Positions 1 through 64,000 of a stretch of DNA of 64,000 nt are shown here, one piece after another (position 1 is the stretch's first letter; each line of letters begins with the position of its first letter). The position numbers and the translations under genes are program-made. The notes under the pieces were generated by a model. It saw nothing but the letters and a program-made list of their open reading frames with translations. It had not been told where the DNA came from and made no database searches. Origin of the DNA: Siphonodentalium dalli (taxonomy: Eukaryota > Mollusca > Scaphopoda > Gadilida > Siphonodentaliidae); NCBI GenBank assembly GCA_032622095.1, contig CP136061.1, positions 16,926,440 to 16,990,439 of the forward strand, given 5' to 3'.

Positions 1-104
1 ACTTCCATATATGGAAATGTACTCCGGAACTTTGACTGTAGCACTAAAACCACGGAACCGGTCCTGGTGGATCCGATATGGCCGCGAGTTAGTGACAGGG
101 CGCA

Positions 105-545
105 GTATGCAGTTCCAGTCTGTGTTAACATGCACTCCGATTCACAATGATAATGTCAGAGTCTATCGTATTCCCAGTATGTGTTAACATGCACTCCGAT
201 TCACAATGATAATGTCAGAGTCTATTGTATTCCCAGTATGTGTTAACATACACTCCGATTCATAATGATACTATCAGAGTCTATTGTATTCCCAGTATGT
301 GTTAACATACACTCCGATTCATAATGATACTATCAGAGTCTATCGTATTCCCAGTATGTGTTAACATACACTCCGATTCATAATGATACTATCAGAGTCT
401 ATTGTATTCCCAGTATGTGTTAACATACACTCCGATTCATAATGATACTATCAGAGTCTATTGTATTCCCAGTATGTGTTAACATACACGCATATTCATA
501 CTGACACAGAGTCTAATGTATACCCATGCAGTCTGTGTTAACATA
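105..545. repeat. 59-bp tandem minisatellite, about 7.5 copies
   Basis: The word GTGTTAACAT(A/G)CAC recurs with a constant 59-bp period at about 122, 181, 240, 299, 358, 417, 476 and 535. Units 2-7 are nearly identical; the first and last are more diverged, as expected at array edges. Each unit contains a TCAGAGTCTA block and a TATTCCCAGTATG block. No coding potential is visible. The following stretch to about 890 is AT-rich with nothing recognisable. Confidence 0.9.
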
Positions 546-891
546 GCTCAGTTTCATACTGATATACTGTTTGATTTAAACATATTTTATTGTATACCAA
601 TTGTATACATGGGGATTGGGATACAAGTTTTGTCAACTTATATAGTGACGTCCCTCTCCCACACAAAAGGTATAACATAACATTTAAACAAGATGACAGG
701 ATGAAATTTGTGAATATTTAAGCAGGGAAACAGATGTGAATATTTGTACAGAGTGTGCTATGAGTGGAGTTTTATTGTGTCCAGTTTTACCCTCAGGTTG
801 TCATAAGTTGTGTCTAAAAAGGCCGGGCATTTAAATGTTTAATTGTTTTCAAAGATAGGTTGACATAACAGAGAAAAATATATGATCGAAA

Positions 892-1400
892 TTACCCAAA
901 ACGTTTAGTTGCAGTAATGTAGGACTGTGTAATATGAATTAGCAATATATTTCTTCTGTGGTCATTTTCAGAGATTCCACAGAGAAGATGCTTAATATTT
1001 TCTATATGAAAGTTATTTGTTTCAAGTTTGTGGTAAAATATTCTCCTCTGGTTGGTGAACAATGGACAGTGGGAGAAAAAATGACTAGCATCCTCCTTCG
1101 GGAAACCACATTGACAGTTAGGACTATCAGCTATGTGATTACTTTGCATGTCACTCTTTAAGTCGCTACAATAGTTTCGGAGTTTACAATGGTTCACACT
1201 AACCTACCAATGGTCTGTTCTATAAAGTGGATAGGGTTTTGGAGCAGGGGCGATTATGTTTAGGTGAGTTTTAAAATCGGATATATTTTCAGAATCTATG
1301 ACAAACGAAGGGAGCTTATTCCACTCATGGGTTGTGTTTAGGGAGAATGAGTTCCTATAATGTGCGATAGTGTTTATATGCGGGTCTGTAAATGTAACTT
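892..1400 (-). pseudogene. LINE reverse transcriptase C-terminal fragment (zf-RVT region)
   Basis: On the minus strand the sequence encodes a LINE RT tail. About 1400-1200 reads as a segment with the THEWNKLPSFV core, which matches the EWNKL block of the complete LINE at 49.3-52.9 kb. After a frame break near 1200 comes a Cys/His segment (CQCGFPKEDASHFFSHC) like the zf-RVT zinc knuckle, and the end matches the TQSYI-TKRF terminus of that LINE. No catalytic RT domain is present, so this is a decayed 5'-truncated copy. The family is the same broad CR1-like group, though clearly diverged. Confidence 0.7.
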
Positions 1401-2523
1401 AGACTGTCAGTGTTCTTGTTCACAAACTAGTTAATATCAACAGTAATATCAATTCACTCGATATAATTATGTTCGATAATTTCATTTAAAGTTTCAAAGC
1501 ATCGTCTATTAGAGCATATTTATGTACACAATTCATGGTTATTGAGCACACTACTCGCGGGAATAACTAATATATGACAGACGAAAATAAATTCCAACTC
1601 GTGGGTCTCGTAATTGTCATACAGGAGGTCCGTTCCCTACACTGTGCTGGCCTGACAGGAGTTCCGTCCCCTACAATGTTCTGGCCTGACCACTGCCATC
1701 ACGTACACATGTGAGTAAATATCTCCTTGTGTTATAGTTAAGACATTTGTGGGTTGCTATTGAGAAACCGAACTGAACACATTAATTTGGAAATTGGCAA
1801 GATAAATTAGAATAAATATGAGTTGAAATATCCATTAAAAAAATAGAATGCATCATTTACATTGCACAGTTCTTCCAATTTCTTGATGAAATATGACTAG
1901 ACCCAATGGTGATTTTTTTAGAAATGTTATACCGCGTTCTGTAAAATCGATTTTTTTAATGATCGGAAGGGGTGGAGACCCCATGCATGTCATATTTCAT
2001 TCCTCCAATGGTCAGTTAACATACTCAAAACAAAATAATTATTATCTGTAGGTGAAGGTCCCAACTCGAAATTTCACGATTAATAAAGTCAATAAAGTTT
2101 ATGTTATCAAAAATAATATTACCGATATTTATCGAAAGGAACCGCAGACGTGTCACGCGTTGATTCAGGACTGTGGTGTATGTCGAAGCATTTAGGAATC
2201 GGAAAAACGTGGTCATCGATATCAGGGACCGAGTATGGACAGAAGTCGTACACAGGCGGCTGTCAGAATCAACTATCTATAATCTAACTACATGAATTTA
2301 TATTATAACAAATTGACAAAGAATGTAAACATTTGTTTCTAGTAGACCCATGCCACAATTAGATAATAAATTTATTATTAAAGTCACGTGAAACACTCCG
2401 CTGAGCAGTCGCTTTAAAAAGCCGACGAAATTTTTACAGTAGTTATGATTCGCTCCATTTCATTGGAGAGTGGCGAAGCACGCGTGTGATTTCATTGGTG
2501 TATGTCATAACATATCACTTCAC
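1401..2523. other. gene-free intergenic stretch
   Basis: No supported gene. A 35-bp motif containing CCGTTCCCTACACTGTGCTGG is repeated twice in tandem with mismatches (about 1621-1690). The rest is AT-rich and unassigned. Confidence 0.5.
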
Positions 2524-2565
2524 ATATTCACTGTCGGATACCCGTTTAGGTTCGGACATTCCAAG

Positions 2566-2594
2566 ATGGCGGCGCCGAGTAAAGAAGATAAACG
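2566..2594 (+). other. short candidate first exon inside left TIR (ATG to splice donor)
   Basis: ATGGCGGCGCCG begins a 29-nt reading frame encoding MAAPSKEDK that runs directly into a consensus donor GTAAGT at 2595. It sits in a small GC-rich island. The mirrored copy in the right TIR keeps the ATG, frame and donor, which suggests selection or recent origin. It could be the first exon of a transposase gene lost from this copy, or a captured host promoter and exon. No downstream exon was found. Confidence 0.4.
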
Positions 2595-3066
2595 GTAAGT
2601 GTATATATTGTCTTCATGCATCAATTAACGACATCTTTCGGTGATACACCTTGAAACAGTTATGTAGGAATTTGTATGCCCAACACATACGTAACACGGC
2701 TTTCTCGTGACAGACATGAAAATTGTTGTATTTGGCGTGTCAAGTCGTCATAATTTTTCGAAATTTTATCGAGGCGGCGAAATGTTCGCTTTTTCGTATT
2801 TTTCTGGCCCTGGGCTCATGCATCCGCAAATTTATGTATTGTTGTGGGTAGATTAGGTCACCACACATCTTCGGAATGCAAAACCGGCGATATTTTTATT
2901 GTCTAACTCCGAAAAACGACCTTTAAAAATTTCAAAATGTTCAGGTTCGGATTCGCAACATTCGCGATGATTTTGTTCAGGTTCAGACACAATTTTCGTT
3001 CAGGTTCGGACAAATTTGGTTCAGGTTCGGACAATTTTAGTTCAGGTCCGGACGCATCAAAACCTT

Positions 3067-5046
3067 ACCTATAAATGACATGCCGAGGTGCAGTCGCGAT
3101 CTTATTGTGCGTGTTATTAACGAACATGCATTGTTAATTTGTTATATCTAAATATGTCAGCTGAAATTTCCAAATATAGGTGGTAAATTCTCCGAATTAA
3201 TGGGATAAAAGCCACAGTTGAATATGCTCGAGCAATGTCTACTATAAACCAGCTAGTGGGACTTATTACATTTTACATATGAGCAACAGTGGTATTATTA
3301 CTTATCTTCTGAAATATCGGGGACACGTGGATATTTAATACCTTGTTCTCGATTTTGAACCCCGAGGCGGAGCCAAGGGGTTTCAAAAAGAGACATCCGG
3401 GTATTAAATCACCTAGTATCCCACGATGTTGGCGGAGCTAACGACTTTGTCCCACATCAATAGCTACCATGTGGTGAGCTTTTTATAGGTTATCAGATAA
3501 ATTCACACCAATCAGCACCAATAAGAATAATTCAGTAGCAGACCTATCGATCCTGTTTTAGGTGACGTCAATTAAGCTCAGCGCGCTAGAACAATGTCAC
3601 GATTGGTGAAACTGCTAGTTCAAGGGTAATTCATAACCACGATGTTTCACGTGCTTTTATACGCTCACTGTCAATAGTTACGGGGACATGGTGCATGATT
3701 TAAACGTGACGTTGTTGTCAATCAGATTGTTAGTTACAACCTGGTGTGGGGACAAGTGTTGTTTGTTATATGTGTCCCTATGAAATAGCTGTAATTTTAA
3801 ATGACATACGATGTGCTCTCTTTCGTCAGGACCTTTGCGTGGATAATAATTTTCAAACGTTATCTCACTGTAGATACTTCTGTTTAAAAAAGGGTACACA
3901 ATTATTGACGCGTGTATTATCAATGGAACTACGCGAAATTCCGCGGAAGACTGAAAATAGTTTATTACAGCGATAAGTTCCAAAGAAAAACAAATGATCC
4001 CGTTTTATTACGTATTCAGTTATTTGGGTTTCTGTGTGTAATATTTAACCATTGGGTAGGCACTATTCTCTTAAGCGCATGATGGAAATTTTCCACCAAA
4101 ATTTAGAGATGCTTAATTTGCCAACGGAACAGCTGATATTGTTTGCATAAGTTTCGCTACTTCGGCGTCTAAATTCTTGTTTCGATAAACAATACTTGCA
4201 GTTTTGCAGAATTGCTTACAATAAGGATAACATAAAGAGAACACATATGGTTTCTCGAATAATATATTCCTGAAATATCGCCGCTCGTGAAGATTCGCAT
4301 ATTGCAGGTATTATTCGGCAAACTATAGGTATTCTCTATGTTCGCATAGTGCTGAATAGAACGCAACATGTTCGGGCTCTAATTAATAGTCCTGCATAAT
4401 ATTCGTGTGACAAATGGTTAACTTGTAACTGGATTCAACATTTAGAAATGAGGCAAAACACATAAGGCTTATATTGAAAAGAATACGTTTCGTGTGAATA
4501 CCCAAATATATCATCCAATTATTGATACAAAACATGGTATATATTGTCTATCTATCAGCAAGTATTTATGGGCAAATTGTGGGAACAGATATATAATCAC
4601 ATTAATCGTATAAGCAGTCTAACACAATAGAGTTACTGTCCGTGGCTCGTTTCTGCGCTTTATGTCTGGGAATATATTGTTAATAGAGACTGGGGGTAAA
4701 TACATCATTACACGGCTTGTTGATGGGGGATCGCCTCGGGGGATACGAGCCTCTGCCGGGGCATACCACACAGTATCCCCCTCAAAAAGCCGTGTAACTT
4801 ATATTATGGACAGTTATCTGCGTGCGGCGACCTTCCTGGCATCGTATGTGGATGTGGAGTGGAATCACGTGATCGCATACATCTCACACGCATAAAATAA
4901 GAAAGTCCGCCCAAATTATTCACGAGTGGGCTAAAATCAAGCCTCGTGTTTCCCATTTATCGTTTCTTTTACGAATGGAAGATAACCAAATGCACACAAA
5001 ACGCAATAAGAACGCGACTGTAACTCGGCGTGTCATTTTTATGCAA
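3067..5046. other. interior of the 3-kb TIR element, no recognised gene
   Basis: About 2 kb between the TIRs. Short ORFs occur on both strands (for example 3678-3983 and 3746-3976) but overlap antisense and show no motif. A local inverted repeat (TTACACGGCTTG near 4711 and AAGCCGTGTAA near 4788, separated by G-rich and C-rich tracts) would form a hairpin of about 90 bases. Confidence 0.5.
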
Positions 5047-5496
5047 AGTTTTTGATGCGTCCGAACCTGAACCAAATTTGTCCGAACCTGAACGAAAATT
5101 GTGTCTGAACCTGAACAAAATCATCGGGAATATTGCGAATCCGAACCTGAACATTTTGAAATTTTCAAAGGTCGTTTTTCGGAGTTAGACAATAAAAATA
5201 TCGCCGGTTTTGAATTCCGAAGATGTGTGGTAACATAATCTACCCACAACAATACATAAATTCGCGGATCCATGATCCCAGGGCCAAAAAAATGCGAAAA
5301 AGCGAACATTTCACCGCCTCGATAAAATTTCGAAAAATTATGACGACTTGACACGCCAAATACAACAATTCACATGCCTGTCACGCGAAAGGCGTGTTAC
5401 GTATGTGTTGGGCATACAAATTCCTACATAACTGTTTAAAGGTGTATCACCGAAAGATATCGTTAATTGATGCTTGGAGACAATATACACACTTAC

Positions 5497-5525
5497 CGTT
5501 TATCTTCTTTAATCGGCGCCGCCAT
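5497..5525 (-). other. short candidate first exon inside right TIR (mirror of 2566-2594)
   Basis: Minus-strand counterpart of the exon-like segment in the left TIR: ATG at 5525, the same 9-codon frame with one substitution (Ser to Ile), and donor GTAAGT at 5496-5491. Its presence in both TIRs means the element could fire two convergent transcripts into its interior. Confidence 0.4.
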
Positions 5526-5978
5526 CTTGGAATGTCCGAACCTAAACGGGTATCCGACAGTGATATTAGAGGTCAATGACGTGTTGACAAGCTTCCCAAT
5601 TCCCAGGCATGGTCAAAATCAACTGCATGTATTGTTGGAAAACTGAATACAGGCGATATATCCATAACTCATTTTACTCATCACATATGATTATATATAG
5701 GAGACATTGTCTTCGAGTTTTTATCAGTCAACGATATAAGTGACTGATTATTATTTCGCATCTTGTATTTATAACTATTTCTAAATACTACGATTCTCAC
5801 ACACATTTACTACGCTAGGAATGCACTCCATATTTGGAAATGGTTTATTACGTTATGTTGGGAATGCCGCGTCGTTGTAGAAATGAAATTTAGTGGACAC
5901 TTCTAGAGACGTACATCCGTTAGGATTATCATCGTCTTTTTAAAGAGACTGGCCGCTGAGCTGTCCAGAGCGTCATTA

Positions 5979-6352
5979 GGCCAAAGACAAAAATATTTGT
6001 GGTTTGGGTTTCCCTACCGACCCTATTTTAAAACCCCTACCTAAAGTTTTTTTCATGGTTTTCAAGAAAATCTATTTAATTTGTTCTAAAAAAAATTCAT
6101 AAAACACAAAAAACACATTTAAGCATCAAAATAGGTTGATTTCTAAATAAAAGTATTGTGTAATATTAATATTTATACAAAAATAATCAAAAGTAGTTTT
6201 ATGTCAATCTTCCAGAGTAAAATACGCACATGAAAAGTCAAGAATATGTCGAAATAAAAAAATTAATTAAAAAAATAAAATTTCAAGCCTACCTATACCG
6301 ACCCCATTTTTTCGGCTTGTAACCCAAACCAGATATTTAATTTTCTTTGGCC
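5979..6352. mobile_element. MITE with GGCCAAAG termini
   Basis: Terminal inverted repeats: GGCCAAAGACAAAAATATTT at the left, and at the right a sequence ending AAATTTTCTTTGGCC. Both are followed inward by GGTTTGGGTT and a GACCC(C/T)AT block. TTA flanks both ends (5976-5978 and 6353-6355). The 374-bp interior is AT-rich and non-coding. TIRs this long with a short duplication indicate a non-autonomous DNA transposon. Confidence 0.75.
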
Positions 6353-6639
6353 TTACAAAGAATCATGGCAAAATAAGTTAATTTCATCAATTTGATATCA
6401 AAAATAGGCAGAAAACAGCATCATTGTCATAAACGAATCCAAAGGTTGTGTACTCTGAAATGGTGTTCGTCGATGTGGTTGGAGTTTCCGATCCTCTTTG
6501 TTGATTGTTACATTCTTCCAGTGGAGATTAGGATTTTGGATTTTGGATACCACCTTGTTAGTTTTATTCACTGCAGTCATAATATGTTTTGTATTATAAT
6601 GATAAAATAAAATATAATATGCATAAAATAACCAACTTC

Positions 6640-6772
6640 AAAAATCGATATCTCATCACTCTGCATGAGCTTTGATGTGTGGGTTCCTCGACTCGAATCA
6701 AATATGTTTTACCCCCGGAGCCAAAGAAATAGTATTTTAGGAGCGTCTGATCGGATTGACTACCTTTGACAT
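6640..6772 (-). repeat. partial TTAA-type MITE (family of 23747-24179)
   Basis: The reverse complement matches the left half of the element at 23747: a GTCAATCCGATCAG-like end, the ACTATTTCTTTGGC block, the GATTCGAGTCGAG block and a GATATCGA segment, at roughly 75% identity. Only one terminus remains, so this is a truncated fossil. Confidence 0.6.
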
Positions 6773-7686
6773 TTAGTAGCAAGCCAATATAAACAATGTG
6801 ATGAACAGTGTTCCAGCATGAGATGGATATTTTGCGTCAGGATTCTAGCATGTGTTTGTTTCCTGTGACCCATATAAATTATAGGTCTACACTTGGTTTT
6901 AAGTAATACCATTAATATACCTCATCCCACCCATGCGTTACCCCCTATCATAACCCTCTCCATAATCACACGTACAGTATCTACACCCACCCACAAATGA
7001 CGAATGTGCTCTATTCATATACATGCACTATATTGTTGAATTGATTTGTGCATATGTATAGATATATACATGTACTCAATTATATACCAATATCTATGGT
7101 GATTAGAGAATAAATTATTTTGAATCTGAAGCATTGCCCATAGCACTCTGGTATCTCAATACAATGAAATATCATACGCTGACCAATATTATCAGTGGCA
7201 GAAACTAATTATTGACGGCCCAGTGATGATTTGGAATTAAAAAGACCATGGACTATTTGATAATCCTTTGCATCCAGTCGTAAATTGTCGACACCTTCAA
7301 TGTGGCTAGGTCGAGGTAAAGGAAACGGTTATGAATATCCGACACTTCTTCCGGTCGATCTATAAACCCATTATACATGTATAATAACATTTTATTACAT
7401 GATCCTACCCTTATTCCATTCAATAAACCCATTCTATAAATTGTGATATTAAACGTTCGTTTAATAACAGGAAACAGTGCGAGGTGACCTTTGACTTCCG
7501 GTTTGTCGTCTGTTTACATTCCGTACGTTACGTCTCAAAATACTATGGCTTCCAATATTTTTCCAACAAACTATATAATGAATGAAGAGTTTGAAAAGTA
7601 ATGTCAATAAATATACGCCATTAATTGCGCCAAAGAGTCTTTATTTATCTGGGACTATTTCTTTACGCGGGCAAACAACGCATAGT
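6773..7686. other. gene-free intergenic stretch
   Basis: No supported gene or clear repeat. The sequence is AT-rich with tracts of dispersed TATATA and ACATGTA words. Confidence 0.4.
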
Positions 7687-8215
7687 TACGTGAGACGTCA
7701 TCGCATGCCTTATATAAGCCGATGTTAGTTTCGCGTCCCATTTGTTGACTTAAGTATGTTTTGTCAAGGTTTTGGATCATGTAATAAATAGAATTTGCAA
7801 CTCGTCCCCAGTTTATAGTGGAATTTACAAAACTCGTCCAGTAAATTAGGTCTGGACCTCGCCAAACGCTCGGTCTAGACCTAATTTACTGGACCCGTTT
7901 TGTAAATTCCGCTTTTAACTGGGTACTCGTTGTAGATCCTCTATATATACAACGACCCTTTTATAACACGTGTAACATCGTCGCATGCCTTATATAATGC
8001 CGCTGTTAGTTTCATGTTGCATTTATAGATTTAAGTATGTTTTGGATCAAGTAATAAATATAATCTTCAACTCGTCTCCAGTTTATAGCGAAATTTACAA
8101 AACTCGTCCAGTGAAATAGGTCTGGACCTCGCCAGAGGCGCGGTCCATATCTCATTTACTGCACCCGTTTGTAAATTTCGATATAAGTAGGGGACTCGTT
8201 CGACATCCTCTATTT
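7687..8215. repeat. direct duplication of a palindromic repeat (about 260 bp x 2)
   Basis: Two diverged copies (7687-7945 and 7975-8215) share CATGCCTTATATAA, TTAAGTATGTTTTG, AACTCGTC(C/T)CCAGTTTATAG and a central hairpin. In copy 1 the hairpin stem is CCAGTAAATTAGGTCTGGAC against the GTCTAGACCTAATTTACTGG strand. In copy 2 the stem has decayed. It may be a MITE pair or a duplicated foldback. No coding capacity. Confidence 0.7.
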
Positions 8216-8956
8216 ATTTATTTTTTCCATCTTTGGATCTGAATGCCTGCCTGAGGGTGATACTATTCCAAAAAGAGGGATTATTAATTAATTAGTAATT
8301 TACCATGTTCAGCTCCGATCGGCTTATTTCATCCAGGTGGGAGATATTAACATTGCTTAGATTGTGAAGTTATAATGACTTTTGTTTCACAGTTTGATTA
8401 AACGTAAAAAACGTTTTTCAGAAATGGCCAAAAAATCACTGTTGGTTTCCGATCCAATTTTGATTATCTAGCAAATCTCGGGGAAAAAATATATTATCGC
8501 GTTAAACAACGTATTATAACGCACCATTGGGATGCTCCTTTGTTTAGGAAGTAGCTGACCTTGAACTTCGTTTGCCATGACTCTATTGGTCAGTAAATTA
8601 CCGCTGTCTATCAACAATTTGAGATCGGTCAATTATCCAATCAGATACAATTAGCTAGGGCTAAATTGATAATGTGCACGAACCACCTGTTGACTTATGT
8701 ATATAAAATTTGCTGATTTAAATTTAATCTGTTATGTTCTGTCAATATATATGGAACTGACCCCCTTAAATCCACTTATAATCACCTATTTGTTATTATT
8801 ATGGCAAATTTGCCAAATTCCATATTTTGTCATCTGATATTGAGGGGGGTCCTACAATCCTTAATTCCCAGACCCAAACACCCGTCGCCCAATTCCTGTG
8901 AATAGACTGCCGTAATATTGTGTAATGCGATTCCATGCTTTTTGTCCCAGGCTTTA
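8216..8956. other. gene-free intergenic stretch
   Basis: AT-rich sequence without a supported gene. A G-rich run (TGAGGGGGGTCC) occurs near 8849. Nothing else is recognisable. Confidence 0.4.
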
Positions 8957-9213
8957 ACACACGAAGACGGACTGTGTGCATTTGGACTGTGTGGTGGGCT
9001 AAACCTTATATCACACGCATAAGGGCGATTTCCACACCACTTCCTGGAATCCAGAATCTAACTTAAAGGGCCTTGTTGTAGGTAATAAATTAGAAATAAA
9101 AGTTACCAAGTTGTGTGAAAATTTCCTAAAGAATATACTAATAATATAGTATAATGAGAGTAAAACAAAACGTACATTGTGTGAGCCGAGCGTTTGTTTA
9201 TATACATCACGTA
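8957..9213. repeat. 257-bp dispersed repeat, copy 1
   Basis: Shares ACTGTGTG(C/A)ATTTGGACTGTG, AAGGGCGATTTCCACACC, TTAAAGGGCCTTGTTGTAGG and a tail of AAACGTACATTGTGTGAGCC with copy 2 at 9419-9674, over 95% identical by eye. It ends at TACATCACGTA, where an unrelated LINE fragment begins. No protein homology recognised. Confidence 0.8.
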
Positions 9214-9416
9214 GAGAGTGTGCGATAAGCAAAACACTCAAAACCGTGGCGATAATTTTTGGGAAAGCGATTCTCGGTGACCCATTCGATATAGAAATCT
9301 TGACTGGCGAGGATGAGCGAACGCCTGTCAAACTATTTCAGTATAGGACAAGGAACTCAACAAGGAGAAGTCTTCACTATTCGGCTACCTCGTGTATATC
9401 GACGAGCTTCTAAGAT
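9211..9416 (+). pseudogene. LINE RT fragment, left copy
   Basis: About 205 bp nearly identical to 17222-17432, and also related to 18355-18460 where the RT motif GTQQGAVLSPFCYLVYIDE is readable. Here the frame is broken. It includes TTTCAGTATAGGACAAGGAA and the CTCGTGTATATCGACGAGCT block. The same fragment lies on both sides of the 6.9-kb palindromic element, at the ends of its host LINE region. Confidence 0.65.
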
Positions 9417-9418
9417 CA

Positions 9419-9674
9419 CACACGTAGACAGACTGTGTGAATTTGGACTGTGTGATTGGCTAGACCTTATATCACACGCGTAAGGGCGATTTCCACACCC
9501 CTTCCTGGAATCCAGAATCTAACTTAAAGGGCCTTGTTGTAGGTAATAAATTAGAAATAAAAGTTACCAAGTTGTGAAAATTTCCTAAAGAATATACTAA
9601 TAATATAGTATAATGAGAGTAAAACAAAACGTACATTGTGTGAGCCGAGCGCGTTTGTTTATATACATCACGTA
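9419..9674. repeat. 257-bp dispersed repeat, copy 2
   Basis: Second copy of the repeat at 8957-9213, same orientation, separated from it by the LINE RT fragment. Its downstream flank diverges immediately after CATCACGTA, so the repeat boundary is well defined at that side. Confidence 0.8.
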
Positions 9675-9699
9675 TATATATAGTATCATTAGAAATCTC

Positions 9700-9769
9700 A
9701 AGTGTAAGCTCCAGGAAGAACATGTGAAAGAATTCAAGAGATCTATATTTGATGACTCTAAACGAGATG
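9700..9769 (+). pseudogene. LINE RT fragment upstream of the palindromic insertion
   Basis: Encodes LQEEHVKEFKRSIFDDSKRD in the plus frame, a segment upstream of the KLRTYRLFK block found after the insertion at 16635. The last six bases, GAGATG, are one copy of the target duplication. The two flanks belong to one interrupted LINE; a single-base change in an A-run just past the junction puts the two halves out of frame. Confidence 0.65.
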
Positions 9770-10114
9770 TGATGATACCCACCCTGTTTGGCCCCCAGAT
9801 CAGGAACGATAACTCTATCCGACCTATATGCAGTACATGGTGTTTGACCTATATTCTCCGCCCACGCGTCGGTCTATTTGTACCGGTTTGACATGTCCGG
9901 ACATGACCCGCTGGTTATATCCAGATTTCTCCATATGAATGGTATATTATCTACATGTATATCACGTGATGATCTCGGTGGGGTAGCTTCAGTCTTTAAT
10001 TTTAAAGGGACACTAGGCTCTCACTGGGGATCATTATTAAAGTGACACTCACTATGGATGAATGTTAAAGTAACGCATGGCGCACACTGTGGGATAATGT
10101 TAAAGTGACACTCG

Positions 10115-10370
10115 CATTGAAAAGTTCAAAAAGTTCAAAAAGTTCAAAAAGTTCAAAAAGTTCAAAAAGTTCAAAAATTTCAAAAAGTTCAAAAACTTCA
10201 AAAATTTCAAAAAGTTCAAAAAGTTCAAAAATTTCAAAAACTTCAAAAACTTCAAAAATTTCGAAAAACTTCAAAAACTTCAAAAAAATTCAAAAAATTC
10301 AAAAACTTCACAAATTTCACAAATTTCACAAATTTCACAAATTTCAAAAAACTTTAAAAATTAAACAAAA
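10115..10370. repeat. 9-bp minisatellite (GTTCAAAAA)n in left arm
   Basis: About 27 units of (G/T/C)TTCAAAAA, drifting to TTTCACAAA at the inner side. It begins with six pure GTTCAAAAA units; the mirrored array in the right arm has five. Read as codons it gives Ser-Lys-Ser repeats, or Phe/Glu/Leu repeats on the other strand, but these are by-products of the array rather than genes. Confidence 0.9.
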
Positions 10371-10390
10371 TTCAGGATTTAGTCATAAAT

Positions 10391-10474
10391 GTGACCCGCT
10401 ATATCAAATCCAGTCGGAAGTCGGGATTTTTTTTATCCTGTGCCAATGCATTCTCTTATATATGCGAGTCGACC
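10391..10474 (+). repeat. terminus of the GTGACCCGC MITE family plus one hairpin half, left arm
   Basis: Starts GTGACCCGCTATATCAAATC, continues through CAGTCGGAAGTCGGGATTTT and a CCTGTGCCAATGCA junction, and ends with CTCTTATATATGCGAGTCGACC. The same 84-bp block forms the ends of the MITEs at 40522, 43108 and 44971. In those elements the next bases are a 3-bp loop and the second half of the hairpin; here the ATPase cassette starts instead. Confidence 0.85.
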
Positions 10475-10700
10475 AGCCACCGCCGCCGGCGGCGGCGGCG
10501 GCAACTACATAATCCTATGGCATGCAAAGAAAATGGCGGCGGCGCTGCCGCCGGCGGTTCAGGATTTAGTCAAAAATATGGCTTGTTTCCATTCATCGGA
10601 AAGCTATGGGGGTACGGTGGTGAGCGCCACTGAAAAAAGCAAGTGAGCGAGGGAAAAAAGAGAAAAATAACATGACAAGTAGTACATAGTACAATTTATT
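10475..10700. promoter_or_regulatory. CCG-rich palindromic island downstream of the ATPase gene, left arm
   Basis: Contains CCACCGCCGCCGGCGGCGGC (10477 on) and a second GC hairpin, GGCGGCGCTGCCGCCGGCGG (about 10533-10553), against an AT-rich background. It also holds a fragment (about 10555-10608) related to the mariner-type MITE interior at 39136 and 62490. Being 3' of the ATPase stop codon, it could act as a transcription or replication boundary; that role is inferred. Confidence 0.45.
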
Positions 10701-10707
10701 ATATTAA

Positions 10708-12372
10708 CTATTCACAGTCACTTTCGTCCGAATTGTCATCACTTTCGTCAGATGTGTCATTTGTTTCGTCCATGAACTTTTCTAGCAATGGTCTGTACTT
10801 TAATATTGACATTTTCACTGCATCACGATCTTCAAAACCATTCTTCATATATTTCTCCACTTTATCCATGACACTGTTGTGCAGCGTACCATTGCGCAGC
10901 CACATATTCTTTATTATTGTCCAAGCATAAACATTCATAAATAGCCTCATGCCTTCAGTTTTAAGATCTGTACTTTTAAGGTCCTTGTCAGCTTGTACTT
11001 TTGCCTCTTTTTCTGTCGAGCCATTTTCCATATACGTTTCCACGTTATCACTCCATGCTTCTTGTGCTTTATCTCTACTCTCATCACACAAACTTTTGAA
11101 GTATTCATCTTCATTCGATTTAATTTTCTTATTCTGACTATCATCCGTGTCCTCAGTTAATTTTCGTTTTAACTTATTTTCTTGACACCAGTTTTTTACG
11201 TGTCTCTGGACATCATGCTGATCTTCGAACAAAAGCCCACAGTCATTGCAAGGGTACGACATGTCTTCTCGAATGCCTATGTTTTTATGGTTTTCTTTAT
11301 TAATTTCATTGATCTCACCAGGTGTCCTTATGTCCTTAGTATAGCCATTATGTTGACCCTGGGGCACACTATAATTATATGTCATGCACTCCCGTTGACC
11401 AGGGAGATCTCTGTCATCATATTTCATCTCATTCCGTTGATCCGGGCTATTGTTGTCATCACATTTCACCACATTCTGTTCATCTGGGTGCTCGCTGTCC
11501 TTATGGAGATTATATTTCATGCCATTCCATTCACCCATATGTTGGTTCGTGTCCTCTTTTAGCACATTCTGTCGCAGCCGTAATGTGTCCGGGGTTGCGG
11601 CTTTTAAATCCACCAGTAGGTAACCGTACGGTTCACTCGTCGCTTCCGAAAACTCTCGCATCATACGTTGAGGGCATTCAGGATACATCTGTCTTGATAA
11701 TGTTGAAATTAAACCCTTGTCAATTGGATTATTAAACAATACCAAATATTGACAATTTCGTCGTTGCGTCGGATCCTTGTTGTAGTAGAAATTCTGGTTC
11801 AAACTTATCAAAGATAAGTTCAAATGGTGACTTCCTTCGGAATGTAAATCATTAACTCTCTGGTCTTTTGATGAAGTTTGCATCAAGTCATCGAGTACAA
11901 CTAGATTTTTATACTGGGGGTTGATAAGAGAATCCAAGTTTGCTGGTATTCCCCGTATAAAGTTGACCTGAGGGGTGACGGTATACTTTATGTCATCATA
12001 TAGGGGCTGCCAATATTTATAAAACCATATTATTCTGTCAGGTGCGGGTGATATTTTTGAGGCAGACTTTTGTAGCAAGGTTTTCACGAAGTACGTCTTC
12101 CCACTAGATGTCGGTCCACTTACACATGCCGTGAATGGATGCTTGAAAATAAAATCTTCTTGGACATTGGCCATTGAATCATCAAAGCAGGATGTTATGT
12201 CGCTTTGTTGCTGTTTCCCCCTGCTGGTGTTGTAGTATCTGGTGTTGCTGTAATGGCGGTTGTTGTGGCTGATGATGCTGCTGCCTGTTGCTGCTGCTGC
12301 TGTTTGTTGCTGCTGCTTGGTGGTGCTGCTGTGGGTGTCGGTTAACAAACTCAGTGTGCTTAGATTGTACAT
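10708..12372 (-). CDS. viral genome-packaging-type P-loop ATPase (left-arm copy)
   Basis: A 554-residue protein, identical to the right-arm copy. Walker A GPTSSGKT lies at residues 86-93 and Walker B NLVVLDDLM at 156-164. These are followed by a sensor-like SLISLNQNFY (187-196) and an Arg-containing LSRQMYP (225-231), the order seen in A32/FtsK-HerA-like packaging ATPases. Residues 1-66 are low complexity (Gln/Ser/Asn). Four imperfect 14-residue repeats with M(K/T)Y...(D/G)Q cores lie at about 285-342. A C2HC finger (C375, C378, H391, C396), a Lys-rich stretch (398-420) and an acidic tail (541-554) follow. The likely role is ATP-driven DNA translocation into a capsid; the alternative is a transposition-associated ATPase. 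The true start may be Met67 or the finger ORF in another frame. Confidence 0.65.
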   Translation of the reverse strand: MYNLSTLSLLTDTHSSTTKQQQQTAAAATGSSIISHNNRHYSNTRYYNTSRGKQQQSDITSCFDDSMANVQEDFIFKHPFTACVSGPTSSGKTYFVKTLLQKSASKISPAPDRIIWFYKYWQPLYDDIKYTVTPQVNFIRGIPANLDSLINPQYKNLVVLDDLMQTSSKDQRVNDLHSEGSHHLNLSLISLNQNFYYNKDPTQRRNCQYLVLFNNPIDKGLISTLSRQMYPECPQRMMREFSEATSEPYGYLLVDLKAATPDTLRLRQNVLKEDTNQHMGEWNGMKYNLHKDSEHPDEQNVVKCDDNNSPDQRNEMKYDDRDLPGQRECMTYNYSVPQGQHNGYTKDIRTPGEINEINKENHKNIGIREDMSYPCNDCGLLFEDQHDVQRHVKNWCQENKLKRKLTEDTDDSQNKKIKSNEDEYFKSLCDESRDKAQEAWSDNVETYMENGSTEKEAKVQADKDLKSTDLKTEGMRLFMNVYAWTIIKNMWLRNGTLHNSVMDKVEKYMKNGFEDRDAVKMSILKYRPLLEKFMDETNDTSDESDDNSDESDCE

Positions 12373-12433
12373 GTCTTATCAAATCATGGTTCCGCACATA
12401 CTCACTAGAGCAAATTGAACACTGGTGCTTCAT
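12182..12433 (-). CDS. small C2H2 finger protein overlapping the ATPase N-terminus (left arm)
   Basis: An 83-residue ORF with a classical finger (C5, C8, H21, H26; spacing C-x2-C-x12-H-x4-H), followed by a Gln/His-rich tail from CAG-rich DNA. It starts 61 bases upstream of the ATPase ATG and overlaps it in another frame. TATAAA begins exactly 46 bases before its ATG, so this is probably the first AUG of the transcript. The ORF may be the original N-terminus of the ATPase protein, separated by a frameshift in the CAG-rich stretch, or a separate overlapping gene. Both arms share the arrangement. Confidence 0.5.
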   Translation of the reverse strand: MKHQCSICSSEYVRNHDLIRHVQSKHTEFVNRHPQQHHQAAATNSSSSNRQQHHQPQQPPLQQHQILQHQQGETATKRHNILL

Positions 12434-12473
12434 TTATACTTGACTAAAATATCTCGGGGGTATATGGCTTTCC

Positions 12474-12479
12474 TTTATA
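12474..12479 (-). promoter_or_regulatory. TATA box of the finger/ATPase transcript, left arm
   Basis: TATAAA on the minus strand. Its first base lies 46 bases upstream of the first base of the finger ORF start codon, the same distance as for the 73-residue gene. Confidence 0.55.
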
Positions 12480-12589
12480 CAAATGTTCCTTATAACCTCA
12501 AATCTGTCCTGTATTAACGGCGGCGGCGTTTGCCGACGGCGTTTTTTCCACCGGCCTTTCAATAGCCTTCGAAAAATTAGGTAAATTAC
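12480..12589. promoter_or_regulatory. GC-rich hairpin between the two genes, left arm
   Basis: Between the 73-residue gene's stop codon and the ATPase promoter is a GC island with GGCGGCGGCGTTTGCCGACG (12520 on), able to fold. It separates two co-oriented transcription units. Terminator or insulator function is inferred. Confidence 0.35.
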
Positions 12590-12811
12590 TCATTTTAGTT
12601 CAGTGAATATGTCGTTTGGAGTTTTCTTTTTAACTTTTCCAATGTTTGTCTTCTTCGCTCTTCCTCCTTTTATCTCTTTAACTTTTATCTTCTTAGATCC
12701 GGGTTTCCTTATAAGTTTTTCAGGTTTCACTTCAGTCTCGGGTAGGTACTTCGAGTCATCGTAGGGTACATATTTTTTAAGATCAAAGTCATAATAGTGC
12801 GGAGTCCCCAT
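12590..12811 (-). CDS. 73-residue Lys-rich protein (left arm)
   Basis: Begins MGTPHYYDFDLKKYVPYDD, a Tyr/Asp-rich head. Residues about 29-64 are strongly basic (Lys/Arg/Gly with little hydrophobic content), and the end is NDIFTELK. No family recognised. Size and charge fit a DNA-condensing or minor virion core protein; that is inference. A TATATAAAAA box starts 46 bases before the ATG. The gene is transcribed in the same direction as the ATPase, upstream of it, and is identical in both arms. Confidence 0.55.
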   Translation of the reverse strand: MGTPHYYDFDLKKYVPYDDSKYLPETEVKPEKLIRKPGSKKIKVKEIKGGRAKKTNIGKVKKKTPNDIFTELK

Positions 12812-12847
12812 TCCGGCTAAAGTTCAAAGTGTACTCTGAAGTAGTAA

Positions 12848-12857
12848 TTTTTATATA
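12848..12857 (-). promoter_or_regulatory. TATA box of the 73-residue gene, left arm
   Basis: TATATAAAAA on the minus strand, starting 46 bases upstream of the ATG at 12811. It mirrors the box at 13555-13564. Confidence 0.55.
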
Positions 12858-12924
12858 CGCCAAAATACCATCCAAGACGTATACCCTTATAAACTGCGGG
12901 TCAGTCCTAGTAACGCGCACGTCA

Positions 12925-12931
12925 ACGCCGC

Positions 12932-12970
<39 letters not shown>
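12925..12970. repeat. (CCG/CGG)n island at the inner end of the left arm
   Basis: CCGCCGCCGGCGGCGG followed by about ten GGC triplets. The homology between the two arms ends inside this tract. The right arm has the same start and then GCGTATGCGGC interruptions, so the palindrome boundary lies within a GC triplet repeat. Confidence 0.85.
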
Positions 12971-12971
<1 letters not shown>

Positions 12972-13003
12972 TGGTCGCCTCGCATATATAAGAGAATGCA
13001 TTG
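12971..13003 (+). repeat. second hairpin half following the cassette, present only on the left side
   Basis: GGTCGCCTCGCATATATAAG then AGAATGCATT, exactly the right half of the dispersed 70-bp hairpin, including the CCTCGC form that distinguishes right half from left (GTCGAC form). With the left half at 10445-10474 it brackets a cassette of about 2.5 kb. No equivalent is found at the inner end of the right arm. Confidence 0.85.
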
Positions 13004-13461
13004 CAATTATGAGTGATTTCCAATTGCAACACCCCCTCCTTCAACCAGACCAAACTCCGATACCAAATACCATATTTGCACCTCCTCCCTTAGGTTGGAA
13101 AGTTGGTACCTCAAACGTTCGAACAGTTTGAAATGTCTAATCTAAATTTCCAACAGACGGATGGACATCATTTCAGACTATTATTGGTCTAAAAACTACA
13201 AATTTCACACTAATAACATGTTGGAAAATCAGACAATGAAACAAGTTCAACCTACATGTGGTGTAAAATTCCAACTAATGTGTCGGGCATGACATTTTCA
13301 ACTTATTGCTATCAAAGTTGAGGGTGGGGGCAGACATCCCAGCCCCCTGTCGCCACGTCCCTGTCGTCCTTGTATATAATGCAGGAAGATCGAACATGTG
13401 AACAACAGACGCCGCGGCATACGCCGCCGCCGCATACGCCGCCGCCGCATACGCCGCCGCC
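13004..13461. other. unique spacer at the centre of the palindrome
   Basis: About 450 bp present once. An ATG at 13009 opens a 40-codon frame (MSDFQLQHPLLQPDQTPIPN start, then Pro-rich) ending near 13131. It could be the truncated start of a third gene, but there is no supporting motif. The rest is AT-rich, apart from a GCATACGCCGCC triplet-repeat variant at 13416-13460. The spacer shows the arms are not a simple read-through foldback artefact. Confidence 0.5.
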
Positions 13462-13490
13462 GCCGCCGCCGCCGCCGGCGGCGGCGTTGA
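13462..13490. repeat. CCG-rich island at the inner end of the right arm
   Basis: Runs of GCC triplets, then CCGGCGGCGGCG, mirroring 12925-12950. Adjacent spacer-side DNA carries four GCATACGCCGCCGCC-like units absent from the left side. Confidence 0.8.
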
Positions 13491-13554
13491 CGTGCGCGTT
13501 ACTAGGACTGACCCGCAGTTTATAAGGGTATACGTCTTGGATGGTATTTTGGCG

Positions 13555-13564
13555 TATATAAAAA
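13555..13564 (+). promoter_or_regulatory. TATA box of the 73-residue gene, right arm
   Basis: TATATAAAAA starting 46 bases upstream of the ATG at 13601. Confidence 0.55.
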
Positions 13565-13600
13565 TTACTACTTCAGAGTACACTTTGAACTTTAGCCGGA

Positions 13601-13822
13601 ATGGGGACTCCGCACTATTATGACTTTGATCTTAAAAAATATGTACCCTACGATGACTCGAAGTACCTACCCGAGACTGAAGTGAAACCTGAAAAACTTA
13701 TAAGGAAACCCGGATCTAAGAAGATAAAAGTTAAAGAGATAAAAGGAGGAAGAGCGAAGAAGACAAACATTGGAAAAGTTAAAAAGAAAACTCCAAACGA
13801 CATATTCACTGAACTAAAATGA
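13601..13822 (+). CDS. 73-residue Lys-rich protein (right arm)
   Basis: Identical in sequence to the left-arm protein: an acidic/Tyr-rich first 25 residues and a basic Lys/Arg/Gly core (about 29-64). The ATG is the first after the TATA box. No homology recognised. It is followed after about 110 bp by the promoter of the finger/ATPase unit, in the same direction. Possible role in DNA compaction or as a minor structural component; not demonstrated. Confidence 0.55.
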   Translation: MGTPHYYDFDLKKYVPYDDSKYLPETEVKPEKLIRKPGSKKIKVKEIKGGRAKKTNIGKVKKKTPNDIFTELK

Positions 13823-13933
13823 GTAATTTACCTAATTTTTCGAAGGCTATTGAAAGGCCGGTGGAAAAAAACGCCGTCGGCAAACGCCGCCGCCGTTAAT
13901 ACAGGACAGATTTGAGGTTATAAGGAACATTTG

Positions 13934-13939
13934 TATAAA
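13934..13939 (+). promoter_or_regulatory. TATA box of the finger/ATPase transcript, right arm
   Basis: TATAAA starting 46 bases upstream of the ATG at 13980. Confidence 0.55.
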
Positions 13940-13979
13940 GGAAAGCCATATACCCCCGAGATATTTTAGTCAAGTATAA

Positions 13980-14231
13980 ATGAAGCACCAGTGTTCAATT
14001 TGCTCTAGTGAGTATGTGCGGAACCATGATTTGATAAGACATGTACAATCTAAGCACACTGAGTTTGTTAACCGACACCCACAGCAGCACCACCAAGCAG
14101 CAGCAACAAACAGCAGCAGCAGCAACAGGCAGCAGCATCATCAGCCACAACAACCGCCATTACAGCAACACCAGATACTACAACACCAGCAGGGGGAAAC
14201 AGCAACAAAGCGACATAACATCCTGCTTTGA
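13980..14231 (+). CDS. small C2H2 finger protein overlapping the ATPase N-terminus (right arm)
   Basis: Same 83-residue ORF as in the left arm (finger residues C5, C8, H21, H26). Its stop lies just before the conserved ATPase region begins in the neighbouring frame, 10 codons before the ATPase phase becomes well folded. That geometry suggests an ancestral finger-plus-ATPase protein broken by a frame change in CAG-rich DNA, or programmed expression of both frames. The break is shared by both arms, so it predates palindrome formation or has been homogenised. Confidence 0.5.
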   Translation: MKHQCSICSSEYVRNHDLIRHVQSKHTEFVNRHPQQHHQAAATNSSSSNRQQHHQPQQPPLQQHQILQHQQGETATKRHNILL

Positions 14232-15705
14232 TGATTCAATGGCCAATGTCCAAGAAGATTTTATTTTCAAGCATCCATTCACGGCATGTGTAAGTGGACC
14301 GACATCTAGTGGGAAGACGTACTTCGTGAAAACCTTGCTACAAAAGTCTGCCTCAAAAATATCACCCGCACCTGACAGAATAATATGGTTTTATAAATAT
14401 TGGCAGCCCCTATATGATGACATAAAGTATACCGTCACCCCTCAGGTCAACTTTATACGGGGAATACCAGCAAACTTGGATTCTCTTATCAACCCCCAGT
14501 ATAAAAATCTAGTTGTACTCGATGACTTGATGCAAACTTCATCAAAAGACCAGAGAGTTAATGATTTACATTCCGAAGGAAGTCACCATTTGAACTTATC
14601 TTTGATAAGTTTGAACCAGAATTTCTACTACAACAAGGATCCGACGCAACGACGAAATTGTCAATATTTGGTATTGTTTAATAATCCAATTGACAAGGGT
14701 TTAATTTCAACATTATCAAGACAGATGTATCCTGAATGCCCTCAACGTATGATGCGAGAGTTTTCGGAAGCGACGAGTGAACCGTACGGTTACCTACTGG
14801 TGGATTTAAAAGCCGCAACCCCGGACACATTACGGCTGCGACAGAATGTGCTAAAAGAGGACACGAACCAACATATGGGTGAATGGAATGGCATGAAATA
14901 TAATCTCCATAAGGACAGCGAGCACCCAGATGAACAGAATGTGGTGAAATGTGATGACAACAATAGCCCGGATCAACGGAATGAGATGAAATATGATGAC
15001 AGAGATCTCCCTGGTCAACGGGAGTGCATGACATATAATTATAGTGTGCCCCAGGGTCAACATAATGGCTATACTAAGGACATAAGGACACCTGGTGAGA
15101 TCAATGAAATTAATAAAGAAAACCATAAAAACATAGGCATTCGAGAAGACATGTCGTACCCTTGCAATGACTGTGGGCTTTTGTTCGAAGATCAGCATGA
15201 TGTCCAGAGACACGTAAAAAACTGGTGTCAAGAAAATAAGTTAAAACGAAAATTAACTGAGGACACGGATGATAGTCAGAATAAGAAAATTAAATCGAAT
15301 GAAGATGAATACTTCAAAAGTTTGTGTGATGAGAGTAGAGATAAAGCACAAGAAGCATGGAGTGATAACGTGGAAACGTATATGGAAAATGGCTCGACAG
15401 AAAAAGAGGCAAAAGTACAAGCTGACAAGGACCTTAAAAGTACAGATCTTAAAACTGAAGGCATGAGGCTATTTATGAATGTTTATGCTTGGACAATAAT
15501 AAAGAATATGTGGCTGCGCAATGGTACGCTGCACAACAGTGTCATGGATAAAGTGGAGAAATATATGAAGAATGGTTTTGAAGATCGTGATGCAGTGAAA
15601 ATGTCAATATTAAAGTACAGACCATTGCTAGAAAAGTTCATGGACGAAACAAATGACACATCTGACGAAAGTGATGACAATTCGGACGAAAGTGACTGTG
15701 AATAG
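14041..15705 (+). CDS. viral genome-packaging-type P-loop ATPase (right-arm copy)
   Basis: Identical 554-residue product to the left-arm gene. Walker A codons lie at 14296-14319 and Walker B at 14506-14532. The sensor-like and Arg-finger-like motifs, 14-residue repeats, C2HC finger, Lys-rich segment and acidic tail are all present and uninterrupted. A stop codon TAG is followed within 10 bases by AATAAA (about 15713), a plausible poly(A) signal. Intact reading frames in both arms imply a young insertion or ongoing homogenisation. The family assignment rests on P-loop motifs and their spacing; similar invertebrate proteins with an N-terminal C2H2 finger are known to me as uncharacterised genes. 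Confidence 0.65.
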   Translation: MYNLSTLSLLTDTHSSTTKQQQQTAAAATGSSIISHNNRHYSNTRYYNTSRGKQQQSDITSCFDDSMANVQEDFIFKHPFTACVSGPTSSGKTYFVKTLLQKSASKISPAPDRIIWFYKYWQPLYDDIKYTVTPQVNFIRGIPANLDSLINPQYKNLVVLDDLMQTSSKDQRVNDLHSEGSHHLNLSLISLNQNFYYNKDPTQRRNCQYLVLFNNPIDKGLISTLSRQMYPECPQRMMREFSEATSEPYGYLLVDLKAATPDTLRLRQNVLKEDTNQHMGEWNGMKYNLHKDSEHPDEQNVVKCDDNNSPDQRNEMKYDDRDLPGQRECMTYNYSVPQGQHNGYTKDIRTPGEINEINKENHKNIGIREDMSYPCNDCGLLFEDQHDVQRHVKNWCQENKLKRKLTEDTDDSQNKKIKSNEDEYFKSLCDESRDKAQEAWSDNVETYMENGSTEKEAKVQADKDLKSTDLKTEGMRLFMNVYAWTIIKNMWLRNGTLHNSVMDKVEKYMKNGFEDRDAVKMSILKYRPLLEKFMDETNDTSDESDDNSDESDCE

Positions 15706-15935
15706 TTAATATAATAAATTGTACTATGTACTACTTGTCATGTTATTTTTCTCTTTTTTCCCTCGCTCACTTGCTTTTTTCAGTGGCGCTCACCACCGTA
15801 CCCCCATAGCTTTCCGATGAATGGAAACAAGCCATATTTTTGACTAAATCCTGAACCGCCGGCGGCAGCGCCGCCGCCATTTTCTTTGCATGCCATAGGA
15901 TTATGTAGTTGCCGCCGCCGCCGCCGGCGGCGGTG
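15706..15935. promoter_or_regulatory. CCG-rich palindromic island downstream of the ATPase gene, right arm
   Basis: Mirror of 10475-10700: AATAAA, a TAC-rich hairpin (GTACTATGTAC), a mariner-MITE-like fragment, then two GC hairpins. Same inferred boundary role. Confidence 0.45.
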
Positions 15936-16022
15936 GCTGGTCGACTCGCATATATAAGAGAATGCATTGGCACAGGATAAAAAAAATCCCGACTTCCGAC
16001 TGGATTTGATATAGCGGGTCAC
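15936..16022 (-). repeat. terminus of the GTGACCCGC MITE family plus one hairpin half, right arm
   Basis: Mirror image of 10391-10474: GGTCGACTCGCATATATAAG, the AGAATGCATTGGCACAGG junction, and an end of TATAGCGGGTCAC. It confirms that the MITE terminus was part of the arm before the arms were duplicated. Confidence 0.85.
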
Positions 16023-16042
16023 ATTTATGACTAAATCCTGAA

Positions 16043-16290
16043 TTTTGTTTAATTTTTAAAGTTTTTTGAAATTTGTGAAATTTGTGAAATTTGTGAAATT
16101 TGTGAAGTTTTTGAATTTTTTGAATTTTTTTGAAGTTTTTGAAGTTTTTCGAAATTTTTGAAGTTTTTTAAGTTTTTGAAATTTTTGAACTTTTTGAACT
16201 TTTTGAAATTTTTGAAGTTTTTGAACTTTTTGAAATTTTTGAACTTTTTGAACTTTTTGAACTTTTTGAACTTTTTGAACTTTTCAATGC
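16043..16290. repeat. 9-bp minisatellite in right arm
   Basis: Complement of the left-arm array with one fewer pure unit (five GAACTTTTT against six) and one substitution (TTTTTTAAG where the mirror predicts TTTTTGAAG). These are the only arm-to-arm differences I noted in the outer arm. Confidence 0.85.
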
Positions 16291-16634
16291 GAGTGTCACT
16301 TTAACATTATCCCACAGTGTGCGCCATGCGTTACTTTAACATTCATCCATAGTGAGTGTCACTTTAATAATGATCCCCAGTGAGAGCCTAGTGTCCCTTT
16401 AAAATTAAAGACTGAAGCTACCCCACCGAGATCATCACGTGATATACATGTAGATAATATACCATTCATATGGAGAAATCTGGATATAACCAGCGGGTCA
16501 TGTCCGGACATGTCAAACCGGTACAAATAGACCGACGCGTGGGCGGAGAATATAGGTCAAACACCATGTACTGCATATAGGTCGGATAGAGTTATCGTTC
16601 CTGATCTGGGGGCCAAACAGGGTGGGTATCATCA

Positions 16635-17063
16635 GAGATGGCCATAAAAAATAAACTCAGAACATATAGATTGTTTAAAACTGATTATGTCTTAGAGACT
16701 TACTTAATAAACACAACATCTTTAAAAGATAGGATCAGTTTTACAAAACTCCGTGTTAGTGATCACAAACTCGCTATTGAAGAAGGTAAACATCATCAGC
16801 CTATAACTAAGGAGGGGAAGAGACTGTGCCTTAAATGCAGGACCGGTTCTGACATAGAAAATGAGTATCATTTCATTATGGAATGTCCACACTATTGCGA
16901 TCTCAGAGATGAACTTTTCCAAATTGTTGGTAGATATCACAGTAATTTTACAAGTATGTCAAACGATCAGAAATTTAATCTTGTAATGAAAAATGATAAC
17001 CCTGAAATAAGCAGCAAAATCAGCAACGTGGTCCGGCGCTTCTTTGATAAGCGCTCTGAATGA
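16635..17063 (+). pseudogene. LINE RT C-terminal fragment downstream of the palindromic insertion
   Basis: After the second GAGATG the plus strand encodes about 141 residues starting MAIKNKLRTYRLFKTDYVLE. They include RISFTKLRVSDHKLAIEEG and a Cys/His knuckle (CLKCRTGSDIENEYHFIMEC) typical of LINE RT tails (zf-RVT). The end FFDKRSE is followed by a 3' untranslated stretch to about 17221. This is the 3' half of the LINE that hosts the palindromic element. Confidence 0.7.
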
Positions 17064-17221
17064 ATATTATGCTTGCCATCACACAATAAAATACATATAT
17101 AGATAGACATAATTAATTATGCCATGTTCACATGTAATTGTTTATTAATTGTTTATTGTTTTATTATGAATTGTATTGTTAGCATACTGCCTTTATTGGT
17201 GTTTATGCAAATAAATCGTAT

Positions 17222-17432
17222 CGTAGAGAGTGTGCGATAAGCAAAACACTCAAAACCGTGGCGATAATTTTTGGGAAAGCGATTCTCGGTGACCCATTCA
17301 ATATAGAAATCTTGACTGGCGAGGATGAGCGAACGCCTGTCAAACTCTTTCAGTATAGGACAAGGAACTCAACAAGGAGAAGTCTTCACTATTCTGCTAC
17401 CTCGTGTATATCGACGAGCTTCTAAGATCGCT
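17222..17432 (+). pseudogene. LINE RT fragment, right copy
   Basis: Nearly identical (about four differences) to 9211-9416. It joins the 3' end of the KLRTYRLFK-type LINE at TAAATCGTATCG, suggesting that LINE was itself inserted here with this segment duplicated at both sides. Frames are broken. Confidence 0.65.
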
Positions 17433-17650
17433 AATGACCACTCGGATGTGACTATCAATAAACCTGCCAGTCTCTTGACATCAGTATAGAGTCTTATCGA
17501 TACTTTAACAGAGAAGCGAAAGCAGCTTATTAACTATACCTATTCATTAATTTCTAATCTAATTCAGCATCCGCTTGGTCCCCAAATAAATAAAAGGCAT
17601 GCATATGCCCTTCACTATCAGTAGGAAAGTGCGAGATATGTTTTATTTAA

Positions 17651-18241
17651 AGGGGTACTGTACCCAAGATGTTGTTGTTGGTTTCTATAATCCCCGAGTC
17701 GGAGAATAAGGTAACAACTTTTCCATTCTTTGAAAGTCTGCTGAGTACGAAGTAGTGTTACGGATAGCAAATTTACCGGAATGCAAAAATACAAATTGTC
17801 GTTGTCGAGTAATTTTTGTACAGTTTTCAACCAAATGAATCAAAAAAAATTATAGTATAAGCATAGTAGTCCCATATACTCATTTAAGTTATTGTATCGT
17901 CACTAGTCAATGAGTGGCTTGAGTTTTCTCCCCGTATAATCATAATGTTTCAAACGATCGTGTGTGCAATGGGTTTACTAATCCAGTATCCCTCAATTAT
18001 AATTTGATTACGTTTTGTACACGGAAATTCGTATTTTAAATTACGCCATGTTATGGCTCCAACCATAAATTCAATTTATATTAAATTATTAACTTTTAAA
18101 TTATTAAATTTTAAGATAGCCTATTAACCTGAGCGTTTACAGAATACATCTTCGACTCAAATTACTTATGTTTCTATATAGTATCGATAATAGATCGTTG
18201 TTGTCACCGGAAATTTATTGAAAATGGCGTACAGTACCCCT
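17651..18241. mobile_element. 591-bp MITE with TTAA target duplication (AGGGGTACTGTAC ends)
   Basis: The TIRs AGGGGTACTGTACCC and GGCGTACAGTACCCCT are flanked by TTAA at 17647-17650 and 18242-18245. The interior is AT-rich and non-coding. It sits inside the LINE copy that resumes at 18246. Confidence 0.8.
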
Positions 18242-18245
18242 TTAA

Positions 18246-20790
18246 TAGTATGAAGATTAAGAAAGTTGTATCACTTTTATTTCACTATTTCTCTAGAAAG
18301 ACCGTTCGCATGCTACGCTGTATAGATAGTGATATCACGAGCCGAGTGTGGTATAACGGTTGCCTGTCAAACTCTTTCAGTATAGGGCAAGGAACTCAAC
18401 AAGGAGCAGTCCTTTCACCTTTCTGCTACCTCGTGTATATCGACGAGCTTCTAAAATCGCCAACGACCACTCGGATGGGACTATCCATAAACGGCGTCTC
18501 TTGTGTCGCACCAACAACGGCAGACGACATCAGCTTAATGGGCATATGTTACAAATATAGCATCAAGTGGCGTTTTTCTTTTTCTTATACTAAAAGCAAC
18601 ATCGTTGTGTTTAATGAATCCAAGTCCACCTATTGTAAATCCAGTAGATCTTGGTGTTTAGGGCCAAACAATATACCAGAGCATACAGAAAGTCTTATCT
18701 TCTTCTTATCTTGTAAATACCTCCTATGTCAGGAGAACCGCCGATGGCCCGACGTTGGCATACTAGTACACACTCACACGGCTGTATAGACTTTGTGTTA
18801 GTATTGTTATTCTATATGGAGGGGTATTTTTTAGTAGGACTTGTTAGTACTTTTACATATATACATACCTGGAGGAGTATTTTTACCACGCTTGCGAACC
18901 AGACTGGGACTCAACTCGACAGGCCTGAAATTTTTATGTCTATACTTATACATACCCTGTTAGGCAGGTAACTCTATCTACATATCTACAACGTACTGGA
19001 AGCTTACGCCCCGAAGGGAGGAATTTAGACAGGAATTTTGCCATTCACCTGTGGATCGTTGCCCACAGTAGGGTTCTTTAACGTGCACACATGGTTGTAC
19101 ACGGGACAGCCATTAACGTCCCCACCCGATGGGACGGCGTGATCAAACCAGTGTCATCCCTGTACATAACACCGGGCGGGAGAGGATTACCGCTTAACGA
19201 CACCTCAGCGAGGCATGCACGGTACTTTATATAGGCACGATCAGAGCTCCCGACTTTTTGAATTGTCGAGGATCGAGGTGAATCGATCCGGGGTCCAAGC
19301 GAAACCTCTGGCCAGTAGTCGAACACGCTAACCACTCGGCCATCATACTCATCTTGGCATAGTTCAAAATAAATTCGCAAACGGACGAACACGAGGGCAC
19401 ATTGTATCTTCAAAACTACGGAAAACATTTTTCTCCATTGCACGGAAAGCAACCACTTATTCTCTGACACCGGCATCCCTGCGAGAAATTCTGAAATGTG
19501 TAGTGTTGCCGAAGGCTCTGTATGGTTGTGAGTTGTTCCCGCGCTGGAATACTCGTCAAGTCTCTACATCATGGAGAGGTCACTTCGGACATGTGTAAAA
19601 AGTATACAAACACTCCCAAAGAGAGCTAGCACAAGATTATCGCTTGGATTGCTAGGAATAATGCCAATAGAACAGCAAATACACATAAGAAAACTCTGCT
19701 TCATTGGCAACCTCATCCACCTGCCCATGCATCACCAAACTCCACTTAGATTGTTTCTTCTTAGGGCTCACCAACAATGTCTCTTCAATAGATCTACATC
19801 AGGCTTCACTCAAGAAATATTCCAGCTCCTTACCAAGTACGACCTAATCGACAATCTTTTCAACTTTATGAACGAAGGGACGTTTCCATCGAAAGGATGC
19901 ATGGAAGTCATTAGCAAAAGACTCCGTTATGCATTCATATTCCAACTCTTGGCTTTCAGTGGTTGTTTCTGATCCACCGCTGAAAGTACTGTCCTTGACC
20001 CATCGCAATCCGCTAAAGCAGTGGCAGCCTGAAGTTCATAGGCGCACAACACTCCGTAATGTCTCGCCTATCTTCGGACAATTTATTCGCTCTGTTTTTC
20101 GGTTCTGTTCTCCAGCACGTGACACTAGATTTACCTACTATACGCTCCAGCTTGACAAAATAATTTACTCCACAGCTACATTTCTCCTATGTGCAAGCGA
20201 CTCATTGAGAGGATCGCAAAAACTACTTACTTATAAACCAATGACATTGCGGTAGTCACATTACGAACTTGTTCAATAGACCTAGGAAATAACACTGTAT
20301 TTTCTTTGTTACTCTTTATTTCCAGTTCTTAAATAGGCCATTTCCATGTGATATATGCTACTTTCTGAATTCGATGACTGAAACCTTTGTCTAATTTCAC
20401 TGAAAAAGATAATATGGCGACAAACATTCCCATGTCCCAATATTCAACGTTGATGTCCAGTGAATATTGTATTTGGAAGTTTTATTTCGCTCGGTCACAC
20501 GCATGTGATAGTGCTAGTCAGGTTTTAAAAAGGGTAACTGGTATTCAGGCACTTCCATGTATGCCTTCCCATTTCTAAATTCTATCTTAGATTATCACTG
20601 ACCTCACTAACACTTGAAACTTGAAGATGTCAGAACCCAATCGCATGCGTGTGACATGGTGTAAACACTGTAAGATAATAGTGATTAATAGTGTGATTAG
20701 TATAACATTTGCATGCATATTTATATAATATGTATATATATATATATGCTCTCCTAAATTGAGAAGGTTAACAATAAACATCTCATATGT
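18246..20790 (+). pseudogene. LINE copy A, decayed reverse transcriptase and 3' UTR
   Basis: The plus strand encodes RT palm blocks: RVWYNGCLSNSFSIGQGTQQ then GAVLSPFCYLVYIDELL, and a TADDISL box in place of the usual (Y/F)ADD. After an interruption at about 18693-19345 it resumes with the thumb/connection region (19571-19970), including SIQTLPKRASTRLSLGLLGI and PIEQQIHIRKLCFIGNLIHL. The 3' region to about 20790 is shared with copy B. Frame breaks and insertions rule out function. The thumb motifs are of a type common in invertebrate LINEs; I do not name the clade. Confidence 0.7.
18693..19345 (-). mobile_element. insertion within LINE copy A containing a tRNA-derived SINE
   Basis: LINE copy B reads straight through CAGAAAGTATTCATCTTGGC, whereas copy A carries about 650 extra bases there. 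On the minus strand, from about 19345, the insert begins ATGGCCGAGTGGTTAGCGTG (an A-box-like tRNA head, Leu/Ser type). It has a B-box-like GGATCGATTCACC about 50 bases later, then a body with GTGCACGTTAAAGAACCC (about 19094-19077) of the conserved-domain SINE style. The A- and B-box spacing supports RNA polymerase III ancestry. The 18693-19000 part may be SINE tail or a second insertion. Confidence 0.65.
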
Positions 20791-21008
20791 TCTGTCTATC
20801 TATTTGTTTGCCTGTTTATCTAAATTACTCTACATGTGAAGGTGACTTGATTGTCAATAAACTTATCTTCTCTTATATTGTATCGCACCAACAACGTCAG
20901 ACGACGTCAGCTTAATGTCTCTATCTAAAGCCAGTCCAGATCGCCTTATAGACATATATATGTTACCAGTATAGCATCAAGCGGCGTTTTTCGTTTTATT
21001 ATACTTAA

Positions 21009-21401
21009 CCCTTTACCCAACAAACCGGCCATAACCGGCCAAATAAAGCTTCAACAGCCTAAAATATCTTCGGTCTGTCTCAATAGAACCATACAGATAT
21101 GGATATCATTGGAACCGGCTCCTTGACCACATTGTGATAGTTACAGTTATGCCCTGTGCCAATGCATTCTCTTATATATGCGAGTCGACCATAGGTCGCC
21201 TCGCATATATAAGAGAATGCATTGGCCTAAAAAAAAATATTTTTTTAACACTTTTTACCATTTTTTCTTACATTCTTTAACAATTTTTTAATTTTTAATG
21301 TGTTAAGCCAATGCATTCTCTTATATATGCGAGGCGACCTATGGTCGACTCGCATATATAAGAGAATGCATTGGCACATGGCCCTTCTGTTGGGTAAAGG
21401 G
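21009..21401. mobile_element. 393-bp piggyBac-like MITE carrying two hairpin modules
   Basis: TTAA (21005-21008 and 21402-21405) flanks CCCTTTACCCAACAAACC at the left and the complement, GTTGGGTAAAGGG, at the right. TTAA targets with CCC termini are the piggyBac signature. LINE copy A shows the uninterrupted target (ATACTAAAAGCAACATCG). Inside are two copies of the 70-bp hairpin in opposite orientation (21155-21226 and 21306-21376), joined by an AT-rich (TTTTTAACA)-type linker. Confidence 0.85.
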
Positions 21402-21782
21402 TTAAAGCAACATCGTCCAGTCCAGCTATTCTAAATCCAGTGGATCTTGATGTTATGGCCAAACAATATACCAGAGCATACAGAAAGTATTCATCTTGGC
21501 ATAGTTCAGAATAATTTCGCAAACGGGCGAAGACAAGGGCACATTGTATCTTCAAAACTACGGGGGAAATTTTCTCCATTACACGGAAAGCAAACACTTC
21601 TGACATTGGTATCTTTGCGAGAATTTTTTTTAATGAAGTGGTGTTGCCGAATACTCTGTATGGGTGTGAGTTGTTCCCACTGGAATATTCGTCGAGTTTC
21701 CTCATAATTCGAAAACTATGCTTCCTTGGCAATCTCGTCCACCTGACCATGCACCACCAAATTCCAAATCGTTTCTTCTTAA

Positions 21783-22312
21783 AGATGGATTATCTCTTTA
21801 AATAACAAATTTTAAATAGTTGCGTGGGTATAAAATAATAAATATGAACTGAAGACCTATGTCCGGAAAAGCTTCTATCAATTAATATTGATTTTATTTC
21901 GAATATTAAATCAGGACCGTTCATGTTACTATTTTTATAACAGACCATTCGGATGCTACCATATTGCGATATAGAGCACTGGGCTGTTCCTATGGCTACG
22001 CACCAGAAGTCAAATGTCCCAGATTGATTGTTTGTATTGTTTTGTTCCACAGATATAAGCGATAATCAGTATAATTAACGTTTGTTTGTGACAAAATTGT
22101 ACAATAAAATTTCTTGTCTCTGTTAACAGTAACCACTATTGTTCGTTAGCTGAACACACACACCTTTTTAGACCTGTTTAGACCAGAAAATATTCGAAAT
22201 AAAATTAATATTAATCGATAGAAGCATTTCCGGACAGGCGTCTTCGATTCAAATCTAGTATTTTATACCCCGGTAACTATATAATACATGTTTACAAAGA
22301 GATAATCCACCT
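21783..22312. mobile_element. TTAA MITE family A, copy 1 (AGATGGATTATCTCTTT ends)
   Basis: The ends AGATGGATTATCTCTTT and AAAGAGATAATCCACCT, with long subterminal inverted repeats (CTTCTATCAATTAATATT and its complement), are flanked by TTAA. LINE copy A at 19766 gives the pre-insertion sequence TTTCTTCTTAGGGCTCACC, so the insertion is certain. No coding capacity. Confidence 0.9.
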
Positions 22313-23167
22313 TTAAGGCTCACCAACGTCTCTTCAATAGATCTACACCAGGCTTCACTCAAGAAATATTCCAGCTCCTTACCAAGTAATCGACAATCTG
22401 TTCAACTTTATGGACGAAGGTACGTTTCCATCGAAGGACGCATGGGAGCAATTGACAATTTATTCGCTGTTTTTTTTCCGGTTCAACTCTCCATAGTGTG
22501 ACACTAGACTGTGACGCTCCAGCTTGACAAAATAATTTACTCCACAGCTACATTTCTACTATATATATGACTTAGTTATAAACCAGTAACATAGTGGTAA
22601 TAATATTATGTACTTATTCAGTAGACCAAGGCAGTAATTCTTTCTTAGCCACAATAGCATACACTAACTAATTTATTTACAGTTTCTTAAATAGGCCATG
22701 TTCATGTGATATATGCTACTTTCTGAATTCGATGTCTGAAATCTTTGTCTAATTTCACTCGATAAAGTAAAATGACGACACACATTATCATGTTTCAACA
22801 TTCAACTTTGATGTCCAGTAAATATTTCATTTGGAAGTTTTATTTCGCTCGTTCACACGCATGTGATATTGCTAGTCAGGTTTTTAAAAGGGCAGCTGGT
22901 ATTCAGGCACTTCTATGTAAATATGCATTCCCATTTCTAAATTCTATATTAGATTATCTCCGATCTCACTAACACTTGAAAATGTTAGAACCTGGCCGCA
23001 TGCGTGTGACATGGCGTCAGCACTGTAAGATTACTATTGTGATTGGTATAACATTGGCATGCATATTTATATAATATGTATATAATTATCATTTGTATTT
23101 ATGCTCTCCTAAATTTAGGAGGTTAACAATAAACTGAACACGTGATACTTATTTACTGCGTAACGCA

Positions 23168-23710
23168 GGGGGGTGTCGGAAAAAAAATTCAGGCACGTAT
23201 GGCATTTTTTTCCCTTTCGATAATTTTTTGTACCCACCCACCCCCACCGCCCAATTTTTTTCCGTTTTCGGCAGTTTTTTCCCACCATTTTTTGACACCC
23301 ACCCCCCTTTTAACACTAAAACAGAGATTTGCGGGGGGAAATTCACTGTAAACAGCTGTATATGAATTTCAGTGCATACTATTTATCATGGATGTTAACA
23401 TGGACATGTAAATAGGAATGAGTCATTTTGAGGTCATTCGTCCAAAAAAACATGGCTGCCAGCGGCCATCTTGGATTTCAAAATTTGCAACAAAATACAA
23501 CACGATAACTGCCTGCAGTCAGTTTACCAGTTAGAATTACATTATTTCTCTCATTCAAAGTGGTTTTGAAGCCCAACTCATTGCCAAAACACTAAAAAAA
23601 CAAGCAGGAAATTTTTGTTTTAGTTGCGGAAAAAATTGCTTGTTGGTGGCTTTGACCACCCACCCCGGCATACGTGCCGGAAATTTTTTTTCACCCCCCC
23701 CCCCCCCCCC
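23168..23710. mobile_element. poly-C/poly-G-ended MITE, copy 1
   Basis: Begins GGGGGGTGTCGGAAAAAAAA and ends with a run of about 18 C after GTGCCGGAAATTTTTTTTCA. It is flanked on both sides by TGCGTAACGCA, a direct duplication of up to 11 bp. Contains GGCATTTTTTTCCCTTTCGA and the GCCAGCGGCCATCTTGGATT block. The interior is non-coding; short ORFs across the C-rich tracts have no support. Confidence 0.85.
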
Positions 23711-23746
23711 TGCGTAACGCAATATATTAATTGATCACTATTTTAA

Positions 23747-24179
23747 AGATATTCAATCCGAATGAACGCTCCAAAGTAACTATTTCTTTGGCTTCGTGTG
23801 TGAACAATATCTGATTCGAGTCGAGTAACACACCCATCAAAACTCAGAGTTATCAGATATCGACTTCGAAATTTGTTATTTCTGGAAATGTATCATTTGT
23901 GGCCCATAAAAGAGTCGTCAAATCGATAGTCTCGGACAAAATTGCGGATGAAGATGGATAACTCTAAAATCAAGTGGTAATATATACGGCAAAATTTCGT
24001 GATACGAAAGTGATAATACGCTGATAAATAACACGTTTTGGGAAATTTTATACCATAGTTGACAGCGGTTATCATTATTTTGTTGTAATTATTCGATTCT
24101 GATAACAAACGCGTATTTTGAAGAAATGTTGTTCTTGTAACTTCATGATATGGAGACCCTCTGATCGGATTGAGTACCT
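23747..24179. mobile_element. TTAA MITE family C, copy 1
   Basis: The ends AGATATTCAATCCGAATGA and GATCGGATTGAGTACCT are inverted and flanked by TTAA (23743-23746 and 24180-24183). A partial relative lies at 6640-6772. Non-coding. Confidence 0.75.
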
Positions 24180-24228
24180 TTAATTTACTTTCTGAATGCG
24201 TGTATGTTCAATGGAAAATTAAAATGAA

Positions 24229-24423
24229 CTAAAAACGAACTGCTGGTGGGCGCCAGACTTTCAGGAACACGGCTAAAGTAAATGCACTGGTGCCGATCAC
24301 AAACAGATCGAAGATCAATTTCAAAACCTGTGTACCCTTAAAGACACGGTTGGCCTTGGCGGTGGGTATCCTGTGAAAATATCTCCACCCGTCAAAAACC
24401 GCCACAAACAGAAAGAACATCAA
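24229..24423 (-). pseudogene. hydrophobic coding remnant, copy in duplication unit 1
   Basis: The minus strand encodes 64 residues with two hydrophobic segments (FFLFVAVF and LIFDLFVIGTSAFTLAVFL) around HRIPTAKANRVFKG. A diverged relative at 38120-38300 keeps FFLLMAV and AIPTAKA in the same order, so selection once acted on the peptide. It looks like one exon or a processed remnant of a membrane protein; I do not recognise the family. An exact second copy lies at 29253-29447. Confidence 0.35.
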
Positions 24424-24949
24424 AATGTAGATAGACTTTGTCCATATACAAATAAGAAATATCGCATAAAAAGTATGTTATGGTCATTTGTTTAACCATT
24501 GATATGTAAACAAAAGCATAAAAAGTAACTTTTCTGGTGTTTGTTTATATTATGATGGTAAACATAAAGAGCGTTCTTTGTTGGTGAATACCTGATATGG
24601 AACTAATAAAGAGCGTTTATGCCATTTGTGTGTGATTAGCCAGTAGCATTGTGCTGTCTTCTGTAACACAATCAGGCTCTTGCTTAGGTAAAATATAGTA
24701 TGTCTTTATGATAACATGCTGTTTACGCGATGGTCATGGTATATATGAACGGAACGGTGTGCGTTTTCTGTTTACGGTGTTTAGAACAAATATGAATATT
24801 TTCGACAATTAAGGCCGCACGTGCCTTTAATTCAACACTTGTTTTGGTGAGAGTGACTCATTCAGCGATAATAATATATACTATAGTTGCAACCAAACAC
24901 AATTCACACTCATGTGGGTTTACAAGGATCCAATACTACCAGTTCCAAC

Positions 24950-25140
24950 AACGGCTATTATGGTATGCTCATATGAGCATTTAGATTACCACCAACTACA
25001 AAAGTATGCTCACATATTACATCTCACACACAAACGGTCGTAATCCAGATTGAAACTTCATGTGGGCCATCATAGTATATGTACTCCCACAATAAAGGTT
25101 TTTTTTCTGTTCTGAATGCACAAGAAACTCTTCCCAAAAA
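24950..25140 (-). pseudogene. decayed copy of the zinc-finger gene 3' end (fossil 1)
   Basis: The minus strand retains MAHMKFQSGLRPFVCEM and a corrupted linker-finger segment homologous to the last two fingers of the zinc-finger gene, at about 75% DNA identity to 32870-33060. A CTCATATGAGCATTTAGATT flank matches the gene's terminal codons. Several frame breaks. Confidence 0.75.
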
Positions 25141-25440
25141 TTGTATTCACAAGAACACACCCGGACCGAAACCCGGATTGAACGATTCAACCATAACACG
25201 TGCAAATAAACATTTGCTTCCCAAATCAAGCCAAACTTGTTTTGGAACATTTGGTTGGCCGACAGACATTTAATGTAGTCAAACAAAAGAAAAGAAATCA
25301 AAAACAGAAGAAAAAAAACGAAAAACAGAACAAATTGTAAAATGCCAAAACAGAGAATTAAAGAAATTCGTGAATTTAAAAAAAATCTCAATTAAAAATC
25401 ATTATCTTCATAACCAATATATAAAATATAGTACCGTAAC

Positions 25441-26129
25441 AACATATGTTTATCCTCACAATATGAGAGATATGTTCTAATTATGCAAAAAATATATATA
25501 AAATTTGAGGCGTTGACAGGAAATATTTGCAAAAAAAACGCACTGCATTACCTGGTGTAGGAATCCAACTAGGGCCTACACTGCGAGAAAATAAATAAAA
25601 CAATTTTAATTGCATATTTGAGTTTTTTATTTGGTAGCCATTTTCAGTGAGTTTGTTTTCCAACTTATTGCAAACCTGGTTGAATAAAATTTATGTTGTT
25701 TTATTTTGTTTTGGTCCGTCAGACGATAAAAAAAAATCTGCAAGTGGCTACAAATAAAAATATATAAAATATGCAATGAGAATTGTTTTATTTATGTTCT
25801 CAGAGAGAGACAATAATGATTTCAGATGGTAGACTGGGCTAATAGTAGTTATCTCCTGCCACTCTCTATCGACCTACCTAAAAAAACTATTTTTTAAACA
25901 TAATTGGAACATATTTTTTATATTTCGAGGGTATATAAACATGTGTTGTTATGCAGTACTATACCATACATTTGCCATATACAGATAATGATTTTCCCCT
26001 TCAAATTGGAGTTTGTAATTGCGATTTTTTTTAAATCACGAATGGTGCACCTCCTTAATTATGTTGTTCATCAGCACCAACAGTATCTTTTCGACCGATC
26101 CTGTGACGCCATTAAGTTAGTTATAAAAA
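25441..26129. other. AT-rich gene-free stretch in unit 1
   Basis: No gene. A repeated AATAAAATATATAAAATATG-like composition and a GAGAGAGACAATAATG motif; nothing recognisable. The same holds for 30465-31150 in unit 2. Confidence 0.4.
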
Positions 26130-26300
26130 GTTAACCGTCCTCATTTAGATTCACACCAAACGTATGCCCGCGTATCTCACATACAAACGGTTCTAATGCA
26201 GTGTGAAAGTTCGCTTGCGGCATTACACTTCCCCGGTTGAGGAATTTTGTGATGAAATCCTGTATTTTGTACCTCAGAAAGAAATGACTTAACATCTATG
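26130..26300 (-). pseudogene. decayed copy of the zinc-finger gene 3' end (fossil 2)
   Basis: GTATGCCCGCGTATCTCACA followed by TACAAACGGTTCTAATGCAG is the antisense of the final finger (HMKFHSGLRPFVCEICG region), with 3' flank TTAGATTCACACCAAACG. The sequence upstream (26260-26330) is repeated at 26745-26815, so fossils 2 and 3 are themselves duplicates. Confidence 0.7.
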
Positions 26301-26339
26301 CGTTAAATGGGTGAACGTATTACAAAAACAAAAACCACA

Positions 26340-26640
26340 TACACAAACTCTGGCCGTGAGGTCTGGCAAGACAGTAAAAAGCAACAACTCGCAAAAGACG
26401 CACAAAATAACTAAAAATCATCAACAAAACAGTCCAACAATGTTATAGTCAACAGAGCATGTGACGTCATAATTTTGTCCACCCCCCCCCCCCCCCCAAG
26501 TAAACCATCCTCATATTTCGTTTCCAACCAAACATATGCCCTCATATCTCACATGCAAACGGTCGTAAGCCAGTGTGAAACTTCATGTGCGGCATTAGAC
26601 CCTCTCATCTTAGAAATCCGTACACATAACAAGTTAAAAG
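26340..26640 (-). pseudogene. decayed copy of the zinc-finger gene 3' end (fossil 3)
   Basis: CATATGCCCTCATATCTCAC, CAAACGGTCGTAAGCCAGTG and TGTGCGGCATTAGACCCTCT match the last two fingers in antisense, and 26355-26475 matches the gene's 3' flank (AAAAAGCAACAAC, CCAACAATGTTAT). The copy therefore includes 3' flanking DNA, indicating DNA-level duplication rather than retroposition. A poly-C tract (26481-26498) has replaced part. Confidence 0.7.
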
Positions 26641-26963
26641 TGTTGCCCATCAGCACCAGCCTGGAGTAAACTATGTACATACACACATATAAAATAATAT
26701 CCGTATAAATATTGAGTGTATGTTTACAGACTATCAGCTTAGGTGTTTTGAAATGAAATCTTGTATTTTGTATCTCAGAGAGAAATAACTTAACTTCTAT
26801 GAATTATGGGTGATGGCCGGGTGAATTGGTTGCATCAACAGCTAATTATGGCGCATTCTAGAAATAAAACACCCACACACACTATTTTTTTTTTAATTTC
26901 ACGATAGAATGAAAAAATTCATTTGCATGCAAAATAAAATAAATATATGAATCAGTGTACCCT

Positions 26964-27107
26964 TTCAGAATAGTAAACACCTGGAATACCTTACCATCAG
27001 AAGTAGTATATGCAGATACGGTTAATGAATTTAAAAACAGTCTTGATAAATTTCTCGAAAAAGGCATGGAAATGATAACTCAAGAAGAGCTGACAAAAGA
27101 CTCTTAA
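26964..27107 (+). pseudogene. LINE reverse transcriptase C-terminal tail, unit 1
   Basis: An open 47-codon frame beginning FRIVNTWNTLPSEVVYADTV and ending TKDS-stop. It matches the terminal block (RVVNxWNxLPxxVVxAxxVNxFK) seen at the C-terminus of many CR1-like LINEs. Only the 3' end is present, as usual for 5'-truncated insertions. Confidence 0.7.
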
Positions 27108-27139
27108 GAGGCCAAACCTGCTGTCAGGAACAACCTTAA

Positions 27140-27659
27140 AGATGGATTATCTCTTTAAATAACAAATTTTAAATAGTTGCGTGGGTATAAAATAATAGAT
27201 ATGAACTGAAGACCCCTGTCCGGAAAAGCTTCTATCAATTAATATTTATTTTATTTCGAATATTAAATCGGGACCGTTTATGTTACTATTTTTAGGACAG
27301 ACCATTCGGATGATACCATATTGCGATATAGAGCACTGGGCTGTTCCTATGGCTACGCACCGAAAGTCAAATGTCCCAGATTGATTGTTTGTATTGTTTT
27401 GTTCCACAGATATAAGCGATAATGAGTATAATTGACGTTTATTTGTGACAAAATTGTACAATAAAAGTTCTGGTCTTGGTTAACAGTAACCACTATTGTT
27501 CGTTAGCTGAACAAACACGCCTTTTTAGACCGGAAAATATTTGAAATAAAATCAATATTAATCGATAGAAGCATTTCCGGATAGGAGTCTTCAATTCAAA
27601 TCTAATATTTTATACTCCGGTAACTATATAATACATGTTTACAAAGAGATAATCCACCT
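27140..27659. mobile_element. TTAA MITE family A, copy 2
   Basis: AGATGGATTATCTCTTT ... AAAGAGATAATCCACCT, flanked by TTAA at 27136-27139 and 27660-27663. About 90% identical to copy 1. It lies just downstream of the zinc-finger 3' fragment and LINE tail. Confidence 0.9.
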
Positions 27660-27805
27660 TTAAGTAACTTTAAGTAAGTATCAATGGACCGATAGTTATG
27701 GTGTTGTTTGGTCAAACAGAAAAAGCAACAACCCACCTGAACACACCCACACAACAAATAAAAGCATGTGCGAACAGTATTTCCAACAATGTTATTGATT
27801 ATTAG

Positions 27806-28107
27806 TTATTCCATCGAGCCGGTTGCGTCAGTAACTTTTTTCAAGTGAACCGTCCTCATATGGGCATTTAGATTCCCACCAAACACAAACGTATGCCCGC
27901 ATATCTCACATACAAACGGTCGCAATCCAGAGTGAAACTTCATGTGCGCCATCAGACTCTTTCTCATCTTATACGTCCTTCCACATAACTCGCATTTGAA
28001 GTTTTTCTCTTCTGAATGAACCGATGCGTGGAATCTTAGTGCATTACTCTGTCGGAAGCTTTTTCCACATATCTTACACGCCCAGGGTCGCTCGTCAGTG
28101 TGCGTGT
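27806..28107 (-). pseudogene. truncated zinc-finger gene 3' fragment at the duplication junction
   Basis: Encodes the last roughly 98 residues of the zinc-finger protein (two and a half fingers and the terminal VTDATGSME) identically to the full gene. Upstream the frame runs out of homology at the junction (28107/28108), where LINE 3' UTR sequence begins. There is no start region of its own, so it is a dead fragment unless a new promoter drives it. Confidence 0.9.
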
Positions 28108-28195
28108 ATATAATTATCATTTGTATTTATGCTCTCCTAAATTTAGGAGGTTAACAATAAACTGAACACGTGATACTTATTTACTGCGTAACGCA

Positions 28196-28734
28196 GGGGG
28201 GTGTCGGAAAAAAAATTCAGGCACGTATGGCATTTTTTTCCCTTTCGATAATTTTTTGTACCCACCCACCCCCACCGCCCAATTTTTTTCCGTTTTCGGC
28301 AGTTTTTTCCCACCATTTTTTGACACCCACCCCCCTTTTAACACTAAAACAGAGATTTGCGGGGGGAAATTCACTGTAAACAGCTGTATATGAATTTCAG
28401 TGCATACTATTTATCATGGATGTTAACATGGACATGTAAATAGGAATGAGTCATTTTGAGGTCATTCGTCCAAAAAAACATGGCTGCCAGCGGCCATCTT
28501 GGATTTCAAAATTTGCAACAAAATACAACACGATAACTGCCTGCAGTCAGTTTACCAGTTAGAATTACATTATTTCTCTCATTCAAAGTGGTTTTGAAGC
28601 CCAACTCATTGCCAAAACACTAAAAAAACAAGCAGGAAATTTTTGTTTTAGTTGCGGAAAAAATTGCTTGTTGGTGGCTTTGACCACCCACCCCGGCATA
28701 CGTGCCGGAAATTTTTTTTCACCCCCCCCCCCCC
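28196..28734. mobile_element. poly-C/poly-G-ended MITE, copy 2 (in unit 2)
   Basis: Duplicate of 23168-23710 with a C-tract four bases shorter, again between TGCGTAACGCA repeats. Confidence 0.85.
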
Positions 28735-28770
28735 TGCGTAACGCAATATATTAATTGATCACTATTTTAA

Positions 28771-29203
28771 AGATATTCAATCCGAATGAACGCTCCAAAG
28801 TAACTATTTCTTTGGCTTCGTGTGTGAACAATATCTGATTCGAGTCGAGTAACACACCCATCAAAACTCAGAGTTATCAGATATCGACTTCGAAATTTGT
28901 TATTTCTGGAAATGTATCATTTGTGGCCCATAAAAGAGTCGTCAAATCGATAGTCTCGGACAAAATTGCGGATGAAGATGGATAACTCTAAAATCAAGTG
29001 GTAATATATACGGCAAAATTTCGTGATACGAAAGTGATAATACGCTGATAAATAACACGTTTTGGGAAATTTTATACCATAGTTGACAGCGGTTATCATT
29101 ATTTTGTTGTAATTATTCGATTCTGATAACAAACGCGTATTTTGAAGAAATGTTGTTCTTGTAACTTCATGATATGGAGACCCTCTGATCGGATTGAGTA
29201 CCT
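28771..29203. mobile_element. TTAA MITE family C, copy 2 (in unit 2)
   Basis: Exact counterpart of 23747-24179. Confidence 0.75.
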
Positions 29204-29252
29204 TTAATTTACTTTCTGAATGCGTGTATGTTCAATGGAAAATTAAAATGAA

Positions 29253-29447
29253 CTAAAAACGAACTGCTGGTGGGCGCCAGACTTTCAGGAACACGGCTAA
29301 AGTAAATGCACTGGTGCCGATCACAAACAGATCGAAGATCAATTTCAAAACCTGTGTACCCTTAAAGACACGGTTGGCCTTGGCGGTGGGTATCCTGTGA
29401 AAATATCTCCACCCGTCAAAAACCGCCACAAACAGAAAGAACATCAA
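29253..29447 (-). pseudogene. hydrophobic coding remnant, copy in duplication unit 2
   Basis: Identical to 24229-24423; see that entry for the membrane-peptide features and the relative near 38.2 kb. Confidence 0.35.
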
Positions 29448-29973
29448 AATGTAGATAGACTTTGTCCATATACAAATAAGAAATATCGCATAAAAAGTAT
29501 GTTATGGTCATTTGTTTAACCATTGATATGTAAACAAAAGCATAAAAAGTAACTTTTCTGGTGTTTGTTTATATTATGATGGTAAACATAAAGAGCGTTC
29601 TTTGTTGGTGAATACCTGATATGGAACTAATAAAGAGCGTTTATGCCATTTGTGTGTGATTAGCCAGTAGCATTGTGCTGTCTTCTGTAACACAATCAGG
29701 CTCTTGCTTAGGTAAAATATAGTATGTCTTTATGATAACATGCTGTTTACGCGATGGTCATGGTATATATGAACGGAACGGTGTGCGTTTTCTGTTTACG
29801 GTGTTTAGAACAAATATGAATATTTTCGACAATTAAGGCCGCACGTGCCTTTAATTCAACACTTGTTTTGGTGAGAGTGACTCATTCAGCGATAATAATA
29901 TATACTATAGTTGCAACCAAACACAATTCACACTCATGTGGGTTTACAAGGATCCAATACTACCAGTTCCAAC

Positions 29974-30164
29974 AACGGCTATTATGGTATGCTCATATGA
30001 GCATTTAGATTACCACCAACCACAAAAGTATGCTCACATATTACATCTCACACACAAACGGTCGTAATCCAGATTGAAACTTCATGTGGGCCATCATAGT
30101 ATATGTACTCCCACAATAAAGGTTTTTTTTCTGTTCTGAATGCACAAGAAACTCTTCCCAAAAA
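29974..30164 (-). pseudogene. zinc-finger fossil 1 in unit 2
   Basis: Counterpart of 24950-25140, carrying the one substitution (ACCAACCAC) that separates the two units. Confidence 0.75.
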
Positions 30165-31153
30165 TTGTATTCACAAGAACACACCCGGACCGAAACCCGG
30201 ATTGAACGATTCAACCATAACACGTGCAAATAAACATTTGCTTCCCAAATCAAGCCAAACTTGTTTTGGAACATTTGGTTGGCCGACAGACATTTAATGT
30301 AGTCAAACAAAAGAAAAGAAATCAAAAACAGAAGAAAAAAAACGAAAAACAGAACAAATTGTAAAATGCCAAAACAGAGAATTAAAGAAATTCGTGAATT
30401 TAAAAAAAATCTCAATTAAAAATCATTATCTTCATAACCAATATATAAAATATAGTACCGTAACAACATATGTTTATCCTCACAATATGAGAGATATGTT
30501 CTAATTATGCAAAAAATATATATAAAATTTGAGGCGTTGACAGGAAATATTTGCAAAAAAAACGCACTGCATTACCTGGTGTAGGAATCCAACTAGGGCC
30601 TACACTGCGAGAAAATAAATAAAACAATTTTAATTGCATATTTGAGTTTTTTATTTGGTAGCCATTTTCAGTGAGTTTGTTTTCCAACTTATTGCAAACC
30701 TGGTTGAATAAAATTTATGTTGTTTTATTTTGTTTTGGTCCGTCAGACGATAAAAAAAAATCTGCAAGTGGCTACAAATAAAAATATATAAAATATGCAA
30801 TGAGAATTGTTTTATTTATGTTCTCAGAGAGAGACAATAATGATTTCAGATGGTAGACTGGGCTAATAGTAGTTATCTCCTGCCACTCTCTATCGACCTA
30901 CCTAAAAAAACTATTTTTTAAACATAATTGGAACATATTTTTTATATTTCGAGGGTATATAAACATGTGTTGTTATGCAGTACTATACCATACATTTGCC
31001 ATATACAGATAATGATTTTCCCCTTCAAATTGGAGTTTGTAATTGCGATTTTTTTTAAATCACGAATGGTGCACCTCCTTAATTATGTTGTTCATCAGCA
31101 CCAACAGTATCTTTTCGACCGATCCTGTGACGCCATTAAGTTAGTTATAAAAA

Positions 31154-31660
31154 GTTAACCGTCCTCATTTAGATTCACACCAAACGTATGCCCGCGTATC
31201 TCACATACAAACGGTTCTAATGCAGTGTGAAAGTTCGCTTGCGGCATTACACTTCCCCGGTTGAGGAATTTTGTGATGAAATCCTGTATTTTGTACCTCA
31301 GAAAGAAATGACTTAACATCTATGCGTTAAATGGGTGAACGTATTACAAAAACAAAAACCACATACACAAACTCTGGCCGTGAGGTCTGGCAAGACAGTA
31401 AAAAGCAACAACTCGCAAAAGACGCACAAAATAACTAAAAATCATCAACAAAACAGTCCAACAATGTTATAGTCAACAGAGCATGTGACGTCATAATTTT
31501 GTCCACCCCCCCCCCCCAAGTAAACCATCCTCATATTTCGTTTCCAACCAAACATATGCCCTCATATCTCACATGCAAACGGTCGTAAGCCAGTGTGAAA
31601 CTTCATGTGCGGCATTAGACCCTCTCATCTTAGAAATCCGTACACATAACAAGTTAAAAG
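31154..31660 (-). pseudogene. zinc-finger fossils 2 and 3 in unit 2
   Basis: Counterpart of 26130-26640 with a shorter poly-C tract (31506-31517). Confidence 0.7.
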
Positions 31661-31983
31661 TGTTGCCCATCAGCACCAGCCTGGAGTAAACTATGTACAT
31701 ACACACATATAAAATAATATCCGTATAAATATTGAGTGTATGTTTACAGACTATCAGCTTAGGTGTTTTGAAATGAAATCTTGTATTTTGTATCTCAGAG
31801 AGAAATAACTTAACTTCTATGAATTATGGGTGATGGCCGGGTGAATTGGTTGCATCAACAGCTAATTATGGCGCATTCTAGAAATAAAACACCCACACAC
31901 ACTATTTTTTTTTTAATTTCACGATAGAATGAAAAAATTCATTTGCATGCAAAATAAAATAAATATATGAATCAGTGTACCCT

Positions 31984-32127
31984 TTCAGAATAGTAAACAC
32001 CTGGAATACCTTACCATCAGAAGTAGTATATGCAGATACGGTTAATGAATTTAAAAACAGTCTTGATAAATTTCTCGAAAAAGGCATGGAAATGATAACT
32101 CAAGAAGAGCTGACAAAAGACTCTTAA
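31984..32127 (+). pseudogene. LINE reverse transcriptase C-terminal tail, unit 2
   Basis: Identical to 26964-27107. Confidence 0.7.
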
Positions 32128-32159
32128 GAGGCCAAACCTGCTGTCAGGAACAACCTTAA

Positions 32160-32679
32160 AGATGGATTATCTCTTTAAATAACAAATTTTAAATAGTTGC
32201 GTGGGTATAAAATAATAGATATGAACTGAAGACCCCTGTCCGGAAAAGCTTCTATCAATTAATATTTATTTTATTTCGAATATTAAATCGGGACCGTTTA
32301 TGTTACTATTTTTAGGACAGACCATTCGGATGATACCATATTGCGATATAGAGCACTGGGCTGTTCCTATGGCTACGCACCGAAAGTCAAATGTCCCAGA
32401 TTGATTGTTTGTATTGTTTTGTTCCACAGATATAAGCGATAATGAGTATAATTGACGTTTATTTGTGACAAAATTGTACAATAAAAGTTCTGGTCTTGGT
32501 TAACAGTAACCACTATTGTTCGTTAGCTGAACAAACACGCCTTTTTAGACCGGAAAATATTTGAAATAAAATCAATATTAATCGATAGAAGCATTTCCGG
32601 ATAGGAGTCTTCAATTCAAATCTAATATTTTATACTCCGGTAACTATATAATACATGTTTACAAAGAGATAATCCACCT
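32160..32679. mobile_element. TTAA MITE family A, copy 3 (in unit 2)
   Basis: Identical to 27140-27659 with TTAA flanks. It lies about 150 bp downstream of the zinc-finger gene's stop codon. Confidence 0.9.
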
Positions 32680-32825
32680 TTAAGTAACTTTAAGTAAGTA
32701 TCAATGGACCGATAGTTATGGTGTTGTTTGGTCAAACAGAAAAAGCAACAACCCACCTGAACACACCCACACAACAAATAAAAGCATGTGCGAACAGTAT
32801 TTCCAACAATGTTATTGATTATTAG

Positions 32826-35234
32826 TTATTCCATCGAGCCGGTTGCGTCAGTAACTTTTTTCAAGTGAACCGTCCTCATATGGGCATTTAGATTCCCACC
32901 AAACACAAACGTATGCCCGCATATCTCACATACAAACGGTCGCAATCCAGAGTGAAACTTCATGTGCGCCATCAGACTCTTTCTCATCTTATACGTCCTT
33001 CCACATAACTCGCATTTGAAGTTTTTCTCTTCTGAATGAACCGATGCGTGGAATCTTAGTGCATTACTCTGTCGGAAGCTTTTTCCACATATCTTACACG
33101 CCCAGGGTCGCTCGTCAGTGTGCGTGTTACGGTGCTCAGACAGAACTTGCCTCGCGTAGAACTTCATGCCACAGATATCGCATTCGAATCTATACTCATT
33201 TCGATGACGCCGCATGTGACCCTTCCAATCCGCCTTGCGCCGGAACGACTTTGAGCAGATCTCGCACAGAAATGACTTCACATCCGTGTGGATTATACGC
33301 ATGTGAGATTGCATCCCTCCTCTGGTGGCATAAATCTTGCCACATTCTGGACACTGCGTCGGAGTTGGCTCGACGTGTTTCTTATGATGTGATTGTCTAA
33401 TGTGATTACCCAACTTTCTCTTATTAAGGTAAGTTCTACCACAAAGTTTGCAACCATATGGACAAACTAGCGGCTTGTCAGGCGAAGACGGATTAGGCAA
33501 ACTATTATCAACACTTGCTGCTTCATCCGTTGCTGGTTTGTTCGTGTGCGTTCCTGCGGATGTATCCGGTGTGATTTCCGTCAAATTCGTCATTTTTTCA
33601 CACTTATGATACGACATATTAGAGGGTTTTCCACCAACTCGGATTGATCGATATTTTTGAAAACAAAACGGGCAATCTGGGAAAACACTCTCTTTATCCT
33701 CTCTGTCGTCGAAGGTTTCTCCATTTTTCTTTCTCCTCTTTTTTGGTTTGACGTGCCTGTCCATGTGTTTCCGGTAACCCGAGAGAGTAGTTAGTTTCGT
33801 CGAACAAAGATTGCAGGTGTAAGGAGGCTTGCTATCTTTATGCGTCACAATTATGTGGTCTGTAAGTAATATTGGAACAGTAAACACTTCACTACAAACC
33901 GGGCATAAGAATTTCATCGTCTGCTCGTCCGTTCTACATTCGGTTTCAGTGACATCCGGTGTACGCTTGCAATACAATTTCCCTTTGGTGTGTCTATTCA
34001 AATGTCTCACAAAACCGCTTATAGTTGACAGTTTCCTCATGCAAATCTTGCATCTGTATGGCGGAAAAACGTCTTTGTGGTAAGAATAAAGATGCTCCCC
34101 AAGCAGCGACGGTTCAAAAAATACTTCATCACATTGCGAACATTGAAGCGGCATTTTACGCTTGGTTTTAGGCGACTCTGCGTCAGGTGTGCCTGGCAAC
34201 GAATCATGGTCATCAGACGTGCCTGGCAACGAACCGTGTTCATCAGAATCAGAATCATCGTCGTCATCGGTGTCCCCGTTCGTGTCCTCATCCGTTGACG
34301 ACGAATCAGAACCTACGTCCTCGTCGTCACGTGACTCGTTAGCAGAAAACGTATCAATTTCTGCTGTTGAATGATGTTCGTCGCTGCAATCGGGTATAGA
34401 TGGCGTCTCTGACACAGTAGATTTGTTTCCGCTGGATGATGGTAATTTTCTAGATGGCTCCGACGTCACCTTGTCTCTAAAACTGTCAACAACAGCTCGC
34501 GAGGTTATCCCAATGACGCCACTGTCAGGTCCTCGGTGGAATTCCATATGCTGTTCAAATTCTTCATAATTTGCTAATCGTAAGCCACAGTCTTTACACT
34601 GAAAACTTTTGTTGCGTACATGACTTAATGAATGAGTAAACATACATGCCGGATCTTCAAATTCTTTTTGACAAACAGCGCACTTGAAGGAAGTCACCTG
34701 CGGTAATCTAGGTAGCTGATTATTGAAACTCGAATAGCCGGATGCAGAAACGACATGGTTGTCTGACCGACTAGTATATACGCTACGTTGTTTTGAAGAA
34801 GTTGTTACTTTACTAACTTTAGATTGTTTCCGTGGCGCACGTACTTCTCTGTCTGTTTTTCGTTTACCACTGACAGCACCGAAAGGGTTTTTGTAAGTTT
34901 GCAGGGGAACGGGTGTGAAAATGAAACTGTTTGTTGTATCAGAAGATGTCATTGGTTGTCCAGAACTTTTCATTCGTTGAGATTGGCTGACGATTGCATT
35001 TCCAGAAGCAACGGAATTTCTCGTCGCTTGAGGTTGACAGGAGACATTGCTTGGTGTTTCGATAGACCGCGATCTATCTTTGAAATGAGAGCCATCATTG
35101 GAATCCCTCTGTCCAACTTTGTGCAATCTGCCTTTAATGTCTGTGGTCTCATCTGATTCTGTATCGTCGTCATCCAGGTCATCCACTTCACACTTGACAA
35201 CAACATAATCCGGAGTGACTGACTCGTGATCCAT
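32826..35234 (-). CDS. multi-C2H2 zinc-finger protein, probable nuclear DNA-binding regulator
   Basis: An 802-residue open frame from the first true ATG (MDHESVTPDYVVVKCEVDDL). The frame stays open 25 codons further upstream, but without an ATG. Acidic clusters lie near residues 18-30 and 303-331, with a basic patch about 123-150. Two fingers at about 184-233 are followed by two pairs at 364-415 and 443-494, a C2HC-like degenerate finger (about 520-545), and seven more from 594 to 790. The last five are linked by H(T/S)xxRP(W/F)-like linkers typical of DNA-binding arrays. There is no KRAB, BTB or SCAN domain; the VKCEVDD start recalls invertebrate ZNF leaders. Its 3' 300 bp is duplicated at 27806-28107. 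Confidence 0.85.
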   Translation of the reverse strand: MDHESVTPDYVVVKCEVDDLDDDDTESDETTDIKGRLHKVGQRDSNDGSHFKDRSRSIETPSNVSCQPQATRNSVASGNAIVSQSQRMKSSGQPMTSSDTTNSFIFTPVPLQTYKNPFGAVSGKRKTDREVRAPRKQSKVSKVTTSSKQRSVYTSRSDNHVVSASGYSSFNNQLPRLPQVTSFKCAVCQKEFEDPACMFTHSLSHVRNKSFQCKDCGLRLANYEEFEQHMEFHRGPDSGVIGITSRAVVDSFRDKVTSEPSRKLPSSSGNKSTVSETPSIPDCSDEHHSTAEIDTFSANESRDDEDVGSDSSSTDEDTNGDTDDDDDSDSDEHGSLPGTSDDHDSLPGTPDAESPKTKRKMPLQCSQCDEVFFEPSLLGEHLYSYHKDVFPPYRCKICMRKLSTISGFVRHLNRHTKGKLYCKRTPDVTETECRTDEQTMKFLCPVCSEVFTVPILLTDHIIVTHKDSKPPYTCNLCSTKLTTLSGYRKHMDRHVKPKKRRKKNGETFDDREDKESVFPDCPFCFQKYRSIRVGGKPSNMSYHKCEKMTNLTEITPDTSAGTHTNKPATDEAASVDNSLPNPSSPDKPLVCPYGCKLCGRTYLNKRKLGNHIRQSHHKKHVEPTPTQCPECGKIYATRGGMQSHMRIIHTDVKSFLCEICSKSFRRKADWKGHMRRHRNEYRFECDICGMKFYARQVLSEHRNTHTDERPWACKICGKSFRQSNALRFHASVHSEEKNFKCELCGRTYKMRKSLMAHMKFHSGLRPFVCEICGHTFVFGGNLNAHMRTVHLKKVTDATGSME

Positions 35235-35410
35235 AACACTGCTCCAGATTTTGAACTTCACTTTGGATTCTGACCCATATATGACACTGCTCTTGATTCC
35301 TGACTTCAATTTGGCTTTCCTAGAAACATTTTGACTTGGAACAGTTTGAACTTTCTATACTGTTTCTTGTCATTCTGGCTGTCACCTTTTGGTAAGGAGG
35401 CAGCTCACGC
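35235..35410 (-). other. 5' part of the zinc-finger coding exon with upstream splice acceptor
   Basis: On the minus strand, TTTACTTTACATTTCAG ends at about 35411, a good 3' splice site, followed by GCGTGAGCTGCC and 176 bases of probable 5' leader before the ATG at 35234. So the coding exon is preceded by an intron and the promoter lies upstream, possibly beyond the repeats at 35.5-36.1 kb. Confidence 0.5.
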
Positions 35411-35499
35411 CTGAAATGTAAAGTAAATATACAATATGCTATACATGTATACTAGTATACTAGTACATCAATTGTTTTGAAGTACATGTACCAATAAAA

Positions 35500-35790
35500 G
35501 ATGTTGGTGTCGCTGATGAGTACTTATCCCATAGGAAATGTTCAGATAATAAGTTTAACACTTACTAGTACTATACTAAAGCATCATTGATGAATAGTTA
35601 TCACATAGGAAATCTTCAGATAATAAGTTTAACCATTTCTATACTAAAGCATCACTGATGAGTAGTTGTCCCATAGGAAATGTTCAGATAATAAGTTTAA
35701 CCCTTTCTACACTAAAGCCTCATTGCTGAGTAGTTGTCCCACAGGAAATGTTCAGATAATAAGTTCAACACCTATATACATGTAGGCAAG
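35500..35790. repeat. 68-bp tandem repeat, four units
   Basis: The word ATAGGAAATGTTCAGATAAT recurs with its TTCAGATAAT core at 35541, 35615, 35683 and 35751 (spacings 74, 68 and 68), alternating with ACTAAAGC(A/C)TCATTG(A/C)TGA. It lies in the presumed upstream intron of the zinc-finger gene. Confidence 0.85.
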
Positions 35791-36053
35791 CCTTGAAATA
35801 GTGTGTCTGTCATTTGCAGAATGAGGTCCCCAGAGGGTGAATTTAGTGATGCTACCCCGCATAGCGGGCTAGCATAACCAAATTCACCCTCTAGGGACCT
35901 CATTTCGCTTACACCTCACTGACCTCAGCAGAATGAGGTTCCCAGAGGGTGAATTTGGTGATGCTATCCCGCTATGCGGGATAGTGTCACTAAATTCACC
36001 CTCTGGGGACCTCATTCTGCAAATGACAGACACACTATTTCAAGGCTTGTATA
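35785..36053. repeat. 269-bp palindrome made of two nested hairpins
   Basis: The outer stem is ACAAGCCTTGAAATAGTGTG-like at both ends. Each half contains its own stem, AATGAGGTCCCCAGAGGGTG against CACCCTCTGGGGACCTCATT, with a loop stem CCCGC(A)TA(T)GCGGG. A 50-bp relative occurs at 41745-41795. Probably a foldback MITE; the hairpin-of-hairpins layout is unusual. Confidence 0.85.
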
Positions 36054-36201
36054 TAGGTCGTCGTTTCTTGAACTTATTATCTAAACATTTCTTTCAATAA
36101 ATGTGGCTCCTTCTGCACTTTTATTTAACTGTATGCTTTTATCACCTTAAGTTACCATACTCCCAAATCAATAATAGACGATTCCGATATACACTTTTTA
36201 A

Positions 36202-36717
36202 AGATGGATTATCTCTTTAAATAACAAATTTTAAATAGTTGCGTGGGTATAAAATAATAAATATGAACTGAAGTCCCCTGTCCGGAAAGGCTTCTATCAA
36301 TTAATATTGATTTTATTTCGAATATTTTATTGGGACGACCGTTTATTTGTCTATTTTTAGAACAGACCATTCGGGTGATACCATATAGCGATATAGAGCA
36401 TTAGACTTTTCCCATGGCTACGTACCGAACGTCAAATGTCCCAGATTGATTGGTTGTATTGTTTTATTCAATAGTGATAATGAGTATAATTAACGTTTAT
36501 TTGTGACAAAATTACACAATAAAATTTCTGGTCTCTGTTAACAGTAACCACTATTGTTCGTTAGCTAAACAACCACACCTTTTTAGACCAGAAAATATTC
36601 GAAATAAAATCAATATTAATCGATAGAAGCATTTCAAGATAGGAGTCTTCGATTCAGATCTAATATTTTATACCCCGGTAACTATGTAATACATGTTTAC
36701 AAAGAGATAATCCACCT
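36202..36717. mobile_element. TTAA MITE family A, copy 4
   Basis: Same ends as the other copies, with TTAA at 36198-36201 and 36718-36721. Internally about 90% similar. Confidence 0.9.
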
Positions 36718-36780
36718 TTAAGTATAGAAAGGGTTAATATAGGTACTGGTAGGTCGGGAAATCAGAACCACACTCTTTAA

Positions 36781-37590
36781 CCCTTTGAGTGGGGTCGGGG
36801 TCGATTCGGTCCAGGGCTGTTTCGGCCGGGCTTGTTCGGCCGGGCTTGTTCGGCCCATGGTTTGGGCCGAACAGTCTCACCTAAAAATGGTTTTATCAGT
36901 AGGATATTTGGATGTTTATATATATTTTTCTTTTGTATGTTATTTTATTATTATAATAAAGCGTTTAATATTTTGATTAAAGTGTATAAAAGGGTAGCAT
37001 TGCTCTAATTTATATTATATATATTGATCTTATGATTTGATTTAATATTCTTACCTGTGATTTGTCTGTGAGAAAGATGATAATAAAGTTGTAGATATAT
37101 GTTACTATATAGATTGGTACATGTATCTAGATTTTTACACTCAGAACGGCTTCTGACATGTTTGTTTGGACAAGATAAAACGGTGATTGATCTGAGTTGA
37201 GAATCACTCAGCTGGTGAGTTGAGACTTGTTCATGCAATCACAACATGTTGAATTGAATAGGGGCCGAACGAGCCCGGCCGAACGAGCCCGGCCGAAAGA
37301 GCCCTGGACCGAAAAGTCGAAGACCGAAAGAGCCCTGGACCGAATCGACCCGCCCCCTTTGAGTGCCAGGTCGATTTTTATAACAACCCATATACCCTGT
37401 GCCAATGCATTCTCGTATATATGCGAGTCGACAATAGGTCGCCTCGCATATATAAGAGAATGCATTGGCCTCTTTTTTTTTTTCTTTTTTTTCTTTTTTT
37501 TTACAATTTTAATAATTTATTCTTATATTCTTTAACAGACTTATTTTGTAGGTTTAGGGCCGATGAGATCAGCCCCTGGCACTCAAAGGG
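36781..37590. mobile_element. piggyBac-like MITE (CCCTTTGAGTGCCAGG ends) with hairpin module and a nested insertion
   Basis: TTAA at 36777-36780 and 37591-37594. The left end is CCCTTTGAGTG; the right end is CCTGGCACTCAAAGGG read inward. After removal of the nested element at 36792-37354 the organisation matches the 234-bp copy at 61525-61758. It contains one 70-bp hairpin (37398-37468), with a GAGTCGACAATAGGTCGCC centre, next to a poly-T tract. Confidence 0.85.
36792..37354. mobile_element. MULE-like MITE nested inside the piggyBac-like MITE
   Basis: Inverted ends GGGTCGATTCGGTCCAGGGC with repeated GGCCGGGCTTGTTC units at both sides. CCCTTTGAGTG is present on both sides (36781-36791 and 37355-37365), a duplication of 8-11 bp, as for Mutator-like elements. 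The interior (36880-37250) is AT-rich. Confidence 0.75.
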
Positions 37591-37740
37591 TTAACAACGT
37601 TTTCATATGGCCTTAGAATATTGCTACTTCAAGCAGTGACTATATTATATACAATAGTCCTATTAGTTACTCTGTGATGAGGATATGCTCCAATTGTCTC
37701 AACCCTTCCATGACTGGAGCTTCTTGAAATTTTGAGAACA

Positions 37741-37815
37741 ACCCTATGCAAATGCATTCTCTTATATATGCGAGTCTCCCATATGGAGCCTCGCATATAA
37801 AAGAGAATACATTGG
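37741..37815. repeat. solo 70-bp hairpin variant
   Basis: AATGCATTCTCTTATATATG then CGAGTCTCCCATATGGAGCC and CTCGCATATAAAAGAGAATA. The loop-proximal bases differ from the standard form (CTCCC...GGAG), but complementarity is kept, i.e. compensatory change. A half copy lies at 37975-38020. Confidence 0.8.
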
Positions 37816-38099
37816 CCTAACAATATTTTTCTTGTAAATGCGAGGAATGCCATACCTGTACATAAATATAAATTCCATGGACCATTTTGTAAATGACATT
37901 CCTCACTTTGATTGATTCTTCAATAAACATGTAACAAACAAAATTAAAACAAATAAATTTCTTGACCTTGTGCATTCTCTTATATATATGTTTATATGCG
38001 AGGCTCCCAGCGCAGCTCCTATCATTAAATGGTTAAGACTACACAACATGTGCCACCATGTTAACCAGGTGACAACATGGGGGTTAAGTGTAATTAACA

Positions 38100-38395
38100 T
38101 TTGTAATTCTAAACATTAGATTTGGTAATATAGCCCATAGTATAAAGCTACAGCTCCGATGGCCTTCGCAGTGGGTATTGCTGTTAAAATAGTCACTTCC
38201 GTTAAAACTGCCATCAACAGAAAGAATATTAAAATAAAGACAGACTTTGTTCTTATATCAATCATAAATATCACATAAATAGCATGTTATTGTCAAGTTT
38301 GTATGCTTTGTTATGTAAACAAAAGCCAAAAATGTTACATTACAGAACCTGGCTTTTGTTTACATAACAAAGGGTACAAACTTGACAAGAACATA
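38100..38395 (-). pseudogene. relative of the membrane-peptide remnant at 24.2 kb, ending in a hairpin
   Basis: The minus strand keeps FFLLMAV and AIPTAKA in register with 24229-24423, at about 65% DNA identity. The flank GTATGCTTTGTTATGTAAAC is followed by its own inverted copy (38300-38391), a 45-bp stem not present at 24.5 kb. No full reading frame. Confidence 0.4.
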
Positions 38396-39085
38396 CTACA
38401 TGTACATGTACATGTATTTGCACAATATTTATGATTGGTATAAGAATAAAATAAGACCGGACACCAAGCAAAATCTGTCCAATTTGTGTTAATTTTAATT
38501 CTGGAATCGGAAAGGAATAACGAGCGACTGTCAACGATAGTAAAAAACTTCACACACCGCATTCTCTTCATAAAAAGCTTGTGAAAAAAGCTGTACATGG
38601 TTACTAATCACACAAATGGCTTGGTGCAGTAACCTCTGACCCGAACTTCCACACCCTAGCGAACATACATGCTAATCCATTAGATTGTTGGTGAATTTGG
38701 AACTGAGTTCATGCGCAAGCAAACCTTTAGAAAAATACCTCAACTTAATTAGTCCGACTACTGGCGACTAGTAGACTACTCAACCTGGACCACTTTCAAT
38801 AATTACACATTCAGCAACCTACATGTATATTTTGTATGTTCTGCTCAATATGAAACAAAAATTGTGCATATTGTGATTTTTGCCAATCTGGCATTATGAT
38901 GAACGCCCGCAACCAATATTTGGAGTTTACAATAAATCTAATCGGAATTACACTGTAAATATGGATGGCTGCTCTCGCCGATAACGACTTATGTGCATTG
39001 TTCCTTGGTTCTGGAATTGTCTTAACGTTCAACTTCAACTCAGGAACTACAAATGTACTTATCTGGATCATGTCGTACATCCTAC
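38396..39085. other. gene-free intergenic stretch
   Basis: No supported gene. Contains the alternating ACATGTACATGTACATGTA microsatellite (about 38398-38416). Confidence 0.4.
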
Positions 39086-39190
39086 AGTAATGCCCTAAAT
39101 AATCGACTCCTTAACCACAGCAGAATTATGGGTAACTTTTCAGGATTTAGTCGGAAATATGGCTTGTTGCCATTCATTGGAAAGTTCTCA
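39086..39190. repeat. half copy of the mariner-type palindromic MITE
   Basis: TACAGTAATGCCCTAAATAA, AACCACAGCAGAATTATGGG, CAGGATTTAGTCGGAAATAT, CATTCATTGGAAAG: one arm of the palindromes at 62432 and 63121. The other arm is missing. Confidence 0.75.
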
Positions 39191-39758
39191 TTTAATGATG
39201 GTCTAATCAGCCTAATATCACCTCTGACAATCCCTTCATGCTCCTGATAACCATTATAATTTCTAAGCAGTCGGGGTTCGCCTGCAGCGAAATGTGAGGG
39301 ATTCGCTCACAGCTGGGTGGTCCCGTTCCCACCTTTTATAAACTCAAGATTGTTAGATCTGGCTGACAAGGGTAATACAGTAATTAAGGCTCTCAGAGTT
39401 AGGAATTGAAAAATTTTCCAAATTTGAATGGAATCCCCATATGGTAGTTCTCGATCGACATAGCAAGGAACACACTCTATCAATGTATCATGTCGTTTGG
39501 CGACCAAGGTGAAAAATTCATCCAGATTTATTAACAGATCAGTTAAGGAAACAAATATAATTCTTTACTTAATTTAATACATGTACCACTGCCAGTATAT
39601 TTCAAGAGATTTTGATTTTATTTAGTGGCTAAGTCATACCTGTTTTGACTTATGTGCAGTATGGTCAAAATTACGGAAGGTTATCCATTGATTATATTTC
39701 CATATTTTCTTAAATAAAATTATGCCATTTATTTTATGGATTAGAATTTAGACTGTTA

Positions 39759-40081
39759 GTGCCACCGCACACGCTGCGATTAAAATCGTAAGTGGGGAAA
39801 ATCGCAGGAGGAAGCATCCAATGCGCATGCCCACAACAATATCGTAGCCAAATCGTAGCAATCAAGCACTGTTTGATTTTACCAGGAAAATCGTGGCGTG
39901 ACTTTGGCAACGCGCACGATCGTAGCTGTCATATGACCACTGTCGCACTGGTCATGTTGTAAATACCACGAAAATCGTAGCTGCAAAGATCGCAGCACCG
40001 TAGCGTCTGCCGGCAAGCTACGATTTCTCCACCTACGATTTTCCCCACTTACGATTTTAATCGTAGCGTCTGCGGTGACAC
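39759..40081. mobile_element. 323-bp MITE with GTG(C/T)CACCGCA ends
   Basis: The left end GTGCCACCGCACACGCTGCG and right end (inward) GTGTCACCGCAGACGCTACG are inverted. They are followed by GATTAAAATCGTAAGTGGGG and repeated AATCGTAGC words throughout. The target duplication is not clear (perhaps 3 bp). Non-coding. Confidence 0.75.
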
Positions 40082-40521
40082 GTAGTGTTTGTGTTAGAAC
40101 TTAGAGGTTGAGTTTTGTTTAAAAATCAGCAATCGAAATGTTAATTAAGGTAATAATCACGGTGCAGCGTTGATTATGTTGAGCAATAACAAATAACCCG
40201 GTAAACTAGTCTTTGTATGCCTACCTCTGCGGCTTTATCGCAGAACAAAGGCAATGTTGGTAACAATAGACGTTTTTCTTTTCAGGCGCAAAAAATAAAC
40301 TGGTTCATTTTAATAACACCATTAGAGAACGTTGTAATGTGACAGAGTCGGTCGAAAGCTCTTGATCAGAGCTTGTATACTTTAATATGTGTTTGTATCG
40401 ATCATTGAATAGATACATCATAGATATATCATAAATAGATCGATATATTTTTAATGGCATCCCGGCAATCCGTTTTGAATAACATAAATGTTATCGTATC
40501 TTATTTTAGAGATGGTTATAT

Positions 40522-40973
40522 GTGACCCGCCATATCAAATCCAGTCGGGATTTGTTTTACCCTGTGCCAATGCATTCTCTTATATATGCGAGTCGACCAT
40601 AGATCGCCTCGCATATATAAGAGAATGCATTGGCCTAACAATTTTTTACAATTTTAATAATTTTTTCTTGTATTCTTTAAAAAATTTATAATTTCACCCA
40701 TACTGAGCCCCAGACAAACATGAGCAGACGACACTCTTCTATATGCTTCTATATATGTGTGGGGCTCCCTGCGGGGTAATGGATGTTTTTTATTTTATGT
40801 CCTAAAAATTGTAAGAAACATTTCTTTAAAAAAAATGATTAAAAATTGTTAGGCCAATGCATTCTCTTATATATGCGAGGCGACCTATGGTCGACTCGCA
40901 TATATAAGAGAATGCATTGGCACAGGGTAAAACAAAATCCCGACTTCCGACTGGATTTGATATGGCGGGTCAC
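40522..40973. mobile_element. GTGACCCGC MITE, copy 1, with two hairpin modules
   Basis: GTGACCCGCCATATCAAATC at both ends, inverted. It is flanked by ATAT (40518-40521 and 40974-40977), a 4-bp duplication. Two 70-bp hairpins in opposite orientation (about 40563-40634 and 40852-40922) are separated by an AT-rich linker with CCCCAGACAAACATGAGCAG. The left terminus is the one present in the ATPase element at 10391. Confidence 0.85.
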
Positions 40974-40977
40974 ATAT

Positions 40978-41744
40978 ATATATTTTATCGTACACTCAGT
41001 AAAATAAATAATAATCGATCCATTAGTATACACGCCCTCTCCGGGCAGACCCCGTTAGTACCCCGATAAGCATGAACACCCAGTAACCAGCTACTGCTTC
41101 GCGGGGGCATGGGGTTATACTGCCAATACCTTTCACTGCTCATATAGTCAGGTATGCATACATACCCTTTCAACGCATGGGTTATGCGAAACAGACACAA
41201 CGTTGCTGACCAGTTATGCGATTTAATATTTTTAATTGTGCATGATGAAGGGACAGATCAGTTTCTGGGATAAATGTTTTTTTATCTTGACCATGTAGAA
41301 GTCTTTATCATTGTTTTATTATTGTTGTCTCTTATACAATTGTCGTTCCTATCATATTTATACCTCGACTCACAAACTGAATAGTTGGTACACTGGATTA
41401 CATGTGTTGGATAATTGGATCCTTCCGTCTGGGTTGCTTTGCCACGATTAAAATAAGACCAAAATTTATCAATATACTCCTATATATGTCTTGCTCATAT
41501 TTAAGGGTCACAACTTGGTGCGAAATATGAACAGCACGTTGATCAATGCGACCAAGCCACTGCTGTTTGAAACTTACATTAGACCAGCAACGGACTGCGA
41601 ACTCATCTCGCTGTGTTGACAACGAATGCAAGTCCGATGCGCTAATCATGCAATTTACCACGAAGCTTCACGGTACATTTTATAGAGTAATATATAATAT
41701 ACATATACTAACAGGCAAACTGTACATGTCTGGATTACTATAGT
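40978..41744. other. gene-free intergenic stretch
   Basis: No supported gene. A TTTATATTGTTTGTTATT-like AT-rich background; nothing else recognised. Confidence 0.4.
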
Positions 41745-41795
41745 GCATCTGCCATTTGCAGAATGAGGTTCCAGATGGTAAATTTGGTGATGCTA
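41745..41795. repeat. fragment of the 35.8-kb palindrome family
   Basis: CATTTGCAGAATGAGGTTCC then AAATTTGGTGATGCTAT matches the right half-stem at 35927-35975. Only one arm remains. Confidence 0.65.
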
Positions 41796-42339
41796 TTATA
41801 CTCCGGAGCTATATATACCACCCACGCCGTCGGCGCGCCCTCTGTTTTGTTTTTTGTTTTGCCATGCAGAGCATATAATTTTGGGATGTGCCAGGGCGCC
41901 AAACTGTCCAGCAATTTTAAACGTACGAATATTTTATTTATGTATTCTCGAACGACTGTAATTCGGTGCGCATACCACACGCATAACAGAAGACAAGGGT
42001 TTGATGGTAATATATGTATGATGCGATAGTTTCCTTCGAACTATATAGAACCACGAGGCGTCAGACAATTAAACGCACTGACCGCGGCATCATTGTAAAA
42101 GAAATTGTAGAACGGGGCTGGATGAATTTAATATGGCTGCGCGACTTAGTGATCTCGCTGCTATATTCAGCGCCTGTCGGTGAGATGGGGGGGGGGGGGC
42201 GAGAGAGGGCGATCACGGGGTCCCCATACAAGTCTTGCCAAAACGTTGAAAGAAATTTGCATGCCCGGAACTATGCAACAAAATGAATTAATTGTTTTAA
42301 TATGACACACAATCTATACTATATATACTATACACTAAA
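41796..42339. other. gene-free intergenic stretch
   Basis: Short ORFs (41763-42029, 42014-42286) have no recognisable domain and overlap antisense frames. A 12-base G tract lies at 42187-42198. Confidence 0.4.
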
Positions 42340-42560
42340 TCCGACCATTTATGCATGTGACCATCTCCTTTTATACCCAACAGCATATATATGCAACAAA
42401 ATTTATGAATGAATTTGAGCCATGGATTAGTGCGAAAATACACCCGTATATATGCTCTAATGATGCAAACAACATGGCAATTATAATGAAAATAAAAAAA
42501 ATGGCTGGAGTCTGTTGAATATAAAAGGAGATGGTCCCATGAATGGCTGGACTTAGAGGT
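42340..42560. mobile_element. MITE with GACCATCTCCTTTTATA inverted ends
   Basis: CCATTTATGCATGTGACCAT ... TCTCCTTTTATACCCAACAG is matched in reverse by CTGTTGAATATAAAAGGAGA ... TGGTCCCATGAATGGC. About 220 bp, non-coding. Next to it (42618-42657) is a single right end of the piggyBac-like MITE family (GGCACTGAAAGGG then TTAA). Confidence 0.65.
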
Positions 42561-43107
42561 CTTTCCATCAATGTATCACATTATTATAATCAATAAATTT
42601 TAAAAATGATCAAGAAAATATGGGTTGATACAAAAATCGGACTTGGCACTGAAAGGGTTAAATAATGGCAATGGCTTATCTCTTTCCCGAACTTTCTGAC
42701 AGTTTCAGTGTATATTCAAGTTGGGCGGGTGGATATAAACAATAATTTGCGATTGTGAGATGATATGCACTGCTGTTAACAGGAATTAATTGTTTTTGTT
42801 GACCAGAAAATTTTCTTTTTCTACAAAGTGGGACAGAGAATCGTTGCTATTTATAACTTACTTATAAATGGCATGTCTGTCACCATGCTATTATGATAGT
42901 GTTATGTCATTAGAGATGTTCACACGTGTTAAAGTTACACACACTTTATTATTTTCTGGGGCTTTTTTTGTTGGCTCGTTTAATTTCCTCACTCTGTCTT
43001 TAGTAAATGGTATGCATTGGAATGTTCTAGTATTCAACTGGGGGGATCTTCAGAAAATATAATCAGACCACAGTAACTGACGACAGACAGACGAACAAAC
43101 AATAATT

Positions 43108-44017
43108 GTGACCCGCCATATCAAATCCAGTCGGAAGTCGGGATTTTTTTACCCTGTGCCAATGCATTCTCTTATATATGCGAGTCGACCATAGGTCGCC
43201 TCGCATATATAAGAGAATGCTTTGGCCCAACAATTTTTTACAATTTTAATAATTTGTTCTTGTATTCTTTAACAATTTTATAATTTCACCCATACAGAGC
43301 CCCAGACAAACATGAGCAGACGACACTCTTCTATGTGCTTCTATATACGTGTGGGGCTCCCTGCAGGATAATGGATGTTTTTTTATTTTATGTTCTAAAA
43401 ATTGTTAGAACCTGGTCGCATGCGTGTGACATGGCGTCAGCACTGTAAGATTACTATTGTGATTAGTATAACATTTGCATGCATATTTATATAAAATGTA
43501 TATAATTATCATTTGTATTTATGCTCTCCTAAATTTAGGAGGTTAACCCTTTACCCAACAAAGCGGCCAAGTAAAGCTTCAACAGCCTAAAATATCTTCG
43601 GTCTGTCTCAATAACACCATACAAATATGGATATCATTGGAACCGGTTCATTGACCACATTGTGATGGTTACAGTTATGCCCTGTGCCAATGCATTCTCT
43701 TATATATGCGAGTCGACCATAGGTCGCCTCGCATATATAAGAGAATGCATTGGCCTAAAAAAAATTCTTTTTTAACACTTTTTACCATTTTTTCTTACAT
43801 TCTTTAACAATTTTATAATTTTTTCTTACATTTTTTAACATTTTTTACAATATTTTTCTACATTCTTTGACAATTTAATCATTTTTAATATGTGTTAAGC
43901 CAATGCATTCTCTTATATATGCGAGGCGACCTATGGTCGACTCGCATATATAAGAGAATGCATTGGCACAGGGTAAACAAATCCCGACTTCCGACTGGAT
44001 TTGATATGGCGGGTCAC
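43108..44017. mobile_element. GTGACCCGC MITE, copy 2, composite with three hairpin modules
   Basis: The outer ends are inverted GTGACCCGCCATATC, with AATT on both sides (43104-43107 and 44018-44021). Inside: one hairpin at about 43158-43229; a LINE 3'-UTR fragment (43405-43540, matching 22985-23125); the left end of a CCCTTTACCCAACAA piggyBac-like MITE (from 43548); and two more hairpins (about 43682-43756 and 43900-43968). It looks like recombination between two MITE families through their common hairpin module. Confidence 0.75.
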
Positions 44018-44144
44018 AATTGTGCGGAAGTATTCCGATTGGGAAATTCAACAAAAAAAATTTGTTGAACTTAATATCTGACAATTTCCACCAACAAATA
44101 TATACTGATGATCTAACAACTGATCCCGAACCATCAACACAGCC

Positions 44145-44345
44145 CATTCTGTTGAGACAGCCCACCATTACCTGTTAGAATGCCATTTATACCAGGCCTC
44201 AAAATTGGAACTGCTATCATCTCTACCAAACATAATATTATCAGAAAGAACCCTACTCGAATGTTCACCCGAAAGTTCCATTAGGGAAAAATCATAGTAT
44301 TTTCGAGGCCACACAAAGATACATAATTAGTACAAAACGATTTAA
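44145..44345 (+). pseudogene. LINE RT C-terminal fragment
   Basis: The plus strand reads ETAHHYLLECHLYQASKLEL then LSSLPNIILSERTLL, aligning with the zf-RVT end of the LINE at 49.3 kb (ETTYHYLFECTFYQEPRREL ...). Stop codons interrupt the last third. A 5'-truncated relic of the same family. Confidence 0.75.
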
Positions 44346-44966
44346 TTAACGTAATACTATGTCACATGTCTTCTGCAATTGAGTCATATATAAAGTCATA
44401 TATAACGTCATAATTCGGAAAGCCTGACTGCACATCTAACTCATGTAGTCTCTATACGTCTAGTTATACACAATTGACATATAATTCAGCAGCCGAATGT
44501 CTAACTACCACCCCCATTAACCATCATATCTTTATAATCCTTCTTAAATCTAACTACTCTCCTTTCATCCCACTGGTTACCTTTAATTCCCAAATCTTAC
44601 CCCACTCCAGTTCTTATCTTATCTCTTGCTATCTGTTGTTGAGTGTGATCTATATTAAAAATCACCACTAAGTTATCTAAAGTACAAACCAGAAAAAAAT
44701 CCCGCCTGACTCGCCCGAACGGCCTTATGTAGTTCAGGAAATTTAAGAGATCTGGGAGAGGACTTACAAAAAAGCCACAATAGGCTTGTTGTCTCATCCC
44801 TTTCCAATCACCCATAATCATCCATTAGCATTTTTGTAAAATATTCATCTTGTTTTGTATTGGGAATAAATATTGTTTACACCAACACAGTCACTAGTTA
44901 TTGGTGATTTTAATTGAGCGGGTCGACAACGCTAATATAGACCCCGATATAGAAAGACATATATAT
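44346..44966. other. gene-free intergenic stretch
   Basis: No supported gene; AT-rich with a T/C-rich section around 44500-44640. Confidence 0.4.
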
Positions 44967-44970
44967 ATAT

Positions 44971-45345
44971 GTGACCCGTCATATCAAATCCAGTCGTAAG
45001 TCGGGAGTTTTTCCGCATATATAAGAGAATGCACTGGCCTAACAATTTTTTTTACAATTTTAATAAATTTTTCTTGTATTCTTTAACAATTTTATAATTT
45101 CACCCACTCTTCTATATGCTTCTATATAGGTGTGGGGCTCCCTGCAGGGTAATGGATGTTTTTTATTTTATGTCCTAAAAATGGTAAGAAACATTTATTT
45201 AAAAAAAATGATAAAAAATTGTTAGGCCAATGTATTCTCTTATATGTGGGAGGAGACCTATGGTCGACTCGCATATATAAGAGAATGCATTGGCACAGGG
45301 TAAAAAAAATCCCGACTTACGACTGGATTTGATATGGCGGGTCAC
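44971..45345. mobile_element. GTGACCCGC MITE, copy 3
   Basis: Ends GTGACCCGTCATATCAAATC and its inverse, flanked by ATAT (44967-44970 and 45346-45349). The left hairpin has lost its first half (only CGCATATATAAGAGAATGCA remains near 45015). The right one (about 45225-45296) is imperfect. Confidence 0.8.
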
Positions 45346-45963
45346 ATATGGGTGATTCTCCATTAAATGAACAATTTCGTCCAGAAAATTCTGGGAAAAA
45401 AAAGTTTGTCACATGCCGATGAATTTTATGTGAGTATGTAGCACAGATATTGGTGACCATGAAAATGACATTCCGCAAAATTATAGGGCCAGGTCAAGGT
45501 CAATCAAGGTCGTTCATTACAGCATGTGCCAATGACGGTTTTTTGGGGTTGAATCAGGGCAACGTCATTGTCAAATTCGCTCTTTCTCCAAAACTTGTTG
45601 ACATGTGCCCTTTAATAGTTGAATTAACGTTATGAGTATATATATTGTTTGAGTAGCCGATGATGTATCCGTCCAAACGACGTATTGCGTAGCTCCGCAC
45701 GCTGAGGCGTCTATGAGATACAGCCATTTGAATATACGTGGTGGAAATTGATGTGCTTTGTGGGCGTGACTTAGAGTTCAAACTCTCTAAGAGGTCAACG
45801 AATACAGCGTTCAGATATGATAATTGGAAACAGATTTTGATCGCATAAAAGGCTATTCCTATCAAGTCGGGCATGCTCTGGCAGGAGAGTGGAGCGAAAC
45901 GGTCGTGATTGCTTCGATCCTTATTAGTTCCTCTTCTGTCAGAGCGTTGAGCACGGGTGAGTC

Positions 45964-46311
45964 GTGTGGTCGCGCCTCCGGGTGCAGCTGCCCCCGTGCT
46001 TAACGCCAGTGAGACGGTTTTGGATTAGGCTTATGGATTTAATCCCAGACGCCGTGTTGGCCGCAGTGCAAAGAAGTCGGGTATTGGACATTGCTAACTG
46101 GAGTCTCCAGTCTAGCAGGGGATACCTGACCCTTTGCCTGGAGTTCCGGACCGAAGATGCTGGCATCCAGAAATCACAGACCCGGGACACCAACGCCAAG
46201 ACTGCCTCCTGTCACCTGAGTGGGAAGAAGAAGGGGCCGCCCAAGAAAAAGACGTCTGCGAGGAAAAGAAGGGACGCCGCCAGACGAGCCAAATGGAAGA
46301 AGAGGGGGTGA
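45964..46311 (+). CDS. Lys/Arg-rich ORF, retroelement Gag/ORF1-like (uncertain)
   Basis: A 115-residue frame in a locally GC-rich patch. Residues 29-58 (PDAVLAAVQRSRVLDIANWS ...) look folded, and 86-115 are a basic stretch with KKKTSARKRRDAARRAKWKK. Similar KK(S/T)(P/S)S-x-RRD-x-RR motifs occur in small nucleic-acid-binding proteins encoded by marine invertebrate retroelements. There is no matching polymerase nearby. It could be an exon or a truncated retroelement ORF. Confidence 0.35.
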   Translation: MWSRLRVQLPPCLTPVRRFWIRLMDLIPDAVLAAVQRSRVLDIANWSLQSSRGYLTLCLEFRTEDAGIQKSQTRDTNAKTASCHLSGKKKGPPKKKTSARKRRDAARRAKWKKRG

Positions 46312-46720
46312 CTGTTGATCTGACAGTCACCCCTCCCCTTGTGTTTCAGCCGACGTCCAATGTCACAGCCGACAGGTCGGAGTTGTCTGAGAGACGCCCA
46401 GACGACCCGACATGCATGGAGACAGGCGACATCGCACCAGCTAACAGGGACTCCGTTGATCTTCCGGAGGTCCCTGCTGTCGTCGTCGAGGCAAGCGGAA
46501 CAAGGGAGCATGAAACCACCCCTGCTGTTCCTGCCGCGCCTGCTTCGAGATGGAACTGGACAGCTTGCCACCACGGACACCGGATTACCAGCACATCCCG
46601 GTGGCCCCCAGCTCCACCGCTAGCAACAACAACAGCACAGACACCACTCGGTCTGTTCGCAGGGTTCGCGCTGCCTATTGCCAAATTAGCAAATTGCTAC
46701 AAAAAAAATTAAATGGCTCC
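46312..46720 (+). other. GC-rich coding-like continuation
   Basis: Two overlapping frames stay open here (46134-46712 and 46339-46623), rich in Pro, Thr and Ala, and the antisense frames are also open. GC-rich composition explains open frames in all phases, so none can be chosen. A 13-bp inverted repeat GTGACTGTTGATC / GATCTGACAGTCAC spans 46308-46331. Confidence 0.3.
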
Positions 46721-46934
46721 AAAATAATCCCGATTGGCAACAAAAAGTGGCACCTAGCTTTTTGACATTTGGCAATGTGTACCCATCGGGCATATAATAC
46801 AAAAAATATTAAGCTTACAGTCAATCGGTCGGAAACAAAACACACATTGATACCCGGTCGCGGCATAGCTAATTGGGTCCTAATTAAAAGCTTATAATAC
46901 ATTCGCGGCTTATGTTCGGTCTCATGAAGAAAAC

Positions 46935-47120
46935 ATGCGGATTGCTGATGACGCCATCGCTGAATACCAAAGATACAACAAGGAACTAAAAGAAAACCTC
47001 CAACGCAACATACAAGAAGCGGAAGTGCATCGTGTCACTCAGCAGCATCTGCAGAGACCTCCATCATCTCCTCAGTCATCAACAGAAAAGCCAAACCCAA
47101 AAACGAAAAGGAAAAAGTAA
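46935..47120 (+). CDS. 61-residue polar ORF
   Basis: MRIADDAIAEYQRYNKELKE start, a helical Glu/Gln/Arg-rich first half, then PPSSPQSSTEKPNPKTKRKK. Possibly the end of the same retroelement-like gene as 45964-46311. No family recognised. Confidence 0.25.
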   Translation: MRIADDAIAEYQRYNKELKENLQRNIQEAEVHRVTQQHLQRPPSSPQSSTEKPNPKTKRKK

Positions 47121-48952
47121 TCACCATCACAAAATGCTTACCATTTGTTTTTTTGTTTTTTTTGTTCTCACCAATAAAGGCAACACCATAAGGGATTAAG
47201 GGGAGGACCATTCGGTCCTTCCGACAATCCCGGGATAGCCCCCCCCCCCGAACCACTCATTCTCTCTCGGGCATGCCCTGGTCCCTCGTACACTTGGTTT
47301 GACTCCAAACGATCGAGGAACTCTGATGTAGATAACGTGAACATACGTCAATCAAAGTCTGTTCCCCAAGGGGTTCGCCAAATTGCAATGATAATTTAGA
47401 GTAGAAAACATTGTCGATGGATTTCTCTTACATGTTTCAATATATTGAACTGAAATTTGGTATTTAGTGGTTTCTCGGTGCGCTCAATCAGATAGAATTG
47501 TCAGTGAGATATTCTGATGGTCCAAAATGTGTATTTTGACGCCGTTGCTATAACACACGAGCCGGAAATCGCCCCGCAGGCAGAACGATTGTTGAAAGTA
47601 CGGAAATAATTGACTTTCAAACTGTCATCTGCTTCTCACTGAGATTGTTTGATGTAAACGTCAATCCATTTAGAGAATTCGTTAGATTCCGTTGATCACC
47701 TCCCCTCCCCCACCACCACCACCACTCATTCACTCACCCCCCCCCCCCCCGATTGTATATAAACGCACTAAAACTAATCCATATGTCATATTTGTTCTTT
47801 TTATCTACACCCAGATCATTCCTTAACATGTTTTATTTGTTAGATCGTGTTTGCGTCTCTGGATATTTCAAAATTAAAATTGCGCCATTACCCAAACAGA
47901 AGGAGTGTTTGGGTAATGACGCGTTTGGGTAATGACGATTTTCGTTTCAGCGCGCTCTTATATTTTGAATATCCATCACCTATGAAAATGAACTAATTTA
48001 TGAACAAACAACCGCTGTGAGCTTTCGAAAAAAACTTTTAATCGTTCGCCTACAGCATGTAACATTCAAATGGTCTGCGTTTGTGTAATGACGCTGAATA
48101 AACATACGCTAGCGATTTCTAGTTTCAAAGGTTGATTTGGAAAAATTATTCAAGGAAACATAACCTGTGTTTATTTTTTCTAGACATTAAAGGATATTTA
48201 CTCCACGATGCAACCATAGATATGAACAAGCTATGTTTCTGGTGAAAATATCAGCCGTCTTTATCGTGTGTTTGGGTAATGATTCTATATAACGGGACAT
48301 GCTTTTGGAAGACTTCACATGCTTTCCACTAACTAAATATTTAATTTCATAAAAATTATACGAATTGCATGGCGTTCAGTGCAAAATTCCGCACAAGAAT
48401 ATTAATTGGTTTAAAGATAAATCGTTCGGTGGCGAATGGGAACAATCAGGGAAGTTGAATGCCTTTGATTTGGGACATGCTGTTTCGGGGTACGTAGCCT
48501 GTAATATACACATGGCATATATGTTGTCACACGTCCATACTAAACACGAAATACATGTCTCTAATAAATGACTGTATCGTGAGCTACAAGATCATTACCA
48601 TCACTTTTTATGTATTGTGGCCATTGTTTTTCATAGGATGAACTAATAACGCAGGACATGGGTTTGCTCGTTTAGTGTAAACATATTTTTATTTCCAAAT
48701 CCAAACATTATACACATAATACACAAATGACATAAATATACAACATATAAGAGATAATGTATGGAAATGAGGATCAGACAACAAGCCCGAGGGCTTATAT
48801 GAAGTCTTCTCCTCTTTTGCGACATGCCCCTTCCCCAATAAGTGAGGGAGGGGTATCGATCAGACGGGAAATAATAGAAATAATATTTTTAAAGGAGAGG
48901 TAACTAAGTTGGGATGGACACAGCGGAAGATAGTGTTAGGGATAGCAGGAGG
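47121..48952. other. gene-free stretch with repeated TTTGGGTAATGA words
   Basis: TTTGGGTAATGACG occurs at about 47907 and 47924, with related forms near 48077 (TTTGTGTAATGACGC) and 48270 (GTTTGGGTAATGATTC). A small hairpin TTACCCAAACAGAAGGAGTGTTTGGGTAA lies at 47887-47915. No gene is supported. Confidence 0.45.
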
Positions 48953-48955
48953 CAG

Positions 48956-48996
<41 letters not shown>

Positions 48997-49016
48997 TGAG
49001 AGAGAGAGTGAGAAAG
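48953..49016. repeat. (GA)n microsatellite
   Basis: About 60 bases of AGAGAG with a few interruptions (GAAGAG, GTGAG). It lies about 300 bp beyond the 3' end of the LINE coding region. Confidence 0.9.
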
Positions 49017-49329
49017 TAGAGGGGACAGAGTTTTCAATAATTTATTTGCTGCGTGATGAAAATTATGCTCGTAGTAATATGCATGCGTCAGGCTTCACGG
49101 GAGGGGGTCAATCGCAATGGCCAATTCCTATTTCATTTCAATGGGGTTCACTGCGAATATTGCTGTATTCTTCATGTAGAATCATTTCACGTATATACAG
49201 GATAGTGACAAGTAAGTAACTTACAAAATAATCGTTATCGGAAGACATTTAGTACTACATATATAATGGGGAACATCGTGCTGCCGCATAACGCGGCCGG
49301 AATCCAAAGCAATTTGTTACCAATACAGA

Positions 49330-52300
49330 TCATGGAAATCTTTTTGTTCTCATAATATATGTCTGTACTGCATTAAATATTTGTTTGTTTTCGCGAAGAC
49401 TAAGCTCTCTTGACCCCCGCATTAGTGTATTCTCAGATAAGGCAACATTTGGTAGGGAGTCATATAGTTCTCTTCTGGGCTCTTGATAAAATGTACATTC
49501 AAAGAGATAGTGGTAAGTTGTCTCAAATTCCCCACATAGACAGAAGGGGGAAATTGTTACATGGTTATCTGTCAGGTCACCACTTAGGTGGCTGCAGTTC
49601 AATCTTAACCGGGTATGGAGGATATGAGATTTACGACATTTACTATGATAAAAATAGGCAGGTGGACGTATATTGTCACTGTTCAGTTCCTTTTTGAAGT
49701 CTTCGATTGTACTGCTGCTCTTTGTAGTTTCTGACAGTTTGTTCCATTCGGTAATTGCAGATGGTAAGAAAGAATCCATATAATAGTCATAATTAATATT
49801 CGAGGGTAGTCTTATATGTTCAAATCTGAAGTTATATCTGGAATTATTTGCCTGAATTGGTCGTACATAATTTCTTAAAATTGATGGAGCAGTTCCTCGT
49901 ATCATTTTAAAAAATTGGCACAGCTTGTGTTTTCTACGGCGTGAAGAGAGGAGTTCCCAGCCAGTCTCTGACAAAAGGCACGCGTTACTCGTACTGATGG
50001 TTGCACCTGTTACTATTCGGGCCATTTCATACTGAACCTTTTCAATGTCATCACTAAGATAATCAGGGCAGTTATCCCAAACAGGGGAGGCATATTCCAG
50101 TATTGGTCGGATAAATGTATAATGTATTTTTTCAAGGGTTACTCTGCTTAGCCTGTATCTGTGTTTACGTACTAGATTTACTCGACTCCATGCTTTGTCA
50201 AGCATAGATCTGATGTGGATACCCCAAGAGCCCATGTTGTCGAAAGTAAGTCCCAGATGTTTATGGCTGTCAACCTCAACAATTGTCGCGGTTCCCATGG
50301 TCAAATGTGGATGATATACTGGTGTTTCTTTCCTGGAGATTAAGAGAGATTCCGTTTTCAGGGGATTGAATGTTACAAGCCATTCTGATGCCCAACACAT
50401 GAGAGTTTCGAGGTCATCGTTGATTAGTTTTGCGGCCATGGTGGGGTCTTCGATAGTAAGAAATAGAGAAGTGTCATCAGCAAATAGACGAATGTTGCAT
50501 CGTATATTTTCGGTTATATCATTAATATAAATTAAAAACAGAAGTGGGCCTAATACTTAACCTTGTGGCACACCTGCTGTTACATCTTGTAGTTCCGAAC
50601 GTGTGCCGTCTATGACAACCTGTTGTTGTCTACATTCTAGATACGATTTCATCAAGTTATACAAGTTTCCTCTTATACCAATTTTTGTCAGTTTGTTCAA
50701 GAGGCCACGGTGCCAGACTTTATCGAATGCTTTACTTATGTCACAGAATATACACCGGACCTCTTTTCCGTCGTCTAATGATCGACATATATTGTCATAT
50801 ATTTCGGTAAGTTGAAAAACCGTTGAATCGTTGCGCATGAAACCAGCTTGGTAAAATGATAGGAGTTTGTTTTCATCAAGAAATTCCCATAGATATTTAT
50901 AAATACATTTTTCATAGACCTTTGAGACGCAGCTTAGTAGAGAAATTGGTCGGTAATTTGATATAAGACCGGGATCACCACTCTTAAATATAGGTGTAAC
51001 ATGTGAACGCTTCCACTGGTGTGGGTAGTAATTGTTTTCGGTAAATGTTCTAAAATAGAATTCAAGAGGTTCACAGAGCGAGGAGGCACAACTTTTCAAA
51101 ACTCTCGGACTTATTCCGTCGGGCCCACTTGACTTAGATATTTTAAGACTTTTTAACGCTTTGTAAATGTCAGGGGCTGTGATTTTTATATCGCTTAATG
51201 TGGATATGGAGTTATCCGGTTCAAGGACTGGTAGGCGTTTCCCGACGTCATCAACTGATGAAATTTTACAAAAATACGAATTGAAAGCATTTGCTTTTTC
51301 AGTTGGTGATATCAGGAAGTCGCCGTTGGTGTTCAAGGGGGGTATTGATCTATCACTGGTAGCAAATACTATTTTTTGGAGTGTTTTCCACCAGGAAGAC
51401 TGGTCATGTGATGGGCTATTCAATGTGTTCTCATTCTTGGTGTCATAATCACGTTTGCTTTTTCTAATAGCCGATGTAGTTTCATTACGTTTAGATCTGA
51501 AGTTTGCCCATGTTTGTGGTGTGTTTTTCCTTTTAGCTATCTTGTGTAATCGATTTCGTTGCCTCATCAGTTTCCGTACATTACACGTAAGCCATTGGGG
51601 ACTACCTTTCCGGATAAGTACTATCTTATTGGGGATATTGTCACTGCATACCTTTTGAATTTTTGCAGTCAAGTTATCTGCATGAGCTGAAAGTTCAAAT
51701 GATGTATTATCATCATAGTTCCAGCTCAAGAAGTCTTCGTTCATGGTATCGAAGTCAGCCAGATTATAATTCCAGATACGTCTAGTGAGAGTTGTAGCCG
51801 ACTTATTTTTCAAAAGTTTTATCTGAGCAACGACTGGACAGTGATACCTAATTGTGTTGTCGAATATGTTGCCAAGAACACAAGGGGAATCAATAAGGTC
51901 AGGGTTGCTAGTCATGAGCAAGTCGAGAATGGATGAGGAATTTTCAGTAAAATGCGTTTTATCAGTGACCAGTTGGGTCAGACCTCGTTCGCTACATATG
52001 CCGTTTATTTTACCATTACCGTTGCGTACATAGTTTTCATTGAAATCTCCACCTATTATGACATCCAGGTCGCTATCGCGCGCAAGAGAAATGTTATCAT
52101 TAATTTTTGTCCACAGACTTGCGGGGGAGTTGGGAGGGCGATAAAAACATCCTACAAGACAACGTTTTGTGTTAATTGTAACCTCTATCCAGATATTTTC
52201 TACTTCGTCACTGTCAAGTTCATCGCGTATTTTGAATGGTATAGTGTCACGAACGTAAATACACACACCCCCTCCTGTTCTGCCATCTATCCTGTCTTTG

Positions 52301-52899
52301 CGGGCAGGATCATGGTAGCCAGGAAGATGGATTTCTGAATCCGGGATAGAATGATCGAGCCAGGATTCGGTTAATAGACATATGTCGTACTCCCCATTTG
52401 ATGTTTCGGCTGCAAGTATATCTACTTTATTTCTGATACTCTGTGTATTCAGTACAAGTACCGAGTGATTGTGTTGTTCGGTTGAGGGGCCTGGGTTAGT
52501 CTCCACGTCTCCTGCCAGGACCAAAAGGGCCTTTGCTAAAGATACCGCTAATACAGTTAGAAATGTCACGCATGTGAAGAGGAATACAATTGTGTGTGAC
52601 ATCGCAAATTTAGTGTTCAACTTCGTCTTTTTATCATCGGAATTTGGAGAATTAGATAGTTTCTTGCCTGCCAAGATATGTTTGAGAGCGCAGAATTGTT
52701 CCATCGGGAAGAAAATGAAAACCAACAGTGTCAATGTTAAGGCAGTTATAAGATCCAGTCCACGTAAACGTAACATGATATAAAACAAGCATGTTTTTGA
52801 TTGTTTCACACAGAGACGCCCCCTCCCTGACAGCCTGACAGCAAGATTGTGAAATGCACCGATTCTTGCCCTATGTAACATTATGTCACCCATTATCAA
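49330..52899 (-). pseudogene. CR1-like LINE ORF2: 2A motif, endonuclease and reverse transcriptase, one internal stop
   Basis: One continuous 1,190-codon frame interrupted only by TAA at 50557-50559 (codon 781). Residues 46-66 and 102-129 are hydrophobic, and a 2A-type DVETNPGP lies at 131-138. The APE endonuclease spans about 145-360 (NTQS 151, TESW 177-180, GGDFN 283-287, DLL 326, YHCPV 352-356). The RT includes KSGDP 639-643, NYRPISLLS 648-656 and CDISKAFDKVWH 719-730. GVPQG is followed by the stop, then VLGPLLF and FADD 806-809. A thumb region and a zf-RVT tail (CLCGEFETTYHYLFEC) follow. All catalytic residues I can check are intact, so decay is recent. Confidence 0.9.
52486..52509 (-). 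other. 2A-type ribosome-skipping motif DVETNPGP in the LINE
   Basis: Codons for GDVETNPGP match the D(V/I)ExNPGP consensus known from 2A peptides and 2A-like sequences in invertebrate non-LTR retrotransposons. A hydrophobic run (LAVSLAKALLVLAG) precedes it. Skipping would release the endonuclease-RT product beginning with Pro138. Confidence 0.8.
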
Positions 52900-55228
52900 A
52901 AGTCATATCAAAATCCTGAGAGCAATTCTGTTTTGGGCATCCTCGGTGCACAGTAACAAACATATTAATAGAGCATACAAGTAGGTGTGAGTAGGTAGGA
53001 GAAAGAGAACAGAGTAGAACAGAAGGGCAGTTGAGTATAGTGAATGAGAGTATGAGATAGCAATAGTGAGTGGCAATAGAATGTATACCAATCGTGGTTG
53101 TGCAGGCCGATGGGATTTTTGAGTCGACCAAACAGGGGTTCGTCTTAAGTTTTATAATCTTAGGGTGTGTTTTGAGCTCGGAGCTCTTCATCACGAAAAT
53201 GTATATGCAGCGGAAATGACTATAGGAGTTATGTTTCTAAAGTGAGGGATAGAGATAATCATGCCAACTATTCGATTTAAAGGTCCGATTTATTCATAAG
53301 ACTAACAGGAAGATACACAACTACACACATATATAATTACATACATACACACACCTATATACACATACACAAAGTCACACGTACATACATATACATATAG
53401 GTGTGTGCGTGCCCAGATAATTAAATGTAGTTTTTGATACGCACGCTTATGTTTTCACAGGGGGCGGAACCGTATGGTTTGAAATATCTCCATTCTCGGA
53501 TACAATAAAATATATAGAAACTAGTACGCAATACTTCAGACGAGCATTGAGAAAGGCATAGTTTATGTGTCGCATTTAATTTGGAGGATAATTTGATATA
53601 ATTAACACTAATGATGCTGAGTATTCGCTAGCTCCAGTCCATAAACCCACTAAGTAAAAAGCGGCTGAATGGCTATAGCTATAATAGCCAAAATCAGGCC
53701 ACGATCATAGGGCATATGAAACTATATCAAACACCAGCAAATGATCAGCTCCCCCAAGGAGTAACAGTAACCCCATGGAAAGGAGAAAAAAAACAAAAAA
53801 AACAGAGTAGGCATATGAACTGGAGGAAGTGTGAAATACTTGAATGACCTATAAGTGCCTAATTATTGTATAACATACATATGCATGTTCTAATAGTTAT
53901 TCATTCACCACGCGCAAGTGAACAGCGTTATGGTTTGAAGTATCATAGATATAATAAAATATAAAGTAATATTAGAAGCTATAATAGTACAGACTGTGGA
54001 TGGATGGACGAACGAACGGCGAGATTGGCATAAATTTGTCATGTACACGTAAGTTACGCAAGAACGTTGCAATAGTGTTGTAGTATTTGTATATGTACAC
54101 ACATGTGTCAATGAGTGCGGATTTGAGGTATATTCCGTGTGTACATCATTGCACACAAGGTACATAATTACGTAGATGCACTTTTAAGAAAAGTTTAACA
54201 GCGGAGCATGCGCATGCATGTATAAATGTATAAATATCGGAGTCCATGTGAACTCAACACTCGATTATGCTTGCATGGGAACGGACGGCAAGGGTTGAAA
54301 TGAATAATATAAATACACAATGTCTATCATAACGATAAGACCAAGATAACAATACGAATGCAATTACACAAATAAGACAATATATGCTTTAAGCTGGTTG
54401 AGTATATATATACCTGCACGTGCACGCATACGCCCTATACAGTGAATGCCAAAATGTACTCACAGCGTCCCTGTGCGCATATCAACATGTATTCGCGTCG
54501 CGTAACCTTGGTCAACCAACGTCGTTGTTTGGTTTTAATTATCCAGTCAGACTGGCCGCTTGACATAGAAATGATTATCTCGTGTGAGTTTGACCTGAAA
54601 GGTCGTGATTATATGCCCAATCTACTGTTGGCGTTCTGGCCGGTTTCATTTGGTAATGGCGATGGCAAATCGTGCTCCGTGGTATAAGAATTGTTGTGTT
54701 ATTATGCTGAACAAACAGGTGTAGACTTGTGTATACATACTAGTGGATTGGATAATTATGAATGTGGTCAATTATTCTGTATATAGTCGTCTGATATGCA
54801 TGTACAAGTCAGCGAACATCCGTGATATTCTAGCTTGTCTGTGCAAAATTGGATTATTTCATAAGATTTCGCCATACAGAGGTCACTGACAGGTGCGTAT
54901 ATTTACATGTGCAGATTTGAGTTCGCTTAAATTCGTTATTTTGGGTTACGTGCGCAAATGTAACTGATTCTTTGGGTTACATGTGCAAACGCAACTGATT
55001 CTAGGTGTGGGTGGCCGGGTGTTTTAATTTGACAGAAAATAATCGTTAAAGAATCGCGAATCAGATACTGGTTTTTGAACTATTTGTAAATTATTCAACT
55101 CTCGGTGTAGTTTGGTTTGTATTGCGGGTCAGTGGGTTGAATATAGAATATATAAATCCGGATAGCCATGAACAGATGATGGTTGTTTCGGATCGTCTAT
55201 ATAGCCGATGCTATATATGTGACTCAGC
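52900..55228. other. gene-free stretch between LINE ORF2 and ORF1-like gene
   Basis: About 2.3 kb. It contains an (ACACATAC)-type microsatellite (about 53325-53400) and two or three related segments with TATGGTTTGAA(A/G)TATC near 53475 and 53930. No gene is supported. It may be an insertion, or the junction between two independent LINE copies. Confidence 0.5.
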
Positions 55229-56374
55229 TTATGTCTGAGTATTTTGAACTTTCCCACGTAGCGTGTTGTCAAGTTCATCCATTGCATGTGGTGTTGTTAC
55301 TCTGATGGGCCTCTCGTTTTCTCGAAGCCTGATGAGAATGGCTCCATCGATAGTCCACGCTTCGTGAATCAACTCGTCTTTACGGAGATCACGGGCCTTC
55401 CTATAAATGGCGGCGCGTGTTTTGGTAAGATCCTCGTTGACGTATACCCTTTGGTTGAGGTAAGGTAACTTCAATGTCTTACACTCGACACGTCTCCCAT
55501 ATAGTTCCCTCCTGATTTTGTAGGAGGGGAGTCTGAAGATGATTTGCCGTGGTGGTTTGGGTTTTGGATTGTTTGCTCCTACAGTTTTTGGTACGGTTGA
55601 GTCAGAAGTAGATTTACCGGCTTTTGGGCCAACTCTGTGACTCCGATAAACGTCATAATCGCCGAGCGGAATACCTAAACCATTTGCGACGTCAAGGACA
55701 ATATGATCGGTGTTTTCACCGGGATTTTCAGGGATGCCTGATATTCTGAGGTTGGTACGACGGCCGTACTGTTGCAGGTCGTCCAGTTCCACTTTGACTT
55801 CACGAATGTCACCTTGCCGCGCTTCCCTTTCCGCTTTGAGCTCCAGTTTAAGTTGGGATATTTCTTGCCTAATATCGGCTATGTCATTTTCATATTTATC
55901 CCTAGGAACGAAGGCATCTTTTGTTACTTTAGCAACTTCGCACTTCGCCATTTTGGTGATTACGCGTTCAAGCATTCCTTCCATCATGAGACTAAAAGAG
56001 TTTTGGACGCGCTCGCTCCCGAGAGCCTTTATCAGACTTGATTCGAAAAATGTTTCTGAGATGTAAGTGTCATTTTCGATTTCTGATGAAATTGACTCAT
56101 TTAAGTGATCATCAACCAGGGAGTCCTGGTAGATGGGTCTGGGTTTTTTGCTGTCATTAGACTCAGAGGGCGAGAATGGCGATGCTCGGTTCCGTTTTAA
56201 GTCTGCTGGCTTTTGTCGAACATCAGAATCGAATGATATAGGAACGGAACTACCTGAATCATGTTCGTAATTACTTGCGCCTATATGATCAGAATGTCCT
56301 CTGTCTATCGGCGTAGAACTGTCTAAAGGGTGAGTAATTTCTTCCCCGAGTTCGTGTGATTGCAACTCACTCAT
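55229..56374 (-). CDS. LINE ORF1-like protein with coiled coil and RNA-binding-type core
   Basis: 381 residues. Residues 1-150 are acidic and low complexity. About 158-205 is a coiled coil (DIADIRQEISQLKLELKAER). QQYGRRTNLRISGIPE (201-216) opens the conserved core shared by LINE ORF1 proteins of the L1/CR1 type, and PRQIIFRLPSYKIRRELYGR (275-294) and the C-terminal RLRENERPIRVTTPH follow. Such proteins form trimers that coat the LINE RNA. It is intact, on the same strand as the LINE ORF2 at 49.3-52.9 kb and upstream of it, but the 2.3-kb gap leaves the pairing unproven. Confidence 0.7.
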   Translation of the reverse strand: MSELQSHELGEEITHPLDSSTPIDRGHSDHIGASNYEHDSGSSVPISFDSDVRQKPADLKRNRASPFSPSESNDSKKPRPIYQDSLVDDHLNESISSEIENDTYISETFFESSLIKALGSERVQNSFSLMMEGMLERVITKMAKCEVAKVTKDAFVPRDKYENDIADIRQEISQLKLELKAEREARQGDIREVKVELDDLQQYGRRTNLRISGIPENPGENTDHIVLDVANGLGIPLGDYDVYRSHRVGPKAGKSTSDSTVPKTVGANNPKPKPPRQIIFRLPSYKIRRELYGRRVECKTLKLPYLNQRVYVNEDLTKTRAAIYRKARDLRKDELIHEAWTIDGAILIRLRENERPIRVTTPHAMDELDNTLRGKVQNTQT

Positions 56375-56857
56375 GGTGTGTCGAGTACAGCTTTATGAGA
56401 AAATGTCAATAAAGCGAATGGCATGTACGCGCTAATGGCACAATCAGTTGATTTGGTTTGTGAATCGTATATCAATAGTGGTAAGTATAGTCAAAATTAG
56501 AACGTTCTCACCGGTTTGTCTTTGATCGTGTGTAGTCTCTGCGAAAATCAAAATGGCCGTCCTTCTCCGAACAAAGAAAAACTTCAGTTCGAAAATTCAG
56601 CAGTCATAATTCAGGTATGCACAGAAATAACACATCGAGAGCCTTTTATGTTGTCACGGAAATCCCACTGCACATTAAATGTCCTTCATGCGGTCTTTTA
56701 CATCGATATTTTAACAATTTTCCCCATCGGTCGACTCCGCGTAAATTTATTTATCTTCCCGCCATCGTGACGTCATTTGCTCGTTTACGGGAGAATCACC
56801 CATATACGTAACTGTGACGTAATGCTGGTTTACGTCGATGGAAACTTGGACTACTGA
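56375..56857. other. gene-free stretch upstream of the ORF1-like gene
   Basis: Possible 5' UTR of the LINE for the first 100-200 bp; no motif supports a promoter. The rest is unassigned. Confidence 0.35.
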
Positions 56858-59558
56858 TCAGGGGGGGGGGGGGGGGGGTCGGAAAAAAAATTCAGGTACG
56901 TATGGCATTTTTTCCCTTTCGATCATTTTTTGTACCCGCCCACCCCCACGCCAAATTTTTTTCCGTTTTCGGCAGTTTTTTCCGACCATTTTTTGACACC
57001 CACCCCCCCCTTTTAACACTAAAACAGAGATTTGCGGGGGAAATTCACCGTAAACAGCTGTATATGAATTTCTGTGCATACTATTTATCATGGATGTTAA
57101 CATGGACATGTAAATAGGAATGAGTCATTTTGAGGTCATTCGGCCAAAAAAACATGGCTGCCAGCGGCCATCTTGGATTTCAAAATTTGCAACAAAATAC
57201 AACACGATAACTGCCTGCAGTCAGTTTACCAGTTAGAATTACATTATTTCTCTCATTCAAAGTGGTTTTGAAGCCCAACTCATTGCCAAAACACTAAAAA
57301 AACAAGCAGGAAATTTTTTTTTAGTTGTGCAAAAAATCGGTCACTATGAATACCGGACACAACCGAACATAACCGAACACAACCGAAAACAAGTCCAAAT
57401 AAGGGTTAAAAGACGGAAATATATTAAATAAAGTTTATAACGATGTGTGTGGGTATGTAAGCTAGTGATATGTGAAGTTTGGTGCAATTTGGTTGATTAA
57501 AAGTTATGTTAATGAAAGTTTTATGTAATTTTACGCCGTCGGCGCATAAGACAGAGTCCGGCGTTATGGCGGCTATAGCTCTATGAATACCGAACACAAG
57601 TTCAAATAATGCGTATATTAGGGAAAATAAATGAAGTAAATTTTATAATCATGTGTGTGTATATGTAAGTTAGTGATATGTGAAGTTTGATGCAAACTGA
57701 CCGATTAAAAGTTACGTTATTTGAAGTTTTATGTACAATATTAGCTGTCGGCACGTAAAAAAGAGTTCGGCAAGATGGCGGCTAACTCTATGAATACCGA
57801 ACACAAGTTCAAATAAGGCGTATATAAGGGAAATATATAAAATAAAGTTTGTATTGATGTGTATTTATATGCAAGTTAGTGATATGTGAAGTTTGATGCA
57901 ATTTGGCCGATTGAAAGTTTAGTTATTTGTAGGTTTATGTACAATATTAGCTGTCGGCACGTTCGGCAAGATGGCGGCTAACTATGTGAATACCGAACAC
58001 AAGTATAAAAGGGAAATATATATAATAAAGTTTATAATAATTATGATGTGTATGTATATGTAAGTTAGTGGTAGTGAAGTCGGCACGTAAGTGAGAGTTC
58101 GGCGAGGATTTCTATGAATATCGAACACAAGTCGAAATAAGGGATGATTAAGGCATCAGCGATAGGTGATAATTAATTTCCCTGCACTGCGCAGTAGAGC
58201 CTTTGTTGCTGATTAATTACTCTGGCTTACCGAAAAGATTTCAGGGATGTTTTGACAGTGATATTATAGCAAGGTTTCACAGGTTTCATAGAAACCAAAA
58301 TGGTTGAATAAACAATATATGGGTGATGATTAGTGATATGATATCTCATAGTGAGAAAGGCCTCCTGAGCCCTCCTCACAATAGATAGTAAGTTGGTTTA
58401 CGAGGAGGTCGAAGCTGACATCATGACGAAAAATAAAAGTATATATATATTGAGTCTTTCATGCTGAGAGGTCCGAAGTCTTCGAGGCTCGTGAACAAAA
58501 TAATTTAATTTCCAAACCTTGGACCAATAATAATTGTGAAAGTTTAAACCATATTATCAAATTGGAAAATGCGTGGAAAACGTTGCGACTTAACAGACAA
58601 TTTATCAGAAATAGTTGACGATCAATTACGGGACGTTAGAGGTGCTTTACATGGCTGTGGAAATTTTTAATTAGCGAATCAGGCAATATCATTAAAAATA
58701 AACAATAGTATATGGGTAAATATGACAGCAGACCAACTTGACCTACGATTAAACCAGAAAAGTTTATTTTTGCAAGACCGCTGTGGATGTTTCGACCGCA
58801 CGATGATGAAACTATAATATCGACAGAATGTCATTTTATAGACAAAAGATTGAACATCATTTTATAGACAAAAGATTGAACAAGGAGAGGTGTTAACAAT
58901 GAAAGCACCAGATAACTACATGTAGTAGGCAAAAATAGGCAGACCGGATTTCCTCTGCATAATGTCGCAGTCCGCCTAATGATGGTCAATGGTCCTCCTA
59001 TAGCATTGGGCAGACCTGAGAATTTGTATATTTTATATTACTTGAGGAATCACAAATTATTCGCAATTCATAGAGTTAGCCGCCATCTTGCATGCCGAAC
59101 TCTGGTTTACGTGCCGACAGCTAATATTGTACATAAACCTACCAATAACTAAACTTCTAATCGGTCAAATTGCATCAAACTTCACATATCACTAACTTAC
59201 ATATGCACACACATCTTTATAAACTTTATTTCATATATTTCCCTCATATACGCCTTATTTGGACTTGTGTTCGGTATTCATAGAGTTAGCGCCATCACGC
59301 CGGACTATGACTAGGCGTGAAATTACATAAAACTTTCATTAACGTAACTTTTAATCGGCCAAATTGCACCAAACTTCACATATCACTAGTTTACATATAC
59401 ACGCACATCATTGTAAACTTTATTTCATATATTTCCGTCTTTTAACCCTTATTTGGACTTGTTTTCGGTTGTGTTCGGTTATGTTCGGTATTCACAGTGA
59501 CCCGAAAAAAATGCTTGTTGGTGGCTTTGACCACCCACCCACCCCGGCATACGTGCCT
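56858..59558. mobile_element. poly-G/poly-C-ended MITE, copy 3, split by a 2.2-kb insertion
   Basis: The left part (56858-57333) matches 23168-23650 at about 95%; the right part (59510-59558) matches the remaining end (GCTTGTTGGTGGCTTTGACC). TACTGAT flanks both outer ends (about 56849 and 59561), an 8-bp-class duplication. The copy at 23.2 kb provides the empty site for the inner element. Confidence 0.85.
57336..59506. mobile_element. 2.17-kb element with long TIRs built of tandem about 215-bp units
   Basis: Ends: CGGTCACTATGAATACCGGA and the inverse GAATACCGAACATAACCGAA. The target was within GTTGCGGAAAAAATTGC; CAAAAAAT and CGAAAAAAAT flank the insert, an 8-9 bp duplication. The left TIR contains about four direct units, each with GAATACCGAACACAAG, a GATATGTGAAGTTTG(A/G)TGCAA block and an AAGATGGCGGCTA block. 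Two units lie inverted on the right (59070-59500). The central unique part (58150-59060) shows no gene. Confidence 0.8.
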
Positions 59559-59589
59559 GTACTGATGCGAAATAATTGTTGATGAGTGG

Positions 59590-60060
59590 AAACATAGAGG
59601 AGGGATATGGGAGTAGAAAGTGTGGTGAGATTCTATATTTGTCATGGACTCACTCGTGATGCCCAGAAAAATAAAATGGTATCGGATAAATTTAAAGATG
59701 TATTTAATCTGTATTGATCAGTGTTCAATACATCAAGTCACAACAAAAATATGTTTTCTTAGTCATATTTAACAAACAAAAAGTGTTAAGTACTTGAGTT
59801 TTACTTGTGATTCTCCTCTTATGAGTCGTGCTTCAGATAAATAAAGTGAGTGAAGGGAATGAGTGGAAATAGTATGGAATTCGGACGCATGATGTTATGT
59901 AGGGGCGATGAGCGTTCCATGTTGTTTTGCATGGGGGCTAGGTCAGACATAGATATCTAGCACAGAGGAAAACATTGCTAATGGAAATTAGAGGAGGGAT
60001 ACGGGACTTGAAAGTGTGGTGGTATACTATAGTTGTCATGGACTCATGATGCCCAGAAAA
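59590..60060. repeat. pair of about 90-bp direct repeats
   Basis: GAGGAGGGATATGGGAGTAG, GTCATGGACTCACTCGTGAT and GCCCAGAAAAATA near 59597-59675 recur as GAGGAGGGATACGGGACTTG and GTCATGGACTCATGATGCCC at 59990-60063. No gene is apparent between them. Confidence 0.6.
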
Positions 60061-60653
60061 ATATAGAGCGTTTGTTTGTTAAAAACTTCTAATTAATACA
60101 AGTCATGTTCATTTCTGCCAATGCAGTCAGTCTTTAGGTGTATATATATGTCGATTCCGTATATTAATATGCATTTTTTTTCAGTGTATTTCAGTATTTA
60201 TCCATCTATATATATATATAATCTACAGATACACCGAAAGCGATTAATTACTATTTTCATGTTTAGGACGCAAACAATATATGCCGCTTTAAAGGGACTC
60301 AACAATCATCGCCACCGTGTTGTTGTTGTTGAAACAGCTGTTCACTGCCTGTTCCTAACGCTTCTGAAAACTGCATGCATGGTTTATCTCCCCTGATTTC
60401 TATAAATAGATTGGGGGTATTCCTATGTTTTCAGTGACAGCAAGCATGGTTTCAGGATATCGTTAGAAAAAGACGATATTTATTGAGCTTAAATTGGCAA
60501 AATGCGATCAAATAAGACGTTTTTGTCAGCGCGAAGATGCCGAAAAATTGGAAAGAGCAGCGAATGGGGTGTCTTCCGCCATGGATTTTGGGAAGTTCAC
60601 GAATGTCAGTGGATTTCCATGCAAATCTGCGGAGCAAAATTCTGAAAGTTACG

Positions 60654-60984
60654 GAGTTGCACATACCTGCATACTTCTCAGTCTTCTGAGTGTGACTTGA
60701 TGCGGTACTATAGTATAAGAAACAGCAGGTATTTATCTGGTGGGTCCGCTTTGTAAATTATAAAATTTTGCAATAAATATATTTTTGATAATTTTTTTCT
60801 GGATTTACATCACTTGACCTACATATTAATTTGTCAGATTTGAAATATCAATATTGAATATAAAATTCAAAAATAAATACATTAACATCTATACAAGTTC
60901 CAATCGGACCTGCCAGATAAATACCTGTTGTTTTCAAATATACCACATCAAGGCACACTCGGAAGTATGTGCAACTCTAGTTCA
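60654..60984. mobile_element. 331-bp MITE with GAGTTGCACATAC ends
   Basis: Left GAGTTGCACATACCTGCATA ... GTGACTTGATGCGGTA ... CAGGTATTTATCTGG; right, inverted, GAGTTGCACATACTTCCGAG ... GCCTTGATGTGGTA ... CAGGTATTTATCTGG. The stem is about 85 bp. The target duplication is unclear. Confidence 0.75.
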
Positions 60985-61520
60985 GTCATGATCAACGTAG
61001 TGCGTATCCTTCCTTGCTGGAAGCAGCAATCTGCGAAAGCGGTCATGTTGACTTAAAGAACAAATACAGAAAAGAACAAATACAGACGAGATGATGGATC
61101 AGTCACAGGCATGCTGTTTGAGGTAAAGCTACCACCCCTCGAAGAATGAAGGAAAGAACAGTGACTGGTTCAATACCACAAAATAGTCAAGGGGTTGGTT
61201 TCAGCCCTGCCTAAAGCCTGATTATCTAGAACACGAGAAGAAAGACACAAGGGAAATACAGCCAACAAAATTTTAGGACTGTGTCAGTCAAAATCCGGTG
61301 GAGAAGGAGGTGTGTAACAACACAGAATCGTTCCAACTTCTGCGTACCAGCAGCTCACAATACGAACACTCCTTATTTGTTAAAACAACTGTGGAATTGA
61401 ACTACCTGGAACAGACTTCAGTCGGTTGTTGATGTCAGTGATATTGACGGTTTTCTATCTGCTCTGCGAGGGGAACAACAGTATGGAGTGTTTTCAACAA
61501 TGCTAACAAGGCGCTATTGC
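60985..61520. other. gene-free intergenic stretch
   Basis: No supported gene; mixed composition, slightly purine-rich, no repeat recognised. Confidence 0.4.
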
Positions 61521-61524
61521 TTAA

Positions 61525-61758
61525 CCCTTTGAGTGCCAGGGGCCGATCTCATCGGCCCTAAACCTACAAAATAAGTCTGTTTAAGAATATAAGAATAAAT
61601 TATTAAAATTGTAAAAAAAATTGTAAAAAAAAAAAATTGTTAGGCCAATGCATTCTCTTATATATGCGAGGCGACCTATGGTCGACTCGCATATATAAGA
61701 GAATGCATTGGCACAGGGTATATGGGTTGATACAAAAATCGACCTGGCACTCAAAGGG
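61525..61758. mobile_element. 234-bp piggyBac-like MITE (CCCTTTGAGTGCCAGG ends) with one hairpin
   Basis: TTAA at 61521-61524 and 61759-61762. The inverted ends are CCCTTTGAGTGCCAGG and CCTGGCACTCAAAGGG. One 70-bp hairpin (61645-61714) lies next to TAACAATTTTT-type linker DNA. This is the uninterrupted version of the element at 36781-37590. Confidence 0.9.
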
Positions 61759-61934
61759 TTAAATATTTAAAAATTATGCTTGTTTATCATATATAATAAA
61801 TTATTTTTCAATTATTTCGCTTGCTGCTTATATTTATACTCCAAAATAATTTTGGATGGCTCAAACAACAACATTATCATTGCATATATTAAGTACTATA
61901 TGGGAGATTAATCTAACATTTAATGGCTGATTTA

Positions 61935-62262
61935 AACGCTTAAGCGTAACTCCATTACGCTTAAGCATAATTGGTTTGTATTGCCTTGCAACGTTATATG
62001 TAATGGTAGGCCTACATGTATCTAACTTAGTAAGGTTTAATGTTCTGGGCGGATGGTAAGATTACTAGCATCGTAATTGACTGCATCAATTTCAGCTTCA
62101 GGGGAGTTTTTCCAATTCTATTACGCTTTACTTTAGCGTGAATGCATTATGTGTGATCGTAAATGAATTACGCATAAGCATAATGTAATACGCTTAAGTA
62201 TGGTATAATGGAAATCTAAATTACACTTAGGCATTGCGAATTACGCTTAAGCGTGATTGGCA
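61935..62262. repeat. MITE-like block of repeated TTACGCTTAAGC palindromes
   Basis: AAACGCTTAAGCGTAACTCC at the left and GAATTACGCTTAAGCGTGAT at the right are inverted, each containing a palindromic GCTTAAGC core. At least six variants of (A)TTACGC(T/A)TAAG occur inside. Confidence 0.65.
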
Positions 62263-62431
62263 ATTAAATGTGAATTTTGCCTCCCATATGTGTACTATTG
62301 TTGTTTCATACACTTTGCCCCACGTGTTTGGTTGTTTCGCACCATATATTTGGCCATTTCTCACCACATGTTTTGTCGTTTCCCACAACTGTCATGCGTT
62401 GCTTTTGAAAAAAATCCTTTGAAAAAGAACA

Positions 62432-62655
62432 TACAGTAATACCCAAAGTAATGACCCCTTAACCACACCAGGATTATGGAAAATAATTCAGGATTTAGTT
62501 GGAAATATGGCTTGTTGCTATTCGTTGGAAAGCTCTCGTCGAGAGCTTTCCGATGAATGGCAACAAGCCATATTTCCAACTAAATCCTGAAAAATTACCC
62601 ATAATTCTGCTGTGGTTAAGTGGTCAATTACTTAATTACTTTGGGCATTACTGTA
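62432..62655. mobile_element. mariner-type palindromic MITE, copy 1
   Basis: TACAGTAATACCCAAAGTAA and its inverse TACTTTGGGCATTACTGTA, with a near-perfect palindrome centred at about 62540 (GAGAGCTTTCC / GGAAAGCTCTC). TA at the ends with CAGT termini is the Tc1/mariner pattern. Confidence 0.8.
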
Positions 62656-63120
62656 TTAAGTTATCTGATGACAACGCGCCAATTGGACACATTTTATTTT
62701 TTTTTAAATCCCAAATTGTGACAAAGTTCACGTTATTTAAAAAAAAACATATCAATAGACCCAGTCTAAATAAAATTAGACCGTGTTTCATTTCTTTCTT
62801 TAATACGAGTCTGGATATCTATCAGACTGCAATATACCTTATACTAAATGATACGATTCATCCAGATTATACCGGTATGAAACTGGCCACTTGGAAGGAA
62901 ACATTTATGGGGGGGGGGGGGGAGACAACCCCACTGTGACATCGTCGCCACCTCGCTGACAGTCTGAAGTTAAAATGAACCTGGTTCTCTATGGATGAGT
63001 GATTCACCGATAATTGTTACTTTTGGCCTCTCATAACAAAATGCATATATACACAAGCGTATGGTAATAGCATATATGAAGACTGGAGAAAATTTCATAC
63101 TAAAATAGGTTATCAGTACA
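62656..63120. other. gene-free intergenic stretch
   Basis: Includes a poly-G tract (62910-62922). The open frame 62499-62939 runs through the palindrome and has no recognisable domain. Confidence 0.4.
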
Positions 63121-63274
63121 TACAGTAATGCTCTAATTAATCGACCTCTTAACCAAAGCAGAATTATGGGTAACATTTCAGGATTTAGTCGGAAATATAT
63201 TTCCGACTAAATCCTGAAAAGTTACCCATAATTCTGCTTTGGTTAAGAGGTCGATTAATTAGAGCATTACTGTA
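63121..63274. mobile_element. mariner-type palindromic MITE, copy 2 (154-bp near-perfect hairpin)
   Basis: TACAGTAATGCTCTAATTAA to its exact inverse; the centre is CGGAAATATATTTCCG. Shorter than copy 1 because the inner GGCTTGTTGCCATTC block is missing from both arms symmetrically. Confidence 0.9.
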
Positions 63275-63488
63275 CATGTGTATATACCAATCACATGTAT
63301 ATTGAGTTTTAAAAAAAAGTTTCTGAACCCCTTCGGTTGTAAATAGAATGCACTCAGTGATTCTGACTTCAAACTTGTGCCTCCTAATTATATAGGTTGA
63401 TTGAGTTGAAAGGTTAGAAAATCAGTGCCCTCTCTTGAAATTATTTCTTAAGGAATAATCTCTGTTTCATATTTTGATTACAGTTTAA

Positions 63489-63830
63489 AGATGGTCTATA
63501 TATTCTTATTACAAGTTTTATATATTTTCCTGGGTATAAAATAATGTCCGGAAATGCTTCAATCAATTACTGTTCATTCTATTTTGAATTTTCTGGTATA
63601 TATACTAGTATACCTACAAATAATTTGTGACATTTTACTGCTTGAGGAAACGTTCGGAGCATAGCAAGCAGGAAAATAGTAAAAAAAGATTGTCCCAACT
63701 GATTATCAATCAGTTGTAATATTAAATGATAGAAGCGTTTCTGGACTGGTGTCTTTGACAACTTGACTTATCATTATTATTTTATACCCTAGAAATTATA
63801 GAAAACAATTTAGGAAGAGATGATCCATCT
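63489..63830. mobile_element. TTAA MITE family A, copy 5 (short and diverged)
   Basis: AGATGGTCTATATATTC ... GGAAGAGATGATCCATCT with TTAA at 63485-63488 and 63831-63834. Shares GGGTATAAAATAATGTCCGG and GATAGAAGCGTTTCTGGAC with the longer copies. Confidence 0.8.
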
Positions 63831-64000
63831 TTAAGCCAATCGAGCAAAGTTGATCTATTTCTCCATGTTCTTCTAATAGGTGATGTTTTTATCGAATATA
63901 TTTGCACATTTTACCCACTGCCGCACTGCGAGTGCATTGGTCCCTTTAATATTTCATGTAAAAGTGGTGAAAACTGTAATATTAAACAAGAACAATAGCT

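Follow-up and report, generated by a model that had tools for sequence, protein, structure and literature searches.

The window, a stretch of 64,000 nucleotides from the genome of the scaphopod Siphonodentalium dalli, contains a 6,865-bp palindrome (9770-16634, exact coordinates) that belongs to a family of virus-like elements. The palindrome is the commonest form of this multi-copy family and not a single captured accident. The equalising of the two arms of a copy seems to precede or accompany insertion, and the sequences suggest that both arms are remade identical at each spread of the element. The explanation that we consider probable is that the palindromes form a family of Maverick-linked elements, probably non-autonomous and of the satellite type, which pass through a foldback copying stage in each cycle.

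Structure of the element

Arm comparison defines arm A (9770..12971, plus strand) and arm B (13438..16634, minus strand) as inverted repeats of each other on either side of a unique, unstranded centre or loop (12972..13437). The unstranded target-site duplication GAGATG is observed at both element ends (9764..9769 and 16635..16640). The termini of the window element read TGATGATACC..GGTATCATCA and hold the end motif (TGA)2 (9770..9775, plus strand), which comparison with the literature identifies as a doubled trinucleotide of the Maverick and adenovirus kind, and its mirror, TCATCA on the plus strand (16629..16634, minus strand). The arms of about 3.2 kb, the centre of about 0.5 kb and the GAGATG duplications had been read correctly at the outset (the arms measure 3.2 kb, the centre about 0.47 kb), and the three differences described between the arms are confirmed. 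Compared up to the inner GC repeat of each arm, they are one 9-bp minisatellite unit at 10120, a single substitution (C at 10244, A at 16169 on the opposite strand) and an indel of one base (12542/13871).

Each arm carries a 9/27-bp minisatellite (10120..10350 in arm A and 16051..16284 in arm B, both unstranded), and the long, internally repetitive terminal inverted repeats (TIRs) that mark Foldback and Galileo elements are thus present in the window element. At 10395..10475 (plus strand) lies a fragment from the 5' portion of a hairpin repeat whose dispersed family also occurs elsewhere in the window, with a mirror copy in arm register at 15938..16018 (minus strand); the fragment is present in 10 of the 13 relatives. 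The centre of the window copy is about 99% identical to the centres of copies L158-L161, and to that of L174 across 288 of 398 bases. At the edge of this centre (12972-13003) sits half of a hairpin repeat, which only the window copy has among the five copies compared there. The 35-bp TATATAAG motif (10441-10475, 12972-13003) was considered as a common promoter and rejected, being half of the dispersed hairpin repeat, and the idea of an ATPase cassette inside a split hairpin repeat was rejected because the centre edge differs in four other full copies. An Rfam search of the window gave no match at gathering thresholds. No unoccupied site was found in the window, and the joined flanks gave only frames.

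The family in the host genome

The family was surveyed in the 2.23-Gb genome from which the window comes, with an element-end query (1652 first-look candidates, 40 scored) and an ATPase query (5299 candidates, 78 scored). Fourteen independent insertions have both ends seen, the window copy included, and all 14 carry perfect 6-bp duplications and the ends TGATGA//TCATCA (TGATGATA); by chance, a given end would show a doubled trinucleotide with a probability of 1/64. Twelve of the 14 read as palindromes, although L162 does so on the evidence of just 1.84 kb on either side; L175 was judged a palindrome from one arm and the far end. One insertion, C2, is a single-arm relative of 4,437 bp with 451-bp TIRs. 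Among the 78 scored ATPase matches, 56 form 28 pairs, every one of them divergent (-,+), with a start-to-start spacing of 2.1-3.5 kb in 25 and about 5 kb in three. Ten of the 22 unpaired ATPases were tested for a mirror partner at the expected position, which was present in six and absent in four; since C2 has a single arm and these four lack a partner, palindromy is not universal. One gene set together with its centre was found again at different loci with different target-site duplications (TSDs), and common ends are shared by several palindrome types, which carry the ATPase and a 73-aa protein, a Bcl-2-like protein, a 233-aa protein, or a 225-aa relative of the latter with a 119-aa protein.

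Long inverted repeats are liable to provoke assembly errors, and fold-back or chimeric reads, or copied arms, might in principle have generated such structures. This is extremely unlikely given the perfect target duplications at both ends in 13 of 13 cases, the private differences borne by the arms and, in the copies read, an inverted match that stops right at the boundaries of the element or at most a few bases away.

Origin of the matching arms

Six copies with the same genes were compared site by site: 52 variable sites are concordant between the two arms in every copy, 18 are private to one arm and none groups the same-side arms of different copies (49, 18 and 0, respectively, in five copies). 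Given the 52 concordant and zero same-side sites, the two arms of each copy derive from one arm. A frame break in the ATPase gene of the window copy likewise occurs in both arms.

The arms of sex-chromosome palindromes are kept alike by gene conversion, and a palindrome that arose once, was inherited whole and was kept uniform by intrachromosomal conversion would likewise yield agreement between the arms of a copy. A control is provided by C3, a segmental duplicate of one insertion whose flank blocks are 99.7-99.9% identical, and in which 12 differences are private, one is same-side and none is mirrored. Conversion in place thus affected 0 of 12 new mutations in this one duplicated insertion, which is from another subfamily (95% upper limit 22%); at a converted share of 52 in 70, this outcome would have a probability of 8e-8. 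The arm differences within copies, moreover, are all private to one arm, as expected from plain divergence after insertion, and arm-arm substitutions vary from 0 to 12 per copy among five copies, both of which count against conversion, an explanation that we regard as unlikely. As no arm-to-arm conversion is seen within the C3 duplicate, the equalising seems to fall before or at insertion.

Genes of the arms

Each arm of the window copy has ORFs of 554, 83 and 73 aa, and the longest frame of the arm interior (555 aa) compares with a maximum of 211 in 200 shuffles. The ATPase ORF (10708..12372, minus strand, in arm A; 14041..15705, plus strand, in arm B; 554 aa in each) comprises a Pox_A32-like core, a C2H2-like stretch and an acidic tail, and is the longest of the window copy, the next longest being 118 aa. 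A C2H2 frame (12182..12433, minus strand; 13980..14231, plus strand) corresponds to the N-terminal part of the ATPase gene of relatives, and the 73-aa Lys-rich protein is encoded at 12590..12811 (minus strand) and 13601..13822 (plus strand). The three ORFs per arm first described, an intact ATPase, a finger ORF and a Lys-rich protein, are there, but the finger belongs to the ATPase gene, from whose frame it is separated in both arms of the window copy; with this frame break the gene is not fully intact. In five other full copies and in L164, both arms have the finger within the ATPase frame. This joint frame measures 574 aa in nine of the ten arms of the five full copies, the tenth having a stop, and 590 and 406 aa in L164. 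DNA matching the 73-aa protein is present in both arms of the same five copies and L164, and once in C2.

The ATPase looks to be under selection, with few replacement changes (12 synonymous, five replacement; pN/pS 0.10, P 5e-6). Its match to Pfam Pox_A32 (26.6 bits, cutoff 22.8) identifies it as packaging-type and, together with Maverick-like integration marks, upholds the virus-like character claimed for the element. Relatives encoding a polymerase, integrase or capsid had also been envisaged; no match to any of the three was found in the three window-copy ORFs and the five ORFs of relatives scanned. Protein-primed PolB, absent from these ORFs, sits in other elements, and rve integrase, equally absent from them, is present in both PolB proviruses. 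The 233-, 119- and 73-aa proteins have no Pfam capsid match; this is a weak test, the 421- and 435-aa ORFs of the PolB proviruses being equally matchless.

In IMG/VR, searches with the ATPase, with the ATPase core and with the 73-aa protein found no relatives, and three degenerate patterns gave 116, 33 and 0 stretches there, with no significant homologue (best E 0.11). GTDB contigs held no relatives, a PDB sequence search with the ATPase yielded nothing useful, and PHROGs and NCBIfam gave no convincing match. AlphaFold models made without an alignment (pLDDT 36.5 and 34.1) were left out of the evidence.

Relationship to Mavericks and foldback transposons

With E-values that refer to single comparisons, the ATPase shares 31.6% identity over 193 aa with the ATPase of a provirus in the host genome that has PolB, rve, PC4 and (AGA)2 ends, and 28% over 195 aa with that of a second PolB provirus of this genome, which has (AGT)2 ends. 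An ORF of the (AGA)2-ended provirus also matches the 233-aa protein of other palindromes, at 57% identity over 152 aa. Both PolB proviruses examined have a 6-bp TSD; neither carries (TGA)2 ends, so there is no matching helper between them. Where the W end resembles the TIR of the C2 PolB provirus, the resemblance lies mainly in low-complexity repeats, and it was discarded. The palindromes resemble Mavericks/Polintons (including adintoviruses and Polinton-like viruses) in the 6-bp TSD, the doubled-trinucleotide ends, the homologous packaging ATPase and the possession of TIRs, but differ in the lack of PolB and integrase from the scanned ORFs and in an inverted repeat that includes genes. Vertebrate Mavericks are described with (AGT)2 ends and TIRs of 46-1,447 bp (PMC8097293). 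Multi-kb TIRs per se are not unheard of, as a cryptophyte Polinton-like virus study describes retaining TIRs of 100 bp-8 kb (PMC12220804). No palindromic Maverick-like family is evident from the titles and abstract openings of the papers listed in literature searches.

Galileo, with a P-superfamily transposase, is described with TIRs of 18-1,250 bp, the longest named being about 1.26 kb, and like Foldback it has long TIRs able to grow by absorbing internal sequence; the longest TIRs are reported in copies without a transposase ORF (PMC3573991). A foldback-type transposon whose TIRs grew in this way and whose movement is by cut-and-paste, needing no special replication, is nevertheless a distinctly unlikely description of the family. 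Plain cut-and-paste keeps the arms as separate lineages, yet no site groups same-side arms, and the 6-bp TSD, the (XYZ)2 ends and the Maverick-type ATPase indicate Mavericks. The palindromes carry a virus-like ATPase, whereas the sections of the Galileo account on which we draw mention no viral genes (PMC3573991).

A model for replication

The palindromes were initially likened to head-to-head dimers made from hairpin-ended DNA. The dimer part of this proposal stands, as the palindrome is remade from one arm, and halves copied from each other in every cycle are what the six copies, read with the C3 control, display. The hairpin ends are not supported, since with z between -0.16 and 0.09 the terminal 60, 100 and 150 bases fold no better than shuffles. 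Instead, protein priming is indicated by the doubled trinucleotide of the ends, which adenovirus and Mavericks share in the accounts drawn upon. In the dimer replicative forms of parvoviruses and AAV, a palindromic duplex is copied round a hairpin and hence has matching halves; the palindromes differ in having no outer-end hairpin, and no Rep-like match was found among the window ORFs scanned.

Another parallel is offered by defective adenovirus genomes with a long inverted terminal duplication, protein-primed linear DNA in which both halves stem from one end by snapback synthesis. A snapback dimer of this defective-interfering type, formed by one accident of Maverick replication and captured by integration, would account for the complementary GC-rich repeats in which the arms of the window copy meet the centre and for the single-arm relative C2, and in yeast ssDNA hairpins with large loops are described to cause foldback inversions (PMC7467729). 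The reading was dropped as a one-time event once further copies had been found, though it is retained for the origin of the first palindrome. The present elements depart from such defective genomes in being a chromosomal multi-copy family with target duplications and an apparently selected gene. The recurrence of one gene set and centre at separate loci whose TSDs differ, together with the apparent selection on the ATPase, renders a lone accident very unlikely.

In the Maverick-linked satellite family that we favour, copies would be made extrachromosomally, through protein-primed strand-displacement synthesis that starts at the (TGA)2 ends, with polymerase and integrase presumably supplied by resident Mavericks. 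A strand would fold back in every cycle at the central loop, as a putative hairpin, in which one folded arm may template the other or guide its repair; an rve-type integrase would then insert the palindromic duplex. Each molecule would gain two identical origins and two ATPase genes from its mirror form. More tentatively, and with rather less than even probability, the working genome of a replicating virus-like system might consist of same-ended palindromic linear segments, each unfolded per cycle from a single-arm hairpin, that is, a multipartite or satellite relative of Mavericks with obligate mirror segments.

To our knowledge, the replication of Mavericks has been little observed. These elements are thought to be integrated viruses whose virions, on the account given in PMC8097293, have never been seen. 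Here the integrated copies themselves record a replication step, since each palindrome tested shows one arm to be the source of the other; the control for this record is an insertion that has been duplicated. A genome can thus hold many near-perfect palindromes of several kb, and the chromosomal record they form is a route to the study of protein-primed replication, snapback synthesis and satellite formation.

The palindromic element in the window

The virus-like palindrome of the window extends over 6,865 bp (9770-16634) with GAGATG flanking each side, in agreement with the preliminary description. By BLAST alignment its arms measure 3,202 bp (A, 9770-12971) and 3,197 bp (B, 13438-16634), and they enclose a centre of about 0.47 kb, earlier put at 0.5 kb; up to the inner GC repeat they differ, as had been noted by eye, in one 9-bp unit, one substitution and one 1-base indel. 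Each arm carries a 554-aa ATPase ORF (Pfam Pox_A32, 26.6 bits against a cutoff of 22.8), a C2H2 frame and a Lys-rich 73-aa protein that has no match in Pfam. All three had been noted before, but the ATPase gene is not fully intact as first described: a frame break is found in both arms. Another scored ATPase match (C1:253657788), which has two stops, can be aligned in the frame of the window copy starting at residue 1, so the break may be shared beyond the window copy.

The flanks are presumably LINE-derived. Pfam did not confirm a LINE origin of the right-hand flank ORF (16638-17063), and 18136-18789 has a weak reverse-transcriptase match under the cutoff. No unoccupied insertion site was found within the window. 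The window also holds, on the reverse strand at 49330-52902 and 55229-56392, a LINE with endonuclease and reverse-transcriptase matches and a frame broken by one stop, together with a 387-aa frame, 5' of the LINE, without a match in Pfam; a 5.03-kb head-to-tail tandem duplication at 23077-33127 (23077-28107 and 28105-33127, 99.8% identity); and a 509-bp inverted repeat pair (2524-3032 and 5059-5566, 95% identity, about 2 kb apart). A dispersed hairpin-repeat family with the stem unit CAATGCATTCTCTTATATATGCGAG occurs in several MITE-like settings (21150-21380, 37390-37830, 40517-40980, 43102-44024, 44965-45350 and 61644-61720); three of its elements start with GTGACCCGYCATATC, with 4-bp duplications by eye.

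A family with common ends and variable genes

The genome (2.23 Gb, 9 contigs) was searched with the left end, the ATPase and PF03175. The counts are lower bounds biased towards copies resembling the query, because in each search the best candidates were scored (40 from 1652 first-look candidates for the left end, 78 from 5299 for the ATPase). From the end list we fetched nine pairs of inverted ends, two of which represent one duplicated insertion, and the four unpaired ends with the highest scores. One of those four was followed to its far end, and one additional element was fetched. Both ends were seen in 14 independent insertions, window copy included; L178, with its end seen on one side, was left out, and L179 is an end stretch only. 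All 14 have perfect 6-bp target-site duplications, every one different, and the ends TGATGATA//TATCATCA. Twelve were read as palindromes, among them L174, which lacks part of its centre, and L162, which is palindromic for 1.84 kb per side around an unpaired centre of 1.03 kb. L175, of which one arm was read, is judged palindromic from that arm, which resembles the C3 type (see below), and the far end. One insertion (C2:685622-690058) is a single-arm element of 4,437 bp with terminal repeats of 451 bp, and could be the older form or a deletion product.

The mirrored arrangement recurs among the ATPase matches, 56 of the 78 forming 28 pairs, all divergent and none same-strand. Ten of the 22 unpaired matches were tested at the expected distance; six have a mirrored partner there (four split into pieces) and four have none. 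No internal stop interrupts 70 of the 78.

The ATPase and 73-aa gene set is carried by six full copies, L164 and the C2 type. L163 instead encodes a 205-aa protein of the Bcl-2 family (Pfam 3.3e-14; BCL-XL as best PDB match, at E 4.6e-9) in two mirror copies (L163:2199-2813 and 3119-3733), and L162, by likeness, a single one in its unpaired centre (L162:2177-2791); these genes sit in palindromic elements with ends identical to the rest of the family. A 233-aa protein is found in the C3 type and L173, and L176 encodes a 119-aa protein alongside a 225-aa relative of the 233-aa one. L176 also contains a 55-aa stretch with a weak match (42% identity) to ATPase residues 68-122. The acidic tail DDNSDESDCE ends both the ATPase (near window 10708-10760) and the 233-aa protein (L165:1029-1727), and looks like a common end of the element onto which different genes were joined.

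Within the ATPase (residues 63-554), both-arm variants comprise 12 synonymous (280 sites) and 5 non-synonymous (1199 sites) changes, giving a pN/pS of 0.10 (binomial P 5e-6), with small numbers and only partly independent sites; the gene carries few replacement changes and looks selected. Its private variants are all non-synonymous (3/3). The 73-aa gene has 2 both-arm non-synonymous variants and 3 non-synonymous plus 1 synonymous private ones, counts too few to interpret.

In the copies tested, the two arms share one origin

Had the palindrome formed once and been inherited whole, arm A should resemble the arm A of other copies. Both arms of the full copies were aligned, excluding the minisatellite, the inner GC repeat and all gapped columns. 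Five copies, with 2,890 sites aligned for the window pair, gave 49 variable sites at which the two arms agree in every copy, 18 private to a single arm, 2 showing more than two states and none that groups same-side arms; with six copies the counts are 52, 18, 3 and 0. The arms of a copy differ by 0, 1, 3, 7 and 12 substitutions in the five copies, against 20-35 between copies. In the copies tested, both arms derive from one arm. Several patterns among the 52 arm-agreeing sites conflict with each other by eye, as if the copies had recombined, yet stay mirrored.

Arm-to-arm copying within the chromosome can be assessed at two C3 loci 0.5 Mb apart (L165-L172; C3:257.897-257.911 and 258.413-258.425 Mb), which share target-site duplication and flanks (four main flank blocks 99.7-99.9% identical) and are therefore a segmental duplicate of one insertion. 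They hold an almost perfect 14.3-kb palindrome, the second copy lacking about 2.2 kb of one arm beside the centre. In the outer 4.9 kb of the four arms, 12 of the 13 variable sites are single-arm, one is same-side and none is mirrored within a copy, so that such copying was not detected. The 95% upper limit on conversion is 22% of mutations, and 0/12 mirrored has P = 8e-8 if the converted share were 52/70; this control covers one event, in a subfamily other than that of the window copy, one of its two copies having that arm gap near the centre.

Mavericks and the proposed replication of the family

The search for the protein-primed type of PolB (PF03175) gave 1596 candidates, 69 scored, with 149 matches; among those scored, PolB frames of two sizes, about 952 and 1312 aa, are found at many sites. 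Two kinds of Maverick provirus are present (L189, L191, L192, L193). One (C2:693552-709667) has TIRs of 1.07 kb, ends (AGA)2 and TSD CATGTG, and encodes PolB (1e-51), rve integrase (3.8e-15), PC4 (5e-14) and an ATPase that shares 31.6% identity with the window's across 193 aa; one of its ORFs is 57% identical across 152 aa to the 233-aa protein found in other palindromes. The other (C8:142.6258-142.6399 Mb) has TIRs of 723 bp, ends (AGT)2 and TSD ATTCAG; it encodes rve (5.9e-17) and an ATPase with 28% identity to the window's across 195 aa, and its PolB match falls between the fetched pieces. A helper with TGATGA ends was not found among the two PolB elements whose ends were examined.

The hairpin ends envisaged in the preliminary description are not supported, the end folds lying at the shuffle mean. 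The family's (TGA)2 resembles the doubled-trinucleotide ends of vertebrate Mavericks, where this is the commonest published end motif (PMC8097293), and of adenovirus, where the arrangement allows jump-back of the protein-bound trinucleotide (PMC4974454). By this analogy the ends fit protein priming rather than hairpins.

The family, its target-site duplications, its ends and the gene homology are established, and no in-place conversion was detected. We infer that the element would be copied outside the chromosome, with polymerase and integrase supplied by Mavericks, and would pass through a foldback stage at the central loop. The loop neighbourhood folds with a z of -21, far below 20 shuffles, as the inverted repeat itself predicts, and a single strand of the palindrome could self-pair over 3 kb. 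The arms would be equalised in this folded state, either by copying of one arm or by mismatch repair of the stem, and the data fit either.
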